Assembly (NCBI RefSeq): GCF_017798005.1
Contig: NZ_CP072548.1
Coordinates: 930,001-994,000, forward strand
Source: Aggregatibacter sp. 2125159857
GTDB lineage: Bacteria > Pseudomonadota > Gammaproteobacteria > Enterobacterales > Pasteurellaceae
Reading direction: 5' to 3'
DNA length: 64,000 nucleotides
Positions 1-64,000 of this stretch are shown piece after piece (position 1 is the first letter of the stretch; every line of letters starts with the position of its first letter). The position numbers were made by a program, and so were the translations under genes. The notes below the pieces were generated by a model. The model made no database searches and was not told where the DNA came from. It was given only the letters and a program-made list of their open reading frames with translations.

Positions 1-2
1 TT

Positions 3-515
3 TTTCAAATTAACAAACTTACGCCACTTTCTTCTTCGCAAACTTCTTCGCAAAGTGCGGTCAAAAATCACCGCACTTTTTCCACGGAACACGCCCACGC
101 TCATGTCTGCGCCTGTGGTCATCAGCATTTACCCAATGCCCAACAATTAAAAAAAGCCGAAGATTGGAAATCGCAGTTACTGGTGATTTTAAGCATTGGT
201 ATGCGCCCTTGTAGCGGGGCTATCTTTGTGCTCTTTTTATCTTATATGCTGGATATTTACTTATGGGGTGTGGTGGCGACTTTGGCAATGTCATTAGGAA
301 CAGGGTTGATGTTGGCGCTTTTTGCGGCGCTTGTAAAATACACGAGACATCTAGCGATCACGCTTGGGAATTGGTACGGCAAAGGTTTTACACGTTATCA
401 CAGTGAGGCTCTGATGAAACTGGTAGCAGGTGGCATTATGCTGTTCTTTGCGCTGGCTTTGCTTTATGGCACAACATTGCCGATGAGTGGAGGCGCGGTG
501 TTATTTGCGAGATGA
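3..515 (+). CDS. Nickel/cobalt transporter (NicO/RcnA type), 3' part
   Basis: The frame is open from base 3 and the gene starts before the window. The visible ~170 residues open with a soluble stretch carrying a His/Cys-rich motif (HAHAHVCACGHQH), then hydrophobic segments around the sequence SIGMRPCSGAIFVL, which is characteristic of the NicO family, and end after two more membrane segments. Such proteins move Ni2+ or Co2+ across the inner membrane; the His/Cys loop would bind metal. An inverted pair of uptake signals (52-80) lies inside the coding region and is translated. hypA at 15.7 kb is another nickel gene in the window. Family is fairly sure; whether it imports or exports is not visible. 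Confidence 0.8.
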   Translation, partial: FQINKLTPLSSSQTSSQSAVKNHRTFSTEHAHAHVCACGHQHLPNAQQLKKAEDWKSQLLVILSIGMRPCSGAIFVLFLSYMLDIYLWGVVATLAMSLGTGLMLALFAALVKYTRHLAITLGNWYGKGFTRYHSEALMKLVAGGIMLFFALALLYGTTLPMSGGAVLFAR

Positions 516-549
516 TAGAAAAACAAAAAGGATTCAGCAGAAAAAAATA

Positions 550-572
550 AGCCCATAAGGAGGCTATGGGCT
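550..572 (+). terminator. Hairpin after the Ni/Co transporter
   Basis: AGCCCATA and TATGGGCT form an 8-bp stem around a 7-base loop, 35 bases after the stop codon. The T-rich tail is interrupted, so termination efficiency is uncertain. Confidence 0.55.
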
Positions 573-644
573 CAAAATCTTTTGGAAATTACTGTTTTTA
601 TAAAAGGAGACAAATAAAAACGATTGAACCAAAAGACAAAAAAT

Positions 645-720
645 TGGCTCCTCCTGCTGGACTTGAACCAGCGACATATGGATTAACAGTCCACCGTTCT
701 ACCGACTGAACTAAGGAGGA
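645..720 (-). tRNA. tRNA-Asn(GTT)
   Basis: Read on the minus strand, a 76-base cloverleaf begins TCCTCCTTAGTTCAGTCGGT, has the anticodon loop CTGTTAA (anticodon GTT), the T-arm GGTTCAAGTCC and ends in an encoded CCA. The acceptor arms TCCTCC and GGAGGA pair. It resembles E. coli tRNA-Asn closely. It stands alone, on the strand opposite to its neighbours. Confidence 0.97.
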
Positions 721-829
721 ATAATTCAGTATCATTTGGTATCAAAAGATAGGTGGCGTATGTTACTTATCCGAACATATCTTGTCAACACCCTAAAGAA
801 AAATTTTTTACTTTTTCAGCGTCAATTTT

Positions 830-852
830 CTATCCACAAAGTCTGTGGATAA
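830..852. promoter_or_regulatory. Inverted pair of DnaA-box-like sites
   Basis: CTATCCACA (830-838) and TGTGGATAA (844-852; a perfect TTATCCACA on the minus strand) face each other 5 bp apart in an otherwise gene-free AT-rich stretch between tRNA-Asn and uvrB. No replication gene is nearby, so this is a possible DnaA-binding or titration site, not an origin. The rest of 516-1130 outside the terminator and tRNA holds only this and the uvrB leader. Confidence 0.3.
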
Positions 853-1057
853 GTTTGTGGGTTATTATTTTAAAAATCCTGCCATCCCCGATAAAATCAG
901 GCTTTATTGAAATCCAAGATAAAATTGATTGTAAAATGACATTTTCTTATTTTTCAGATAGTTAACAAAAATCTAGAGAAATTTTTAAAAATTTTTTATA
1001 AATTTGTGATTTCGGCCACTTGACAAATATAACTCTGTGTAAAACTTCATTTTTTAT

Positions 1058-1075
1058 CACTCAATTTGGAGTGAG
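1058..1075. promoter_or_regulatory. Inverted repeat in the uvrB leader
   Basis: TCACTC and GAGTGA form a perfect 6-bp inverted repeat with a 6-base spacer. It lies between a TTGACA hexamer near 1020 and the uvrB start. It is not a LexA box (CTGT-N8-ACAG), so SOS control is not visible here. Confidence 0.3.
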
Positions 1076-1130
1076 AAATATGTTAAAATATGCGGCATTT
1101 AGAATATACCGTAAAAAATGACCGCACTTT

Positions 1131-3173
1131 ATGTCAGAGAAAATTAACACCAAACCTTTCATTCTTCATTCCGATTTCAAACCTTCCGGCGATCAGCCAC
1201 AGGCGATTGCCAAACTCGCCGAAAATTTAGAAGACGGGTTAGCGCACCAAACCTTACTGGGCGTTACCGGTTCCGGAAAAACCTTTACCATTGCCAATGT
1301 GATAGCAAAGTTAAACCGACCGGCTATGTTGCTTGCCCCAAACAAAACCCTCGCGGCGCAGCTTTATGCTGAAATGAAAGCCTTTTTTCCGGAAAATGCG
1401 GTGGAATATTTCGTTTCTTACTATGATTATTACCAGCCGGAAGCCTATGTGCCGAGCAGTGACACCTTCATTGAAAAAGATGCGTCCATTAACGATCAAA
1501 TCGAGCAGATGCGTTTGTCTGCCACCAAATCTTTTTTAGAACGTCGGGATACCATTGTGGTTGCCTCGGTTTCCGCTATTTATGGTTTGGGCGATCCGGA
1601 TTCTTATTTGCAAATGATGTTGCACTTGCAGCAAGGGGCAATAATCAATCAGCGTCAGATTTTGGCGAAGTTGGCAGAATTGCAATATACACGTAACGAT
1701 CAGGCATTTCAGCGCGGTACATTTCGTGTGCGCGGGGAAATTATCGATATTTTCCCGGCAGAATCCGATGAGCGCGCCGTACGCATTGAATTATTTGATG
1801 ATGAGATTGAGCATTTAAGCTTATTCGATCCGCTTACGGGCAGCAGCTTTGGTGCCGTGCCACGTTTCACCGTGTATCCGAAAACGCATTATGTGACGCC
1901 ACGCGAGCGCATTTTAGATGCCATTGAAAAAATCAAAGTGGAACTGGCGCAACGACGGGAATATTTCATTAAAGAGAATAAATTGTTAGAAGAACAACGC
2001 ATTAGCCAACGTACTCAATTTGATATTGAAATGATGAACGAATTGGGCTATTGCTCGGGGATTGAAAACTACTCGCGTTATTTGTCGGGCAGAAATGAAG
2101 GCGAACCGCCACCGACTTTGTTTGACTATATGCCGTCCGACGCCATTTTAATTATTGACGAATCCCACGTCACCGTGCCGCAGATTGGCGGGATGTATCG
2201 TGGCGACCGTTCCCGTAAAGAAACGTTGGTGGAATATGGCTTCCGTTTGCCTTCAGCGTTGGATAACCGCCCGTTGCGTTTTGAGGAATTTGAACGCTTG
2301 GCTCCGCAAACCATCTATGTTTCGGCTACCCCAGGGCCTTATGAATTGGAAAAATCCGGCGCTGAAATTATCGATCAGGTTGTGCGTCCAACGGGCTTAC
2401 TGGATCCGCAAATTGAAATTCGCCCGGTGTCTATTCAAGTGGATGATTTGCTTTCTGAAGCGCGTCAAAGAGCGGATAAAAATGAGCGCGTTTTAGTGAC
2501 GACGCTGACGAAAAAAATGGCGGAAGATTTAACGGATTATTTAGATGAACACGGGATTCGCGTGCGTTATTTGCACTCCGATATCGATACGGTGGAGCGT
2601 GTAGAAATTATCCGTGATTTGCGCCTAGGTGAATTTGATGTGTTGGTCGGGATTAACTTATTACGGGAAGGCTTGGATATTCCCGAAGTGTCCCTCGTGG
2701 CGATTTTAGATGCAGATAAAGAGGGCTTTTTACGCTCTGAACGTTCTTTAATTCAAACCATCGGACGTGCCGCACGAAACTTGAATGGTAAAGCGATTTT
2801 GTATGCGGACAGCATCACCAAGTCTATGGAAAAAGCCATTACGGAAACCAATCGCCGCCGTGAAAAACAAACGAAATACAATGAAGATCACGGCATTGTG
2901 CCACAGGCGTTAAATAAAAAAGTGGGCGAATTGTTAGACATCGGTCAGGGCGCCAATCAAAAAGCGAAAGCCAATAAACAACGCGGAAAAATGGTGGCAG
3001 AACCGACCGCACTTTATGCGCTACCTACATCTCCGAAGGAATATCAACAACAAATTAAGAAATTGGAACAGCAAATGTATAAGTTTGCTCAAGATTTGGA
3101 ATTTGAAAAAGCCGCTGCGGTGCGGGATCAATTACAGCAATTGCGGGAAAGTTTTATGTTATCTGGCGAGTAA
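1131..3173 (+). CDS. uvrB: Excinuclease ABC subunit B
   Basis: UvrB is the damage-verifying helicase of nucleotide excision repair; it receives DNA from UvrA and recruits UvrC. The 680-residue length is normal. Visible marks are Walker A GVTGSGKT (44-51), the beta-hairpin segment [12 protein letters not shown] that clamps DNA, the signature [14 protein letters not shown], the helicase motif QTIGRAARN, and a C-terminal UVR motif ([14 protein letters not shown]) that contacts UvrC. A reverse uptake signal (ACCGCACTT) occupies the place of the Shine-Dalgarno directly before the ATG, so no purine-rich ribosome site is seen. Identification is secure. Confidence 0.98.
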
Positions 3174-3223
3174 AAGTGCGGTCGTTTTCAAGGGCGAATT
3201 TTTCTTGATAAGGCGGCGGATTT

Positions 3224-3251
3224 TTGCAGGCATCAAAAATTCGCTTATAAT
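3224..3251 (+). promoter_or_regulatory. Candidate folP promoter
   Basis: A consensus -10 TATAAT (3246-3251) follows TTGCAG (3224-3229) at 16 bp. It sits in the 116-base gap between uvrB and folP, flanked by a forward uptake signal at about 3173 and a reverse one at about 3254, the latter just after the -10. Confidence 0.45.
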
Positions 3252-3289
3252 ACACCGCACTTTTTACCTAAACGGTAAGCGAATAATCT

Positions 3290-4117
3290 ATGAAATTAAC
3301 AGCAAATAATAAAACACTCGATCTTTCTACCCCTAAAATTATGGGGATCCTCAATTTCACCCCGGATTCTTTTTCTGATAGCGGTAAATTTTTCCAATTA
3401 GACAAGGCGTTGTTCCAAGTAGAAGCGATGTTGAAGCAAGGCGCATCGATTATTGACATTGGGGGAGAGTCAACCCGTCCGATGGCAGAAGAGGTAACGT
3501 TAGAAGAGGAACTTGAGCGCGTTATTCCTTTAGTTGAGGCGGTGAGAAAACGGTTCGATTGCTGGATTTCGGTAGATAGTTCCAAAGCACAGGTGATGCA
3601 AGAGGCTGCTAAGGTGGGCATGGATTTGATTAATGATATTCGCGCTTTACAAGAACCTGATGCACTACAAACTGCCGTTCGTTTGGCATTGCCTGTGTGC
3701 ATTATGCATATGCAAGGGCAGCCACGAACAATGCAGCTCAATCCGCATTACGATGATGTGGTGGCGGATGTTTTAAAATTTATGCAGCAGAGAACGGAAC
3801 AATGTTTGGCTTCGGGAATCAAAAAAGAAAATCTGATCTGGGATCCCGGCTTTGGTTTTGGCAAAAGCGTGCAACATAATTATTGTTTATTACAACAATT
3901 TTCGGTTTTCTGTGAACAAGGGTATCCGGTGTTGGCAGGAATTTCCCGTAAATCCATGATTGGTACCGTGTTGGATAAGCCTGTCGAACAACGGACAGTG
4001 GGTAGTGTGGCTGCCGCATTAATTGCGGCGATGAAAGGCGCCAGCATTTTGCGTGTGCATGATGTTGGTGAAACGGCCGATGCCCTTAAAATTTGGCTGG
4101 CTACACAAAATGCTTAA
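3290..4117 (+). CDS. folP: Dihydropteroate synthase
   Basis: FolP joins 6-hydroxymethyl-dihydropterin pyrophosphate to p-aminobenzoate in folate synthesis; it is the sulfonamide target. The 275-residue TIM-barrel protein carries the first signature GILNFTPDSFSDSG near residue 20, the second signature IDIGGESTRP that binds pyrophosphate, DPGFGFGK for pterin binding, and the ISRKSMIG loop. It precedes glmM by 86 bases, the same folP-glmM order as in many gammaproteobacteria. Nothing unusual. Confidence 0.97.
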   Translation: MKLTANNKTLDLSTPKIMGILNFTPDSFSDSGKFFQLDKALFQVEAMLKQGASIIDIGGESTRPMAEEVTLEEELERVIPLVEAVRKRFDCWISVDSSKAQVMQEAAKVGMDLINDIRALQEPDALQTAVRLALPVCIMHMQGQPRTMQLNPHYDDVVADVLKFMQQRTEQCLASGIKKENLIWDPGFGFGKSVQHNYCLLQQFSVFCEQGYPVLAGISRKSMIGTVLDKPVEQRTVGSVAAALIAAMKGASILRVHDVGETADALKIWLATQNA

Positions 4118-4203
4118 ATACGTAGTTGTGCTATCGGACGCTAGCTGTGTCATCGGAAGAACGATAGCATAAAATAATATTTTTATTGAGAAGGAATTGA
4201 AAC

Positions 4204-5538
4204 ATGGCTGAACGTAAATATTTTGGGACGGATGGTGTGCGTGGCAAAGTCGGTAGCCATCCGATTACGCCTGATTTTGTTTTAAAACTTGGTTGGGCAG
4301 CAGGTAAAGTGTTAGCGACACAAGGATCTCGCGTCGTGCTGATTGGTAAAGATACCCGAATTTCGGGCTATATGCTTGAGTCTGCCCTTGAAGCCGGTTT
4401 AGCGGCAGCCGGTTTATCTGCTGCATTCACCGGCCCAATGCCGACCCCGGCCATTGCTTATTTAACCCGCACTTTCCGCGCGGAAGCCGGTATCGTGATT
4501 TCAGCTTCCCATAATCCGTATTATGACAATGGGATTAAATTCTTTTCTACACAAGGGACGAAATTACCCGATGATGTGGAGGAAGCCATCGAAGCCATGT
4601 TGGAGCAACCGATGGACTGTGTTGAATCTGCCGAACTAGGTCGAGCCAGCCGAATTAAAGATGCTGCAGGCCGTTATATTGAATTCTGTAAAAGTACGTT
4701 TCCGGCTTACTTGAGTTTAGAGGGATATAAAATTGTAGTGGATTGTGCCAATGGCGCAACCTACCATATTGCGCCGAATGTTATGCGTGAATTAGGCGCG
4801 GAAGTCATTGAAATTGGCACCCATCCGAATGGCATGAATATTAATGAAAAATGCGGTGCAACGGATATCAAAGCCTTGCAACAAAAAGTGTTAGAAGTAA
4901 AAGCGGATGTTGGTTTGGCATACGATGGTGATGGCGACCGTTTAATTATGGTGGATCATCTCGGGAATAAAGTTGATGGTGACCAAATATTATTTATTAT
5001 TGCGCGTGAAGCCTTGCGCGAAGGACGTTTGCAAGGCGGTGTCGTAGGGACCTTAATGAGCAATATGAGTCTTGAACTTGCCTTAAAACAATTAGCCATT
5101 CCGTTTGTGCGCGCCAATGTGGGCGACCGTTATGTGTTGGAACAAATGCAAGAACGCGGTTGGGGCTTAGGCGGTGAAAACTCGGGGCATATTATTATTG
5201 CTGATCGCAATACGACCGGCGATGGCATTATCGCTTCTTTAGCCGTGTTGACAGCAATGGTAAAACATCGTTTGTCGCTGAATGAACTTGCTGACGCAGT
5301 TAAATTATTCCCACAAGTGTTAATTAATGTGCGTTTTGCCGGGGGTAATAATCCATTAGAAAGCGATGCCGTGAAAGCGGTGACCGCAGAGGTTGAAAAA
5401 CGCCTTGCCGGCAAAGGACGTATTTTACTGCGTAAATCAGGCACTGAGCCGCTAATTCGCGTGATGGTGGAATGTGAAGATGGCACATTGGCTCAGCAAT
5501 GTGCAGAAGAAATCGCAGAAGCGGTGAAGGCCAATTAA
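4204..5538 (+). CDS. glmM: Phosphoglucosamine mutase
   Basis: GlmM converts glucosamine-6-phosphate to glucosamine-1-phosphate on the way to UDP-GlcNAc for peptidoglycan and lipopolysaccharide. The 444 residues match the family. The phosphoserine loop ISASHNP has its active serine at residue 102, the Mg2+ loop is DGDGDR, and the C-terminal phosphate-binding loop is [13 protein letters not shown] good ribosome site (GAAGGAATTGAA) precedes the ATG. It is followed by sixA after 18 bases, suggesting co-transcription. Confidence 0.98.
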
Positions 5539-5556
5539 TCTTTAAGGTCGTTATCA

Positions 5557-6027
5557 ATGCATTTATTTATTATGCGTCATGGCGAAGCGGAATTGATGGC
5601 GAACTCGGATAAAGCGCGTCATCTTAACGCTAACGGCAGAGAACAATCCCGATTTCAGGGAATGTGGCTAAAATCCACCGCACTTGAGTTTGATAAAGTC
5701 TTGGTGAGCCCTTATACCCGAGCTTTAGAAACCTTTGATGAAATTAATCAGGTTTTTGAGCAACAACTTTCCGATAAATTGGAAGTGTGGGAAGGTATTA
5801 CGCCTTATGGTGATTCCGGCTTGGTCAGTTCTTATGTGGCTTTGTTGGAAAAAGAAGGACACCGCAACCTCCTGCTGATCTCTCATTTGCCTTTGGTGGG
5901 GGATATTGTGAAGGAATTGTGCGGTCGAAATCCGGCGAGTTTTTATCCGGGCGCCATTGTCGATATTTATTGGGGCAACGATCAGCCGAAGGTAAACGAC
6001 ATAAAATATGTGAGTAAAATTGCGTAA
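5557..6027 (+). CDS. sixA: Phosphohistidine phosphatase SixA
   Basis: SixA removes phosphate from histidine on phosphotransfer proteins (ArcB HPt in E. coli, also NPr). The 156 residues form a small histidine phosphatase: RHG at 7-9 with the catalytic histidine, VSPYTRALETF with the second arginine, and SHLPLVGDIV with the second catalytic histidine. The TTTAAGGTCG ribosome site lies just after glmM, so it is likely read from the same message. Function in this organism is inferred from the family. Confidence 0.88.
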   Translation: MHLFIMRHGEAELMANSDKARHLNANGREQSRFQGMWLKSTALEFDKVLVSPYTRALETFDEINQVFEQQLSDKLEVWEGITPYGDSGLVSSYVALLEKEGHRNLLLISHLPLVGDIVKELCGRNPASFYPGAIVDIYWGNDQPKVNDIKYVSKIA

Positions 6028-6069
6028 ATTCGGTTTCTTTTTATGCTGTTTTACGACAGACTATGAAGG

Positions 6070-6094
6070 GCTTTACGGATTGATGCCGTAAAGC
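6070..6094 (+). terminator. Hairpin after sixA
   Basis: GCTTTACGG and CCGTAAAGC form a 9-bp perfect stem with a 7-base loop, followed by a T-rich but broken run. It separates sixA from the lipoprotein gene. Confidence 0.6.
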
Positions 6095-6136
6095 ATTTCA
6101 ATTTAATTTAATCATTCATATGCATTAGGAGCTATT

Positions 6137-7084
6137 ATGAAAAAATCACTCTTAGCCATGTTAGTTTTAGGCGCAACATTCAGCATGACCGGTTGTGATG
6201 ACAGCAAAACCTCACAGCACGTTGAACAGGCAAAAGCCAGTGTGTCTGAAGCGAAAGACGCGGTTGTGAATGCCGCAAAAGACATGAAAAACAGCACAAC
6301 AGATGCTGTAAAAGACGCGCAAGCCGTTGCCACAGAAAAAATGGATGCCATGGCAACCAAAGCTGGCGAAATGAAAGATGCTGCAGCTGAAAAGATGTCC
6401 GCGGCTAAAGACGCGGCTGCAGAAAAAATAGATGCGATGGCAGCGAAAGCAGGCGAAATGAAAGAGGCTGCAGCTGAAAAGATATCCGCGGCTAAAGACG
6501 CGGCTGCAGAAAAAATGGATGCGATGGCAACCAAAGCGGGTGAAATGAAAGAGGCCGCCGCTGAAAAGATGTCCGCAGCCAAAGACGCCGTATCTGAAAA
6601 AATGGATGCGATGGCAACCAAAGCCGGCGAAATGAAAGAGGCCGCCGCTGAAAAGATGTCCGCAGCCAAAGACGCTGCGTCTGAAAAAATGGATGCGATG
6701 GCAACGAAAGCCGGCGAAATGAAAGATGCTGCAGCTGAAAAGATGTCCGCAGCCAAAGACGCTGCGTCTGAAAAAATGGATGCAATGAAAACCAAAGCGG
6801 GCGAAATGAAAGATGCTGCAGCTGAAAAGATGTCCGCGGCTAAAGACGCTGCTACAGAAAAAATGGATGCAATGAAAACCAAAGCTGGTGAAATGAAAGA
6901 ATCTATGGCAACCAAAGCGGGCGAAATGAAAGAGGCCGCTGCAGCGAAAATGGATTCCATGGCAACCAAAGCAACAGAAATGAAAGACGTGGCTGCTGAA
7001 AAAGTGAATCAAGCAAAGGATGCCGTATCTGAAAAAGCAGCGGAAGTAAAAAATGCAGTGAAAAGCGAAATGGAAGGCAAGTAA
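6137..7084 (+). CDS. Repeat-rich alanine/lysine lipoprotein, probably inner-membrane anchored
   Basis: The 315-residue protein starts with a lipoprotein signal peptide whose lipobox MTGC places the acylated cysteine at residue 20. Residues 21-22 are Asp-Asp; in E. coli, Asp at +2 keeps lipoproteins in the inner membrane. The mature part is almost wholly built from a 29-residue (87-bp) unit around KAGEMKDAAAEKMSAAKDA, repeated about six to seven times between 6350 and 6900, giving a charged Ala/Lys/Glu/Met helix like LEA or apolipoprotein repeats. A strong ribosome site (TTAGGAGC) precedes the start. A long open frame on the other strand is a by-product of the repeat. No function can be assigned; a periplasmic stalk or stress role is a guess. 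Confidence 0.75.
   Translation: MKKSLLAMLVLGATFSMTGCDDSKTSQHVEQAKASVSEAKDAVVNAAKDMKNSTTDAVKDAQAVATEKMDAMATKAGEMKDAAAEKMSAAKDAAAEKIDAMAAKAGEMKEAAAEKISAAKDAAAEKMDAMATKAGEMKEAAAEKMSAAKDAVSEKMDAMATKAGEMKEAAAEKMSAAKDAASEKMDAMATKAGEMKDAAAEKMSAAKDAASEKMDAMKTKAGEMKDAAAEKMSAAKDAATEKMDAMKTKAGEMKESMATKAGEMKEAAAAKMDSMATKATEMKDVAAEKVNQAKDAVSEKAAEVKNAVKSEMEGK
6350..6900 (+). repeat. Tandem 87-bp repeats in the lipoprotein gene
   Basis: Units starting at the GGCGAAATGAAA element recur at spacing of exactly 87 bases (for example 6362, 6449, 6536, 6623, 6710), that is 29 codons. Copies differ by synonymous and conservative changes, so the array is older or more diverged than the adhesin array at 12.4 kb. Copy number can change without breaking the frame. 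Confidence 0.85.
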
Positions 7085-7105
7085 AGCAGAAAATTATTTT
7101 GTAAC

Positions 7106-7129
7106 AAGGGGGAGAAATCCCCCTTTTTT
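7106..7129 (+). terminator. Intrinsic terminator after the lipoprotein gene
   Basis: AAGGGGG / CCCCCTT with a 6-base loop and a run of T to 7129. It lies between the lipoprotein gene and the convergent lacZ end; the minus direction lacks a good T run. Confidence 0.85.
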
Positions 7130-7135
7130 CTTGCT

Positions 7136-10337
<3,202 letters not shown>

Positions 10338-10352
10338 CAATAAGGAGCCTCT

Positions 10353-11567
10353 ATGAATAAAACCGTGGGAAGTACACTGCTCGTAGCGGGTACGATGATT
10401 GGCGCAGGTATGTTGGCAATGCCGCTCACTTCTGCAGGTATTGGCTTTGGTGCCACGTTATTTCTTTTGCTCGGACTTTGGACGCTGTTAACCTTTAGTG
10501 CGTTGCTGTTCGTTGAGCTTTACCAAACCGCACCAAGTGATGCCGGCATCGGCACGCTAGCAGAGCAGTATTTCGGTCGTCTGGGACGAATTATTTCCAC
10601 CGCCGTATTAATTGTCTTTTTGTATGCACTCATTGCGGCTTACATCAGTGGCGGCGGCTCTTTGTTGACTGATACGTTGCCAACCATCATTGATCGTGAT
10701 ACTACAAGCAAAGTCGCTGTATTGATTTTCACCCTTTTCTTTGGCGCTTTTATCATTATCGGTACACACAGCGTCGATAAAATGAACCGCGTGTTGTTCT
10801 TTGTGATGATTGCCACATTCGTGATGGTGTTAAGTTTGATGTTGCCGGAAATTAAACTCGATAACTTAATGGCAATGCCCATTGATAATGCGCTGATCAT
10901 TTCCGCCAGCCCGGTATTTTTCACCGCATTTGGTTTTCACGGTTCTATTCCAAGCTTAAACAAATACCTCGGCGGCAATGTCAAATCCTTGCGCATTTCC
11001 ATTTTAGTGGGTTCCGGTATCACCTTATTCGCCTACATTTTATGGCAACTTTCCACTCACGGCTTGCTTACACAAAACGAGTTTCTACAAATCTTGCAAC
11101 AAGATGCCACATTGAATGGCTTAGTCACCGCCACCTTAACCATTACCCAAAGCAGTATGATGGCAAACGCCGTGAAAATCTTCTCCACGTTGGCGTTAAT
11201 CACCTCCTTCTTGGGGGTAGGGCTCGGCTTGTTGGAATGTATTGAAGACTTGTTAAAACGTTCCTTTAACATTCATGCAGGACGTTTCTCTCTAGGGTTA
11301 ATGACATTCATTCCGCCAATCGTCTTCGCCTTATTCTACCCACAAGGTTTTATTTTAGCGTTAGGCTACGCCGGTCAAATGTTTGCGTTTTATGCCGTGG
11401 TTCTTCCGGTTTCGCTGGTATGGAAAGCGCGCCGCATTCACCCGAATTTGCCGTATAAAGTCTGGGGCGGCAAAGTCACATTGATGCTCGTTTTGGTCCT
11501 TGGCGTCATCATTACTTCCATCCCATTCGCCATCCGCGCCGGCTATCTACCGTTTGTGGTGGGTTGA
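10353..11567 (+). CDS. tyrP: Tyrosine-type aromatic amino acid permease
   Basis: A 404-residue, 11-helix permease of the HAAAP family, which imports tyrosine or other aromatic amino acids by proton symport in the inner membrane. The N-terminus GSTLLVAGTMIGAGMLAMPL and the segment TAFGFHGSIPSL are family signatures and line up with E. coli TyrP throughout. TAAGGAG precedes the start by 7 bases. It is divergent from lacZ and sits behind TyrR-like boxes. Substrate is inferred from similarity; tryptophan-specific Mtr is a close relative. Confidence 0.88.
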   Translation: MNKTVGSTLLVAGTMIGAGMLAMPLTSAGIGFGATLFLLLGLWTLLTFSALLFVELYQTAPSDAGIGTLAEQYFGRLGRIISTAVLIVFLYALIAAYISGGGSLLTDTLPTIIDRDTTSKVAVLIFTLFFGAFIIIGTHSVDKMNRVLFFVMIATFVMVLSLMLPEIKLDNLMAMPIDNALIISASPVFFTAFGFHGSIPSLNKYLGGNVKSLRISILVGSGITLFAYILWQLSTHGLLTQNEFLQILQQDATLNGLVTATLTITQSSMMANAVKIFSTLALITSFLGVGLGLLECIEDLLKRSFNIHAGRFSLGLMTFIPPIVFALFYPQGFILALGYAGQMFAFYAVVLPVSLVWKARRIHPNLPYKVWGGKVTLMLVLVLGVIITSIPFAIRAGYLPFVVG

Positions 11568-11602
11568 AAAGTATAAAAAATAACCGCACTTTGATTTTGT
11601 GT

Positions 11603-11636
11603 TAGAATTCTAGATAGAATACGCTATTGTATTCTA
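11603..11636. promoter_or_regulatory. Inverted repeats in the adhesin leader
   Basis: TAGAATAC (11615-11622) and GTATTCTA (11629-11636) form a perfect 8-bp inverted repeat with a 6-base spacer, right after the 10-bp palindrome TAGAATTCTA. They lie 50-85 bases before the adhesin start and may be an operator or a leader hairpin. Confidence 0.4.
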
Positions 11637-11686
11637 TATCATCAATGATAGTAAATTACCTATTTTTTAACTTTAGGATGCTTATT

Positions 11687-13570
11687 ATGAAAAAAGTAAA
11701 TCATTTAAACAAAACAATCACGACGTTATCCACCACTGCTGTGGTGCTTCTTTCTACATTCGGTGTCGCTACACTTGCTAATGCGACAGATAACTTTATT
11801 AATGCTAGTGCCGGTGCTAAAGATGCGAAGGTGGGTATTGCCAATGATACCTCTATTGGTAGCGATGCTAAGGCTAATGATGGAAACACTAGCGTCAATA
11901 CTGGCGGTGCGACAGCAGTTGGTGCTGATACTGAAGCTTCAGGTGCTGGTGCTACTGTACTGGGCCGTGGAGCAAAAGCAATAGGCTCTTATAATTCTGC
12001 ACTAGGTAATATGGCTAGTGCAACAGGGTCAGCTACAACTGCAGTTGGGGTATCAGCCCAAGCGTCGGGAGCGCATTCTGTTGCCGTAGGTTCAAATGCT
12101 AAGGCTACAGGCTATTCGTCTGTAGGAATTGGTTTAGCCACGACGGCAGGCTCCGGTGCGACAGGCTCAAGTGCAGTTTCAATTGGTGATCAGGCTGGGG
12201 CAAGTATTCAAGATTCGGTAGCATTGGGATCTTATTCTAGAACAACAGTAAATAGCAATGTTCAAGGTTATGATCCATCAACAGGAAACAAAACCGATGC
12301 CACTTGGAAAGCAACGAAAGGCGCAGTTTCTGTTGGTGATGTTGACAACCAGATCACCCGTCAAATCACTAGCGTTGCCGCGGGTACAAACGATACTGAT
12401 GCAGTGAACGTGGCTCAGTTAAAATCTTTAGACGGTAAAGTTGAGAAGAACAAAGCAGATATCGCAACCAACAAAGCGGATATCGCAACCAACAAAGCCG
12501 ATATCGCAACCAACAAAGCGGATATCGCAACCAACAAAGCGGATATCGCAACTAACAAAGCGGATATCGCAACCAACAAAGCGGATATCGCAACTAACAA
12601 AGCGGATATCGCAACTAACAAAGCCGATATTGCAACTAACAAAGCCGATATTGCAACTAACAAAGCGGATATCGCAACTAACAAAGCGGATATCGCAACT
12701 AACAAAGCCGATATTGCAACTAACAAAGCAGATATCGCAACCAACAAAGCGGATATCGCAACCAACAAAGCCGATATTGCAACTAACAAAGCCGATATCG
12801 CAACTAACAAAGCGGATATTGCAACCAATAAAGCCGATATCGCAACTAACAAAGCTGATATTGCAACTAACAAAGCGGATATCGCAACTAACAAAGCGGA
12901 TATCGCAACTAACAAAGCCGATATCGCAACTAACAAAGCCGATATTGCAACTAACAAAGCGGATATCGCAACTAACAAAGCGGATATCGCAACTAACAAA
13001 GCCGATATTGCAACTAACAAAGCCGATATCGCAACTAACAAAGCGGATATTGCAACCAATAAAGCCGATATCGCAACTAACAAAGCCGATATTGCAACTA
13101 ACAAAGCGGATATCGCAACTAACAAAGCGGATATCGCAACTAACAAAGCGGATATCGCAACCAACAAAGCGGATATCACAACCAACAAAGCGGATATCAC
13201 AACCAACAAAGCGGATATCACAACCAACAAAGCGGATATCGCAACCAACAAAGCAGATATTGCGACTATTAATAGTAAATTGTCTGCTAATAATAATTCC
13301 ATTAATGAATTGCGTGGTAATGTAAATCTCTTAAATAAAGACTTGAGAGGTGGCGTTGCGAGTGCGATCGCGCATGCTTCTGTTCCTCAATCCACAAAAG
13401 CGGGTGCAGTTGGTGTGGGTGTTGGTGGTGGTTTTTATGGTGGTCAATCAGCTGTTTCTCTAGGTGTGTCCGGTGTAACCTCTAATGAAAAATGGGTGTT
13501 TAAGGCTAGCGTTTCTAGCAATAGCCGCGGTAACTATGGTGTAGGTGTAGGTGCACTTTACCAATGGTAA
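11687..13570 (+). CDS. Trimeric autotransporter adhesin (YadA-like)
   Basis: This 627-residue protein has all parts of a type Vc adhesin. A signal peptide ends near ATLANA. A YadA-type head has left-handed beta-roll repeats (AVGVSAQASGAHSVAVGSNA). A neck contains DAVNVAQLK. The stalk (257-527) is 39 units of ADIATNK, a coiled-coil heptad. A C-terminal trimeric beta-barrel anchor ends in GVGALYQW with a terminal aromatic. It is exported by Sec and forms its own outer-membrane pore. I start at 11687, where TTAGGA precedes ATG and the signal peptide begins MKKVNHLNKTI; an upstream in-frame ATG at 11627 adds an atypical leader. The ligand is unknown. Confidence 0.93.
   Translation: MKKVNHLNKTITTLSTTAVVLLSTFGVATLANATDNFINASAGAKDAKVGIANDTSIGSDAKANDGNTSVNTGGATAVGADTEASGAGATVLGRGAKAIGSYNSALGNMASATGSATTAVGVSAQASGAHSVAVGSNAKATGYSSVGIGLATTAGSGATGSSAVSIGDQAGASIQDSVALGSYSRTTVNSNVQGYDPSTGNKTDATWKATKGAVSVGDVDNQITRQITSVAAGTNDTDAVNVAQLKSLDGKVEKNKADIATNKADIATNKADIATNKADIATNKADIATNKADIATNKADIATNKADIATNKADIATNKADIATNKADIATNKADIATNKADIATNKADIATNKADIATNKADIATNKADIATNKADIATNKADIATNKADIATNKADIATNKADIATNKADIATNKADIATNKADIATNKADIATNKADIATNKADIATNKADIATNKADIATNKADIATNKADIATNKADIATNKADIATNKADITTNKADITTNKADITTNKADIATNKADIATINSKLSANNNSINELRGNVNLLNKDLRGGVASAIAHASVPQSTKAGAVGVGVGGGFYGGQSAVSLGVSGVTSNEKWVFKASVSSNSRGNYGVGVGALYQW
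12449..13267 (+). repeat. 39 tandem 21-bp units coding ADI(A/T)TNK
   Basis: From GCA at 12455 to the last unit at 13253 the period is exactly 21 bases (38 periods, 39 copies). Units differ mostly by GCG/GCC and ATC/ATT changes. The rare ACCAAT variant recurs at 12821 and 13052, 231 bases (11 units) apart, with the same neighbours on both sides, so an 11-unit block has been duplicated. Length can vary in frame by recombination or slippage. Confidence 0.97.
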
Positions 13571-13604
13571 TAAACCGTTAATCCCGAGTTAATCGGAACA
13601 TAAT

Positions 13605-13637
13605 AAAAAAGCCATTCTGAAATAGAATGGCTTTTTT
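13605..13637. terminator. Bidirectional terminator between adhesin and adk
   Basis: AAAAAAGCCATTCT and AGAATGGCTTTTTT form a 14-bp perfect stem with a 5-base loop, with A and T runs on both sides, so it can serve both convergent genes. Confidence 0.93.
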
Positions 13638-13651
13638 GTTGTTATGGGGAA

Positions 13652-14370
<719 letters not shown>

Positions 14371-14427
14371 CGGTTTTGAAAATGTTTTATTAATCGTGGC
14401 GTATGGTTGCTTAATTCCCTAAAAATG

Positions 14428-15726
14428 TCAATTGCCAGCATTCGGCATGGTGACTTTTTCATTCCATGGGGCAACCCAGCATAAGCAGAGCATGCCCGGG
14501 ATGGCTAAAAATAAGCAAATCCAGAAGAAATGATAGTAGCCCACTGCGGCAACGATTTCGCCTGAAAGCGCACCGAGCCCTTTGCTCGGTAAGGCGGCAA
14601 GGCTGGTAAACAACGCCAGTTGAGTGGCGGTGTAAAGCGGGTTGGTTTCCCGAGCCATAAAGGCAACAAACGCTGCGGTGCCAAGCCCCACGCCAATATA
14701 TTCGCCACAAATCACAATGCCAAGTTTTAAGCGCGCAGCGTTATCGACAACGTGGAAATAATCAAATCCGGCAAGCCAAATAAACCCGCCGATAGTAATC
14801 AGTTGAATAAAACCAAAGACCCAAAGGGCGCGGTTAATGCCGAGGCGTAACATCACAATGCCGCCTGCCATGCCGGCAATAATGCTTGACCACAATGCGG
14901 TGCTTTTCACCACTAAGGCAATGTCGGTTTTGCTAAAGCCCATGTCCACGATGAATTTACTTTGTAACGTAGTGGCAAGGGCATCGCCGAATTTATACAG
15001 AAAGAGAAATGCAATAAAGCCGAGACCGGCATAAATCCCTTTACGCTGGAAAAATTCTTGTAGCGGAATGGTAAAAGCTTGATAGAACGGCTGCTTGTTT
15101 TGATGAATTTGAATTTGTGGTTCGCGGCTTAAAAAGAAGGTCATAAACAGCCCGCACAGCATGAAAAGTGCAGTCAATAAAAACACCGTTTTCCATGGCA
15201 GGAATGTGGCGAGATACAATGACAGTCCGCCCGGAATCAAACCGGCAATTCGGTAGGCATTAATGTGAATCGTGTTGCCTAAGCCCAATTCGTTATCGCG
15301 CAAAATTTCCCGTCGATAAGCATCTAAGACAATGTCTTGGGTGGCGGACATAAAGGCGATGAACGTGGCAAGAAAAATGACAATCTGCATTTGTTCTTTC
15401 GGATTGTATAAACCGATCAGGTAAAGACTTAGCAGAAGCAAGAGTTGGGATATGGCAAGCCAACTGCGACGACGACCGAGAAATCGGGGAAAATAACGAT
15501 CCAGCAAGGGCGCCCACAAAAATTTGAGCGTGTAGGGCAGCGTGACTAAGGTAAAAGCCCCGATGGTTTGAACGCTAATGCCATTATCCGACAACCAAAT
15601 TGGCAACATCTGCAACAGCACGAAAAGCGGCAAACCGGAGCTGAAGCCGGTAAAAACACAAATCAGCATATTGCGGCTGAAAATTTGGGTGGCGAGAGAG
15701 GGCTTAATCGGTTGTTCTGTCATCAT
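14428..15726 (-). CDS. ampG: Muropeptide permease AmpG (MFS)
   Basis: AmpG brings GlcNAc-anhydroMurNAc peptides from the periplasm into the cytoplasm for cell-wall recycling. The 432 residues contain about 12 membrane spans and the N-terminal family signature GFSSGLPLFVLLQMLPIWL, followed by TLPYTLKFLWAPLLDRY and SATQDIVLDAYRREIL. It is the third gene of a galE-hypA-ampG run with short gaps (15 bases from hypA). Two ATGs stand together at the start (15726 and 15723); either could be used. Confidence 0.93.
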   Translation of the reverse strand: MMTEQPIKPSLATQIFSRNMLICVFTGFSSGLPLFVLLQMLPIWLSDNGISVQTIGAFTLVTLPYTLKFLWAPLLDRYFPRFLGRRRSWLAISQLLLLLSLYLIGLYNPKEQMQIVIFLATFIAFMSATQDIVLDAYRREILRDNELGLGNTIHINAYRIAGLIPGGLSLYLATFLPWKTVFLLTALFMLCGLFMTFFLSREPQIQIHQNKQPFYQAFTIPLQEFFQRKGIYAGLGFIAFLFLYKFGDALATTLQSKFIVDMGFSKTDIALVVKSTALWSSIIAGMAGGIVMLRLGINRALWVFGFIQLITIGGFIWLAGFDYFHVVDNAARLKLGIVICGEYIGVGLGTAAFVAFMARETNPLYTATQLALFTSLAALPSKGLGALSGEIVAAVGYYHFFWICLFLAIPGMLCLCWVAPWNEKVTMPNAGN

Positions 15727-15741
15727 GATTTCAGGGAAATT

Positions 15742-16083
15742 TTATTCGACGGCAATTTCTTTAATGCGGAGTTCATCGCCGCTTTGGCGTTGTAAATGCG
15801 CGCTGCCGCAATGGGGGCAAGTGCTGTTATTGGCTTGAATTTCGACCAGTTGTTTGCAATCCCAACACCAAGCTTTGGCGGGAATGGAAATTAAATGAAG
15901 CTTACAATTTTCCGCCGGTGTACCTTGTGCCGCCATTTCAAAGCCAAATTCCAACGCACTGGGTTCAATGCATGAAAGGGCACCGACCTCCAACCAGAGA
16001 TCGGTGACTTTATTGACATTGTGTTGTTTGCATTGCTGCTCAACAATTTCAATGATGTTTTGACACAAAGAGAGTTCGTGCAT
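15742..16083 (-). CDS. hypA: Hydrogenase nickel-insertion protein HypA
   Basis: HypA delivers Ni2+ to [NiFe]-hydrogenase large subunits. The 113 residues start MHEL, whose His2 and backbone form the nickel site, and end in a zinc domain with two CxxC motifs (CWDC at 73-76 and CPHC at 89-92). No hydrogenase or other hyp gene is in the window. It is wedged between galE (5-base gap) and ampG (15-base gap), and so shares a transcript with sugar and cell-wall genes. It may serve a hydrogenase or urease encoded elsewhere. Confidence 0.93.
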   Translation of the reverse strand: MHELSLCQNIIEIVEQQCKQHNVNKVTDLWLEVGALSCIEPSALEFGFEMAAQGTPAENCKLHLISIPAKAWCWDCKQLVEIQANNSTCPHCGSAHLQRQSGDELRIKEIAVE

Positions 16084-16088
16084 GAGGC

Positions 16089-17105
16089 TTAATCCCGATA
16101 GCCTTTCGGATTATTTTTTTGCCAATTCCACGTGTCTTTCATCATTTGAGCTAAGCCACGTTCTGCTTTCCAGCCTAATTCTTTGGCGGCAAGGCTCGGG
16201 TCGGAATAACAGGTGGCGATGTCGCCCGGACGACGATCCACTAATTTATAAGGAATCTGAATGCCATTTGCTTGTTCAAACGCTTTCACCATGTCTAAGA
16301 CGGAATAGCCTACGCCGGTGCCTAAATTATAAATGTGCAAACCGGCATCATCTTGATGGCGATCTAGCGCTTTTAAGTGACCAATCGCCAAATCCACCAC
16401 ATGAATATAATCGCGCACGCCGGTGCCGTCATGGGTGTTGTAATCGCTACCGAATACGGAAAGTTGTGGCAATTTGCCGATAGCTACTTGGCTGATGTAA
16501 GGCAATAAGTTGTTTGGAATGCCATTCGGATCTTCCCCGATCAAACCGCTCTCATGGGCACCGACCGGGTTGAAATAGCGCAAAATGGTCATGCTGAATT
16601 TCGGTTCGGCTTTGGCGATGTCGCGCAGGATTTGTTCCACCATAAATTTAGAGGTGCCGTACGGATTGGTGGTGCCGCCTACTTTGCAATTTTCGGTAAT
16701 CGGAATGATTTCAGGATCACCGTAAACGGTGGCAGAAGAACTGAAGACGAAATTCCACACGCCGGCTTTTTTCATTTCTTGTAATAAGACCAATGAGCCG
16801 GTGACGTTGTTCATATAGTATTCAGCCGGTTTTTGCACGCTTTCGCCGACGGCTTTTAAACCGGCAAAATGAATGACGGAATGAATGCTGTTTTCAGCAA
16901 AGATTTTTTGTAACAAGTCGCGATCTAATACATCGCCTTCATAAAATTTTACGCTTTTGCCGGTGATTTGTTTCACGCGATCTAAGGATTTTGGTGAGGC
17001 GTTACAAAGATTGTCTAATACCACAACCTCTTTGCCGGCATTTAATAATTCGACGACAGTATGTGAACCGATATAACCGGCACCGCCGGTGACTAGAATG
17101 GACAT
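16089..17105 (-). CDS. galE: UDP-glucose 4-epimerase
   Basis: GalE interconverts UDP-glucose and UDP-galactose for galactose use and lipooligosaccharide synthesis. It has 338 residues, an N-terminal Rossmann motif [10 protein letters not shown] with the GxxGxxG turn at 7-13, the catalytic YxxxK in [12 protein letters not shown], and the C-terminal substrate domain ([20 protein letters not shown]). AAGGGGA lies 8 bases before the ATG. It heads the galE-hypA-ampG run and supports the nearby lacZ in galactose handling, although lacZ is not linked to it. Confidence 0.97.
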
Positions 17106-17219
17106 TTTAATTTCCCCTTATTGCGAATATAACTCATAGAAATTGTGTGCTAGTATAACACTGTTTTTAAATCAAAACATGAGATGGATTAACCGCTTAT
17201 TTATTCTTGGGAGGAAACT

Positions 17220-17630
17220 ATGAATTGGTATTTGCATGTACTTAAAAACTACGCCACGTTTTCAGGACGAGCAAGACGAAAAGAGTATTGGATGTTCTTT
17301 TTAATCAGTGCACTAATCAGCATTGTATTGACGCTGTTGGATATCTTGCTAGGAACGTATAGCGTGGAATATGAAGCCGGGCTTTTTAGCGGGCTGTATT
17401 CATTGCTGATTCTGATCCCGAGTATCGCAGTTGTCGTTCGCCGTTTACATGATACGGATCGAAGCGGATGGTGGATTTTAATTTCATTAATTCCTCTTAT
17501 CGGTGTTATTGTGTTGTTTGTGTTCATTTGTTTAGACAGCCAACCGGGAACAAACCGTTTTGGTGCAAATCCGAAAGAAGCCGCATCACAAACGATTCCT
17601 CCGGTCGAAACCGATCGTTTTATCAGCTAA
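17220..17630 (+). CDS. DUF805 inner-membrane protein
   Basis: A 136-residue protein of the DUF805 (YhaH/YhaI) family. The conserved start MNWYLHVLKNYATFSGRARRKEYW, four hydrophobic segments, the motif RRLHDTDRSGWW and the ending PGTNRFGANP are all present. The family sits in the inner membrane and has no established function. GGGAGGAAAC is a strong ribosome site. It stands alone, divergent from galE. Confidence 0.88.
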   Translation: MNWYLHVLKNYATFSGRARRKEYWMFFLISALISIVLTLLDILLGTYSVEYEAGLFSGLYSLLILIPSIAVVVRRLHDTDRSGWWILISLIPLIGVIVLFVFICLDSQPGTNRFGANPKEAASQTIPPVETDRFIS

Positions 17631-17638
17631 TTATCAGT

Positions 17639-17989
17639 ACGTAGCGTGCAACTTGTTGCACGAATGATAAACCTCGATGTGTAATTCACGATTTCGTACG
17701 TAACGTGCATCTTGATGCACGACCAAGCCGCGCGCGGAATGTTATTGAACCCTTTCGGGTATTCGCGATTTCGCGTGTAGCGTGCAACTTGTTGCACGAT
17801 TGATTAACCTCGATGCGTAATTCACGATTTCGCACGTAGCGTGCAACTTGTTGCACGAATGATTGACCTCGATGCGTAATTCACGATTTCGTGCGTAGCG
17901 TGCATCTTGATGCACGACCAAACCACGCACGGAACGTTATTTAACCTTTTCTGGCATTCATGATTTCGTGCAACAAGTTGCACGCTACG
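17639..17989. repeat. Cluster of palindromic R1 repeats (155-bp element plus related copy)
   Basis: The 502-base gap before ghxP holds six copies of an 18-bp near-perfect palindrome of two forms, CGTGCAACTTGTTGCACG and CGTGCATCTTGATGCACG. They start at 17645, 17704, 17781, 17840, 17899 and, inverted, 17967. The stretch 17835-17989 is a 155-bp unit with 23-bp terminal inverted repeats (CGTAGCGTGCAAC... at each end) and recurs at 33063-33217 with the same length and order; 17639-17798 is a related copy. The two stem forms differ by a paired A/T to T/A change, so the hairpin itself seems conserved. No gene is visible inside. Confidence 0.9.
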
Positions 17990-18055
17990 ATTCTAATTTT
18001 TTATTCAAATAGAGAGAAGGCGAGAAGCATATTCGCTGTCTCTTTTTTATTTCTT

Positions 18056-18071
18056 GCGCAAACGTTTACTT
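18056..18071. promoter_or_regulatory. PurR operator upstream of ghxP
   Basis: GCGCAAACGTTTACTT matches the PurR consensus ACGCAAACGTTTGCGT at 13 of 16 bases, including the uninterrupted core CGCAAACGTTT. It lies 62 bases before the ATG of a purine permease, the expected place for purine repression. Confidence 0.72.
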
Positions 18072-18132
18072 CTTTTGGCGTTGCGGTAAAATACCGCCCT
18101 CTTTTTTCAACGACAAATTAAAAGGTAATTTC

Positions 18133-19464
18133 ATGTCATCTTCTCAATCTTCCGCTTTAGAACAACGCTTTGAGTTGACTAAACGCGGTTCCACCGTACG
18201 CAAAGAAATTGTTGCCGGTTTAACCACTTTCCTTGCTATGGTGTATTCCGTTATCGTGGTGCCGAACATGTTAAGTGCGGCGGGTTTTCCTGCGGAATCG
18301 GTCTTTATTGCTACCTGTTTAGTGGCAGGTTTAGGCTCGATTTTAATTGGCTTTTGGGCGAATGCGCCAATGGCAATCGGTTGTGCTATTTCTTTAACGG
18401 CATTTACGGCATTTAGCTTGGTTATCGGACAAAAAGTGAGTATTCCGGTAGCCTTAGGTGCGGTCTTTTTAATGGGGATTTTCTTCACGCTCATTTCTGC
18501 CACAGGTATTCGCGCATGGATTTTGCGTAATTTACCGGTGGGTATCGCACACGGTGCGGGGATTGGTATCGGTTTATTCCTGCTTTTAATTGCCGCAAAC
18601 GGAGTAGGTCTTGTGGTGAGTAACCAAGCCGGTTTGCCGGTAAAATTGGGCGAGTTCACTGCGTTTCCGGTGATGATGTCATTAATTGGTTTGGCGTTAA
18701 TTATCGGCTTAGAAAAAATGCAAGTGAAAGGCGGCATTTTATGGGTGATTATCGCCATTACCGTGGTCGGCTTAATTTTCGATCCCAATGTGACCTTTAA
18801 CGGTCAAGTCTTCAAAATGCCAAGTTTCGGTGAAGACTCTTTATTCTTGCAATTAGACATTATGGGCGCATTGCAACCGGCCATTTTACCGGTGGTATTT
18901 GCTTTAGTGATGACCGCAGTATTTGATGCCACAGGCACCATCCGTGCCGTGGCAGGGCAAGCGGATTTATTGGACAAAGACGGTCAAATCATTAACGGCG
19001 GCAAAGCCTTAACGTCCGACTCCGTAAGTAGCTTATTCTCCGGGATTTTCGGCACGGCACCGGCAGCCGTGTATATCGAATCCGCAGCAGGGACTGCCGC
19101 CGGCGGTAAAACCGGTATCACCGCGATCGTTGTTGGCGTATTGTTCCTGTTGATGTTGTTCTTCCAACCATTAGCGTTTTTGGTGCCAAACTATGCGACA
19201 GCACCGGCGTTAATGTACGTGGGATTATTGATGCTAAGCAACGTCAGCAAATTGGATTTTGATGATTTCGTTGGCGCTATGAGCGGCTTGATTTGTGCGG
19301 TGTTTATCGTGTTAACGGCGAATATCGTGACCGGCATCATGTTGGGCTTTGCCGCATTGGTGATTGGCCGTGTGGTGAGTGGCGACTTCAAACGCTTAAA
19401 TATCGGCACCGTTGTGATTGCTGTTGTTTTAGTGGCTTTCTACGCTTGCGGTTGGGCGATTTAA
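18133..19464 (+). CDS. ghxP: Guanine/hypoxanthine permease (NCS2/AzgA type)
   Basis: A 443-residue inner-membrane permease that imports guanine and hypoxanthine with protons. The N-terminal [20 protein letters not shown], the segment [19 protein letters not shown] and [12 protein letters not shown] match E. coli GhxP (YjcD) closely, more so than the adenine permeases. A PurR operator sits just upstream and a strong hairpin follows, so it is likely a single-gene unit repressed when purines are plentiful. Substrate assignment rests on similarity. Confidence 0.9.
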
Positions 19465-19483
19465 TTCAGCCAATAAAGACAAC

Positions 19484-19506
19484 AAAGGCGCATTTTATGC
19501 GCCTTT
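19484..19506. terminator. Terminator between ghxP and tilS
   Basis: AAAGGCGCA and TGCGCCTTT form a 9-bp stem with a 5-base TTTTA loop, ending in TTTTT. It serves ghxP and possibly the convergent tilS. Confidence 0.88.
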
Positions 19507-19515
19507 TTGTTTGCC

Positions 19516-20826
19516 TTAATTTTGAAAAACAGTGAAAAAACCGACCGCACTTTGTAGCTTATCATCGTAGAAGATCAGCGGAATGCGCTGTCGTTGCCAA
19601 GGGGCGACATTCAACTGTTGCCACACTTTTTTAATGTCTTTATTCACGCCGTTTTGGGTTAATTTCACTTTGCCCGAATAACGAAATCGAATCCAAACTT
19701 TCGTTCCCTCTAAGGGTAAATTTAACGTTTCTTGATGTGTTTGCCCGTTTTCGTCTTGCCAAAGTGCGGTCATTTTTTCGCGTGTTTTTTTCAGTAACAA
19801 AGTGCCTAAATGATCCGGCAAGGAAATAGGGTGTTTAAATGTTGCCTTAATATATTCCTGTGAAATATCGTTAAATCTCGGCGTGAGAAATAAACGGTTT
19901 TGATAGCGGCGGACAATGTTATCGTCTAGGCGAAATTGCGGTTGCGCATCGACTTTCGCGAAAATAACATCCGATATGATTTGCTCTAATTGCACGAGAG
20001 AGGGCAGGGCAACGCCCCAATCTTGCAACCATAAGCGTAACAAGGCGCGTTGTTTCACAGAGGAATAGCTGGCGAAATGTTGTAGCTGAAAAGTGCGGTC
20101 ATTTTTGACGATGTTTTTTTGATATTCTTCCGCTAACAGCTCATTAAGCAGTTGCTGTTGTTCATAACAATGTTGTGCTGAACGTTGCACTGCCGAATCA
20201 AAATGCGCCCAGCGTTGGCGCAATTCAGGCAACACGATGTTACGCAGGAAATTGCGATCGTATTGATTATCCTCATTACTTTCATCCTCAACCCAACTCA
20301 GCCTTTCCTGTTGTACAAACTCCTGTAATTGTTGGCGGCTAAAATTCAATAAGGGACGAAAAATAGGTACGCTGTAAACATTGCTTTTCGACGGCATAGC
20401 GCCTAAGCCTTGCACGCCACTGCCGCGTTTTAGGGCAAGGAAAAATGTTTCCGTTTGGTCTTGTTGATGATGTGCCGTGACGAGCCATTCGGTAGGTAAA
20501 ATTTGCTGTGCAATGGCTTCATAACGGGCTTGGCGGGCACCTGCCTCAATGCCATTTTCTGTGCTGACGTTCACATGTTGAATTTGCAATGGAATATGGA
20601 ATTGACGACACATTTGTTGACAATGGGCTGACCAAGCATCGGCATAGGGGCTTAATCCATGATGAATATGAATGGCGCGCAGCTGAAAGTGCGGTTGTTT
20701 TTCACGAAGTTTTGCAAATAAAGCGAGCAGCGCGGTGGAATCCAAACCACCGCTAAACCCGATAAGAAAGTGAGTTTGGTTTGGCGCAATTTGGCGGAGT
20801 TGCTGTGAAAAACAGTCGAGGAGCAT
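19516..20826 (-). CDS. tilS: tRNA(Ile)-lysidine synthase
   Basis: TilS attaches lysine to C34 of the tRNA-Ile with anticodon CAU so that it reads AUA; it is essential. The 436 residues have the PP-loop ATP motif SGGLDST near residue 24, the [16 protein letters not shown] segment, and the C-terminal domains of the long gammaproteobacterial form. The gene follows accA on the same strand with a strong hairpin in between. Confidence 0.96.
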
Positions 20827-20852
20827 AGGCGAATGGCACGGGTAGAGGACAT

Positions 20853-20874
20853 TCCCTCCCGTTTTCGGGAGGGA
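20853..20874 (-). terminator. Strong hairpin between accA and tilS
   Basis: TCCCTCCCG and CGGGAGGGA form a 9-bp GC-rich stem with a TTTT loop. No T run follows in the direction of transcription, so it may be an RNA-processing or attenuation element, not a clean terminator. Confidence 0.5.
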
Positions 20875-20890
20875 TTAAAATGAGACTTTT

Positions 20891-21844
20891 TTATACGTAG
20901 CCGTAACTCATTAAACGTTGATAACGACGTTCTAGCAGCTTTTCTGTGTCAAAGACGTCAAGGTCGTCTAAATCGGCGAGCAGGCGTTTTTTCAAGTTTT
21001 GCGCCATTTCATCGTAATTGCGGTGTGCACCGCCCAACGGTTCCGGCACGATATTATCAATTAAGCCGAGTTCTTTTAAACGGCTGGCAGTTAATCCCAT
21101 GACTTCTGCCGCGGTGGAAGCTTTGTCAGCGCTTTTCCACAAAATGGAAGCGCAGCCTTCCGGCGAAATCACAGAGTAGGTGGAGTATTGCAACATGTTG
21201 ACTTTATCGCCTACGCCGATCGCTAACGCACCGCCGGAACCGCCCTCACCGATAACAGTACAAATCACCGGCACTTTGAGGGTGGACATTTCGCGTAAAT
21301 TGCGTGCGATAGCTTCTGATTGACCGCGTTCTTCCGCGCCTACGCCCGGATAAGCACCCGGAGTGTCAATGAAGGTGATGATAGGCAATTTGAAACGCTC
21401 TGCCATTTGCATGAGGCGTAAAGCTTTGCGGTAGCCTTCCGGTGCCGGCATACCAAAGTTGCGTTTTACTTTATCTTTCACGGTACGCCCTTTTTGATGG
21501 CCAATTACCATCACCGGTCTGCCGTCTAAACGTGCTAATCCGCCAACAATGGCCTTGTCATCGGCAAAAGCACGATCACCGGCAAGTTCTTCAAATTCGG
21601 TGAAAATATGTTCGATGTAGTCAAGAGTATAAGGACGATTCGGGTGACGAGACATTTTTGATACTTGCCACGCATCTAAATTTGCAAAGGTTTTTTCGGT
21701 TAATTCGATGCTTTTTTTCTGCAAACGGGCAATTTCATCATCAAGATTAATTTCATTATCCTGTGTTGTCATTGCACGCAAAGATTCGATTTTCGCTTCA
21801 AGTTCGGCAATGGGTAATTCAAAATCTAAGTATTCTTGACTCAT
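20891..21844 (-). CDS. accA: Acetyl-CoA carboxylase carboxyltransferase subunit alpha
   Basis: AccA with AccD transfers the carboxyl group from biotin carboxyl carrier protein to acetyl-CoA, the first step of fatty acid synthesis. The 317 residues are full length. Visible marks are the [17 protein letters not shown] entry region, [36 protein letters not shown] and [15 protein letters not shown], which form the crotonase-fold active site. Ordinary in length and context; tilS follows. Confidence 0.98.
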
Positions 21845-22057
21845 GTGTGATTCCTAATTTTGTGAAAATTTTGCACCGCACTTTAACAAGATTTTGGTAG
21901 TGGTGCAATTGGACGCGCTATTCTATGCGTTTTTTTCATAAAAGTCATACCATTTCATCTGGTAACACCAGCTAAGGCTATGTAATGAAAGTGTTTATTG
22001 CCTTTACGCGGGAAACAAAAATGAAAAAAATGCGTGAAATATCAGGTTATGCGCTAA

Positions 22058-22086
22058 TTGACAATCTGCTAAAACGATTTTATTAT
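22058..22086 (+). promoter_or_regulatory. Near-consensus promoter for a candidate small RNA
   Basis: TTGACA (22058-22063), exactly 17 bases of spacer, and TATTAT (22081-22086). Transcription would begin near 22093. No open frame of any length follows on this strand before selD. Confidence 0.75.
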
Positions 22087-22092
22087 GTAACC

Positions 22093-22295
22093 ACTTTCAA
22101 GATAAGATGTTTGAAAGTCAGGATTGGTCTCCTGAAATAAGCGGGCTGAAGGTATAGAACACTTTTAGTATCAGTATGTCGCAAACTACAAACCATCATC
22201 CATCAATGGTGGACTAGGTAGAAACCCGCAAGGACGCGACGCAGCGAACCGCTTGCTGTTAAGACCAATTCTGCTTAGTTCACCACCCTTTTTCT
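22093..22295 (+). ncRNA. Candidate structured RNA gene upstream of selD
   Basis: The ~200 bases after the promoter have no coding frame but much self-complementarity. ACTTTCAA/TTGAAAGT forms an 8-bp hairpin at the 5' end. ATTGGTCT (from 22133) pairs with AGACCAAT (from 22262) to close a long domain. Inside it AAGCGG pairs with CCGCTT and GCGGG with CCCGC, and CCAT/ATGG makes an apical hairpin. It ends in a T run after ACCACC. I do not recognise it as 6S, 4.5S, RNase P, tmRNA, tRNA-Sec or a known riboswitch. It may be a free small RNA or a selD leader. The rest of 21845-22435 holds nothing else visible. Confidence 0.5.
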
Positions 22296-22397
22296 CTCAT
22301 CTTCAACATTCATTTATACATCTTGACACTATCGATATCACCTGCTTTTTGTCTTGAAAAAGGCATTTCCATTAATGAATCCTAAACCCAATCACGC

Positions 22398-22403
22398 TAT
22401 AAT
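22398..22403 (+). promoter_or_regulatory. Candidate -10 element of selD
   Basis: A consensus TATAAT lies 33 bases before the selD ATG; the matching -35 is weak. Confidence 0.35.
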
Positions 22404-22435
22404 TACGCCATTCGTTTAACAAAAAGGAAGTAAGC

Positions 22436-23518
22436 ATGACAGAGCAGGCTTTGCACGCGGAACAGAATGAATGTCTCATAACAAACGACATTCGGCTGAC
22501 GCAATACAGCCACGGCGCCGGTTGAGGCTGCAAAATATCGCCTAAGGTTTTAGAGGAAATTTTGCATACCGAAATGGCACCGTTTATTGACCCGAATCTC
22601 CTTGTCGGCAATGACACCAAGGATGACGCGGCGGTGTATGATTTAGGCAATGGTACGTCGATTATCAGTACCACGGACTTTTTCATGCCGATTGTAGATG
22701 ACCCTTTTGATTTTGGACGCATTGCGGCAACCAACGCCGTGAGCGACATTTTTGCCATGGGTGGCAAGCCGATTATGGCGATTGCGGTGTTTGGCTTCCC
22801 GATTAACAAGTTGCCTGCAAGCGTGGCACAGCGCATTATTGACGGCGGCCGTTTTGCTTGTCAGGAAGCGGGCATTGCCCTTGCCGGTGGACACTCCATT
22901 GACTCACCGGAACCGATTTTTGGCTTAGCCGTGACCGGCATTATCGACACCGAGAAAGTGAAACGAAATGCCACCGCACAAGCAGGCTGCCACTTATATT
23001 TAACCAAGCCACTGGGCATTGGTGTATTAACCACCGCGGAAAAGCAAGGCAAATTAAAATCCGAACATAAAGGCTTGGCGACCAAGTGGATGTGCCAAAT
23101 GAATTTGCTGGGAAGTCAGCTTTCAAATATTGACGGCGTCACCGCCATGACGGATGTTACCGGTTTCGGTTTGTTAGGGCATTTAGCCGAAATCTGCGAA
23201 GGCTCTAACCTTAATGCCGAAGTGGATTTTGCCAATATCAAAACCTTAGACGGTGTATATGATTATATTGCGCAAGGTTGTATTCCGGGCGGTACAAACC
23301 GTAATTTCGACAGCTACGGACACAAAATCGCACCAATTACGGATTTACAAAAAGCCGTGCTATGCGACCCGCAAACTTCCGGTGGTTTGCTTATCGCCGT
23401 CAAACCGGATTCGGAAAAAGCGGTTTTTACTGTCGCCGAAAACGCCGGTGTTGAGCTATATCCTGTCGGTAAACTCATCGAACGACAAGCTACACCGGAA
23501 TTTATTGTGGTTAAATAG
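22436..23518 (+). CDS. selD: Selenide, water dikinase SelD, a selenoprotein with in-frame UGA
   Basis: SelD makes selenophosphate from selenide and ATP for selenocysteine and selenouridine synthesis. The full gene is 361 codons including the stop (360 residues). It starts at ATG 22436 behind AAGGAAG, and codon 30 is TGA (22523-22525), read as selenocysteine. The residues around it, [22 protein letters not shown], line up with E. coli SelD, where the same place is Cys17, and everything after it is intact, including [36 protein letters not shown] and DPQTSGGLL. Annotation pipelines that stop at TGA would start at 22562 and lose the catalytic residue. H. influenzae SelD is known to use Sec here. 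The N-terminus is longer than in E. coli. Confidence 0.95.
22526..22568 (+). promoter_or_regulatory. Bacterial SECIS-like hairpin after the selD UGA
   Basis: Directly after the UGA, GCAAAAT (22530-22536) pairs with ATTTTGC (22559-22565). Inside, CCTAA pairs with TTAG(A)GG around the apical loop GGTT (22546-22549), with one bulged A. A stem just downstream of UGA with a GG-containing apical loop and a bulge is what SelB recognises in bacteria. The loop starts 21 bases after the UGA, within the usual distance. Confidence 0.8.
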
Positions 23519-23534
23519 CGTTGATTTTGGGATT

Positions 23535-23600
23535 AAAGTGCGGTCATTTTTCCAAGTGTTTTTTGAAATGAAAAACGTTTGAGGAAATGACCGCATTTTT
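23535..23600 (+). terminator. Inverted uptake-signal pair after selD
   Basis: AAAGTGCGGTCATTT (23535-23549) and AAATGACCGCATTTTT (23585-23600) are complementary over about 14 bases with one mismatch and end in a T run. The second copy of the signal has lost one base of the consensus. Confidence 0.65.
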
Positions 23601-23617
23601 TAGTAATGAACTTATAC

Positions 23618-23721
23618 TGGCGCACGTTTCCTAACGCGTGCTAAAGAAAGTAAATAAAGTGCGGTGAGTTTTTGGAGTGTTTTTTTAGTGAAATTAGGCA
23701 CACACTGGGAAGCGTGCACCA
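23618..23721. repeat. R2 MITE-like element, copy 1
   Basis: About 104 bases with imperfect ~24-bp terminal inverted repeats: the left end reads TGGCGCACGTTTCCTAACGC and the right end is its near complement ending GAAGCGTGCACCA. The inner part contains an uptake signal (AAGTGCGGTGAG). A close copy lies at 26095-26196 in the same orientation, so the two bracket the retron. No coding capacity. Confidence 0.75.
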
Positions 23722-23796
23722 TCGCGGAGGGAAATATTATAGTCAATCGATAATCTCTACTGTACAATTAGATTTATAATAATTAAATAAAGTTAA

Positions 23797-23818
23797 GCAC
23801 AAGCCTTGAAGCTTGTGC
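23797..23818 (-). terminator. Hairpin downstream of the retron RT
   Basis: GCACAAGC and GCTTGTGC form an 8-bp stem with a 6-base loop, about 30 bases beyond the RT stop on the minus strand, followed by a T-rich tract. Confidence 0.55.
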
Positions 23819-23846
23819 CATAGAAGAAAGTCTATTTATTATATAT

Positions 23847-25691
23847 TTAATATTCATGAATAATTTTTTTTATAGTATCAAATATAGTAGAGAAATTTAA
23901 AAATTGAAATAAATGTGTATTATTTTCTACAAGTTCAGAAAATTTTGATTTAGAAATTAGTTCATTATTAAAAGATACCTTATCGTGATTATCTTTGTCT
24001 ACATTAATTCTCTGGGAATTGTGAGAAATTAAGTTTTCTATACAAACTTGATGATCTTTTATATTGAAATCCTTTTTCTTTTTATCTTCCAAAATCTTAT
24101 ATTTGTTTAGTAATATAACAAAAATATTTTCTTTTATTCTTGCGTAGTTACTTCCATCTTTAAAATATTTTAATATTTCATCACAAGATTTTAATCCCTC
24201 ATCATAATCTAATATAAAAATTATTGGATGCTTGCTTTTGATTTTCAACTTATTGAATGATACAAAGTTATTATCGGAGTAACAGTTTTGTATAAAGCTG
24301 TTTATCTTTGCGGTACCTCCATTTAGCCCTAGTTTATCTAATGATGGATTTATATTGTAAAACTTCAAGTCAATATTTATGTTTAGCATTTTCATTGCTA
24401 TTTTTAGATATTTTGAATCAGTATGACCTTCAGGGATTATGACTGGTGAGTTAATGTTAACAAAATATTTAAAAAATAATATATCTCTGAGGAGTTTTAT
24501 CTGATTATCAGAGTCGATAGGCATATTTCGTTTGACTAGTGATTTCGAAAGTGACTCAATTAGTCCGTCTGTAAATGGAGGAGTTAATTTATTAAGAATA
24601 TCATTAGCTGTATAATTAGGTTTGTAATCAGGAGCACAAACTTTATCATATCTTATAAGGTTAGATATTTTTTTATTTATTTCTTTGTTTATTATATTTA
24701 TATCATTAGTGAGTAAATTTGGGTTTATTACAATTTCTCTATATTTAACTGATATTGAATGATATATTCTTCCAATTAGATAATCCTCATTGTATAGTCT
24801 GCCATCATTTTTTGAGTCAGGAGTAAACGTTCCAGTTTGGAAAAGTTTATGAACCATTGCTCTAGATTGTTTTCTATATCTTTGATCTGTGTTAGTAAAT
24901 TTATTAACTATTAAACCTGTCACAATTTGTTTATTATTTATATTAGTATATCTTGTTTTTTCTTTGTTTATATGAAATCCAACTTTATTTATGTATTTTT
25001 CGAATTTTCCTTTTAGTTGCCAATTTCCATTCTGATCTTTTCTTAATAGGAATTTAGAAAAGTCTTTATTAGAAGAGAAAGTGATATCATCAGCATATCT
25101 TGTATATGACAGATTATATTTGTTTGCTATTTTCATCAAATTTGCATCTAATATGCTCCCTATTAATACCGATAATATAGGTGATAATGGAGATCCTTGA
25201 GGTAATGTTTTTCTTTCACCATATGTTGCTAGAGTTGCTATAATCTCAGCTGTTTTATTATGTAATAAAAAGTGTTGATCATTAGACAAGAATCCCTTTA
25301 TACGACCAAAATGAATACTTTCAAAGAAGTCTTTTATATCGAGATTTAGTAGATATTTTTTCCCTTGATGAATTCTAGCATTTGATATTATTGATTTATG
25401 TTTTTCAAATCCATGATTAGTAACTAGAAAATTTTTATCCTTCTGTTGAATCTCTAATACACAGTTTAGAATTATATCTGCAAATAATTTCTGTAAATAT
25501 TTTAAGGTTGAGTTGGGGGCGGCTATTTTTCTTAATGAACCATTAGCTTTTTTTATTTCAAATTCAATATATTTTTGGTTGTCAGGAATTTTATAGACAA
25601 CGTAAGCAAATTTTCTGGGTGTTGTTTTTATCGAGAATGAAGATATTAGATCTTCTATGGATTGGCAGTTTCTTAGTTTTTGTAGATTCAT
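23847..25691 (-). CDS. Retron reverse transcriptase with C-terminal TOPRIM domain
   Basis: The 614-residue protein is a retron RT. It has the retron NAxxH motif (NARIH, 104-108), LDIKDFFESI (117-126), LPQGSPLSP (163-171), the catalytic YADD (199-202) and the retron VTG motif (257-259). After the thumb, residues 417-500 carry EGHTD (421-425) and LDYDEG (494-499), the glutamate and DxD of a TOPRIM nuclease fold. RT-TOPRIM fusions are known in the Ec67 (Eco2) retron lineage, an anti-phage system in which the fused domain is the effector. A candidate msr-msd RNA lies directly upstream. The gene is much more AT-rich than its neighbours and has no uptake signals, pointing to recent transfer. Confidence 0.92.
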   Translation of the reverse strand: MNLQKLRNCQSIEDLISSFSIKTTPRKFAYVVYKIPDNQKYIEFEIKKANGSLRKIAAPNSTLKYLQKLFADIILNCVLEIQQKDKNFLVTNHGFEKHKSIISNARIHQGKKYLLNLDIKDFFESIHFGRIKGFLSNDQHFLLHNKTAEIIATLATYGERKTLPQGSPLSPILSVLIGSILDANLMKIANKYNLSYTRYADDITFSSNKDFSKFLLRKDQNGNWQLKGKFEKYINKVGFHINKEKTRYTNINNKQIVTGLIVNKFTNTDQRYRKQSRAMVHKLFQTGTFTPDSKNDGRLYNEDYLIGRIYHSISVKYREIVINPNLLTNDINIINKEINKKISNLIRYDKVCAPDYKPNYTANDILNKLTPPFTDGLIESLSKSLVKRNMPIDSDNQIKLLRDILFFKYFVNINSPVIIPEGHTDSKYLKIAMKMLNINIDLKFYNINPSLDKLGLNGGTAKINSFIQNCYSDNNFVSFNKLKIKSKHPIIFILDYDEGLKSCDEILKYFKDGSNYARIKENIFVILLNKYKILEDKKKKDFNIKDHQVCIENLISHNSQRINVDKDNHDKVSFNNELISKSKFSELVENNTHLFQFLNFSTIFDTIKKIIHEY

Positions 25692-25710
25692 ACAATATTG
25701 GAATATAAGA

Positions 25711-25846
25711 GTGGGTGTGAAAACTCATTAGTGACTTATATATTAAGCTACTAATATCATGATAATTATGCAGTTAAATATACAAAATCCACCGGACTTT
25801 GTTAATAGTTACTTCGAAACAAAGCAAAAATTCTATTCACACCCAC
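25711..25846 (-). ncRNA. Candidate retron msr-msd RNA
   Basis: Read on the minus strand, GTGGGTGTGAA (25846-25836) and TTCACACCCAC (25721-25711) form a perfect 11-bp inverted repeat, the a1/a2 pair expected to enclose retron RNA. TAGAA just after a1 offers a branching G. Inside, ACAAAGTCC-GGT-GGATTTTGT forms a 9-bp hairpin with a GGT loop (25782-25802), as in msr, and ATTAGT/ACTAAT closes a longer hairpin as in msd. The RNA ends about 20 bases before the RT ATG. Position, orientation and layout all fit a retron; the exact branch point and cDNA ends are not determined. Confidence 0.78.
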
Positions 25847-25885
25847 GAGGTTAATGTTATCAGGTTTTATTTTCATTATCTAGTT

Positions 25886-26088
25886 TTACTTCATCGCCAC
25901 ACCCAACCATTTCATCATCTCTCTCTCATCCCAACCTTTACGTTTGGCGTAATCTTGAGCTTGGTCTTCATCAATGCGACCTAAAGTGAAATAGTTGCTT
26001 GCCGGGTGGGTGAAGTAGCAACCGCAGACGGAAGCGGCCGGTACATGGTGTAGTTTCGGTGAGCTTCATGCCGATGAGTTGTTCTAGT
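25886..26088 (-). pseudogene. metH: Remnant A of a metH 3' end
   Basis: On the minus strand the frame reads AASVCGCYFTHPASNYFTL..RIDEDQAQDYAKRKGW and stops at 25886, matching the C-terminus of the activation domain of cobalamin-dependent methionine synthase. Upstream, KLTET is in a different frame from PAASVCG, showing a small deletion. Nothing of metH precedes it: the homology ends at the R2 element at 26095. It is a dead fragment. A second fragment lies at 27766. Confidence 0.75.
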
Positions 26089-26094
26089 TTATGC

Positions 26095-26196
26095 TGGCGC
26101 GCGTTTCCTAATGCGTGCCGTAGAAAGTAAATAAAGAGCGGTGAGTTTTTGAAGTGTTTTGGTTGGAATTAGGCACACGCTAGGAAGCGTGCACCA
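26095..26196. repeat. R2 MITE-like element, copy 2
   Basis: 102 bases matching copy 1 (23618-23721) along the length, with ends TGGCGCGCGTTTCCTAATGC and ...GGAAGCGTGCACCA as imperfect terminal inverted repeats. It abuts metH remnant A. The remaining sequence to 26467 holds a hairpin (GCGCCAGCG/CGCTGGTGC, 26223-26246), one reverse uptake signal near 26321, and the leader of the ParA-like gene. Confidence 0.75.
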
Positions 26197-26467
26197 ACAG
26201 ATTATGCTAATAAAGAAAGATAGCGCCAGCGTCCACGCTGGTGCTGTTTAATAAAACATTGTGAATTTTACTCATAACCGTCGGTAGAACCTATATTCAA
26301 AATCCGTTGGATTTTGTGACCGCACTTTCAGTTGATTGGCACAAGCGAGGATACTTGTCCTATTTTATGGTGTAATAAAAAAACAATTAAATGTCAAAAA
26401 AAAACTTTACAATGTATATTTTTTACTTTATAGTGTGGTTAATTTAAATTAATCATAGGAGTAAAGA

Positions 26468-27490
26468 ATGAAAAAATTCTCTTTTTGGAATAACAAAGGT
26501 GGTACAGGAAAGACAAGTTTAGCCTTTCAAACAATTTGTTCTTTTGCAAACACTCATCAAGATAAGAAAATATTAGTAGTAGATTTATGTCCGCAAGCTA
26601 ATTTATCAGAGTTATTACTTGGTGGGCAGGAAAATCAGGGAAATAAGAACTTATTAGCAGCCCATGGATTAATCCCTAGAAAAAGTATAGGTGGGTATTT
26701 TGATTTGAGAATGTCATCTCCATATAACGTGCTTGCTTTTAATGCTCAACACTATATTCTTCATCCTTATCAACATAATGGAAATATTCCGGAAAATATA
26801 AGTTTAATTCCAGGAGATCCGTTAATTGAATTGCAAGCTATTGCTATGAATACTCTAGCTAATGTTCAATTACCAGGAGTTAACTCCTGGTTAGCTGTAA
26901 TAGATTGGTTAAATGATCTTCTGGCATTGGTTGAAGACCAGTTCGATTATGTATTTATTGATACAAATCCTAGTTTTGCAATGCATACTCAAATTGCTTT
27001 AGCTTCTTCTGATGAGGTAATAGTTCCTTTGATGGCTGATGACTCTTCTAGAAGAGCCTTGCAAAACGCTTTATCCTTAATTTATGGTATTAGACTTCCG
27101 TCACCAATATACAAAAAATATACATTTTCTAGTCAAATGATTGCTGCTAAGAGAATGTTACCAAAAATTGGATTAGTGATAAGAAATAGAATTACCCAAT
27201 ACATGGGAGATGCTTCTGCATACCAAGCAGTTTTAAATGGAATTGAATCAGACTTACAAAATGCTATTGCTCAATACCTTAATAACTTCACATTTACTAA
27301 CATAAATGATGGAATCATTAGTGTTAGAGATTTTCAAACAGCTGGAGTTGTTGCTTTCGCTAGAGGCTGTCCATTTTTTATGATGAAACCAGGCTCTCTC
27401 TCACTAAATGGTAAGCGTGTTCAGGTTAAAGAAGAACAGCTAATTAAGGTATCAGATGCTATAAATGCTTTAGTAAAAAAAATTAAGTAA
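26468..27490 (+). CDS. Orphan ParA/MinD-family ATPase
   Basis: A 340-residue P-loop ATPase with the deviant Walker A KGGTGKT near residue 10, LVVDLCPQANLSELL (Walker A' type aspartate) and FDYVFIDTNPSF (Walker B), the layout of ParA/Soj proteins. The insert around HLIPRKSIGGYFDLRMSSP and the C-terminal part are not typical of chromosomal ParA. There is no ParB, no parS-like repeat and no replication gene, so a plasmid origin is not supported. It is AT-rich, has a strong ribosome site (CATAGGAGTAAAG), and lies between two metH remnants beside a retron. A phage-defence or mobile-element role is possible but unproven. Confidence 0.8.
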   Translation: MKKFSFWNNKGGTGKTSLAFQTICSFANTHQDKKILVVDLCPQANLSELLLGGQENQGNKNLLAAHGLIPRKSIGGYFDLRMSSPYNVLAFNAQHYILHPYQHNGNIPENISLIPGDPLIELQAIAMNTLANVQLPGVNSWLAVIDWLNDLLALVEDQFDYVFIDTNPSFAMHTQIALASSDEVIVPLMADDSSRRALQNALSLIYGIRLPSPIYKKYTFSSQMIAAKRMLPKIGLVIRNRITQYMGDASAYQAVLNGIESDLQNAIAQYLNNFTFTNINDGIISVRDFQTAGVVAFARGCPFFMMKPGSLSLNGKRVQVKEEQLIKVSDAINALVKKIK

Positions 27491-27532
27491 TTTTGCCTTA
27501 ATGCATACATTTTAAATATCTAGAATCAATAG

Positions 27533-27560
27533 AAAATGGCAGGTGTATACTGCCATTTTT
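27533..27560 (+). terminator. Terminator after the ParA-like gene
   Basis: AAAATGGCAG and CTGCCATTTT form a 10-bp stem with a 7-base loop and a T run. Between here and 27765 I see nothing recognisable. Confidence 0.88.
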
Positions 27561-27765
27561 ATTACCTTGTTTAATTGATATATTTTATCATTATGTCCTG
27601 AACCGTCTTCTATAGCTGTGGATTCTATGTGGTCAGCCTGAAAATATGGCTGTTTTAATATTTGAAACTTGCTCTTTATCTTTTAGGCAAATAGCAATAC
27701 TACGTGAATGACTTTGATATCTGAGTATTTATTCAATATTATGATTTTATTTCTGCTAGTTAGTA

Positions 27766-27906
27766 TCACTTCATCGCCACCCCCAACCACTTCATCATCT
27801 CTCTCTCATCCCAACCTTTACGTTTGGCATAATCTTGAGCTTGGTCTTCATCAATGCGATCAAGTGTGAAATAGTTGCTTACCGGATAGGAGACGCGCGC
27901 CATCGT
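27766..27906 (-). pseudogene. metH: Remnant B of a metH 3' end
   Basis: The minus-strand frame YPVSNYFTLDRIDEDQAQDY..GVAMK, stopping at 27766, is nearly identical to remnant A over about 120 bases, in the same orientation. The homology breaks at about 27885, where bases GGAGACGCGCGCCATCG resemble the right end of the R2 element. A and B therefore flank the ParA-like gene as direct repeats 1.88 kb apart. A short open frame upstream (from 27951) is chance. Confidence 0.7.
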
Positions 27907-27964
27907 GGGGTAGCATTTAACGACGGGGCATATGGGGGAGATTATATCCAAAAAGGAAAATAAT

Positions 27965-28348
27965 ATGTGGAAAATATATAAAGATAATGATCAAGATCTT
28001 AGTTTCGTATTAGGTTGTATTTATTGTCAAGCCATAGATTTAAAAGAGTTTAAATTATGGCTTTTGAGGGTAATTGAAACCTCTAATACAGATGACATAC
28101 CTATGTATATTTATGATATTGCTGATTTTGATGGCCCCTTATTTAAGATATCAGAAGTGATAGGTTTTTCATTGAGGAATTATTTTTCTCTTGAAGAGGA
28201 ATACTCTATTTATGGTATTGCGTATATTAGAAATAGAAATATTTTAGATGCGCCAGTTGAAATGGATAAAGCCATTCATTACCTTAAATTCAATAATTAT
28301 TTATTGAAGAAATTTAAATATTTTTTTCCTTTTATAGATGAGGTTTAA
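27965..28348 (+). CDS. Small unknown protein of the accessory island
   Basis: A 127-residue acidic protein that I do not recognise. It begins MWKIYKDNDQDLSF, has alternating hydrophobic segments, no signal peptide, no membrane span and no cysteine cluster, and ends in KKFKYFFPFIDEV. I start at 27965 because AAAAAGGAAAATAAT stands directly before it; an in-frame ATG at 27932 lies in the metH/R2 junction. Its size, acidity and isolation recall orphan immunity proteins of toxin systems, but there is no toxin next to it. It is AT-rich like the retron and ParA genes. Confidence 0.6.
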   Translation: MWKIYKDNDQDLSFVLGCIYCQAIDLKEFKLWLLRVIETSNTDDIPMYIYDIADFDGPLFKISEVIGFSLRNYFSLEEEYSIYGIAYIRNRNILDAPVEMDKAIHYLKFNNYLLKKFKYFFPFIDEV

Positions 28349-28373
28349 ATTCTTTTGATGCTCAGTCTCAGAT

Positions 28374-28497
28374 AGCGCGAGTCTCCTGACGCGTGCTTTT
28401 AACCCAAAATAAATAACCTAAATTCATTAATGAAAATAGTGAAAATCTGAATCAAATGAAATTGATGTTCTGGGCTCGCGTTAGGAAACGTGAGTCA
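28374..28497. repeat. R2-related element, diverged copy 3
   Basis: The left end AGCGCGAGTCTCCTGACGCG and the right end GGCTCGCGTTAGGAAACGTG are near complements of each other and resemble the R2 ends, while the inner ~75 bases are unrelated to copies 1 and 2. It marks the right edge of the 23.6-28.5 kb island. Confidence 0.5.
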
Positions 28498-28580
28498 TTG
28501 TGGGAATACAAAGATTTTTCATAGATTTTTTAGAACGAAGTTAATCAATGCATAAAATAAACGCGCATTGTCTTATGTCA

Positions 28581-28613
28581 AAAAAATAGCTCGGGAGAAA
28601 CGAGCTATTTTTT
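28581..28613. terminator. Bidirectional terminator before the ribA end
   Basis: AAAAAATAGCTCG and CGAGCTATTTTTT form a 13-bp perfect stem with a 7-base loop, with A and T runs on both sides. It separates the island from the core gene ribA. Confidence 0.92.
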
Positions 28614-28649
28614 ATCTGATCTATCAGAGAAGTGCGGTCATTTTTTCTG

Positions 28650-29303
28650 TTATTTTTGTGGAACTTCTTCTTGGCAATAGGGGCATTCCATTAAATGTTG
28701 TTCGCCATTATGCACAATAAAATGCCCCATTTTTTTGGCTTTGGTGTCCAGATATGCCGTGTTGTAGCGATTTTCACCTACGTTTAGCGGTACGCGTTCC
28801 ACGACATTAATACCGGCTTGTTTCATGGTGTCGATTTTTTCCGGATTATTGGTCAGCAAGCGAATTTTTTTCACCCCAAGCAAATCAAAAATATCGGCAC
28901 ACACACTGAAATTTCGTTCATCGGCGGCAAACCCCAAAGCAAGATTGGCTTCGATTGTGTCCATGCCTTGATCTTGCAGGGAATACGCGCGGATTTTATT
29001 AATTAACCCAATGCCACGTCCTTCTTCACGATGATAAATTAGTACGCCGCGTCCTTCTTGATTAATTTGGCGCAATGCGGCAGCTAATTGGAAACCGCAA
29101 TCACATTTTAAACTGTGCAAGGCATCGCCGGTTAAACATTCAGAATGGATACGCGCCAATACAGGCTCGTCAGTGTTGCGAATATCGCCTAAAACGAGGG
29201 CAACGTGTTCTTTTTTGGTGTCCGGAAATTCAAAGCCCACGATTTTAAATAAACCGAATTCTGTGGGTAAATTGGCTTGGGCGACCAGTTCAATTTTTGC
29301 CAT
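28650..29303 (-). CDS. ribA: GTP cyclohydrolase II
   Basis: RibA opens GTP to the pyrimidine that begins riboflavin synthesis. The zinc motif [14 protein letters not shown] (C-x10-C-x-C), the catalytic [10 protein letters not shown] and RLLTNNPEK are present. I start at 29303, where AAGGACAAG precedes ATG and the protein begins [10 protein letters not shown] (217 residues); a longer frame to 29474 has no support. It has a short C-terminal tail with CPYC beyond the E. coli protein. Divergent from pgpB, as in H. influenzae. Confidence 0.96.
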
Positions 29304-29388
29304 AACTTGTCCTTTTGTCCTGATTCTTTTTCTTTTAGTGAGTTCTGATGATAAAATGGCAGTCCGATTATCACTTATGGTTATAAAT

Positions 29389-30120
29389 ATGTTAAAAAGA
29401 TTGTCATTATATACATTATTGCTTTGCCTTGTCCCTCTTTTTGTCTGGCTGTTCGCTTGGCAGTGGAATGGCAATATCGTCTTCGAGAGCTACGAACATC
29501 CTTTGTATTGGTTAACGGAAAGCGGCAGTGTGCCTTACGCCATCATTACTTGCGGCGTTTTTGCGTTGCTATTTTTACCATTATTTTCCAATCGTAAACA
29601 ATGGATTTTAGCTGTTGCTGTTATGGCTTTTTCCATGGTCATCACCCAAGGTGTGAAATCCGGCTTAAAAAATGCCTTTTCCGAACCGCGTCCTTTTGTG
29701 ACGTATGTTACCGAACAAACCGGTAGCAGCGCCGACGCTTTTTATGCACAAGATCGTCAAGCACGAGCGCAAATTGTTGACCAATTCTATCAAACACAAC
29801 GCAATGTGCCGGAATGGATCAAGGGGCATTATGCCGCGGAAGTCGGGTATTCTTTTCCTTCCGGGCATACCATTTTTGCCGCCAGTTGGCTCATGTTGAC
29901 GGTGGGGTTCATGCAATTAATGGGTAACAGAAGCGGTCGCGCAAAATTATTGGTCGGCTTTATGAGCCTTTGGGCAATTTTAATGCTGGTGAGCCGCTTA
30001 CGTTTTGGTATGCATTACCCGATTGATTTGTTGATTTCTATTATGATTGCTTGGCTCATTCATTTAGGGATTTTTCAATTTTTGGCCAAGAAAAATTACT
30101 TTAAGCCAACGGGGCGCTAA
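29389..30120 (+). CDS. pgpB: Phosphatidylglycerophosphatase B (PAP2 family)
   Basis: PgpB dephosphorylates phosphatidylglycerol phosphate and undecaprenyl pyrophosphate at the inner membrane. The 243 residues contain the three PAP2 motifs: [21 protein letters not shown] and [12 protein letters not shown], plus about six membrane segments. The start at 29389 gives a normal N-terminal membrane anchor ([18 protein letters not shown]); the longer frame from 29173 overlaps ribA and is not credible. Confidence 0.93.
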
Positions 30121-30173
30121 TTTTTTAGCAAAAAGTGCGGTTGTTTTTTTAGGTATTTTTAAAGGAGCATCAA

Positions 30174-31088
30174 ATGCTGTACGGATTAGATATCGGCGGA
30201 ACCAAAATTGAATTGGCAGTGTTCAATTCTCAGTTGGAAAAACAATATTCCGAACGTGTGGAAACACCGAAAAGCAGTTATGAAGATTGGTTAAATACCA
30301 TTGTTTATTTAGTGAAAAAAGCCGATGAAAAATTTGGCTGTAAAGGGTCGGTGGGATTAGGCATTCCGGGGTTTGTCAATCAATCCACCGGTATTGCGGA
30401 AATTACCAATATTCGCGTGGCGGACAATAAACCAATTTTGCGTGATTTATCGGCGTTGTTGGATCGTGAAGTGCGTGCTGAAAATGACGCCAACTGCTTT
30501 GCTTTATCAGAGGCTTGGGATGCTGAAAATGCGCAATATCCTTCCGTGTTAGGGTTAATCTTGGGAACCGGATTTGGCGGCGGGTTTGTGATTAACGGAA
30601 AAATTTACTCGGGTCAAACCGGCATGGCAGGGGAATTAGGGCATTTGCAACTGAACTATCACGCACTAAAACTGTTGGGTTGGGATAACGCCCCGATTTA
30701 TGATTGCGGTTGCGGTAACAAAGCTTGTTTGGATACCTATTTATCTGGCCGAGGTTTTGAAATGCTTTACCGTGATTTAAAAGGTGAAGCGTTACCGGCA
30801 AAAGACATCATTCAACGTTTCTATGCCGGTGATAAAAGTGCGGTGGATTTTGTTAGTGTTTTTGTTGAGCTTGCGGCAATTTCGATCGGCAATATTATTA
30901 CGGCTTTCGATCCACATCTTGTTGTGCTCGGCGGGGGATTATCCAATTTCGATTACTTATACGATGCCTTGCCAAAAGCTTTGCCGGCACATTTAATGCG
31001 TAGTGCCAAAGTGCCTGTGATTAAAAAAGCCAAATACGGCGATTCCGGCGGTGTGCGTGGCGCGGCAGCGTTATTTTTATCTCGTTAA
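30174..31088 (+). CDS. nagK: N-acetylglucosamine kinase (ROK family)
   Basis: NagK phosphorylates free GlcNAc recovered from cell-wall turnover. The 304 residues have the phosphate motif [12 protein letters not shown], the catalytic region [33 protein letters not shown] and the ROK zinc motif [28 protein letters not shown] is a strong ribosome site. It fits functionally with ampG in peptidoglycan recycling, though they are not linked. The sugar specificity is inferred from close similarity to known NagK proteins. Confidence 0.93.
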
Positions 31089-31102
31089 TATTCTCGTTAA
31101 AC

Positions 31103-31135
31103 AAAAAATAGCACCTAAAATGGTGCTATTTTTTT
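31103..31135 (+). terminator. Terminator after nagK
   Basis: AAATAGCACC and GGTGCTATTT form a 10-bp stem with a TAAAAT-type loop and a long T run. Confidence 0.92.
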
Positions 31136-31163
31136 ATCGATTATTTGGTTTCCGTCAGAATCG

Positions 31164-31181
31164 CGTGCAACTTGTTGCACG
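31164..31181. repeat. Single R1 palindrome
   Basis: One copy of CGTGCAACTTGTTGCACG in the 118-base gap between the convergent nagK and cstA genes; same 18-bp core as in the clusters at 17.6 and 33.1 kb. Confidence 0.85.
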
Positions 31182-31206
31182 ATACGATGTTGGCGGAAGC
31201 GCTTGT

Positions 31207-32796
31207 TTATTTCGCATTAACTAAGGCTTCCGGATCAGCTTCGCCGGAGCGTTTAACCAATGCGAAGAACAACACGACACAAACAATTGTTGTTGCAAAG
31301 CCGAGGTAAACGGACAATTGATAGTCTAAGTCGAAACCAATTTCGTTGTAATACAAATAGGTTGCACAGACAGTGGTAATAAACCATGCCGGGATAGACG
31401 CCACCCAGTGGAATTTATGATAGCGGTATAAATAAGCTGCCGCTGTCCATAACATCACCATTGCTGTCATTTGGTTCGCCCAAGTGAAGTAACGCCATAA
31501 CAAGCTGAAGTCAATGGTTGAAACAAAGTAACCTAATACGAATAATGGCACAGCAATGAACAAACGTTTTGTCAATGAGCGTTGATCAATTTTGAAAATC
31601 TCCGCTAATTGCAAACGGGCTGCACGGAATGCTGTGTCACCGGAAGTAATTGGTAATACAACTACGCCTAACACAGCAGAAATTCCTCCTACGAAACCTA
31701 AGAAGTGTAATGAACTGTCATATACCACTTTAGAAGGTGTGCCGGCACTGATCGCGTCTTGTAATGCTTGTGGGTTTTCATAGAATGCCAGACCCACCAT
31801 ACACCATACTAATGCAATAACACCTTCCGCAATCATCGCACCATAGAAAATAAAACGACCTTCTTTTTCATTTTCTGCACAACGTGCCATTAATGGGGTT
31901 TGTGTTGCGTGGAAACCGGATAATGCACCACAAGAAATGGTTAAGAACAATAATGGCCAAATCGGTACATCACCTTTCACTTGGAAGTTTTGTGTGAATT
32001 TCTCTAAGGTTAAACCCTGACCGTCAGCATTAATTGTACGGAAAAATTCAATTGGATCCGTTGCACTGAAGTGCGCAGACACTAAACCGTACACCATACC
32101 TACAGACATAAAGAGCAATAACGCACCAAAGAGCGGATAAATACGGCCGATAATTTTGTCAATTGGTAACAAGGTTGCAAGAATATAGTAAGCAAAAATA
32201 ATCGCTGTCCATACAGAAACGACTGTTGCTTTGTCCATTCCCCAAACAGTCAAGCCACCGGCTTCAACAGCCTTGTGAACGGCTTCGGCATCGCCTAATT
32301 GCAATGCACCTTGGGAAGCACCCATGATGTCCATGGTAATTGCTCCCATTAATTGCGCCGGGCTTGCAACGAAGACCACACCAACCAATAGAAGAAGAAC
32401 AAGTGCTAAAGCGTTGATAAAGACTTTTACCGGACGACCTAAGAATTTCCCGGCTAAGTAAGGCATGGTTGCCCCACCGTGACGAATACTTAACATACCG
32501 CAAAAATAGTCATGTACTGCACCGGCAAAAATACATCCGATAACGATCCACAACATCGCCACTGGTCCGTATAAGGCACCAAGAATAGGACCGAAGATCG
32601 GACCGGTACCGGCAATATTTAATAATTGAATTAACCAAATTTTGGTTTTAGACATGGGCATATAGTCCACGCCGTCATTGACTTGGTAGGCCGGCGTTTG
32701 GCGCTTAGGATTAATGACAAAAATCTTTTCAATGATTTTGCCATAAACAAAGTAGCCTAAAAGCAGCATCAAAATACAGAAGAAAAACCATAACAT
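31207..32796 (-). CDS. cstA: CstA-family transporter (carbon starvation / pyruvate or peptide)
   Basis: A 529-residue inner-membrane protein with about 14-16 spans. CstA-family signatures are present: GVDYMPMSKTKIWLIQLLNIAGTGPIFGPI, AGAVHDYFCGMLSIRHGG and CGALSGFHATQTPLMARC. E. coli members import pyruvate (BtsT, CstA) or were linked to peptide use in starvation. A near-perfect CRP site 160 bases upstream fits the cAMP control known for cstA. It stands alone between R1 repeats. Confidence 0.9.
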   Translation of the reverse strand: MLWFFFCILMLLLGYFVYGKIIEKIFVINPKRQTPAYQVNDGVDYMPMSKTKIWLIQLLNIAGTGPIFGPILGALYGPVAMLWIVIGCIFAGAVHDYFCGMLSIRHGGATMPYLAGKFLGRPVKVFINALALVLLLLVGVVFVASPAQLMGAITMDIMGASQGALQLGDAEAVHKAVEAGGLTVWGMDKATVVSVWTAIIFAYYILATLLPIDKIIGRIYPLFGALLLFMSVGMVYGLVSAHFSATDPIEFFRTINADGQGLTLEKFTQNFQVKGDVPIWPLLFLTISCGALSGFHATQTPLMARCAENEKEGRFIFYGAMIAEGVIALVWCMVGLAFYENPQALQDAISAGTPSKVVYDSSLHFLGFVGGISAVLGVVVLPITSGDTAFRAARLQLAEIFKIDQRSLTKRLFIAVPLFVLGYFVSTIDFSLLWRYFTWANQMTAMVMLWTAAAYLYRYHKFHWVASIPAWFITTVCATYLYYNEIGFDLDYQLSVYLGFATTIVCVVLFFALVKRSGEADPEALVNAK

Positions 32797-32953
32797 ATGA
32801 GAGTTCCTATATGAAGAACCGGTTACAACACAACAGGTTCAGATTGATATTTAAATGATTTACTCAAAAGTGAGTAAGGCGGCGCTATTGTAGGGTGGAG
32901 GGCGAATGATGTAAACAGACAGCAATCTATCGGCGGGAAATATCTTTTTGAAA

Positions 32954-32969
32954 TGTGATGGCGGTCACG
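32954..32969. promoter_or_regulatory. CRP site upstream of cstA
   Basis: TGTGA-TGGCGG-TCACG matches the CRP consensus at 9 of 10 defined bases. It lies about 160 bases before the cstA ATG on the side of its promoter. Confidence 0.7.
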
Positions 32970-33005
32970 TTTTTTATTATAGCCGCTAAAGTCTGGCTAT
33001 AAAAA

Positions 33006-33338
33006 CCATACGCTATGCGTATGGAGCCAAAATTCAACATATAGGACGATTATTTAACCCCTCGTAGCGTGCAACTTGTTGCACGAATAATTAACCTCGA
33101 TGCGTAATTCACGATTTCATACGTAGCGTGCATCTTGATGCACGACCAAATTACGCACGGAAAGTTATTTAACTCTTTCGGGCATTTATGATTTCGTGCA
33201 ACAAGTTGCATGCTACGATTCACTAAAATAGTGATATGAAAATAAACACGATTACCGATTTTCACAAGCCTCTTTAGGGCTTGTGAAGTATAGGCCCTTA
33301 TAGGGGAGCCTAAAAACCGCACGTTTTACGTGCGGATT
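33006..33338. other. Gene-free, hairpin-dense stretch
   Basis: Besides the R1 element, this part of the 640-base gap holds three more near-perfect hairpins: CCATACGC/GCGTATGG (33006-33024), TTCACAAGCC/GGCTTGTGAA (33261-33287) and CCGCACG/CGTGCGG (33317-33335). No plausible coding frame is seen in 32797-33436 with neighbouring-gene support. The stretch may act as a transcription boundary. Confidence 0.6.
33063..33217. repeat. R1 155-bp palindromic element, second locus
   Basis: Same length and order of parts as 17835-17989: a 23-bp terminal inverted repeat that includes CGTGCAACTTGTTGCACG, a middle palindrome CGTGCATCTTGATGCACG at 33127, and the inverted terminal copy at 33195. The right terminal copy has one change (GCATG for GCACG). 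The intervening sequences (CCTCGATGCGTAATTCACGA and the GTTATTTAAC region) are also conserved. It lies about 265 bases upstream of cstA. Confidence 0.9.
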
Positions 33339-33436
33339 GTTACTGGAGTTGGTGGGAAAGATGAAAAGGCGGTCTGATTCTTTTTCGCAACGAAAAATGC
33401 CGCCAAAAAGCACCGCACTTTCTCGTCTAAATGGAT

Positions 33437-34108
33437 TCACAGCCAACGTGTTAAATGCAATTCCACAATATCTACGATGTGTTTTAAGAAGGTGGTATCT
33501 TGTCCGTTATGGAAACGGGCGGTATCTCGGGAGGTAAATAATAAAAGTGCGGTAGGTTTATGACTTGTTTTTGCGCCAAGCAGACAAATTGCCACGGAGC
33601 CAATGGGAAATTCCTCCGGCAGAAACATCAGGTGTTTTTCTTTGTTGCTTAAATCGCCCAAGTAAAATTGGCGCAAACCGAGGCGTTCCAAGCGAATCAG
33701 TTCAAATGCCTTGCGGTCAATCCAATATTGTTCGGGAATGGTTTCATTTTTTGGCCACGCATCTCGAAATAGCAATATTTTTGCACCGTCCAGTTCATAG
33801 GACTGCGCCCATTGTTTCAGTTTTTCTTCGCCCCGTTGGAAATCTTCCGCTTGAAACAATTTCTTTTGTAGAGGCATGAGCGCGTAGAAAATGTCCGCCT
33901 CTTGATAGGCAAGTTGATGGAATTTTTCTAAGAATGCCGTAAGGGTCTTGATTTGTTGGCGTTGCTGTTCCAACTGTGCTTCTACTAAAGATAGCGTGCC
34001 TTTTTGCGGATGAACCACAGATAGTTTGGCGAGCAATTCGGGGTGGGTAGTGAAAAAATCGGGGTGTTCACGCAAATAAGTAATGATGTTTTGTTCCTGC
34101 TCATTCAT
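33437..34108 (-). CDS. DUF484 family protein
   Basis: A 223-residue cytoplasmic protein of the DUF484 (YigA) family, with the N-terminal helix MNEQEQNIITYLREHPDFF, a coiled-coil linker (EAQLEQQRQQIKTL) and a GAF-like domain (IGSVAICLLGAK). The family usually lies beside dapF or xerC and has no proven function. Here xerC does not follow; a repeat-rich gap does. I start at 34108 with GGAG eight bases upstream; the longer frame adds nine residues without a ribosome site. Confidence 0.85.
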   Translation of the reverse strand: MNEQEQNIITYLREHPDFFTTHPELLAKLSVVHPQKGTLSLVEAQLEQQRQQIKTLTAFLEKFHQLAYQEADIFYALMPLQKKLFQAEDFQRGEEKLKQWAQSYELDGAKILLFRDAWPKNETIPEQYWIDRKAFELIRLERLGLRQFYLGDLSNKEKHLMFLPEEFPIGSVAICLLGAKTSHKPTALLLFTSRDTARFHNGQDTTFLKHIVDIVELHLTRWL

Positions 34109-34128
34109 AAAAAACTCTCCAAAAAAGA

Positions 34129-34157
34129 ACCGCACTTTGATGGCTCAAAAGTGCGGT
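34129..34157 (-). terminator. Inverted uptake-signal pair after purA
   Basis: ACCGCACTTT and AAAAGTGCGGT face each other across 8 bases and lie between the purA stop and the DUF484 start, forming a terminator-like hairpin. Confidence 0.72.
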
Positions 34158-34174
34158 CGTTTTTCTATGTGTTT

Positions 34175-35488
<1,314 letters not shown>

Positions 35489-35504
35489 TTAAGCTAGTTT
35501 ATAA

Positions 35505-35520
35505 AAATCAACGGTTGCTT
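35505..35520. promoter_or_regulatory. Weak PurR-like site upstream of purA
   Basis: On the minus strand AAGCAACCGTTGATTT matches 10 of 16 bases of the PurR consensus and keeps the central CCGTT core. E. coli purA is PurR-controlled, so the place is right but the match is poor. Confidence 0.3.
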
Positions 35521-35559
35521 ACTTTACTATTTTCAACGTTGAATCTCAATGTTATTCCT

Positions 35560-36525
35560 TTATTTATTCGCTAAAATGACCGCTCTTTTCGGAGCAGGAT
35601 AGCCTTCGATGGTTTTGCTGTGATCATTTGGAGCGAGAAAATCAATTAAGGATTCATTTTCTAACCAATCGGTTTTGCGCTGTTCCTCTAATGAGGTGAC
35701 GGCGACATCCACGCAACGTACATTTTTAAAGCCGGTTTTTTGTAACCAATGAATCAGTGCGGCAACGGATGGAATGAAATACACGTTTTTCATTTTTGCG
35801 TAGCGATCCATCGGCACCAACACTGTGTTTTCATCGCCGTCCACCACTAAGGTTTCGAGCACCAATTCACCGCCATTAACCAGTTGCGCACGCAGTTGGG
35901 AAAGATGATCTAGGGGCGATTTGCGGTGATATAGCACCCCCATAGAAAACACCGTATCAAACGCGGCAAGGGGTTGCATTTGCTCAATGCCGAGAGGAAT
36001 CAAGTTGGCGCGACGATCGTCATTTAACAGTTTGCGAACCGCTTCAAATTGGCATAAGAACAATTCTGTCGGGTCGATGCCCACCACCATTTTTGCGCCT
36101 TCGCCCACCATACGCCACATATGATACCCACTGCCGCAACCCACATCTAAAATCGTGCGATCTTGCAACGGCGCTAAATGTGGTAACACGCGATCCCATT
36201 TGAAATCGGAACGCCATTCGCAATCCACATGAATGCCAAGCAAATGATAAGGCCCTTTGCGCCATGGCATGAGTTGTTTTAAATGGTGAATAATGCGCTG
36301 GCGTTCGCCATCGGAAAGCGCGGAATCACACTCAGATTTGACCGCACTTTTTAGATCAATACGGGAAGCCGGCAAGTGCGGTAGAAATTCCACGACTTTT
36401 GCCCATTTGGCATATTCCCCGTGGGTTTGCTGTTGCCATTGTTTCATTTGTAATGGCAAGGTTTCTAACCAAGGGGAAAGATGGGTCGTAGCAATTTGTT
36501 GATAAAAAGGGCGAAAATCGATCAT
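35560..36525 (-). CDS. cmoB: tRNA uridine-34 carboxymethyltransferase CmoB
   Basis: CmoB uses carboxy-S-adenosylmethionine to make cmo5U34 in tRNAs that read extra wobble codons. The 321 residues show the family N-terminus [12 protein letters not shown], the methyltransferase motif [16 protein letters not shown], and [14 protein letters not shown]. The partner cmoA is not in the window. It ends 86 bases upstream of purA and follows putP by 24 bases on the same strand. Confidence 0.95.
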
Positions 36526-36548
36526 GTCGTTATCTCGGTTAATCAGGG

Positions 36549-38069
36549 TTACAGCGCATCATGATACGCTTTTTGGGCTTTTTCAAAGGTGTCGGTAATG
36601 GCTTCGTCGGGTTTCGCAGACAAGAGCGACACAATAATAATGGCGATGGCGGCGAATACAAAGCCCGGAATCATTTCATAGATTTGCGCCCATTCGCTTT
36701 CTTGCGGTAAGCACGCTTTCCAAACAAATACCGTGATTGCACCGGTGAGCATGCCTGCCATGGCGCCTGAGGAGGTCATGCGTTTCCAAAATAAGGAAAG
36801 TAAAACCACCGGACCAAAGGCACTGCCAAAGCCTGCCCAAGCAAATTCCACGAGTTTCAACACCTTACTGTTTTGGTCTTGAGCAATCCAAATGGCGACG
36901 GCAGCAATTACCAATACCATGGCGCGACCTAACCAAACCAATTCTTTTTCTGAGGCGTTCGGGCGGATAAAGCCTTTATAAAAGTCTTCCGTAATGGCAC
37001 TGGAAGAAATTAACAACTGGCAACTTAAGGTACTCATCACTGCAGCGAGAATCGCGGAAAGCAAAATACCGGCAATCCATGGATTAAATAATAACCGGGA
37101 TAATTCAATAAAAACTTGCTCAGGTTCATGGTTTACCAAGGCAGCAGAAGCGGTGTTGGCATTCGTATAGAAATACGCCATACCAAAGAAACCGATGGCA
37201 ACGGCACCCACTAAGCAAAGTACCATCCAGGTCATGCTGATTTTGCGGGCTTTATTGAGAGAACGCACAGAGTCTGCCGCCATGAAACGAGCGAGGATGT
37301 GTGGTTGTCCGAAATAACCTAAGCCCCAGGCCGCAAGGCTTAACAAGCCCATCATGGTGGTGCCACGGAATAAGTCCGTAAATTCTTTTTGTGCGCTCAT
37401 TTCCGCTTGTTGCACGATGCTTTGTAAGTCGTCAATGCCGCCGATAGAAATCACCACAAAAACAGGGGTAAGCAATAAGGCGAAAATCATTAGCGTGGCT
37501 TGAATGGTATCCGTCCAACTCACCGCAAGGAAACCGCCGATAAAGGTGTAGGCGATGGTGGCGAGCGCGCCGTACCAAAGTGCGGTGGAATAATCGATTG
37601 AAAAAAGATTTTGGAATAATTTCGCACCGGCAACTACGCCCGAAGCGCAATAAATAGTGAAGAACACCAAAATAATAGAGGCAGAAACGATTTTTAGCGC
37701 ATTGTGGCGCGTACCAAAACGATGATGGAAATATTCGGGCAGGGTTAAAGCATTATGATTAAATTCGGTGTAAACCCGTAAACGTCCGGCAACGAAGAGC
37801 CAGTTTAAATAGGCCCCTAAGGTTAAGCCAATGGCAATCCAGCCCTCGACCAAACCGGATAAATACACGGCGCCCGGCAACCCCATTAACAACCAACCGG
37901 ACATATCCGAGGCACCGGCAGACATCGCTGTGACGAAACTGCCTAAGCGACGACCACCCAAAATGTAATCGGATAAATCTTTGGTGTAATAATAGGCGGC
38001 AACCCCAATGCCAATCATGCCGAAAATATAAATAGTAAATGTAACAATTGTCGGATCTAAACCAAACAT
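36549..38069 (-). CDS. putP: Sodium/proline symporter
   Basis: PutP imports proline with Na+ across the inner membrane. The 506 residues form a 13-helix SSS-family protein, with [22 protein letters not shown] near the N-terminus and the segment [22 protein letters not shown] that lines the sodium site. I start at 38069, where AGGG lies 8 bases upstream and the protein begins [11 protein letters not shown], matching family length; the frame to 38102 adds 11 unsupported residues. putA is not nearby. Confidence 0.93.
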
Positions 38070-38206
38070 CCTATCAACCCTAAAAATAGTTCTTATATTC
38101 AAAAAAAGGGGGGCATTTTACCTTATTTGCCCCTGTTATTCTATTTTCCTTTTCGTTAGACTAATCGGCAAAATCAATTACAACGACATTTTGGATAAGA
38201 TATTTT

Positions 38207-39682
38207 ATGGATTCTGTTGAATTATTGGTCAATGTGACACCAAATGAAACGCGCATTGCCTTAGTGGAAACGGGTTTGCTCAAAGAAGTGCATATTGAAC
38301 GTCAAGGCAAACGCGGTATTGTGGGAAATATTTATAAAGGTCGGGTCACCCGTGTATTACCGGGAATGCAATCGGCATTTGTGGACATCGGGCTGGAAAA
38401 AGCCGCTTTCTTACACGCGTCAGATATTGTATCGCACACCGAATGTGTGGAAGAAAGTGAACAAAAGCAATTTGTGGTGAAAGATATTTCCCAACTGGTA
38501 CATGAAGGGCAGGATATTGTGGTGCAAGTGGTAAAAGATCCGCTTGGCACGAAAGGTGCGCGCCTCACCACCGATATTACCTTGCCTTCCCGTTATTTAG
38601 TATTCATGCCGGAAAATAGCCATGTGGGCGTGTCACAACGCATTGAAAGCGAGGAAGAACGTAATCGCTTGAAAGAACTCACCTTGCCTTTATGCGATGA
38701 ATTGGGCGGTTTTATTATCCGTACTGCGGCTGAGGGAGCGACTGAACTGGATTTGCAACAAGATGCCGAGTTTTTAAAACGATTGTGGCGAAAAGTGCTA
38801 GAACGTCGAGCGAAATATCCAACCCGTTCTATGCTTTACGGCGAATTGGCGCTGACACAGCGTATTCTGCGCGATTTTATCGGTGGCAAATTGGATCGCA
38901 TTCACATTGACTCCCGACTTTGTTTCAATGAAGTGAAACAATTCACCGAAGAATTTATCCCGAATCTCACGGATAAATTGATTTTATACACGGGAAATCA
39001 ACCGCTCTTTGATGTGTACAGTGTGGAAAAAGGCATTCATCATGCTTTAGATAGACGAGTGAATCTCAAATCCGGTGGTTATTTGATCATTGAGCAAACA
39101 GAAGCCATGACCACGATCGACATCAATACCGGTGCATTCGTGGGGCATCGTAATTTGGAAGAAACCATTTTCAACACCAATATTGAAGCCACCAAAACCA
39201 TCGCGCAACAACTTCAACTGCGTAATCTCGGCGGCATCATCATTATTGATTTCATTGATATGCAAAGTGAAGAACACCGTAATCGCGTGTTGGAATCCTT
39301 GCAAGATGCCTTATCGCGCGATCCGGTGAAAACCAATGTGAATGGCTTTACACAACTAGGTTTGGTGGAAATGACCCGTAAACGTACGCGGGAAAGTTTG
39401 GAGCATATTCTTTGTTGCGAATGTCCGGCTTGTCAAGGTCGTGGGCGAGTAAAAACTGTCGAAACCGTATGCTACGAAATCATGCGCGAAATTATTCGTG
39501 TACACCATTTATTTGCCAGCGAACAATTTGTGGTTTACGCCTCTCACGCAGTTGCAGACTACTTAATTAACGAAGAATCCCACGGCTTACTGGCAGAATT
39601 GGAAGTCTTTATCGGAAAACAAGTCCAAATAAAAACCGAACCGTTTTACACTCAAGAGCAGTTTGATGTAGTGGTGATGTAA
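38207..39682 (+). CDS. rng: Ribonuclease G
   Basis: RNase G trims the 5' end of 16S rRNA and cuts some mRNAs. The 491 residues contain an N-terminal S1 domain (GNIYKGRVTRVLPGMQSAFVDIG), the catalytic DIN in TTIDINTG, the second metal aspartate in IIIIDFIDM, and the zinc-link motif CPACQGRG. It lacks the long C-terminal scaffold of RNase E. It is the last core gene before the WYL-headed accessory cluster. Confidence 0.97.
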   Translation: MDSVELLVNVTPNETRIALVETGLLKEVHIERQGKRGIVGNIYKGRVTRVLPGMQSAFVDIGLEKAAFLHASDIVSHTECVEESEQKQFVVKDISQLVHEGQDIVVQVVKDPLGTKGARLTTDITLPSRYLVFMPENSHVGVSQRIESEEERNRLKELTLPLCDELGGFIIRTAAEGATELDLQQDAEFLKRLWRKVLERRAKYPTRSMLYGELALTQRILRDFIGGKLDRIHIDSRLCFNEVKQFTEEFIPNLTDKLILYTGNQPLFDVYSVEKGIHHALDRRVNLKSGGYLIIEQTEAMTTIDINTGAFVGHRNLEETIFNTNIEATKTIAQQLQLRNLGGIIIIDFIDMQSEEHRNRVLESLQDALSRDPVKTNVNGFTQLGLVEMTRKRTRESLEHILCCECPACQGRGRVKTVETVCYEIMREIIRVHHLFASEQFVVYASHAVADYLINEESHGLLAELEVFIGKQVQIKTEPFYTQEQFDVVVM

Positions 39683-39812
39683 AAGTGCGGTGGGAAAACA
39701 ATCTATTTTTTGAACGTTTTAGCTTTTTCGTCATCGAATGTTGTTTTTTCCCTCACTACAATAACTGTCCTGAGCAACGTATCGTTGTATTGGGATAACG
39801 CAATTTAATTCT

Positions 39813-39842
39813 TATCCCCGACAATATGTTGGGGATTTTTAC
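39813..39842 (+). terminator. Hairpin before the WYL gene
   Basis: ATCCCC and GGGGAT form a 6-bp stem with an 11-base loop followed by TTTTT. It could terminate rng transcripts or be a leader element of the WYL gene, whose ATG is 22 bases on. Confidence 0.55.
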
Positions 39843-39863
39843 ATAACAACGCTGAGAAATAAT

Positions 39864-40817
39864 ATGGCAAAAGAATCCAAGACAATGCACTTTCAATTAG
39901 AAATTTTACGTTTAATTCCAAAACGCAGTTATATCAGCACGCATGAAATCCAACAGAAGCTGGAAGATATGGGATTTTCTCGCGATATTCGTAGCATTCA
40001 ACGTCAATTAAAAAGCCTGTCTGAACAGTTTGATATTGAGTGCAATACTCTCAGCAAGCCTTACAGTTATCGCTGGAAAGAAAATACCAAAGGGTTGGAT
40101 TTGCCGATTTTAAACGAGCAGCAATCCTTGGTGTTAATGTTGGCGAAGCAATATTTAAAAGGCATTTTGCCTGCAAATATTCTCAATTCGATGGAGTCCT
40201 TTTTTAAGCAGGCCGAATATAACTTGGTCTATGATGCCAATAAAAAATCCGGTTCCGAATGGCTAAACAAAGTGGCGATTGCGCCAACCAGCCAACCGTT
40301 ATTGCCCGCCAAAATTGAGCCCGAAATTTTTGCTCAAATCAGCACCGCACTTTATCAAAATCGATTTTTACAGGTGCATTATCGAAGTATTCACGGCAAA
40401 GAGCACAAAGCACAAGTTAAGCCACTTGCTTTGGTGCAACAAGGCCCGAGTAGTTATTTAGTCGCGCAATATGAACATGGCGATATTTTGCATCTTGCTT
40501 TGCATCGTTTGCTTGAGGTTACTGTGAGTACCATGCAATTTGATCGCCCGGATTTTAATTTGAAAGCGTATGTTGAAAGCCAAAAATTCGGTTTTAGTTA
40601 TGGCAGAAAAATTCGCTTAACGTTCAGAGTGGATAAAGCGATTGGTGGATTTTTGACAGAAACGCCATTATCGGTTGATCAAAATGTGAAAGATTGCGGT
40701 AGTGAATACGAAATTTCCGCCACGGTCATTGAAAGTGAAATGTTGAATTGGTGGATTGCGCATTTTGGCGAAAATTATCAAGAAATTGAGCGTGTATATC
40801 TCGAGGACATTTCCTAA
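39864..40817 (+). CDS. WYL-domain transcriptional regulator
   Basis: A 317-residue protein with an N-terminal winged helix (LEILRLIPKRSYISTHEIQQKL..DMGFSRDIRSIQRQLKSL), a central WYL domain (VHYRSIHGKEHKAQVKPLALVQQGPSSYLVAQ, the WYL triad being replaced by SYLV) and a C-terminal WCX-like extension. Relatives such as BrxR and CapW repress defence loci by binding palindromes and may sense nucleotides or nucleic acids. The stop codon is followed at once by the palindrome CGACA-N5-TGTCG, which recurs before two other units of this cluster. I infer that this protein binds those sites. Confidence 0.88.
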   Translation: MAKESKTMHFQLEILRLIPKRSYISTHEIQQKLEDMGFSRDIRSIQRQLKSLSEQFDIECNTLSKPYSYRWKENTKGLDLPILNEQQSLVLMLAKQYLKGILPANILNSMESFFKQAEYNLVYDANKKSGSEWLNKVAIAPTSQPLLPAKIEPEIFAQISTALYQNRFLQVHYRSIHGKEHKAQVKPLALVQQGPSSYLVAQYEHGDILHLALHRLLEVTVSTMQFDRPDFNLKAYVESQKFGFSYGRKIRLTFRVDKAIGGFLTETPLSVDQNVKDCGSEYEISATVIESEMLNWWIAHFGENYQEIERVYLEDIS

Positions 40818-40848
40818 CGACACACATTGTCGCTTTATGTTTTATGAT
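40818..40848 (+). promoter_or_regulatory. WYL-regulon operator and promoter, site 1
   Basis: CGACA-CACAT-TGTCG (40818-40832) starts on the base after the WYL stop codon. The -10-like TATGAT (40843-40848) begins 25 bases after the operator's first base. The operator covers the -35 position, and no good -35 hexamer exists. The next gene starts at 40876. Confidence 0.75.
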
Positions 40849-40875
40849 GAAGCAATCAACAGAGAGGACATTAAG

Positions 40876-41787
40876 ATGAAGCAAATTGTGTATATAGATA
40901 TGGACAATGTTATGGTGGATTTTCCATCTGGTATTGCAAAATTAGATGAGAAAACCAAGCACGAATATGAAGGTCGATATGATGAAGTCGAGGGCATTTT
41001 TAGCTTAATGGAGCCTATGCCAAACGCCATTTCTGCCGTCCATAAATTGATGAAAAAATACCATGTGTATGTCCTTTCTACCGCACCTTGGCATAATCCA
41101 TCTGCTTGGAGTGATAAAGTGAAATGGATTCAGCATTATTTTGGCGAAGAGAAAGGCTCCGCATTATATAAGCGATTAATTTTATCCCACCATAAAAACC
41201 TCAACCAAGGCGATTATTTAATTGATGATCGCACTAAAAATGGTGCGGGAAAATTTCAAGGCGAGCATGTTCATTTTGGTACAGAACAATTTGCTAATTG
41301 GAATTGTGTCTTATCTTACTTAGGTTGTGGGCCTTTTACGCCAAGTGACATTTTGCAAGATTGTTTAAAAAAATCAGCCGCACTTGTGCAAGTTGAAAAT
41401 GAGGAGCAAAGCCGAATCATAGGTGGATTTGCGGATCGCTATAAATGGCAGGTATTTAATTTAGCCTGTGTTTATGCGGATGAGGTAACAACAGACCATA
41501 AAACCGTCTATTTAATTATCAGTCTTCATCAAAGTAACGAATTTAAAATACGCATTGAAGCAATGTGTACTCATATTCAATCTGAATATGAGGTGTTCTT
41601 ACGTTCAAAAGAACAATTAAAACAATACTTCCAACGCCTTTCTGATAAGCCTTTCTTGCATATTGAAAGCTATGCTTATCAACCACTTTATAAAGCAGGG
41701 AATATTTTTGGCATGATGGGAAGAGATAGACAGATTGATGAGATTCTAAAAATGAGAGGGGAGAAAAAGCATGACAGAGAAAAATAA
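40876..41787 (+). CDS. HAD-type 5'(3')-nucleotidase-like protein with unknown C-terminal domain
   Basis: A 303-residue protein. Residues 1-165 resemble 5'(3')-deoxyribonucleotidases (NT5C family of HAD hydrolases): the nucleophile motif DMDNVMVDF near residue 7, YVLSTAPWHNPSAW (motif II region), and DYLIDDRTKNGAGKF (motif IV aspartates). Residues 166-303 (from about SAALVQVENEEQ) match nothing I know. I start at 40876 behind AGAGAGGACA; an upstream in-frame ATG lies inside the WYL gene. It overlaps the next gene by 17 bases, so the two are translationally linked. A role in breaking down a nucleotide signal or dNTPs is a guess. Confidence 0.75.
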   Translation: MKQIVYIDMDNVMVDFPSGIAKLDEKTKHEYEGRYDEVEGIFSLMEPMPNAISAVHKLMKKYHVYVLSTAPWHNPSAWSDKVKWIQHYFGEEKGSALYKRLILSHHKNLNQGDYLIDDRTKNGAGKFQGEHVHFGTEQFANWNCVLSYLGCGPFTPSDILQDCLKKSAALVQVENEEQSRIIGGFADRYKWQVFNLACVYADEVTTDHKTVYLIISLHQSNEFKIRIEAMCTHIQSEYEVFLRSKEQLKQYFQRLSDKPFLHIESYAYQPLYKAGNIFGMMGRDRQIDEILKMRGEKKHDREK

Positions 41788-42481
41788 ACCAATTTGTGTC
41801 GTATTAACCGGTGCTGGGATTAGTGCCGAAAGTGGCATTCCTACCTTCAGAGCGGAAGACGGTTTGTGGGCAGGGCATAAAGTCGAAGAAGTTTGTACAC
41901 CGGAAGCCTTACAAAAGAACCGTGCGAAAGTGCTCGATTTCTATAATCAACGCCGTAAAAATGCCGCTGCAGCTAAGCCCAATGCAGCCCATCTTGCATT
42001 GGTTGAATTAGAAAAAAACTATGATGTCCGCATCATTACGCAAAATGTGGATGATTTACATGAGCGAGCAGGAAGCTCAAATGTGTTGCATTTACACGGT
42101 GAATTAAACAAAGCGCGCAGTAGCTTTGATGAAAGTTATATCGTGGATTGTTTTGGCGATCAGAAATTAGACGATAAAGATCCAAACGGACATCCGATGC
42201 GCCCTTATATCGTCTTTTTTGGTGAAATGGTGCCGATGCTAGAACGAGCTATTGAGATTGTTGAACAAGCGGATGTGGTATTAGTGATTGGCACCTCTTT
42301 GCAGGTGTATCCGGCGAATGGTTTGGTTAATGAAGCTCCACGCAACACGCCGATTTACTTAATCGATCCTAATCCCAATACCGGCTTTGTACGCAAGCAA
42401 GTGATTGCAATAAAAGAAAAAGCCGGGGCAGGCGTGCCGAAGGTGGTGGCAGAGTTATTGGAGAACGTTAAAAACACATAG
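41771..42481 (+). CDS. Sirtuin (NAD-dependent deacylase), zinc-less type
   Basis: The 236 residues contain GAGIS (14-18) and SGIPTFR for NAD binding, QNVD (91-94), the catalytic histidine 109 (HLHG), GTSLQVYPA and IDPNP. Tyr58 and Arg61 (FYNQRR) match the YxxR pair of CobB/SIRT5-type enzymes that remove acidic acyl groups. The four zinc cysteines are absent: the region after HGEL has neither CxxC pair. A CobB-like subfamily without zinc is known, so this is not decay. It overlaps the preceding nucleotidase-like gene, making a two-gene unit behind operator 1. A deacylase or an NAD-consuming defence effector are both possible. Confidence 0.85.
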   Translation: MTEKNKPICVVLTGAGISAESGIPTFRAEDGLWAGHKVEEVCTPEALQKNRAKVLDFYNQRRKNAAAAKPNAAHLALVELEKNYDVRIITQNVDDLHERAGSSNVLHLHGELNKARSSFDESYIVDCFGDQKLDDKDPNGHPMRPYIVFFGEMVPMLERAIEIVEQADVVLVIGTSLQVYPANGLVNEAPRNTPIYLIDPNPNTGFVRKQVIAIKEKAGAGVPKVVAELLENVKNT

Positions 42482-42567
42482 AAAAACGACCGCACTTTTC
42501 ATGTAAATATCGAGTTTAGTATCGCTATGTTGCATGGTTTTGCGGTTGATAAATTAATGAGAAATAT

Positions 42568-43065
42568 ATGCACCCAGTAATCGAATTTTATTTAGAACAA
42601 AGAAAAAGCCAACATAATTTATCTTTGCAAGATATGTGGTCAATGCCAAAAAAAATGATTGGTGATGCTTATTTTTATATTCCTTGGCTTTTACCCGTAA
42701 CAGAGAGTTCAAAATGGAATCGTTCCGTACCAGTTTTTAAGGAAGAAGATCGCGCTTTTTTTATTGGAGATGAAGCAATTCAAAATAAATATTTACATTC
42801 TATTGATTTTATTCTGGATTACTTCTGTTTATATCGTGAAGATAATCAAGTATTCCCAAGACCTGAATTAACTGAACGTAAAGTTTGGCTACGCAATATT
42901 GGGCATGAAAGTAAGAAGATTTCTCGTATTATTCGTAGTTTAAATTATTGTGGTCATCCTGAGTTGGCTAAAAGTTTACAACAACTGGCGATAAAATTAG
43001 GTCAAGAAAAAGGCGTAATTCAAGAAGAAACAATGGAAATTTGGATAAATCTACTTAAACAATAA
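42568..43065 (+). CDS. OGFr_N-domain protein
   Basis: A 165-residue protein that resembles the N-terminal domain of the opioid growth factor receptor family, which also occurs in bacteria with unknown role. Matching features in order are FYLEQRKSQ..LSLQDMW, YIPWLLPV.ESS.WNRSVPVF, DRAFFIGDE, SIDFILDYFCL, WLRNIGHESKKISRIIRSL and ELAKSLQQLA. No signal peptide or membrane span. It lies 86 bases after the sirtuin gene and 7 bases before the next gene. Domain assignment is from pattern; function unknown. Confidence 0.65.
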   Translation: MHPVIEFYLEQRKSQHNLSLQDMWSMPKKMIGDAYFYIPWLLPVTESSKWNRSVPVFKEEDRAFFIGDEAIQNKYLHSIDFILDYFCLYREDNQVFPRPELTERKVWLRNIGHESKKISRIIRSLNYCGHPELAKSLQQLAIKLGQEKGVIQEETMEIWINLLKQ

Positions 43066-43072
43066 GGACAAA

Positions 43073-43792
43073 ATGATGGTAACAGAAGATTTTAAAAAAG
43101 TGGCAGTATCCTTCGCTGGAGGAGATGGCGGAAATCCTAACTCAGATGTTTGGTTTTGTGGGTTAGAATGGGGAATTGGCGATGAAAGCTCTTCGGATGA
43201 TTTTTATGAGAAGTTTAGTTTAAGCCCTAAATTAATACCGCACTCTTGGTTAGAAGATGATTTTGATGGTAGTTGGACTGCTCAATATAATAGAAAAATA
43301 TGTTGGTTTTTGTGGTACTACTACAATTTAGAGTGGAAAAATGGAGAAAGTACGGAGCATTTTGTTAAAACCTATAATGTGCTTTACCCACAAGGTATTG
43401 GTTTTAAATTAAATATGCTACCAATCAATTTTAAAAATAGATCATTGATTAAGTGGAATGAACAATTCATTAAGCTGACTGGATTTGAAACTTTTGATGA
43501 ATATAGAAATTGGTGTGTTGAAAATCGAGGTGCTTTTTACCGTCAACTTATAGATGAATGTAATCCTAAAGTGATTATTTGCACGGGAGTGACAGAAAAA
43601 GATAACTTCTTTAAGTTTTTCACTGGAGAAGCCGTATACGAAGCTAAAGAATTAGAAGAATTTAATATATTCTATCGTAAGTATAAGAATACGTTAATTT
43701 GTGTTTGTCCATTTTTTGGTGGCGCGAGTGGTATCAATTCTTATGACAAAATGGAAACATTAGTTGCTTCGGTAAAAGAATTATGTAAATAA
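43073..43792 (+). CDS. Unknown 239-residue protein, possibly uracil-DNA-glycosylase-like fold
   Basis: I do not recognise this protein with confidence. It has an N-terminal SDVWFCGLEWGIGDES that looks like the first loop of the UDG superfamily (a hydrophobic strand followed by G and E/D), a strand PKVIICTGVT in the middle and a C-terminal strand-loop LICVCPFFGGASGINS where UDGs carry HPS. The residues between are rich in Trp, Tyr and Phe. It follows the OGFr_N gene by 7 bases with AAGGAC as ribosome site, so the two are likely one unit. A second ATG at 43076 could also be the start. Confidence 0.55.
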   Translation: MMVTEDFKKVAVSFAGGDGGNPNSDVWFCGLEWGIGDESSSDDFYEKFSLSPKLIPHSWLEDDFDGSWTAQYNRKICWFLWYYYNLEWKNGESTEHFVKTYNVLYPQGIGFKLNMLPINFKNRSLIKWNEQFIKLTGFETFDEYRNWCVENRGAFYRQLIDECNPKVIICTGVTEKDNFFKFFTGEAVYEAKELEEFNIFYRKYKNTLICVCPFFGGASGINSYDKMETLVASVKELCK

Positions 43793-43820
43793 CGTTTTTA
43801 CCAAGTGTAACGTTGATAGG

Positions 43821-43846
43821 TAAATAGCGACTTCGGTCGCTATTTA
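43821..43846. terminator. Bidirectional terminator with TTCG tetraloop
   Basis: TAAATAGCGAC-TTCG-GTCGCTATTTA is an 11-bp perfect stem with the stable TTCG loop, between two convergent genes. Confidence 0.88.
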
Positions 43847-43849
43847 TCG

Positions 43850-44845
43850 TTATTCTCCTTTCTTAAGCATATGCATAATAAGCCTAATGAGCGTTTCTTT
43901 TTGTTTCGGATCAGATTCGGCAACTAATAAAGTGAGTGCAGCAAGCCCGGTATCATTGATAACCGGATAGCCATTATGATCAAACAAACGCCCATTTCGA
44001 TGTAAAAAATCCACAAATAAAAACGCTCCGCTACGTTTATTACCGTCTGAAAAAGGATGGTTTTTGACGACAAAATACAGTAAATGTGCGGCTTTTGCTT
44101 CAATGCTTGGATAGGCAGGTTCACCAAACACACTTTGATCTAAATTGCCTAAAATGGCAGATAAGCCATCATCTCGTTCACGTCCAAACAGATCACTTGC
44201 TTCGCCTTTTGCCATAAGCTGTGCTTTTAACTCAGCCAGTGCAGAACAGGCTTCGGAATAGGTGGGCAACATACCGCCTTGCTGGGTTTGCGGTTCGGCA
44301 AGTAAACCTTCATCATATTGTTGTAGCCATAAAAATGTATGCGTATAACGGCTGACAATATCCACTAATCCACGACCGCTTTCTAGTGTTAATGCGGAGG
44401 AATTTGCCGTTTTTTGAATAAGTGCAAGCGCTTGTTCCAGTTCATGTGCATTTTGCTTTAAACGCTGTTGGTTAATGGTATAGCCTTGAGTAAGATACTC
44501 TTTTAAACGAGCGGTTGCCCAAATTCTAAAATTTGTTGCTGATTTAGATTTCACTCGGTAGCCAACAGAAATAATTGCATCCAAATTATAATGTTTAACT
44601 TTACGAGTAACCTGTCTTTTTCCTTCTTGGCGAACTACCGAGAAATCCTCGGAGGTTAAATTTTCATCAAGTTCAGACTCATTAAAAATATTCCTTAAAT
44701 GTAGGCTAATATTATCTGAGCTAGTATCGAAAACATTTGCCATTTGCGCCTGAGAAAGCCAAACCGTATCCTTTTCAAATCTGACTTCCACTTGTGTCGT
44801 GCCATCTTGCGCTTGGTAAATTTCAATCGGGTTTTGGTTATTCAT
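43850..44845 (-). CDS. RhuM-Fic/Doc fusion protein
   Basis: The 331-residue protein has an N-terminal RhuM (virulence protein) domain (DTVWLSQAQMANVF, HYNLDAIISVGYRVKSKSATNFRIWATARLKEYL) and a C-terminal Fic/Doc domain with the intact motif HPFSDGNKRSG (263-273), which transfers AMP or another group from a nucleotide to target proteins. A coiled linker lies between. The gene is divergent from the FtsK-gamma/sirtuin operon and shares with it the gap that holds operator 2. RhuM-Fic proteins are common single genes in mobile regions; no antitoxin is evident beside it. Confidence 0.9.
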   Translation of the reverse strand: MNNQNPIEIYQAQDGTTQVEVRFEKDTVWLSQAQMANVFDTSSDNISLHLRNIFNESELDENLTSEDFSVVRQEGKRQVTRKVKHYNLDAIISVGYRVKSKSATNFRIWATARLKEYLTQGYTINQQRLKQNAHELEQALALIQKTANSSALTLESGRGLVDIVSRYTHTFLWLQQYDEGLLAEPQTQQGGMLPTYSEACSALAELKAQLMAKGEASDLFGRERDDGLSAILGNLDQSVFGEPAYPSIEAKAAHLLYFVVKNHPFSDGNKRSGAFLFVDFLHRNGRLFDHNGYPVINDTGLAALTLLVAESDPKQKETLIRLIMHMLKKGE

Positions 44846-44965
44846 ATTCTTCCTTTAAATAATAAAATATATGTATATATAAACAGGTAAAGAAATGTAT
44901 TGCAATACTGTATAACCTTAATTTTCAAAAAATTTTTGCAAAAGAATTGCTTCTTAAATTTTATA

Positions 44966-44997
44966 GCGACAAAAATTGTCGCTTGTTTGCATATCAT
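44966..44997. promoter_or_regulatory. WYL-regulon operator and promoter, site 2
   Basis: GCGACA-AAAAT-TGTCGC (44966-44982) is a perfect 6-bp inverted repeat containing CGACA-N5-TGTCG (44967-44981). The -10-like TATCAT (44992-44997) begins 25 bases after the first C, the same spacing as at sites 1 and 3. It stands between RhuM-Fic (minus) and the FtsK-gamma-like gene (plus) and could affect both. Confidence 0.75.
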
Positions 44998-45069
44998 TTT
45001 TTATAAAAGAGAGATTTTTTACTTTTTACCATTCTCTCAATCCATTTGTCATCGCAAAACAGGAGAAAA

Positions 45070-45273
45070 ATGATGCCAATGAAAGTCACTTTTAATCGAG
45101 ATCCGCTTTTTGAAGATATAAAAAAATTTGTACAACAACAAAAAATTGCGTCTTGCTCAATGATTCAACGACGATTTAGGTTGGGTTTTAATCGAGCGGT
45201 GCAAATTTTAGCGCAATTAGAAGAAGCCGGTGTTATTTCAACAATGAAAAATGGGCAGAGAAAAGTACTATGA
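45070..45273 (+). CDS. Stand-alone FtsK-gamma-like winged-helix protein
   Basis: A 67-residue protein. DPLFEDIKKFVQQQ, IASCSMIQRRFRLGFNRA, and QILAQLEEAGVIS align along their full length with the gamma domain at the C-terminus of the DNA translocase FtsK, which reads the polar KOPS sequences and activates XerD. Here it is a whole protein with no motor. AGGAG lies 5 bases before the ATG at 45070. The stop overlaps the next gene's ATG (ATGA), so it is translationally coupled to a sirtuin. It may guide the system to chromosome-specific motifs or act as a small regulator. Confidence 0.82.
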   Translation: MMPMKVTFNRDPLFEDIKKFVQQQKIASCSMIQRRFRLGFNRAVQILAQLEEAGVISTMKNGQRKVL

Positions 45274-46103
45274 AAAATGATTTGAACTATGCTGTGGAGC
45301 TTATCCGCAAATCGGATGGCATTTTGATTACTGCCGGTGCAGGCATGAGTGTGGATTCAGGTTTACCGGATTTTAGAAGTAGTGGAGGATTTTGGAATGC
45401 CTATCCGGCATTTCGTGAACATAACTTGAATTTTCAGGATATTGCGACACCGATGTCCTTTGAAACGCATACGGAGCTGATCTATTGGTTTTACGGACAC
45501 CGTCTAGTGCAATATCGTAACACTACGCCACATGAAGGTTACCAAATTTTAAAACGCTGGGCAGCTGAAAAACCACATGGTTATTTTGTGTTTACCAGCA
45601 ACGTAGATGGCCATTTTCAAAAAGCCGGATTTGAAGAAAAACGGGTTTATGAAGTGCATGGCACGCTAGAACGTATGCAATGTGTTCATGATTGCCATCA
45701 TCAAAGTTGGACGGCGAAGGATTTTCAACCGGAAGTGGATAATGTTAACTTGCGCTTAACGAGCCCTTATCCACGCTGTCCTTTTTGTGGTGGTTTAGCG
45801 AGACAAAATGTCTTAATGTTTGACGACTGGTTTTACAATAGCAATTATCAAGATTTGAAACGAACCTCCTTAGACCAATGGATTAAAGGCGTGCCGAATT
45901 TAGTGGTGATTGAACTCGGCGCAGGCAAAGCGATTCCAACGGTTCGATATTTTTCCGAACGCACGGCAAAAGCCAAGAAAGCCGGTTTTATTCGCATTAA
46001 TCCGCAAGACGGTGGCGTATCAAAACATCATTTTTTAGGGCTGGATATGACCGCACTTGAGGCTTTAAAAGCAATCGATGTTTTATTGAATCAATCAACA
46101 TAA
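45270..46103 (+). CDS. SIR2-family NAD-dependent protein, zinc type
   Basis: The 277 residues have GAGMSVDSGLPDFRSSGGFW (NAD site), FTSNVDGHFQKAGF, the catalytic histidine in EVHGTLE, and two cysteine pairs for zinc (CVHDC and CPFC). After that comes NVLMFDDWFYN and GAGKAIPTVR in place of the usual GTS motif. It is distinct from the zinc-less sirtuin at 41771. It overlaps the FtsK-gamma-like gene by 4 bases and is followed after 10 bases by a PP2C gene, all behind operator 2. Deacylase or NAD hydrolase activity cannot be told from sequence. Confidence 0.87.
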   Translation: MKNDLNYAVELIRKSDGILITAGAGMSVDSGLPDFRSSGGFWNAYPAFREHNLNFQDIATPMSFETHTELIYWFYGHRLVQYRNTTPHEGYQILKRWAAEKPHGYFVFTSNVDGHFQKAGFEEKRVYEVHGTLERMQCVHDCHHQSWTAKDFQPEVDNVNLRLTSPYPRCPFCGGLARQNVLMFDDWFYNSNYQDLKRTSLDQWIKGVPNLVVIELGAGKAIPTVRYFSERTAKAKKAGFIRINPQDGGVSKHHFLGLDMTALEALKAIDVLLNQST

Positions 46104-46113
46104 GGAAACCAAT

Positions 46114-46866
46114 ATGCAAAATGTCTGCCAAATCACTTTTTGTCAGCAAATTGGAAAAAATAAAAAGCACAATCAAGATGCGTTATTTAATGGTGAAGCG
46201 GTTTTTCAGTTTAAATTAAAAACAGCAGAAAAACGCGTTGAAAATCGACCGCACTTTATCATTGGCATTGCCGATGGTATTTCCAATAGCAATCACGCGG
46301 AAAAAGCCAGTAAGTGTGTCATGTCGGCGTTGCAAACGATTCAGACATTAAGTCGAAACACCATTCCTTATTTGCAAGATAAATTATCGGAACAGTTGGC
46401 AGACTCCTATTTTGGTTCGGCAACCACATTCGTCGCCGCGGAAATTGATCAACTCAATCAAAAAGCCAAAATTCTCAGTGTGGGCGACAGTAGAGCTTAC
46501 ATTATCGATGAAGCAGGAAAATGGCGACAAATTACAAAAGATCATTCTATTTTGTCCGAATTGTTAGAACTGTCTCCTTATCAAAAAGAAGAAGATTTCG
46601 CCACAATTTATAGCGGCGTTTCTTCTTGCTTGGTTGCCGATTATTCCGAGTTTCAAGATAAAATCTTTTATCAGGAAATTGAAATTAAACAGGGTGAAAG
46701 CCTGTTACTTTGTTCTGACGGCTTGACCGACGGGCTTTCAGATGAAATGCGCGAAAAAATTTGGCAGAAATATCCCGATGATAAAGCTCGCCTCACGGTT
46801 TGCCGCAAGATGATTGAAAGGCAATCGTTTTCGGATGATTTGTCGGTTATAATCTGTGCGTTTTGA
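46114..46866 (+). CDS. PP2C-type serine/threonine phosphatase
   Basis: A 250-residue PPM-family phosphatase. Metal and catalytic motifs in order are KKHNQDA, IGIADGIS (the DG metal pair), FGSATTFVAAEI, VGDSRAYII, TKDHS, LLLCSDGLTDGLSD and SDDLSVIICAF. It has no membrane or sensor domain. TAAGGAAACC gives a good ribosome site 10 bases after the sirtuin stop. A protein kinase partner is not in the window, so the substrate may be phosphorylated by another kinase or the enzyme may act on a cluster protein. Confidence 0.92.
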   Translation: MQNVCQITFCQQIGKNKKHNQDALFNGEAVFQFKLKTAEKRVENRPHFIIGIADGISNSNHAEKASKCVMSALQTIQTLSRNTIPYLQDKLSEQLADSYFGSATTFVAAEIDQLNQKAKILSVGDSRAYIIDEAGKWRQITKDHSILSELLELSPYQKEEDFATIYSGVSSCLVADYSEFQDKIFYQEIEIKQGESLLLCSDGLTDGLSDEMREKIWQKYPDDKARLTVCRKMIERQSFSDDLSVIICAF

Positions 46867-46903
46867 TTCATGTTAAAAAATATTCTAAGGAACCTAAATT
46901 ATT

Positions 46904-48229
46904 ATGAGTGATGAAAAAGCAAAAATACTTAAGATTAAAGATGTATTTGATTTGAAGTTGAGCATTCCTGATTATCAAAGACCATACAAATGGACAGTTA
47001 AAAATGTTCAGCAATTGATTGATGATTTACTTACACATTTTCATCATCAGAAACAAGTTTACCGTATTGGAACTGTGGTGATACATAAAAATGGGGAAAT
47101 ATTCGATATTGTTGATGGTCAACAACGTTTAATTACACTTTCATTGTTACTTTATTATTTAAATGATCAAAATAAACCGTCAAATAAATCTTTATTAGAT
47201 GAAACTATAACACATACTGTTAGTAAGAATAATATAATTAATAATTATAATTTCATTAAAAATTATTCTGTTTCCGATAAAGATAAATTTAAAAATTATA
47301 TTTTAGAGATTTGCGAAATGGTTCGTATTGAACTTGATGATTTAGATGAGGCTTTCCAATTTTTTGACTCGCAAAACTCAAAAGGGAAACCTTTAGAATC
47401 TTATGATTTACTTAAAGCGTATCATTTAAGAGAAATGAATGATAAACCCAAAGAGATTATTCACAATTGCGTTGAACGTTGGGAAAAGTCTGCACTTTCT
47501 CAAGAAATCAATAACTTAGATAAAATTATCAACTATATTCTTTTTAGATTACGTCGATGGCATTATCAAGAAAGCGGAGAGGTTTTTACATCGGACGAGC
47601 TGGAGACATTTAAAGGTGTATCAGAAAGTGCTACCTATCCTTATCTTAGCCCAGTGTTTGCAACAAAGGTTGTAGAGAAATTAGCACAACAAAATCCTAT
47701 GTTTTGTCATCCAAGATTTGTGAAGACAAGTTTTCAAACGATACAAACTCTAATAAATGGTGAGCAATTTTTTGATTATGTTCAGTATTATGCTGAAAGC
47801 TATGAAAAATTATTTAAAGAAGGAATTGGACTTGTTGATAAAGTGATAAAAATTAACGGTAAAGATCTAGGAAAGGGTGTAAATACTTTTCTCAATAATC
47901 AAGATTATTGTTATAGAGTAGGGGATAAGTATTTAAAAAATTTATTTGAATGCATAGTGTTATTCTATTTTGATAAGTTTGGTGAAGTACATTTAGATGA
48001 ATTTATAAATAAAGCATTTTTATGGGTTTATCGAATTCGTTTTGAATATCAGCGTATTACTTTCAAAACTATAGAAGATGAAGCTCACTCAAAAAATGGA
48101 TTATTTAATCATATAGAGAAATCCTCTACACCAATACAAGTGCTGAGATATACCTCAGTAATACGTGAAAATAAGTTTGGTAACATAGACAAGAAAATAA
48201 AGGAAGTTTTTGGAGTGGAAAATGAGTAA
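46904..48229 (+). CDS. DUF262 protein (GmrSD N-domain type)
   Basis: A 441-residue DUF262 protein: YQRPYKW (24-30), RIGTVVIHKNG, the ParB/Srx-fold motif DGQQR (71-75) and FFDSQNSKGKPLESYDLLKAYHL. In GmrSD enzymes this domain binds and hydrolyses NTP to drive cleavage of modified DNA. The usual C-terminal DUF1524 nuclease is missing here; the second half is helical and unlike any domain I know. It overlaps the next gene, a full DUF262-DUF1524 protein, by 8 bases, so the two probably act together. AT-rich, no uptake signal. Confidence 0.85.
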   Translation: MSDEKAKILKIKDVFDLKLSIPDYQRPYKWTVKNVQQLIDDLLTHFHHQKQVYRIGTVVIHKNGEIFDIVDGQQRLITLSLLLYYLNDQNKPSNKSLLDETITHTVSKNNIINNYNFIKNYSVSDKDKFKNYILEICEMVRIELDDLDEAFQFFDSQNSKGKPLESYDLLKAYHLREMNDKPKEIIHNCVERWEKSALSQEINNLDKIINYILFRLRRWHYQESGEVFTSDELETFKGVSESATYPYLSPVFATKVVEKLAQQNPMFCHPRFVKTSFQTIQTLINGEQFFDYVQYYAESYEKLFKEGIGLVDKVIKINGKDLGKGVNTFLNNQDYCYRVGDKYLKNLFECIVLFYFDKFGEVHLDEFINKAFLWVYRIRFEYQRITFKTIEDEAHSKNGLFNHIEKSSTPIQVLRYTSVIRENKFGNIDKKIKEVFGVENE

Positions 48230-50219
48230 TGCTAAAGAATATGTAAAAACATTAACCATATCTGATTTATTTAATGATGAGAATAAATGTAAGTATATTA
48301 TTCCAATCTACCAACGTAATTATGCTTGGGGTGATAATGAAATTAGTTCATTGCTTCAAGATATAAAAAATGCTTGTGAACAAAATAAAGAACAAGATAA
48401 AAATTATTATATTGGAAGCTTAGTTGTCTATTGCCGAGAAAATGGTGATTTTGAAGTAATTGATGGCCAGCAAAGACTAACAACATTCACGTTAATAATG
48501 CATTATCTTGGTAAATTAAGTTTTAGAAATGTTTCTTTTGAACATCGAGATGAATCTGAACGAGCATTATCCAATCTTAATTCTGAAAAATTACCAAGTA
48601 ATTTTTCACAAGCATTAAAAACAATTAAGAAAGTAATTTATGAATGGGGAAATAATAAAGATGAAATTGTAAAATTCCTTTTGGATAAAGTTGAAATTAT
48701 CCGAACTGAAGTACCAGAAGGTACAGATTTAAACCATTATTTTGAAATAATGAATACCCGTGGAGAACAGCTTGAAAAGCATGAAATTCTAAAAGCTCGT
48801 TTGATGAAGGTGTTGCCAACAGCTATTGAACAATCATTATTTGCAAAAATCTGGGATGCATGCTCAGATATGAGTCGTTATGTTGTGATGGGATTTGATT
48901 CTGAATTAAGAAAAGTCATTTTAGGTAATGATTGGAGAAAAGTACGTGGATTTTTTAAGACTATTTTGAATGAAAATTCTAAAAATTCTGAAAATTCTGA
49001 AGAACCTGAAAATAGTATCGTAAAACTTATTAATGCCGAGGTAAAAATAGAAAAAAATGAAGAGCAATCACAGGATAAATATGATGGCGAATTTACTTCA
49101 GTAATTGATTTTCCTAATTTCTTAATGCATGTTTTACGAATTTATTTAGAAATGTTTGATAAGTATAAATATTCTACCCCAAATGATCCATGCAATGTGT
49201 CATTAGATGAAAAATTACTATTAAAATCATTTGAAGGTAAGTTTGAAGGAAAACCTAAAAAAGTTAGAATATTTATTTATACATTATTGGTTTGTCGTTA
49301 TTTATTTGATTTATATGTGATTAAATCTAATATGATTCGAACTGATTATGAAAACTGGTCGTTATGGAAAATAGTTAAAGGAAAATCAGGTTATTACTAT
49401 AAAAATGCATTTGGTAGTTATAAAAATGTGTCTGTCGACAATAGTTTAGATAAAAATGATGATGAAGCACTTAATGATGCAGATCCTACAAAAAAAGCCG
49501 TGATGTTACTTTCAATGTTCCATGTTTCTAACCCATCTCGTATTTACAAAAACTGGTTGTATGCTGTATTACGTTGGTTATTTAATAATAAGGATAATAT
49601 AAAGTCTGATGAATATGTTAAGTTTCTAGAAAAATTGTGTGATGATTTCTATTTTGGTAATAACTGCCAAGGAAAAGATATTACAGAGATTATATTAGAA
49701 AAAGTGGAATTTGAGTTAAACTCAGGAGATAAAAAAGATTGGGATGATGGAGTAAATGTTCCTAACTTTGTATTTAATCGATTAGATTATCAGTTATGGA
49801 AACTTTTCCACGAACAAGAACAAGAACGAGAACAAGAACAAGAACAAAGAGTAGAAATTTTGTCAGAAAATGACAAATGGTTAACTATTAAAAATAAAGA
49901 GGCTATTTGGAAAAAGTTTAGATTTACCTTTAGAAGTTCAGTAGAGCATCATTATCCACAGCATCCTAGTGTTGGAGATGAATTAGAGTCAGGATTAAAT
50001 GATTTTGGTAATTTGTATCTACTTTCTCAAAGTAAAAATTCTAGCTTGGGTAATTCTTCTCCTGAAGAGAAAAAAAAGCATTATCGTAATAATGAATACG
50101 ATAGTCTGAAACAAGCTATCATGATGAACTACAATGAGTGGACTGAAAGGGAGATAGAGGAGCATGGAAAAGAAATGCTCGAAATTCTAAATCAACCGCT
50201 ATCTAAGGCTAATTCCTAA
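48222..50219 (+). CDS. DUF262-DUF1524 GmrSD-like restriction protein
   Basis: The 665 residues begin with DUF262 (YQRNYAW 30-36, YYIGSLVVY, DGQQR 81-85, YFEIMNTRGEQLEKHEILKA). They end in a DUF1524/HNH-like region with VEHHYPQHP (about 574-582) and NDFGNLYLLS, the His and Asn of the His-Me finger fold, although the usual HIxPQ reads HHYPQ. Such proteins (GmrSD, SspE type) cut glucosylated or phosphorothioate-marked DNA or sense it. I start at 48222 behind TGGAG; it overlaps the preceding DUF262 gene. A Glu/Gln tract (HEQEQEREQEQEQ) precedes the nuclease. Its stop codon abuts operator 3. Confidence 0.87.
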   Translation: MSNAKEYVKTLTISDLFNDENKCKYIIPIYQRNYAWGDNEISSLLQDIKNACEQNKEQDKNYYIGSLVVYCRENGDFEVIDGQQRLTTFTLIMHYLGKLSFRNVSFEHRDESERALSNLNSEKLPSNFSQALKTIKKVIYEWGNNKDEIVKFLLDKVEIIRTEVPEGTDLNHYFEIMNTRGEQLEKHEILKARLMKVLPTAIEQSLFAKIWDACSDMSRYVVMGFDSELRKVILGNDWRKVRGFFKTILNENSKNSENSEEPENSIVKLINAEVKIEKNEEQSQDKYDGEFTSVIDFPNFLMHVLRIYLEMFDKYKYSTPNDPCNVSLDEKLLLKSFEGKFEGKPKKVRIFIYTLLVCRYLFDLYVIKSNMIRTDYENWSLWKIVKGKSGYYYKNAFGSYKNVSVDNSLDKNDDEALNDADPTKKAVMLLSMFHVSNPSRIYKNWLYAVLRWLFNNKDNIKSDEYVKFLEKLCDDFYFGNNCQGKDITEIILEKVEFELNSGDKKDWDDGVNVPNFVFNRLDYQLWKLFHEQEQEREQEQEQRVEILSENDKWLTIKNKEAIWKKFRFTFRSSVEHHYPQHPSVGDELESGLNDFGNLYLLSQSKNSSLGNSSPEEKKKHYRNNEYDSLKQAIMMNYNEWTEREIEEHGKEMLEILNQPLSKANS

Positions 50220-50250
50220 CGACACCTTTTGTCGCACCCCTCACTAAAAT
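50220..50250 (+). promoter_or_regulatory. WYL-regulon operator and promoter, site 3
   Basis: CGACA-CCTTT-TGTCG (50220-50234) starts on the base after the stop codon of the DUF262-DUF1524 gene, just as site 1 starts after the WYL stop; both read TTCCTAACGACAC and TTGTCGC around the spacer. The -10-like TAAAAT (50245-50250) begins 25 bases after the first C. Confidence 0.75.
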
Positions 50251-50282
50251 ACTCCTTACTAACCCAGTAAGGAGTATTTTTT
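50246..50282 (+). terminator. Perfect 15-bp hairpin that hides the AAA gene's ribosome site
   Basis: AAAATACTCCTTACT (50246-50260), loop AACCC, AGTAAGGAGTATTTT (50266-50280), then TT and the ATG at 50283. For transcripts coming from the upstream DUF262 genes it is a strong terminator and also buries the Shine-Dalgarno AAGGAG. A transcript begun at site 3 would start near 50257, inside the 5' arm, so the full hairpin could not form. Confidence 0.85.
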
Positions 50283-52334
50283 ATGTCCGAATATAAATTA
50301 AACCCACCGACAGTGTCTTCTTATACTGAAAATATGATGCTTAAAGTTTTATTTGAGCATAAAGGTTTTTCTGAAGTGTTTCGGGAGAGTAGTTGGCGAA
50401 GTGATGAAATTGCCAGTGCGTTTGGGCTGCCTGAAGAATTAGAGAATGATAAAAATCTACGCACGGTTGCTCGTCGGCTTTTAAAAGCGCGTTATAAAAC
50501 ACTTCAAAAATCCACCGCACTTTTACCGGAGTTATGGAAACAGGCGTATGAAAATTTGGCAACGTTGGCAGAATTTTTGCAACTGAATCCCGTTGAACAG
50601 GAACTTCTCCGCTTTGCCATGCATTTACGCAGTGAAGTAGCTATGCGAGATTTGTTTGAGTACTTGCCGAAATCGGATTTACAAAGAACGGCTGCGATCA
50701 TGGCGGATTTACTTAAACAGCCGAAAAATCAGATTCTATCTGCCTTAAAGAAAGGCAGTAAACTCGATGCTTATGGCCTGATTGATCGCGATTATCGCCC
50801 CGATAGTGTGCATGATTATTTAGATTGGGGCGAAACCTTAGATTTTGATGAATTTGTGACACAACCACTAAACGAAAACGTCCTATTAAAATCTTGTACG
50901 GAAGTCGCTCAAGTGCCAAGTTTGCAACTGGATGATTTTGCCCATATTGCCGGCATGAAAGAGATGATGTTGACCTATTTGCAACAGGCACTAAAACATC
51001 ATCGGAAAGGTGTGAATCTTTTAATTTATGGCGTGCCTGGCACCGGTAAAACCGAATTTGCCGGATTGCTTGCACAAGCATTAGGGATTTCGGCGTATAA
51101 CATTACTTACATGGATTCTGACGGTGATGTCGTGAAGGCAGAGCAACGCCTGAACTACAGTCGTCTTGCTCAAACGCTATTGAACGGCAAGCAGGCACTT
51201 TTAATTTTTGATGAAATTGAAGATGTTTTTAACGGCTCGTTTATGGAGCGTTCTGTTGCGCAAAAAAATAAAGCATGGACAAATCAGTTGTTGGAAAACA
51301 ATAACGTGCCGATGATTTGGTTATCCAATTCGGTACACAGCATAGATGCGGCTTTTTTACGTCGCTTTGATTTTGTGTTTGAAATGCCGGATTTACCGTT
51401 AAAAAATAAATCGGCGTTAATTTCGCAGCTGGCAGGCGGTAAATTAACGGCAGAATATGTGCAGCATTTTGCCAAAGTGCGGTCGCTTTCGCCGGCGATT
51501 TTAACGCGCGTGTTCAATGTAGCAAATGCGGTTGATAACGGCAAAAAAGCCTTTTCTGACGTTTTGCTTACGCTATTTAATGAAGCCTTACAGGCACAAG
51601 GTAAAAAGAAAATTGAGCCGTTGGTGGAAAGTAAACTGAGTTATCAGCTTGAGTGGGTTTCCTGCAATGAAAATATTCATAAAATCAGTGAAGGATTAAT
51701 GCGAACCAAGAAAGGTCGAATTTGTTGTTATGGCCCGCCGGGCACAGGGAAAACCGCGTGGGCAGGTTGGCTTGCCGAGCAGTTAGATATGCCGTTGTTG
51801 CTGTGCAAAGGGTCTGATTTACTCGATCCTTATGTGGGCGGAACAGAGCAAAAAATTGCGGAGGCATTTGAATCGGCGAAGCGTGATAATTGTTTGCTAG
51901 TGCTGGACGAAGTGGATACCTTCCTGTTTTCACGCGACGGTGCAGAACGTAGTTGGGAACGTTCTCAAGTCAATGAGATGTTGACACAAATTGAGCGTTT
52001 TGAAGGTTTAATGGTGGTTTCAACGAATTTGATGAATGTGCTGGATCCGGCAGCATTACGGCGTTTTGATTTAAAGCTAAAATTTGATTATTTAACGCCA
52101 CAACAGCGTTTGGATTTTGCTAAACAACAAGTGGAAAAATTGAATTTGGGCGCATGGGATGAACCCCATTCAAAACGTATTCTTGAGCTGAATTTACTCA
52201 CACCGGGCGATTTTGCTGCCGTTGCGAGACGACACAATTTTTCACCCTTTGAGAATCTAGAAGAGTGGTTAGACGCATTGCGTGGTGAATGTCTTGTGAA
52301 ACCGGAATTTTCCCGCAAAAAGGTCGGTTTTTAA
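50283..52334 (+). CDS. Double AAA+ ATPase
   Basis: The 683-residue protein has a helical N-terminal domain (1-215) and two AAA+ modules. Module 1 has Walker A GVPGTGKT (250-257), Walker B LLIFDE (306-311) and LRRFD (359-363). Module 2 has Walker A GPPGTGKT (484-491), Walker B LLVLDEVDTF and LRRFDL. Both sets of catalytic residues look intact. Such tandem ATPases of unknown role often lie next to WYL regulators in accessory regions. The gene is the last of the cluster, is insulated by a hairpin and has its own operator. Unlike the DUF262 genes it carries uptake signals (50513 and 51477). Remodelling or sensing function is unknown. Confidence 0.88.
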   Translation: MSEYKLNPPTVSSYTENMMLKVLFEHKGFSEVFRESSWRSDEIASAFGLPEELENDKNLRTVARRLLKARYKTLQKSTALLPELWKQAYENLATLAEFLQLNPVEQELLRFAMHLRSEVAMRDLFEYLPKSDLQRTAAIMADLLKQPKNQILSALKKGSKLDAYGLIDRDYRPDSVHDYLDWGETLDFDEFVTQPLNENVLLKSCTEVAQVPSLQLDDFAHIAGMKEMMLTYLQQALKHHRKGVNLLIYGVPGTGKTEFAGLLAQALGISAYNITYMDSDGDVVKAEQRLNYSRLAQTLLNGKQALLIFDEIEDVFNGSFMERSVAQKNKAWTNQLLENNNVPMIWLSNSVHSIDAAFLRRFDFVFEMPDLPLKNKSALISQLAGGKLTAEYVQHFAKVRSLSPAILTRVFNVANAVDNGKKAFSDVLLTLFNEALQAQGKKKIEPLVESKLSYQLEWVSCNENIHKISEGLMRTKKGRICCYGPPGTGKTAWAGWLAEQLDMPLLLCKGSDLLDPYVGGTEQKIAEAFESAKRDNCLLVLDEVDTFLFSRDGAERSWERSQVNEMLTQIERFEGLMVVSTNLMNVLDPAALRRFDLKLKFDYLTPQQRLDFAKQQVEKLNLGAWDEPHSKRILELNLLTPGDFAAVARRHNFSPFENLEEWLDALRGECLVKPEFSRKKVGF

Positions 52335-52340
52335 TCGTTG

Positions 52341-52418
52341 TTATGTTTTCAGACAAAGCGCGAGATGTCTTACGCCCCACCGGAAGCTATTAAAGTGGTG
52401 ATTGAGCGACAGTCTTAA
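52341..52418 (+). pseudogene. Possible leftover 3' end of a core gene
   Basis: An open frame running into TAA at 52418 reads MSYAPPEAIKVVIERQS at its end, with protein-like composition and no start region. It lies exactly at the junction between the accessory cluster and mltG. It may be the tail of the gene that stood beside mltG before the insertion, or chance. A reverse uptake signal (ACCGCACTTTC) follows at about 52450. Confidence 0.25.
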
Positions 52419-52542
52419 AAAACACGGCGAAAAACACCGTGAAAAGCCACCGCACTTTCTTGCGCTAAAAACGGTAAAACAACAGGGCTGAAAAAGGAAA
52501 GCTTGTGGTATAATCCGCAAAATTTCTCGTTTTCTTAAGTTT

Positions 52543-53589
52543 ATGAAAAAAATCGTTTTATTTTTCTTTTTATGCCTCATTCTGCTTGCCGGTGCAGGAT
52601 TTTGGGGATTTCAGCAATTACAACAATTTTTGCATCAACCGGTGAATGTGCAAAACGATCAATTATTAACCATAGAACGTGGCACAACCGGCAATAAATT
52701 GGTGGCATTGCTGGAAAAAGAACGCATTTTAGAGGATGCGGATCGGCTGTCTTGGTTATTAAAATTGCATCCTGAGCTCAATAAAATTAAAGCCGGCACC
52801 TATTCGCTTAATGGGATTAACACCGTAGAAGCGTTACTGAAATTGTTAAATTCCGGCAAAGAGGCGCAATTTTCGCTGATGTTCGTTGAAGGCGAAACCT
52901 TTAAAACCCTACGAAAACGGCTTGAAAATGCACCGCACTTGAAGCAGACATTGCAAGGGAAGTCCAATGATGAGGTTTTCGGACTGCTTGATATAGATAC
53001 GAACCTCAATAAAAATTTAACAGAAAGCCACGTTATCGATGGCTGGATTTACCCAGACACTTATAATTACACGCCGAATTCTACCGACTTAGAACTGTTG
53101 CAACGCGCTGCAGAACGCATGAAAAAAGCGTTGGAGAAGGCATGGAATAATCGGGATAAAAATTTGCCTCTAGCCGATCCTTATGAAATGTTAATTCTTG
53201 CGTCCATCGTGGAAAAAGAAACCGGCATCGCCGCAGAGCGTCCCCAAATTGCCTCGGTGTTTATTAATCGTTTGAAAGCCAAAATGAAGCTTCAAACCGA
53301 TCCGACAGTAATTTACGGCATGGGTGAGGATTACAGCGGCAATATTCGTAAAAAAGATCTCGAAACGCCGACCCCTTATAACACCTATGTGATTGACGGT
53401 TTACCGCCAACGCCGATTGCCATGCCAAGCGAAGAGGCATTACAAGCCGTGGCGCATCCTGCGCAAACGGAATTTTATTATTTCGTTGCCGACGGCACGG
53501 GCGGTCACAAATTCAGTCGGAACTTGAATGAACACAATAAAGCGGTGCAGGAATATTTACGCTGGTACCGCCAACAAAACGGAAAATAA
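52543..53589 (+). CDS. mltG: Endolytic murein transglycosylase MltG
   Basis: MltG cuts nascent peptidoglycan at the inner membrane and may end strand growth. The 348 residues start with a membrane anchor ([22 protein letters not shown]), then a LysM-like region, and the YceG domain with the catalytic glutamate in [10 protein letters not shown] and the signature [16 protein letters not shown]. The stop is one base before the tmk start; mltG-tmk-holB-tatD is the standard gammaproteobacterial order. Confidence 0.96.
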
Positions 53590-53590
53590 T

Positions 53591-54223
53591 ATGGCAGGCA
53601 AATTTATCGTTATTGAAGGCTTGGAAGGAGCGGGCAAAAGCACCGCCCATCAATGTGTCGTGGATACCTTAAAGGAATTGGGTGTTAACGATGTCGTGTT
53701 CACCCGAGAACCTGGTGGCACACCGTTAGCGGAAAAATTACGTCACCTCATTAAACATGAAACAGAGGAACCGGTCACAGACAGAGCCGAATTGTTGATG
53801 TTATATGCTGCCCGAATTCAATTAGTGGACAATGTCATTAAGCCTGCGTTAGCTCAAGGCAAATGGGTGGTAGGTGATCGCCATGATATGTCGTCTCAAG
53901 CGTACCAAGGCGGTGGCCGCCAGTTGGGAGCAGCTTTTTTAACTAACTTAAAAAAAACCGTTTTGGGCGATTTTGAACCGGATTTGACCCTGTATTTAGA
54001 CATTGATCCAGCCGTTGGTTTAGCGCGAGCTCGTGGACGCGGCGAACTGGATCGCATTGAACAACAACATCTGGATTTTTTCCACCGCACCCGTGCCCGT
54101 TATTTAGAACTGGTAAAAGACAATCCGAAAGCCGTGATGATCAATGCGGAACAATCCATTGAGCAAGTGCAGGCAGACATTAAAAGTGCGGTCAAAAATT
54201 GGTGGGTTTCGCTATCAAAATGA
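53591..54223 (+). CDS. tmk: Thymidylate kinase
   Basis: Tmk phosphorylates dTMP to dTDP. The 210 residues begin [17 protein letters not shown] (Walker A 10-17), with [12 protein letters not shown], the DRH motif in [18 protein letters not shown] and the LID arginines in [14 protein letters not shown] start at 53591, the ATG one base after the mltG stop, because the longer frame lies inside mltG. The stop overlaps the holB start (ATGA). Confidence 0.97.
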
Positions 54224-55203
54224 TCCCGTTACTTCCTTGGTTGGTGCCGACCTATCACAAAATCACACAGGCGTTTGATGAGGCTTTAGGGCATCACGCC
54301 CTGCTGATTCGCGCCGATGACGGCCTCGGCACCGAACAGCTTTGTTCCGCGTTGGCAAAACGTCTGATGTGCTTAACACCCAACGGGGCGGAGGCTTGTG
54401 GCGAATGCCATGCCTGCCATTTAATGCAAGCCAACAGCCACCCGGATTTCCAGCATATCGCGCCTATTGAGAACAAAGACATCGGCGTGGATCAAATTCG
54501 TGCCATGAACGAACAAGCGACGCAGCATGCGCAGCAAAACGGCAATAAAGTCATTTATATCGAACAGGCGCATCGTCTGACGGAGGCCGCTGCCAACGCC
54601 ATTTTAAAAACACTGGAAGAGCCGCGTCCAAATACCTATTTCATTTTGCAGTGCGATATGCAAAAGGCGTTGTTGCCAACCATTTACAGTCGCTGCCAAG
54701 TGTGGAATCTCTTACCACCGGACACAGACACTGCATTACAGTGGTTGCAATCACAAACGTCCGCCGAAACGCAAGATATATTGACCGCACTTCGGGTGAA
54801 TTATGGTCGACCACTTCTCGCGCTTGCCATGTTAGAGCAAAATTTACTAGCGCAACGACGGGAATTTTTACGCCAATTTTGGCTATTCTATCGCCGTTGT
54901 TCGCCTTTAGAATTACTGCCATTTTTTACTAAAGAACTTGTCTTGCAGCAGCTGGATTGGTTGTCAGCCTTTTTGAGTGATAGTTTAAAAAATAAACTGC
55001 ATATTCACCAAGACTGGATTTGTCAGGATATTGAACAGGGTGTCATTCAATTTAGCCAAGGACTGTCTGCCCCGGCATTATTAAAAGCAACACAAATTAT
55101 TAGCAAAGTGCGATCGGATTTATCAGCAAATTCGGCGTTGAATTTAGAATTGATTTTACTCGACGGGTTGACCCGTTTAATTACTGAAGTATTTGAAGGA
55201 TAA
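54220..55203 (+). CDS. holB: DNA polymerase III subunit delta'
   Basis: HolB is part of the clamp loader that places the beta clamp on DNA. The 327 residues begin [15 protein letters not shown], have a degenerate P-loop ([10 protein letters not shown]) as is normal for delta', four cysteines for zinc ([16 protein letters not shown]), and [15 protein letters not shown]. The ATG overlaps the tmk stop by four bases; the longer frame from 54199 is inside tmk. Confidence 0.94.
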
Positions 55204-55206
55204 AAT

Positions 55207-55989
55207 ATGTTTATTGTGGATTCCCATTGCCATTTGGATGCCTTGGATTACGAAACATTACATGAAAATATTGCTGATGTGGTAGCAAAGGCAAAAGCAC
55301 GCGATGTGAAACATTTATTGGCAATTGGCGTAACCTTGAGCCGTTTTGAAAAAGTGTATCCGGAATTAGCCAAATTCGATAACGTCTCTTTAGCCTGTGG
55401 CGTGCACCCGCTGGATTTTGAAGAAGAACCTTATGATGCCGCGCGTTTGTTACGCTTGGCGCAAGATCCTAAAGTCATCGCCATCGGCGAAATCGGCTTA
55501 GATTATTATTACAGTGCAGAAAACAAAGCTGCCCAACAAGCCGTGTTTGCCAGCCAAATTGACGTGGCCAACCAGCTAAATAAACCGGTCATCATTCATA
55601 CACGCCAAGCACGAGAAGACACGATTCGCCTATTGCGCGATAATCAGGCAGAAAAGTGCGGTGGTGTTTTGCATTGTTTTACCGAAAACTATGACATGGC
55701 AAAACAAGCGTTAGACTTGGGTTTTTACATTTCCATTTCAGGGATTATCACCTTCAAAAATGCGGAAGAACTTCGGGATGTGGTGCGCAAACTGCCGTTA
55801 GACCGCCTGTTGGTGGAAACCGATTCGCCTTACTTGGCACCGGTACCTTATCGTGGTAAACAAAATCAACCGGCATATACCCGCGAAGTCTGTGAATATA
55901 TTGCGACATTGAAAGGCGTGTCAGCCGAGGAAATGGCGCAAATCACCACACAAAACTTCGAGCGTTTATTTAAAATTCAGGTACAATAA
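55207..55989 (+). CDS. TatD-family metal-dependent hydrolase
   Basis: A 260-residue TIM-barrel hydrolase of the YcfH type. Metal ligands are seen in VDSHCHLD (HxH), EIGLDYYY (Glu), VIIHTRQA and GVLHCFTE (His), and [12 protein letters not shown] (Asp). Relatives have deoxyribonuclease activity; the physiological substrate is not settled. It follows holB by 3 bases. Confidence 0.93.
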
Positions 55990-56020
55990 TTAACCAACCT
56001 CATTTCAATAGGACAAAAAG

Positions 56021-56545
56021 ATGAGAAAATTTTTAAAATATTTTTTTATTTCCGTCATTTTTATTTTTCATTTATGCATTGCTGCGGCGATAAATTATGC
56101 GATGCCGAGCTATGATGTCACTAAAGTGACCGGCGTTGAGGTGAAACGGGTGGATAAAGACGGACCGATTACAAAAGCCAATCCGGCAGACGGCCCGACC
56201 CGCGATGTGTATTTTATCAATACGCAACATGAAAACGGCAAAGTGATGGTATATCGCAACGAAGATACCCGTTGGGGTTTTCCGTTCTATTTCAAATTCG
56301 GCTCAGCAAATTTACAGGCATTGGCGCAAGCCTTGGGTAATGAAGAAAAAACCGTGGAAATCAAATATTACGGCTGGCGTCTGACCATGTTTGATGAATT
56401 CCCGAATGCGTTATCCATAAAAGCAATGGCTGAGACAGATTCGCCCAGCCATCCGATTGTTTCTTATATTCTTTATGTTGTTTTGCTCTTTACGCTCTTT
56501 TTCGCGATTCAATTTATCCGTGGTTGGTTTGATAGCGAAAATTAA
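56021..56545 (+). CDS. DUF1523 family membrane protein
   Basis: A 174-residue protein with an N-terminal membrane span (ISVIFIFHLCIAAAINYAM), a soluble domain of about 100 residues with the DUF1523 pattern (GVEVKRVDKDGP, DVYFINTQ, VYRNEDTRWGFPFYFKFGSANLQA, VEIKYYGWRL.MFDEFPNA) and a second span near the C-terminus. The family has no known function. It follows tatD by 31 bases with its own ribosome site (AATAGGAC). Confidence 0.82.
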   Translation: MRKFLKYFFISVIFIFHLCIAAAINYAMPSYDVTKVTGVEVKRVDKDGPITKANPADGPTRDVYFINTQHENGKVMVYRNEDTRWGFPFYFKFGSANLQALAQALGNEEKTVEIKYYGWRLTMFDEFPNALSIKAMAETDSPSHPIVSYILYVVLLFTLFFAIQFIRGWFDSEN

Positions 56546-56572
56546 TGTGTTCAGTGGCAAAACTGGCTTTTC

Positions 56573-57751
56573 CTAGGAACGCGTTTTGCCATAACGCAGA
56601 TGGATATAGAGAAAGAACATTAGCCCGATCGTTGCAAAGGCGGCACCGGTAAACCCAATGCTGGATAAACCGAGGTGCTGCATAACTTGATTGCCAAGTA
56701 ACGCACCGCCGCCGATACCAATATTGTAGAGTCCGGAATAAATTGCCATCGCCACATCTGTAGCATCCGGTGCCAGTTGTAGCACACGAACCTGCAAACT
56801 TAGACCAATCCCTGAAATACCGATTCCCCAGACAAATGCCAACAAATACATGGAAAATTCACTGTGGCTAAAAGGTAATAGCAAGGCTAAAGAAATGACC
56901 AAAATCGCCATGGACGTTAAGAGGAATTTTGCCGGTGCTAAACGATGTAAGCGGTTGAAGAGCAGACTGGCGGTAATGCCGGAAAGCCCAAAAATCAATA
57001 AGATTGCCGTGGCAACGCCATTACTCATTTCTCCAATGCGAACAATAAAAGGCTCAATATAACTGTAAGCGGTAAAATGCGCCGAAACGATCAGTATCGT
57101 TAACACGTAGAGCCCCACCAAAAGTGGGCGTTTAAATAACGAAGGCACACTGCTTAGCGAACCGGCATTGCGGCTGGCTAAGTGCGGTAGGAAACGATAG
57201 AGAAGTAGAAGAAGACAAAACGCCAGAAAAGCGATAATCCCAAAGGCTTCACGCCAACTGAGATATTGTCCGATAATCCGTCCTATCGGCAAGCCGAGCA
57301 CCATTGCTAATGCGCTGCCCATAGCTAACAGCCCGATGGCTTGTGCTTTTTTGTCTTTTGGCGCGACACGCACTGCAAGGGACGTGGTGATTGACCAGAA
57401 AATGGCGTGCGTAAAGGCAATGCCAATACGGGAAAGTAGCAATATCCAGAAATTCCACGCCAAAACTGACAAAATGTGGCTGGCAATAAAAATAATGAAT
57501 AATTTGATTAACAGACTACGTCGTTCTAGCTTTGCCGTCATGAGCATAAAAGGTAAGGACATCAGCGACACAATCCACGCATAAATAGTAATCATCAGCC
57601 CGGTTTGTTCTACCGGAATCTGAAAACTTTGGGCTATATCTGAAAGCAAGGCGACCGGTAAGAATTCTGTTGTGTTAAAAACAAAGGCGGCAAATGACAA
57701 CAAAATGACGCGAAAAAATTTTAAGCGTCGTACGATTTTTAAAGTGGCCAT
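56573..57751 (-). CDS. sotB: Sugar efflux transporter SotB (MFS)
   Basis: A 392-residue, 12-span MFS protein. FNTTEFLPVALLSDIAQSF, TIYAWIVSLMSLPFMLM, ARIGIAFTHAIFWSIT-type segments and APDATDVAMAIYSGLYNIGIG match E. coli SotB (YdeA), which exports arabinose, IPTG and related sugars. Its ATG overlaps the stop of the AsmA-like gene by one base, so it is read from the udk-side transcript. Natural substrate unknown. Confidence 0.88.
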   Translation of the reverse strand: MATLKIVRRLKFFRVILLSFAAFVFNTTEFLPVALLSDIAQSFQIPVEQTGLMITIYAWIVSLMSLPFMLMTAKLERRSLLIKLFIIFIASHILSVLAWNFWILLLSRIGIAFTHAIFWSITTSLAVRVAPKDKKAQAIGLLAMGSALAMVLGLPIGRIIGQYLSWREAFGIIAFLAFCLLLLLYRFLPHLASRNAGSLSSVPSLFKRPLLVGLYVLTILIVSAHFTAYSYIEPFIVRIGEMSNGVATAILLIFGLSGITASLLFNRLHRLAPAKFLLTSMAILVISLALLLPFSHSEFSMYLLAFVWGIGISGIGLSLQVRVLQLAPDATDVAMAIYSGLYNIGIGGGALLGNQVMQHLGLSSIGFTGAAFATIGLMFFLYIHLRYGKTRS

Positions 57752-58950
57752 TATTCCCGCCCTAATTTACGTTTAAGAAGATCTTTAAGTTGATTGCGCA
57801 AGTTTTTGTCAAATAGCACTTCATATTGTGGGGAGTAGCAATTATTAAAGAAACGCAGGGGCAGAACAAATTCCGAATATTTTTCATTATTTGCTCGAAG
57901 CGTTAAATTCACATCACATTGCATGGATTTTAAGTTTACCTGACCGCTTCCTTCCCCTGAAAGTGCGGTGGTTTTTAACAGGATTTTGTCAATCTTCAAT
58001 TGATTCTCTTGAAGCATAGAACTCATAACAAATTTTTTATACGGCGTTTTGATCGCGTCTTTTTGTTTAACTTCGGCATTTTGCCAATTGATCGGTAAAT
58101 ATTGCCCGGCAAGTTCCAGTAAATTTACACCAGATAACTCGCCATCATGCGCACTAAAGTAGAATTTACCGGCTTTTATTCGCGACTGAACGAACTCGGC
58201 GGTAATGTCAAAATCCGTGTTGCCGGTGAGCGTATTCGGAAAGTTAAATAACGCCAATAAACGTTCGATAGGGTAATTTTTGCCTCGAAAACTGACCGCA
58301 CTTTGATCGGGATCGCTCGCATAATCTAGGTGTGCGAGGCAAACGAAATCGCAATCCGAGATAATATCAGCGGTAACATATTTAGTGTCTTTGGATAAAT
58401 CGACTTCCGCACGGAGAGTGCCTAGCGGTTGTTGGTTTAGCTCAGCGTCTTCAAACACCACCGCAAAGTCTTTTTCGGCGAATCGGGAAATTTCCCCTTT
58501 ATTGAAACGAAAATGAAAACGCTGTAGATCACCATATAATGGTTTGTCCCATTCAAGCGTTAAGGGCTGAGGCCCATTGAATTGCACGCGATCTTGGCGA
58601 ACATTATCCAGACTGAAATCGGAGAAATATATTTGTATATTCGCTGCATTATGTGCCTTATCGGAAAAACGAATCTTTTGAATATCTAACTGCGCAAGTT
58701 GCACATTGCCGGAAATTAACGTGGAAAAATTCAATTTCCCGGTTAACTTCCCAATAGTCACTTGGTTATGTTTAACCCCTTCAAAAGCCACATAGGGCTG
58801 CGGGAAAAAGCCAATATGAAGATCTTGAACAACTGTGTTATATTGCGCTAATTTGGTACTGACCGCACTTTCCAGCTTATTCAGTTGAACGTAAAAAAGT
58901 GCTGAGATCGCCAACATCACGACCAATGTCATCAGGGCGATCTTTTTCAT
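57751..58950 (-). CDS. AsmA-like periplasmic protein
   Basis: A 399-residue protein with an N-terminal membrane anchor (MKKIALMTLVVMLAISALFYV) and a long beta-strand-rich periplasmic part with AsmA features near both ends (VQDLHIGFFPQPYVAFEGV, and LSGEGSGQVNLKSMQCDVNLTL towards the C-terminus). AsmA-type proteins take part in lipid transport to, or assembly of, the outer membrane. It is short for the family. It starts on the base after the dcd stop and overlaps sotB, so the three genes form one unit. Confidence 0.72.
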   Translation of the reverse strand: MKKIALMTLVVMLAISALFYVQLNKLESAVSTKLAQYNTVVQDLHIGFFPQPYVAFEGVKHNQVTIGKLTGKLNFSTLISGNVQLAQLDIQKIRFSDKAHNAANIQIYFSDFSLDNVRQDRVQFNGPQPLTLEWDKPLYGDLQRFHFRFNKGEISRFAEKDFAVVFEDAELNQQPLGTLRAEVDLSKDTKYVTADIISDCDFVCLAHLDYASDPDQSAVSFRGKNYPIERLLALFNFPNTLTGNTDFDITAEFVQSRIKAGKFYFSAHDGELSGVNLLELAGQYLPINWQNAEVKQKDAIKTPYKKFVMSSMLQENQLKIDKILLKTTALSGEGSGQVNLKSMQCDVNLTLRANNEKYSEFVLPLRFFNNCYSPQYEVLFDKNLRNQLKDLLKRKLGRE

Positions 58951-59535
58951 TTATTTATCCTCGTCAATGCGACTGGCAACCGCGTTTTGTTGATTTTTGT
59001 ATTTAGCATCTTTACGGCTGTTATATGGACGTGCCGCCGCGCCACTTAACACTTCAAAACTCAAGGCGCCAATCACCATATTCGGACGCAACGCTAACGG
59101 CAATTTACCGGAATTATAAAACTCCAACACAATTTTGCCTTCCCAACCCGGATCGATACGATGTGCCGTTACGTGCACCATTAAACCCAACCGGGCTAAA
59201 GAAGAACGACCGTCCAGCCAACCGATAATATTCGCCGGCAGTTTTACTGATTCTAATGTGGTGGCAAGGGCAAGTACACCGGGGTGCAAAAAGAACGCTT
59301 CATCATCAGCAATAATAATTTCATCGCTCATGACCGACTCTAACTGCGCGGAGACTTCTTCTTTCGGGCCGCTTAAATCAATGTAAGGTGCGGAATGTTC
59401 ACGAAACACACGAAAAGAATTTCCCAAACGAACATCAATCGTCGCGCCATTAATTTTATCGTTAGACGGTCGTGGATTCAGAGAAATCAAGCCTTCATCC
59501 AGATAACGCTCAATGTCGATATCACATAATCTCAT
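58951..59535 (-). CDS. dcd: dCTP deaminase
   Basis: Dcd deaminates dCTP to dUTP, the main source of dUMP for thymidylate. The 194 residues include the start [29 protein letters not shown] and [18 protein letters not shown], which contains the catalytic glutamate. It lies 9 bases after udk on the same strand and abuts the AsmA-like gene. Confidence 0.96.
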
Positions 59536-59544
59536 GCCAGGCTC

Positions 59545-60195
59545 CTATTTTTGGCTTAATAATTGCATAATTTGCGCTTTTAACATATTGATAGCAATAC
59601 GGTTTTTACCACCGCGAGGGATCACAATGTCGGCGTGTTGTTTAGACGGTTCGATAAATTGCAAGAACATCGGACGCACAGTAGCACGATATTGATCAAT
59701 GACGGATTGCAAGGTGCGTCCACGCTCTTCCATGTCGCGCTGTAAACGACGAATAAAGCAAATATCTAACGGCGTATCCACAAACACGGAAATATCTGCC
59801 AACTGGCGTACACGCTCGTCTGTGAGTAATAAAATTCCCTCTAAAATCACAATACGTTTTGGCGTGAAATGGGTCACTTCATCGGTTCGGGTATGCTCCA
59901 CATAACTATACACGGGAATATCAACGGCGTTGCCGGCTTTTAAGGCTTTCAAATGGGCTATGAGCAAATCACGGTCCATGGAGTTTGGATGGTCATAATT
60001 GGTTTTAACCCGTTCAGACATCTCCAAATGGCTTTGGTCTTTGTAATAACTATCTTCTGCAATAATACCGATTTCTTCACAGCCCAATTCATGACAAAGC
60101 TCTTTGTGCACCGTAGAGGCGATAGAACTTTTTCCTGAAGCCGAAGCGCCTGCAATGGCGATAATAATACAAGATGATGCTTGATGCTCTGACAT
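59545..60195 (-). CDS. udk: Uridine kinase
   Basis: Udk phosphorylates uridine and cytidine for pyrimidine salvage. The 216 residues have Walker A GASASGKS (16-23), [23 protein letters not shown] and [18 protein letters not shown]. It heads the udk-dcd-AsmA-like-sotB run and is divergent from afuA. Confidence 0.96.
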
Positions 60196-60341
60196 ACCGT
60201 TTCCCTTTCTCTCATTGAGTAAATAAATTAGCGAAATTATAAAGAAAAAAGCGTTTTTTTGACATAAATAGATCCATTTACAAACAATTTTTCTACAATT
60301 AATTTTTTACGCAACATATTCGCCCATAAAATTCTTCGTTT

Positions 60342-60357
60342 TGTGAGACTTCTCACA
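60342..60357. promoter_or_regulatory. Perfect CRP site upstream of afuA
   Basis: TGTGA-GACTTC-TCACA is a full match to the CRP consensus, about 110 bases before the first afuA ATG. cAMP control fits a sugar-phosphate importer better than an iron importer. Confidence 0.8.
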
Positions 60358-60457
60358 TTAATGGCGTGGGATTTTATGTAACATGCTCACCTAAAAAGCG
60401 CATACCGAGCGATATCGGCATGTTATTTTCATCTCATGGACAATAAAGAGGTACAAC

Positions 60458-61498
60458 ATGAAGTTAAAATCACTTTCTCTTGCAATTTCCACCGCACTTT
60501 TAGCTGGTGGTTTAATGGCAAACCAAGCGGCTGTGGCAAAAGGTCGCTTAGTCGTTTATTGCAGCGCCACCAATATTTTATGTGAAACCACCACCAAAGC
60601 GTTTGGTGAAAAATATGATGTTAAAACCTCCTTTATTCGTAACGGCTCAGGCAGCACTTTTGCCAAAGTAGAAGCGGAAAAAAATAACCCACAAGCAGAC
60701 GTATGGTTCGGCGGTACATTCGACCCACAAGCGCAAGCCGCTGAATTAGGTTTAATCGAACCTTACAAATCTAAACACATTGATGAAATCGTAGAACGTT
60801 TCCGCGATCCGGCAAAAACCAAAGGTCACTATGTTTCTGCTATTTACATGGGGATCTTAGGTTTCGGCGTGAACACAGAACGTCTGGAAAAATTAGGCAT
60901 CAAAGAAGTGCCGAAATGCTGGAAAGACTTAACGGATCCACGTTTGAAAGGCGAAGTGCAAATTGCTGACCCACAAAGTGCCGGTACAGCCTATACGGCG
61001 CTTGCCACGTTCGTACAACTTTGGGGCGAAGACAAAGCCTTTGATTTCTTAAAAGCGTTACATCCAAACGTTTCCCAATACACCAAATCCGGTGTCACCC
61101 CATCCCGTAATGCAGCTCGCGGTGAAGCGGTCGTGGGTATCGGTTTCTTACACGATTACGCCCTTGAAAAACGTAATGGCGCACCATTGGAACTCGTAGT
61201 GCCATGTGAAGGTACGGGCTATGAATTAGGTGGTGTGAGCATCTTAAAAGGTGCACGTAATATCGACAACGCGAAATTATTCGTGGATTGGGCGTTATCT
61301 AAAGAAGGCCAAGAATTGGCATGGAAACAAGGTGAATCCTTACAAATCCTAACCAACACAACGGCAGAACAATCGCCAACGGCGTTTGATCCAAATAAAT
61401 TGAATCTCATCAATTATGACTTTGAAAAATACGGCGCCGCCGAACAACGCAAAGCCTTAATTGAAAAATGGGTTCAAGACGTTAAATTAGCGAAATAA
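60458..61498 (+). CDS. afuA: AfuA-type periplasmic binding protein, copy 1
   Basis: A 346-residue extracellular solute-binding protein with signal peptide ending near AAVAKG and mature start GRLVVYCSATN. The ligand-contact segments SFIRNGSGSTFAKVEAEK, DVWFGGTFDP, ADPQSAGTAYTALAT, SQYTKSGVTPSRNAARGE and PCEGTGYELGGVSI match Actinobacillus AfuA, which was named for iron but binds glucose-6-phosphate, fructose-6-phosphate and sedoheptulose-7-phosphate. It is the first of two tandem copies, ahead of the afuB permease. Confidence 0.9.
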   Translation: MKLKSLSLAISTALLAGGLMANQAAVAKGRLVVYCSATNILCETTTKAFGEKYDVKTSFIRNGSGSTFAKVEAEKNNPQADVWFGGTFDPQAQAAELGLIEPYKSKHIDEIVERFRDPAKTKGHYVSAIYMGILGFGVNTERLEKLGIKEVPKCWKDLTDPRLKGEVQIADPQSAGTAYTALATFVQLWGEDKAFDFLKALHPNVSQYTKSGVTPSRNAARGEAVVGIGFLHDYALEKRNGAPLELVVPCEGTGYELGGVSILKGARNIDNAKLFVDWALSKEGQELAWKQGESLQILTNTTAEQSPTAFDPNKLNLINYDFEKYGAAEQRKALIEKWVQDVKLAK

Positions 61499-61504
61499 CA
61501 CGCC

Positions 61505-61547
61505 AAAGTGCGGTCGAAAATTCTTGTATTTTTCTCACCGCACTTTT
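61505..61547 (+). terminator. Inverted uptake-signal pair between the two afuA copies
   Basis: AAAGTGCGGT and ACCGCACTTTT face each other 22 bases apart and end in TTTT. It probably limits read-through from copy 1 into copy 2. Confidence 0.68.
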
Positions 61548-61653
61548 CTTATATTGATGGTTCGTGTCCTCACGGCGTGAGCCTATCGCCATCATTAGGA
61601 CGCACATCAACAAAAGTGCGTTACCTCGAAATCAAAAACACAGGAGTGTTGAA

Positions 61654-62688
61654 ATGAAACTCTCAAAAATTGCGTTAGCGCTTTCAGGCGTTGTACTCGG
61701 TGGGATGTTATTAAGTGGCAATGCTGTGGCAAAAGGTCGCTTAGTCATTTATTGCAGCGCACAAAATACTATGTGCGAGCAAGAAGCCATGGCATTCGAG
61801 AAAAAATATGATGTAAAAACCAGTTTTATTCGTGGCGGCACAGGCACTATCTTAGCCAAAATCGATGCGGAAAAAGATAACCCACAAGGTGATGTTTGGT
61901 ATGGTGGCACCATGGATCCGCATTCCCAAGCGGGTGAAATGGGCTTATTAGAGCCTTATAAATCATCAAATCTGCCACAAATTGTAGAGCAGTTCCGTGA
62001 TCCGGCTAAAATGAAAGGCAACTATTCCTCAGCTATCTATCTTGGTGTATTAGGTTTTGGTGTGAACCCTGAACGTTTACAAAAACTCAATTTGCCAATA
62101 CCAAAATGCTGGAAAGATTTAGCTGATCCAATGTATCGCAATGAAATTCAAGCGGCAGATCCGCAAAGCTCAGGAACCGGCTATACACAATTAGCGACCT
62201 ATATCCAGCTTTGGGGCGAAGAAGAGGCCTTCAAATACTTGAAAGCGTTAAACAAAAACGTGTCGCAATATACCAAATCCGGTAACACCGCAACCCGTAA
62301 CACGGCGCGTGGCGAAACGGCAATCGGCATCGGCTTTTTACACGAATATTCGTTAGAAAAAGCCAAAGGTGCCCCGGTTGAATTAGTGGTACCTTGCGAA
62401 GGTACGGGATATGAAATTGGTGGAGTCAGCGTAATTAAAGGCGCACGTAATCTTGAAAATGCGAAACTTTTCGTGGATTGGGCGTTATCGAAAGAAGCGC
62501 AAGAATTAACATGGCAAAAAGGCGAAGCCTATTCCATTTTAACCAATACCACAGCGCAACAATCCCCTTATGCGTTGGATTTTAAATCGATTAACCTGAT
62601 TAACTATGATTTTGACAAATACGGCGCCACTGACTTGCGCAAACGTTTAATCACGAAATGGGTTGATGATGTTAAACTAGCCAAATAA
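61654..62688 (+). CDS. AfuA-type periplasmic binding protein, copy 2
   Basis: A 344-residue paralogue of the preceding gene, with the same ligand segments (SFIRGGTGTILAKIDAEK, DVWYGGTMDP, ADPQSSGTGYTQLAT, SQYTKSGNTATRNTARGE, PCEGTGYEIGGVSV). Changes at contact positions (NGSGSTF to GGTGTIL, GVTP to GNTA) suggest a shifted ligand preference. I start at 61654 behind CAGGAGTG, giving a clean signal peptide; the frame from 61564 adds 30 unsupported residues. A hairpin separates it from afuB. Confidence 0.88.
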   Translation: MKLSKIALALSGVVLGGMLLSGNAVAKGRLVIYCSAQNTMCEQEAMAFEKKYDVKTSFIRGGTGTILAKIDAEKDNPQGDVWYGGTMDPHSQAGEMGLLEPYKSSNLPQIVEQFRDPAKMKGNYSSAIYLGVLGFGVNPERLQKLNLPIPKCWKDLADPMYRNEIQAADPQSSGTGYTQLATYIQLWGEEEAFKYLKALNKNVSQYTKSGNTATRNTARGETAIGIGFLHEYSLEKAKGAPVELVVPCEGTGYEIGGVSVIKGARNLENAKLFVDWALSKEAQELTWQKGEAYSILTNTTAQQSPYALDFKSINLINYDFDKYGATDLRKRLITKWVDDVKLAK

Positions 62689-62704
62689 ATTGTTGTTAAA
62701 TAAA

Positions 62705-62729
62705 GAAGCAATGTCTATTGCATTGCTTC
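62705..62729 (+). terminator. Intra-operon hairpin between afuA copy 2 and afuB
   Basis: GAAGCAATG and CATTGCTTC form a 9-bp perfect stem with a 7-base loop, followed by a T-rich tract. In binding-protein operons such hairpins keep the binding protein message more abundant than that of the permease. Confidence 0.75.
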
Positions 62730-62754
62730 TCTATTTCTTCTTATGCGAGGTTGT

Positions 62755-64000
62755 ATGAACGCAAATAAACTACCAATCACACATTCTGCGAATTTTTGGA
62801 TAATCTTGTCCATTGTTGCATTTCTTGTTCTCCCTTCCCACGCCTTAGATTACGGCTTGTTTGACAGCACCGCCGATGAATTCTTTGATGCCATGGGATG
62901 GTCATCTTTTAACATTACCGCTTTTTGGTTCTTGCCGGTGATTTTGTACGGTTTATTGCCGTGGCTAAAATTACCAACCAATACACAAGCCAAAGCGGAA
63001 CTTTACTTATTAGCACTGGCGACATTATTTACCTTTATCAGCGCCAGCGTGCTGAAAATCAGCATGGGCTATTCGGTGATCGTTTTACTCATCACTTTCA
63101 CCGCACTTGCTACGCTCTCTTTGGCGAAGTTAAAGATTATGCAAGGCGACAAATTTATTATTGCCTCCTTGCTGTGCATTGTGTTGCTGATTTTCTTCTT
63201 TATCGTTTACCCGACATTGGCGATTTTTGTCTCCATGTTCTACGACGGGGACACCTTTGCACCACAACAAGTGATGCGTATTTTGACGCAAAGCTACATT
63301 GTGCGTGTCATCAGTAACTCCTTGTTCCTATCCGGCTTCGTGGGTATTGTTTCTACAGTGTTCGGTTTAGCCTTTGCCCTTTACACAACCCGTATCGCAC
63401 GCCGTACCGCATTTATCGGTAAAATCTTCTCTATTTTGCCGATTGTGACGCCACCGTTTGTCGTCGGGTTAGGGGTTACCTTAATGCTGGGTCGCTCCGG
63501 TTATGTGACCGAGTTTTTATCCACCAATTTCGGTTTTACCAATCATAACTGGTTATACGGTTTTAACGGTATCGCCATTGCACAGATTTTGGCATTTGCG
63601 CCAATTTCCTTCATGATTTTAGATGGCGCATTAAAATCCGTGCATCCGTCTATTGAAGAAGCGTCTTATACGTTGCGTGCTAACCGTTATCAAACCTTCT
63701 ATAACATCATTTTCCCGTTACTGCGCCCTGCCTTGGCTAACTCGTTCCTCATTGTGTTCATCCAATCGCTCGCAGACTTTAGTAACCCGTTGGTGTTGGG
63801 TGGTAGCTTCGATGTGATTGCAACGCAAATTTACTTCTACATTGCCGGTTCACAATTAGATTACGCCTCCGCCAGTACTCTTGGATCCATGTTGTTAATC
63901 TTCTCCTTGGCGATTTTTATCATTCAATATTTATGGATTGGTAACCGCTCTTATGTGACCGTTTCCGGTAAATCTTATCGCGGCGATGTACAAGAACTCC
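62755..64000 (+). CDS. afuB: AfuB-type ABC transporter permease, 5' part
   Basis: The open frame from ATG 62755 continues past the window end (415 codons seen). The protein begins MNANKLPITHSANFW, has about ten membrane segments, and a double-permease layout as in FbpB/AfuB. An EAA loop EEASYTLRANRYQTFYNIIFP contacts the ATPase. It would carry the ligand delivered by the AfuA proteins; the ATPase gene afuC is expected beyond the window. A frame-shifted open frame at 62925-63317 is a shadow. Confidence 0.9.
   Translation, partial: MNANKLPITHSANFWIILSIVAFLVLPSHALDYGLFDSTADEFFDAMGWSSFNITAFWFLPVILYGLLPWLKLPTNTQAKAELYLLALATLFTFISASVLKISMGYSVIVLLITFTALATLSLAKLKIMQGDKFIIASLLCIVLLIFFFIVYPTLAIFVSMFYDGDTFAPQQVMRILTQSYIVRVISNSLFLSGFVGIVSTVFGLAFALYTTRIARRTAFIGKIFSILPIVTPPFVVGLGVTLMLGRSGYVTEFLSTNFGFTNHNWLYGFNGIAIAQILAFAPISFMILDGALKSVHPSIEEASYTLRANRYQTFYNIIFPLLRPALANSFLIVFIQSLADFSNPLVLGGSFDVIATQIYFYIAGSQLDYASASTLGSMLLIFSLAIFIIQYLWIGNRSYVTVSGKSYRGDVQEL

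Follow-up and report, generated by a model that had tools for sequence, protein, structure and literature searches.

Three copies of the palindrome CGACA-N5-TGTCG lie within a gene cluster headed by a WYL-domain protein in a 64,000-nucleotide stretch of Aggregatibacter DNA (hereafter the window, meaning that whole stretch), and they raise the question of which protein binds them and whether it turns the genes behind them off or on. Comparison of the boxes, their promoters and the accompanying proteins suggests that they are quite likely the operators of a WYL activator regulon of the DriD type, probably one responsive to single-stranded DNA (ssDNA).

The cluster is bordered by a gene of the RNase E/G family at 38207-39682 on one side and by a YceG-like gene at 52543-53589 on the other, and the features below are on the forward (+) strand unless stated otherwise. 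The gene of the WYL transcription factor (317 aa; 39864..40817; Pfam WYL, E 2.6e-12) is followed directly, 3' of its stop codon, by box 1 (CGACACACATTGTCG, 40818..40832), with the -10 hexamer TATGAT of promoter 1 at 40843..40848. The first gene after this box encodes an NT5C-like protein (40876..41787; Pfam NT5C, E 7.6e-12), next to SIR2a, a CobB-like sirtuin (41771..42481; Pfam SIR2, E 4.7e-44) whose matches to NCBIfam deacylase models are under the models' cut-offs. An OGFr_N-domain protein (42568..43065) and orf239, with a uracil-DNA-glycosylase (UDG)-like fold (43073..43792), come next; the OGFr_N gene has no box directly before it in the window and has a strict box before it in some relatives (L040, L047 and L061; divergent in L062 and L066). 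The cluster also holds a Fic/RhuM gene on the opposite strand. Box 2 (CGACAAAAATTGTCG, 44967..44981) and its -10, TATCAT (44992..44997), precede a stand-alone FtsK-gamma winged helix of 67 aa (45070..45273; Pfam FtsK_gamma, E 7.9e-20), the sirtuin SIR2b (45270..46103; Pfam SIR2, E 1.5e-21), a PP2C phosphatase (46114..46866; Pfam PP2C_2, E 1.5e-07), a GmrSD_N / DUF7834 protein (46904..48229) and a type IV restriction-like protein with GmrSD_N and GmrSD_C (48222..50219). Box 3 (CGACACCTTTTGTCG, 50220..50234), again directly 3' of a stop codon, and its -10, TAAAAT (50245..50250), stand before a double AAA ATPase (50283..52334; Pfam AAA, E 2.9e-41). The cluster genes are defence-like and DNA-repair-like.

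The initial annotation had placed the boxes at 40818, 44967 and 50220, each with a -10-like hexamer 25 bases from its first base (at 40843, 44992 and 50245). Both claims held up, and an exact-pattern scan of the window returned these three matches only. The chance expectation for the window was a mean of 0.03, and three matches were reached in 0 of 100 dinucleotide shuffles. Sites 1 and 3 do share the proposed flank TTCCTAACGACAC and a TAA stop codon immediately 5' of the box, whereas TTGTCGC, also listed among their shared flanks, is present at all three sites. In the whole genome (1,999,512 bases) the exact box occurred four times, the fourth at position 1623400 in a stretch that we take, from reading it by eye, to be mraY coding sequence. 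When the box was combined with TAnnAT fixed at +25, three perfect matches were found in 2.0 Mb, all in the WYL cluster, so that the genome-wide scan brought up no unrelated perfect site. Three further matches with one mismatch were box 2 reversed, the site at 1623400 and one at 1280761, and with up to two mismatches tolerated no wider regulon stood out in this genome beyond the three perfect sites. Boxes alone with at most one mismatch were at background (42, compared with 36 for the reversed pattern).

We explored whether the boxes accompany the WYL gene in 140 Pasteurellaceae genomes, the window's own included. WYL matches (E up to 1e-15) were present in 47, and WYL loci were taken from 39 other genomes, the remaining seven having fragmentary matches only. 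A strict box was found in 36 of the 39 loci, down to 40% WYL identity, which bears out the expectation that the sites are conserved where the WYL gene is. The strict box is missing from L052, L054 and L064, and L052 and L064 have a one-mismatch box with a -10 at 25. Genomes with a WYL match carried 2.87 boxes each (135 in 47) and those without 1.20 (112 in 93; Mann-Whitney p 7e-8). The reversed-pattern control gave 48 boxes (1.02 per genome) and 115 (1.24 per genome), respectively, so the genomes without WYL are at control level. The boxes head NT5C/SIR2, FtsK-gamma/SIR2/PP2C, AAA, OGFr, PDDEXK and LRR cassettes, and in 18 of 37 intact loci a box starts no more than 3 nt after the WYL stop codon.

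The AAA gene (E up to 1e-60) was found in 31 of the 140 genomes, each of which is one of the 47 WYL-matching genomes. A strict box lies 61-95 nt before the AAA start in 25 of 30 AAA loci (window's included), with TAnnnT at 25 in all 25; one of the five loci without it differs by a single mismatch. In two genomes the AAA gene is far from the WYL gene (43 kb in G077 and 29 kb in G065), and its box and -10 are kept in both, which points to action in trans. Taken together, co-occurrence, conservation with WYL and absence elsewhere in the genome support the initial proposal of a single regulon with the WYL gene at its head. In G029 the WYL match is a fragment without the N-terminal part, and AAA, SIR2b and PP2C are intact; this decay was considered as a test of the sign of regulation and does not tell an activator from a repressor.

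The geometry of the promoters was examined with 82 Pasteurellaceae box sites, window included, reduced to 46 non-redundant ones at a 75% ungapped identity cut. The box letters are invariant through the selection of the sites, and the -10 register is free of that selection. TAnnnT was found exactly 25 bases from the box start in 36 of the 46 (eight at the runner-up offset), compared with a mean of 1.9 sites and a best of 9 at any offset in 2000 shuffles. Among the other ten sites, L040, L057 and L062 have a -10-like hexamer at 26, and L062 and L066 have TATAAT at 25 on the opposite strand, before OGFr. The fixed spacing could in part reflect inheritance from one ancestral promoter, a possibility that counts against a DriD-type reading.

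The 36 aligned promoters are poor in other recognition elements. With spacers of 16-18, the best -35 match was 1/6 in one promoter, 2/6 in 24 and 3/6 in 11, in agreement with the earlier remark that the box promoters have no -35 consensus; shuffled flanks gave at least 4/6 in 14%. The extended -10 (TGn) was found in 0 of the 36. Under the rules for sigma-70 promoters, a good -10 with neither a -35 nor an extended -10 is weak unaided. Since the -35 matches do not exceed 3/6 and TGn is absent, these promoters would be expected to need assistance, a point in favour of activation.

The WYL protein itself has a winged helix-turn-helix (wHTH), a helical linker (helices 85-134), a WYL domain and a C-terminal domain in one 317-aa chain. 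It is encoded by a single gene among those scanned at the locus, with no PafB + PafC pair or fusion there. Its nearest named match is from Aggregatibacter segnis (96%). The structure model is of modest confidence (pLDDT 76.8, pTM 0.50), and VIA-align placed it nearly equally close to DriD (13.8/13.1), PafBC (12.9), CapW (12.4) and BrxR (12.3), with DriD at the top; the alignments cover 235 residues with 8tpk and 263 with 8tp8, and the long ones have an rmsd above 9. Profile searches gave weak matches throughout, with DriD (E 0.2-0.8) no closer than BrxR (E 0.11), and querying the PDB with the WYL sequence alone returned no match. In an alignment of 99 WYL sequences, which includes the window's own protein and has some loci twice, the recognition-helix residues R43 and R47 are kept in 98, and R215 and Y198 of the WYL domain in 99 and 96, respectively. 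The stretches of 36 of these 99 contain no strict box, some of them being short; this counts against the DriD-type reading, as do the weak profile matches and the AAA loci lacking a strict box.

These features were compared with those of known WYL regulators as described in the literature (PMC12340889, a preprint; PMC10693628, PMC11804915, PMC9122588, PMC9122601, PMC9122589 and PMC12409362). DriD of Caulobacter crescentus is described there as a homodimeric, ssDNA-responsive WYL activator that does not control its own gene, with didA, bapE, recJ and dnaG among its named targets. Its consensus is ATACGAC(X)7GTCGTAT, and the probe used contains CGACAGTAACTGTCG (PMC12340889). Its sites lie over the -35, at the same distance to the -10, with -35 matches of 1-2/6. 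In our inspection, the DriD-activated operon promoter beside driD matches the box at 9/10, and offsets 25 and 21 share the top score for a Caulobacter -10; at didA and bapE the degeneracy of the sites is too great for placing the -10. The boxes here have the identical palindrome CGAC-N7-GTCG, over the -35 region, at a fixed distance to the -10 and with a poor -35. The likeness extends to the regulator gene, which has no box of its own in most Pasteurellaceae loci, and to the order of HTH, linker, WYL and C-terminal domain. The differences are that DriD has no significant profile similarity to the window's WYL protein and that its targets are those named above, in contrast to a local, modular cluster of sirtuin, restriction and repair-like genes. 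PafBC and SiwR of mycobacteria are likewise WYL activators, working at about -26, and PafBC is similar in fold; however, PafBC is a heterodimer that does not bind promoter DNA without polymerase, and the SiwR operator is a 19-bp imperfect palindrome between the -10 and the -35. VC1772, a WYL protein upstream of ddmDE in Vibrio cholerae, is a further case beside a defence operon where regulation is suspected, and the part of the ddmDE text available to us mentions no operator for it. Among the literature retrieved (PMC9503650 and PMC7159879 included), we recognised no paper, in the portions seen, as describing this cluster or regulon.

The operator and its register, the lack of a -35, the tie to WYL, the spread of the boxes and their agreement with the DriD consensus are observed; from these we infer that the WYL protein binds as a homodimer, that its effect is activating and that ssDNA is its signal. 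We propose that the WYL protein encoded first in the cluster uses CGACA-N5-TGTCG as its operator, which stands in for the -35 element. At the three promoters, which have a good -10 and neither a -35 nor an extended -10, RNA polymerase would be poorly held unaided. A signal, most likely ssDNA arising from damage or from phage or plasmid replication, would bind the WYL domain and free the winged helices, as in DriD. The WYL dimer on the box would then anchor polymerase at the fixed 25-base register, on the face opposite sigma-4, and the cassettes would be switched on together.

Acinetobacter BrxR is a repressor. The initial annotation had left occlusion and activation both open while pointing to BrxR and CapW as analogues, and the main alternative is indeed that the WYL dimer blocks the -35 region and that phage infection or a nucleic-acid ligand derepresses the cassettes. 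In the above papers, two WYL proteins controlling defence systems, BrxR of E. fergusonii and CapW, are repressors, and the Acinetobacter BrxR palindrome has a 5-nt spacing and overlaps a predicted -35. Palindromic operators beside defence genes, with 5-nt spacing in the case of BrxR, are a shared feature. Strict boxes also occur upstream of the WYL gene, as for a self-controlling repressor, in 2 of 37 intact Pasteurellaceae loci (no more than 250 nt upstream) and in 5 of 51 other loci (61-91 nt before WYL), which speaks against the DriD-type reading. On the other hand, the remaining 35 of the 37 WYL genes have no such box near their own start, nor did the exact-pattern scan find one upstream of the window's own. 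The 36 aligned promoters, all with -35 matches of at most 3/6 and no extended -10, offer little basal promoter to repress, and the repressor model is hard to square with one register in 36 of 46 sites and with an operator identical to that of the activator DriD. E. fergusonii BrxR and CapW differ further in that their operators are at their own promoters, at or downstream of the -10: at brxR, the box follows closely on the -10 of the promoter that BrxR represses, and the CapW operator overlaps the -10, CapW also repressing its own gene. The boxes here precede several cassettes at a fixed register, and a -35 is absent. We lean toward DriD over BrxR/CapW because operator and geometry match and the WYL gene's own promoter is mostly free of boxes. 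The BrxR/CapW analogy hence fits less well, activation is favoured over occlusion, and we regard repression as rather unlikely.

FtsK-gamma is a DNA-binding domain, and it is encoded inside the cluster, so that this stand-alone winged helix, or an unlinked regulator, might occupy the boxes. We consider this very improbable. Several box loci (e.g. L055, L056 and L068) have no FtsK-gamma match in the stretch taken, for which reason FtsK-gamma was rejected as the box binder, and box number follows WYL. WYL-less genomes contain 112 boxes, and 12 of these were inspected: those of G016 and G018, from the host's genus, sit in broken remnants of the cluster, which also speaks against another binder, and the other ten are inside ORFs of at least 60 aa, two of them in ORFs shorter than 100 aa. 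For one box in a WYL-containing genome (L087), outside ORFs of at least 60 aa, no explanation was found. The boxes are perfect 5-bp inverted repeats, two of them right after stop codons, and might therefore function as hairpins in RNA, as terminators or as a mobile repeat. This is the least credible reading, given the constant distance between box and -10, the one-sided rather than compensatory changes in the three one-mismatch boxes inspected (L052, L064 and L176), and the separate hairpin that does a terminator-like job at site 3.

This separate hairpin with its T-run (50246..50280, + strand) starts inside the -10 of promoter 3. The AAA leader of the window folds at -19.1 kcal/mol as read-through RNA, compared with -5.5 from the predicted +1 (50257). 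Among 22 folded Pasteurellaceae AAA leaders, ten (the window, L037-L041, L044, L045, L048 and L049) have a hairpin of 11-16 bp and a T-run, whose left arm starts within or adjacent to the -10. These ten fold at -16.9 to -20.2 kcal/mol when the -10 is taken as the 5' end, compared with -4.1 to -6.7 for RNA beginning at the predicted start; the remaining 12 fold at -4.1 to -12.0 kcal/mol with no hairpin of that strength. The pairing is kept across four different stem sequences. The hairpin would form in RNA reading through from upstream and would be missing from transcripts of the box promoter, and we infer that it may act as a terminator insulating AAA.

The more general reading is of a plug-in regulon in Gamma- and Betaproteobacteria, to which we give about an even chance of being right. 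In it, a DriD-type, ssDNA-sensing WYL activator would serve swappable cassettes of sirtuin, restriction-like, UDG-like, nuclease and AAA genes, each cassette having a -35-less promoter dependent on the activator, and some Pasteurellaceae would have the -10 of AAA inside a terminator. If so, any gene arriving with or gaining the box would join the response, and the terminator-embedded -10 would make AAA answer to the activator alone. In the cited papers, WYL control of defence operons is mostly local repression; here one activator would coordinate several different modules, and the DriD operator would have passed from the control of DNA damage into a defence-like island. The exact pattern of box and register would predict membership of the response, and it makes the ssDNA signal directly testable.

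A scan of named genomes yielded 75 WYL loci, including those of Vibrio, Photobacterium, Idiomarina, Lysobacter and many Betaproteobacteria. A strict box was present in 21 of 51 non-Pasteurellaceae loci scanned, with 31 sites compared with one or two for control patterns (0.81 Mb). Boxes stand before AAA relatives (L114, L117, L129, L138 and L153), PP2C relatives (L123 and L128) and a UDG-like gene (L114), the cassettes being assigned by taking the longest ORF behind each box and accepting 4/6 matches to the -10, such that some of these cases are chance. The register is looser than in Pasteurellaceae, which, like the limited share of loci with a box, weighs against the DriD-type reading: of the 31 sites, 14 have a -10-like hexamer (TAnnnT or 5/6) that begins at 25 or 26 on either strand, and after reduction to 29 non-redundant sites TAnnnT was found at 25 in none and at 26 in seven.

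Two loci of relatives, L040 and L047, contain a strict box, which is an exact match to CGACA-N5-TGTCG, either ahead of OGFr or in the stretch that separates SIR2a from it. In the window (42482-42567) the segment bearing this box is missing, and in a third locus, L039, it has one mismatch. Such differences indicate that boxes are gained or lost by the cassettes of the cluster.

Boxes were also found away from the cluster. The organism's own genome has one outside it with a single mismatch (C1:1280761), followed by TAAAAT beginning 25 bases after the first base of the box. In G001, a Pasteurellaceae genome, a strict box (L087 4273-4287) lies outside long open frames and distant from the WYL locus. 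Beyond the Pasteurellaceae, strict boxes are located 61-91 nt 5' of the WYL regulator gene in five loci (L141, L152, L154, L156 and L165), where a -10 in register is mostly missing. The position of these boxes suggests that the five WYL genes may form a self-controlling subgroup. In L079 of the relative G029 (14052-14465 and 4771-10795), WYL is reduced to its C-terminal part; AAA, SIR2b and PP2C are all intact and three boxes are present.

Some other WYL loci encode additional proteins. FtsZ/tubulin-like proteins are encoded in two of them (L117 11001-12080 and L067 13547-14176) and FtsK-gamma is present elsewhere, which together point to a possible link with cell division. A DUF2779 protein with a weak Cas4 match is encoded in L130 (5951-7465) directly 5' of WYL and downstream of a box; in a comparison limited to L130 and L144, the start of an open reading frame in L144 (8466-9953) resembles that of this protein.

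Within the cluster, orf239 (window 43073-43792) had no match in the Pfam search, and its predicted structure is that of a uracil-DNA-glycosylase fold. A Fic/RhuM gene (43850-44845) lies inside the cluster on the opposite strand; it has no box of its own in the window and is kept by many relatives. The AAA ATPase promoter has its -10 built into a terminator-like hairpin (50246-50280). The structure of this hairpin is kept in 10 of 22 folded leaders despite four differing stem sequences among the relatives.
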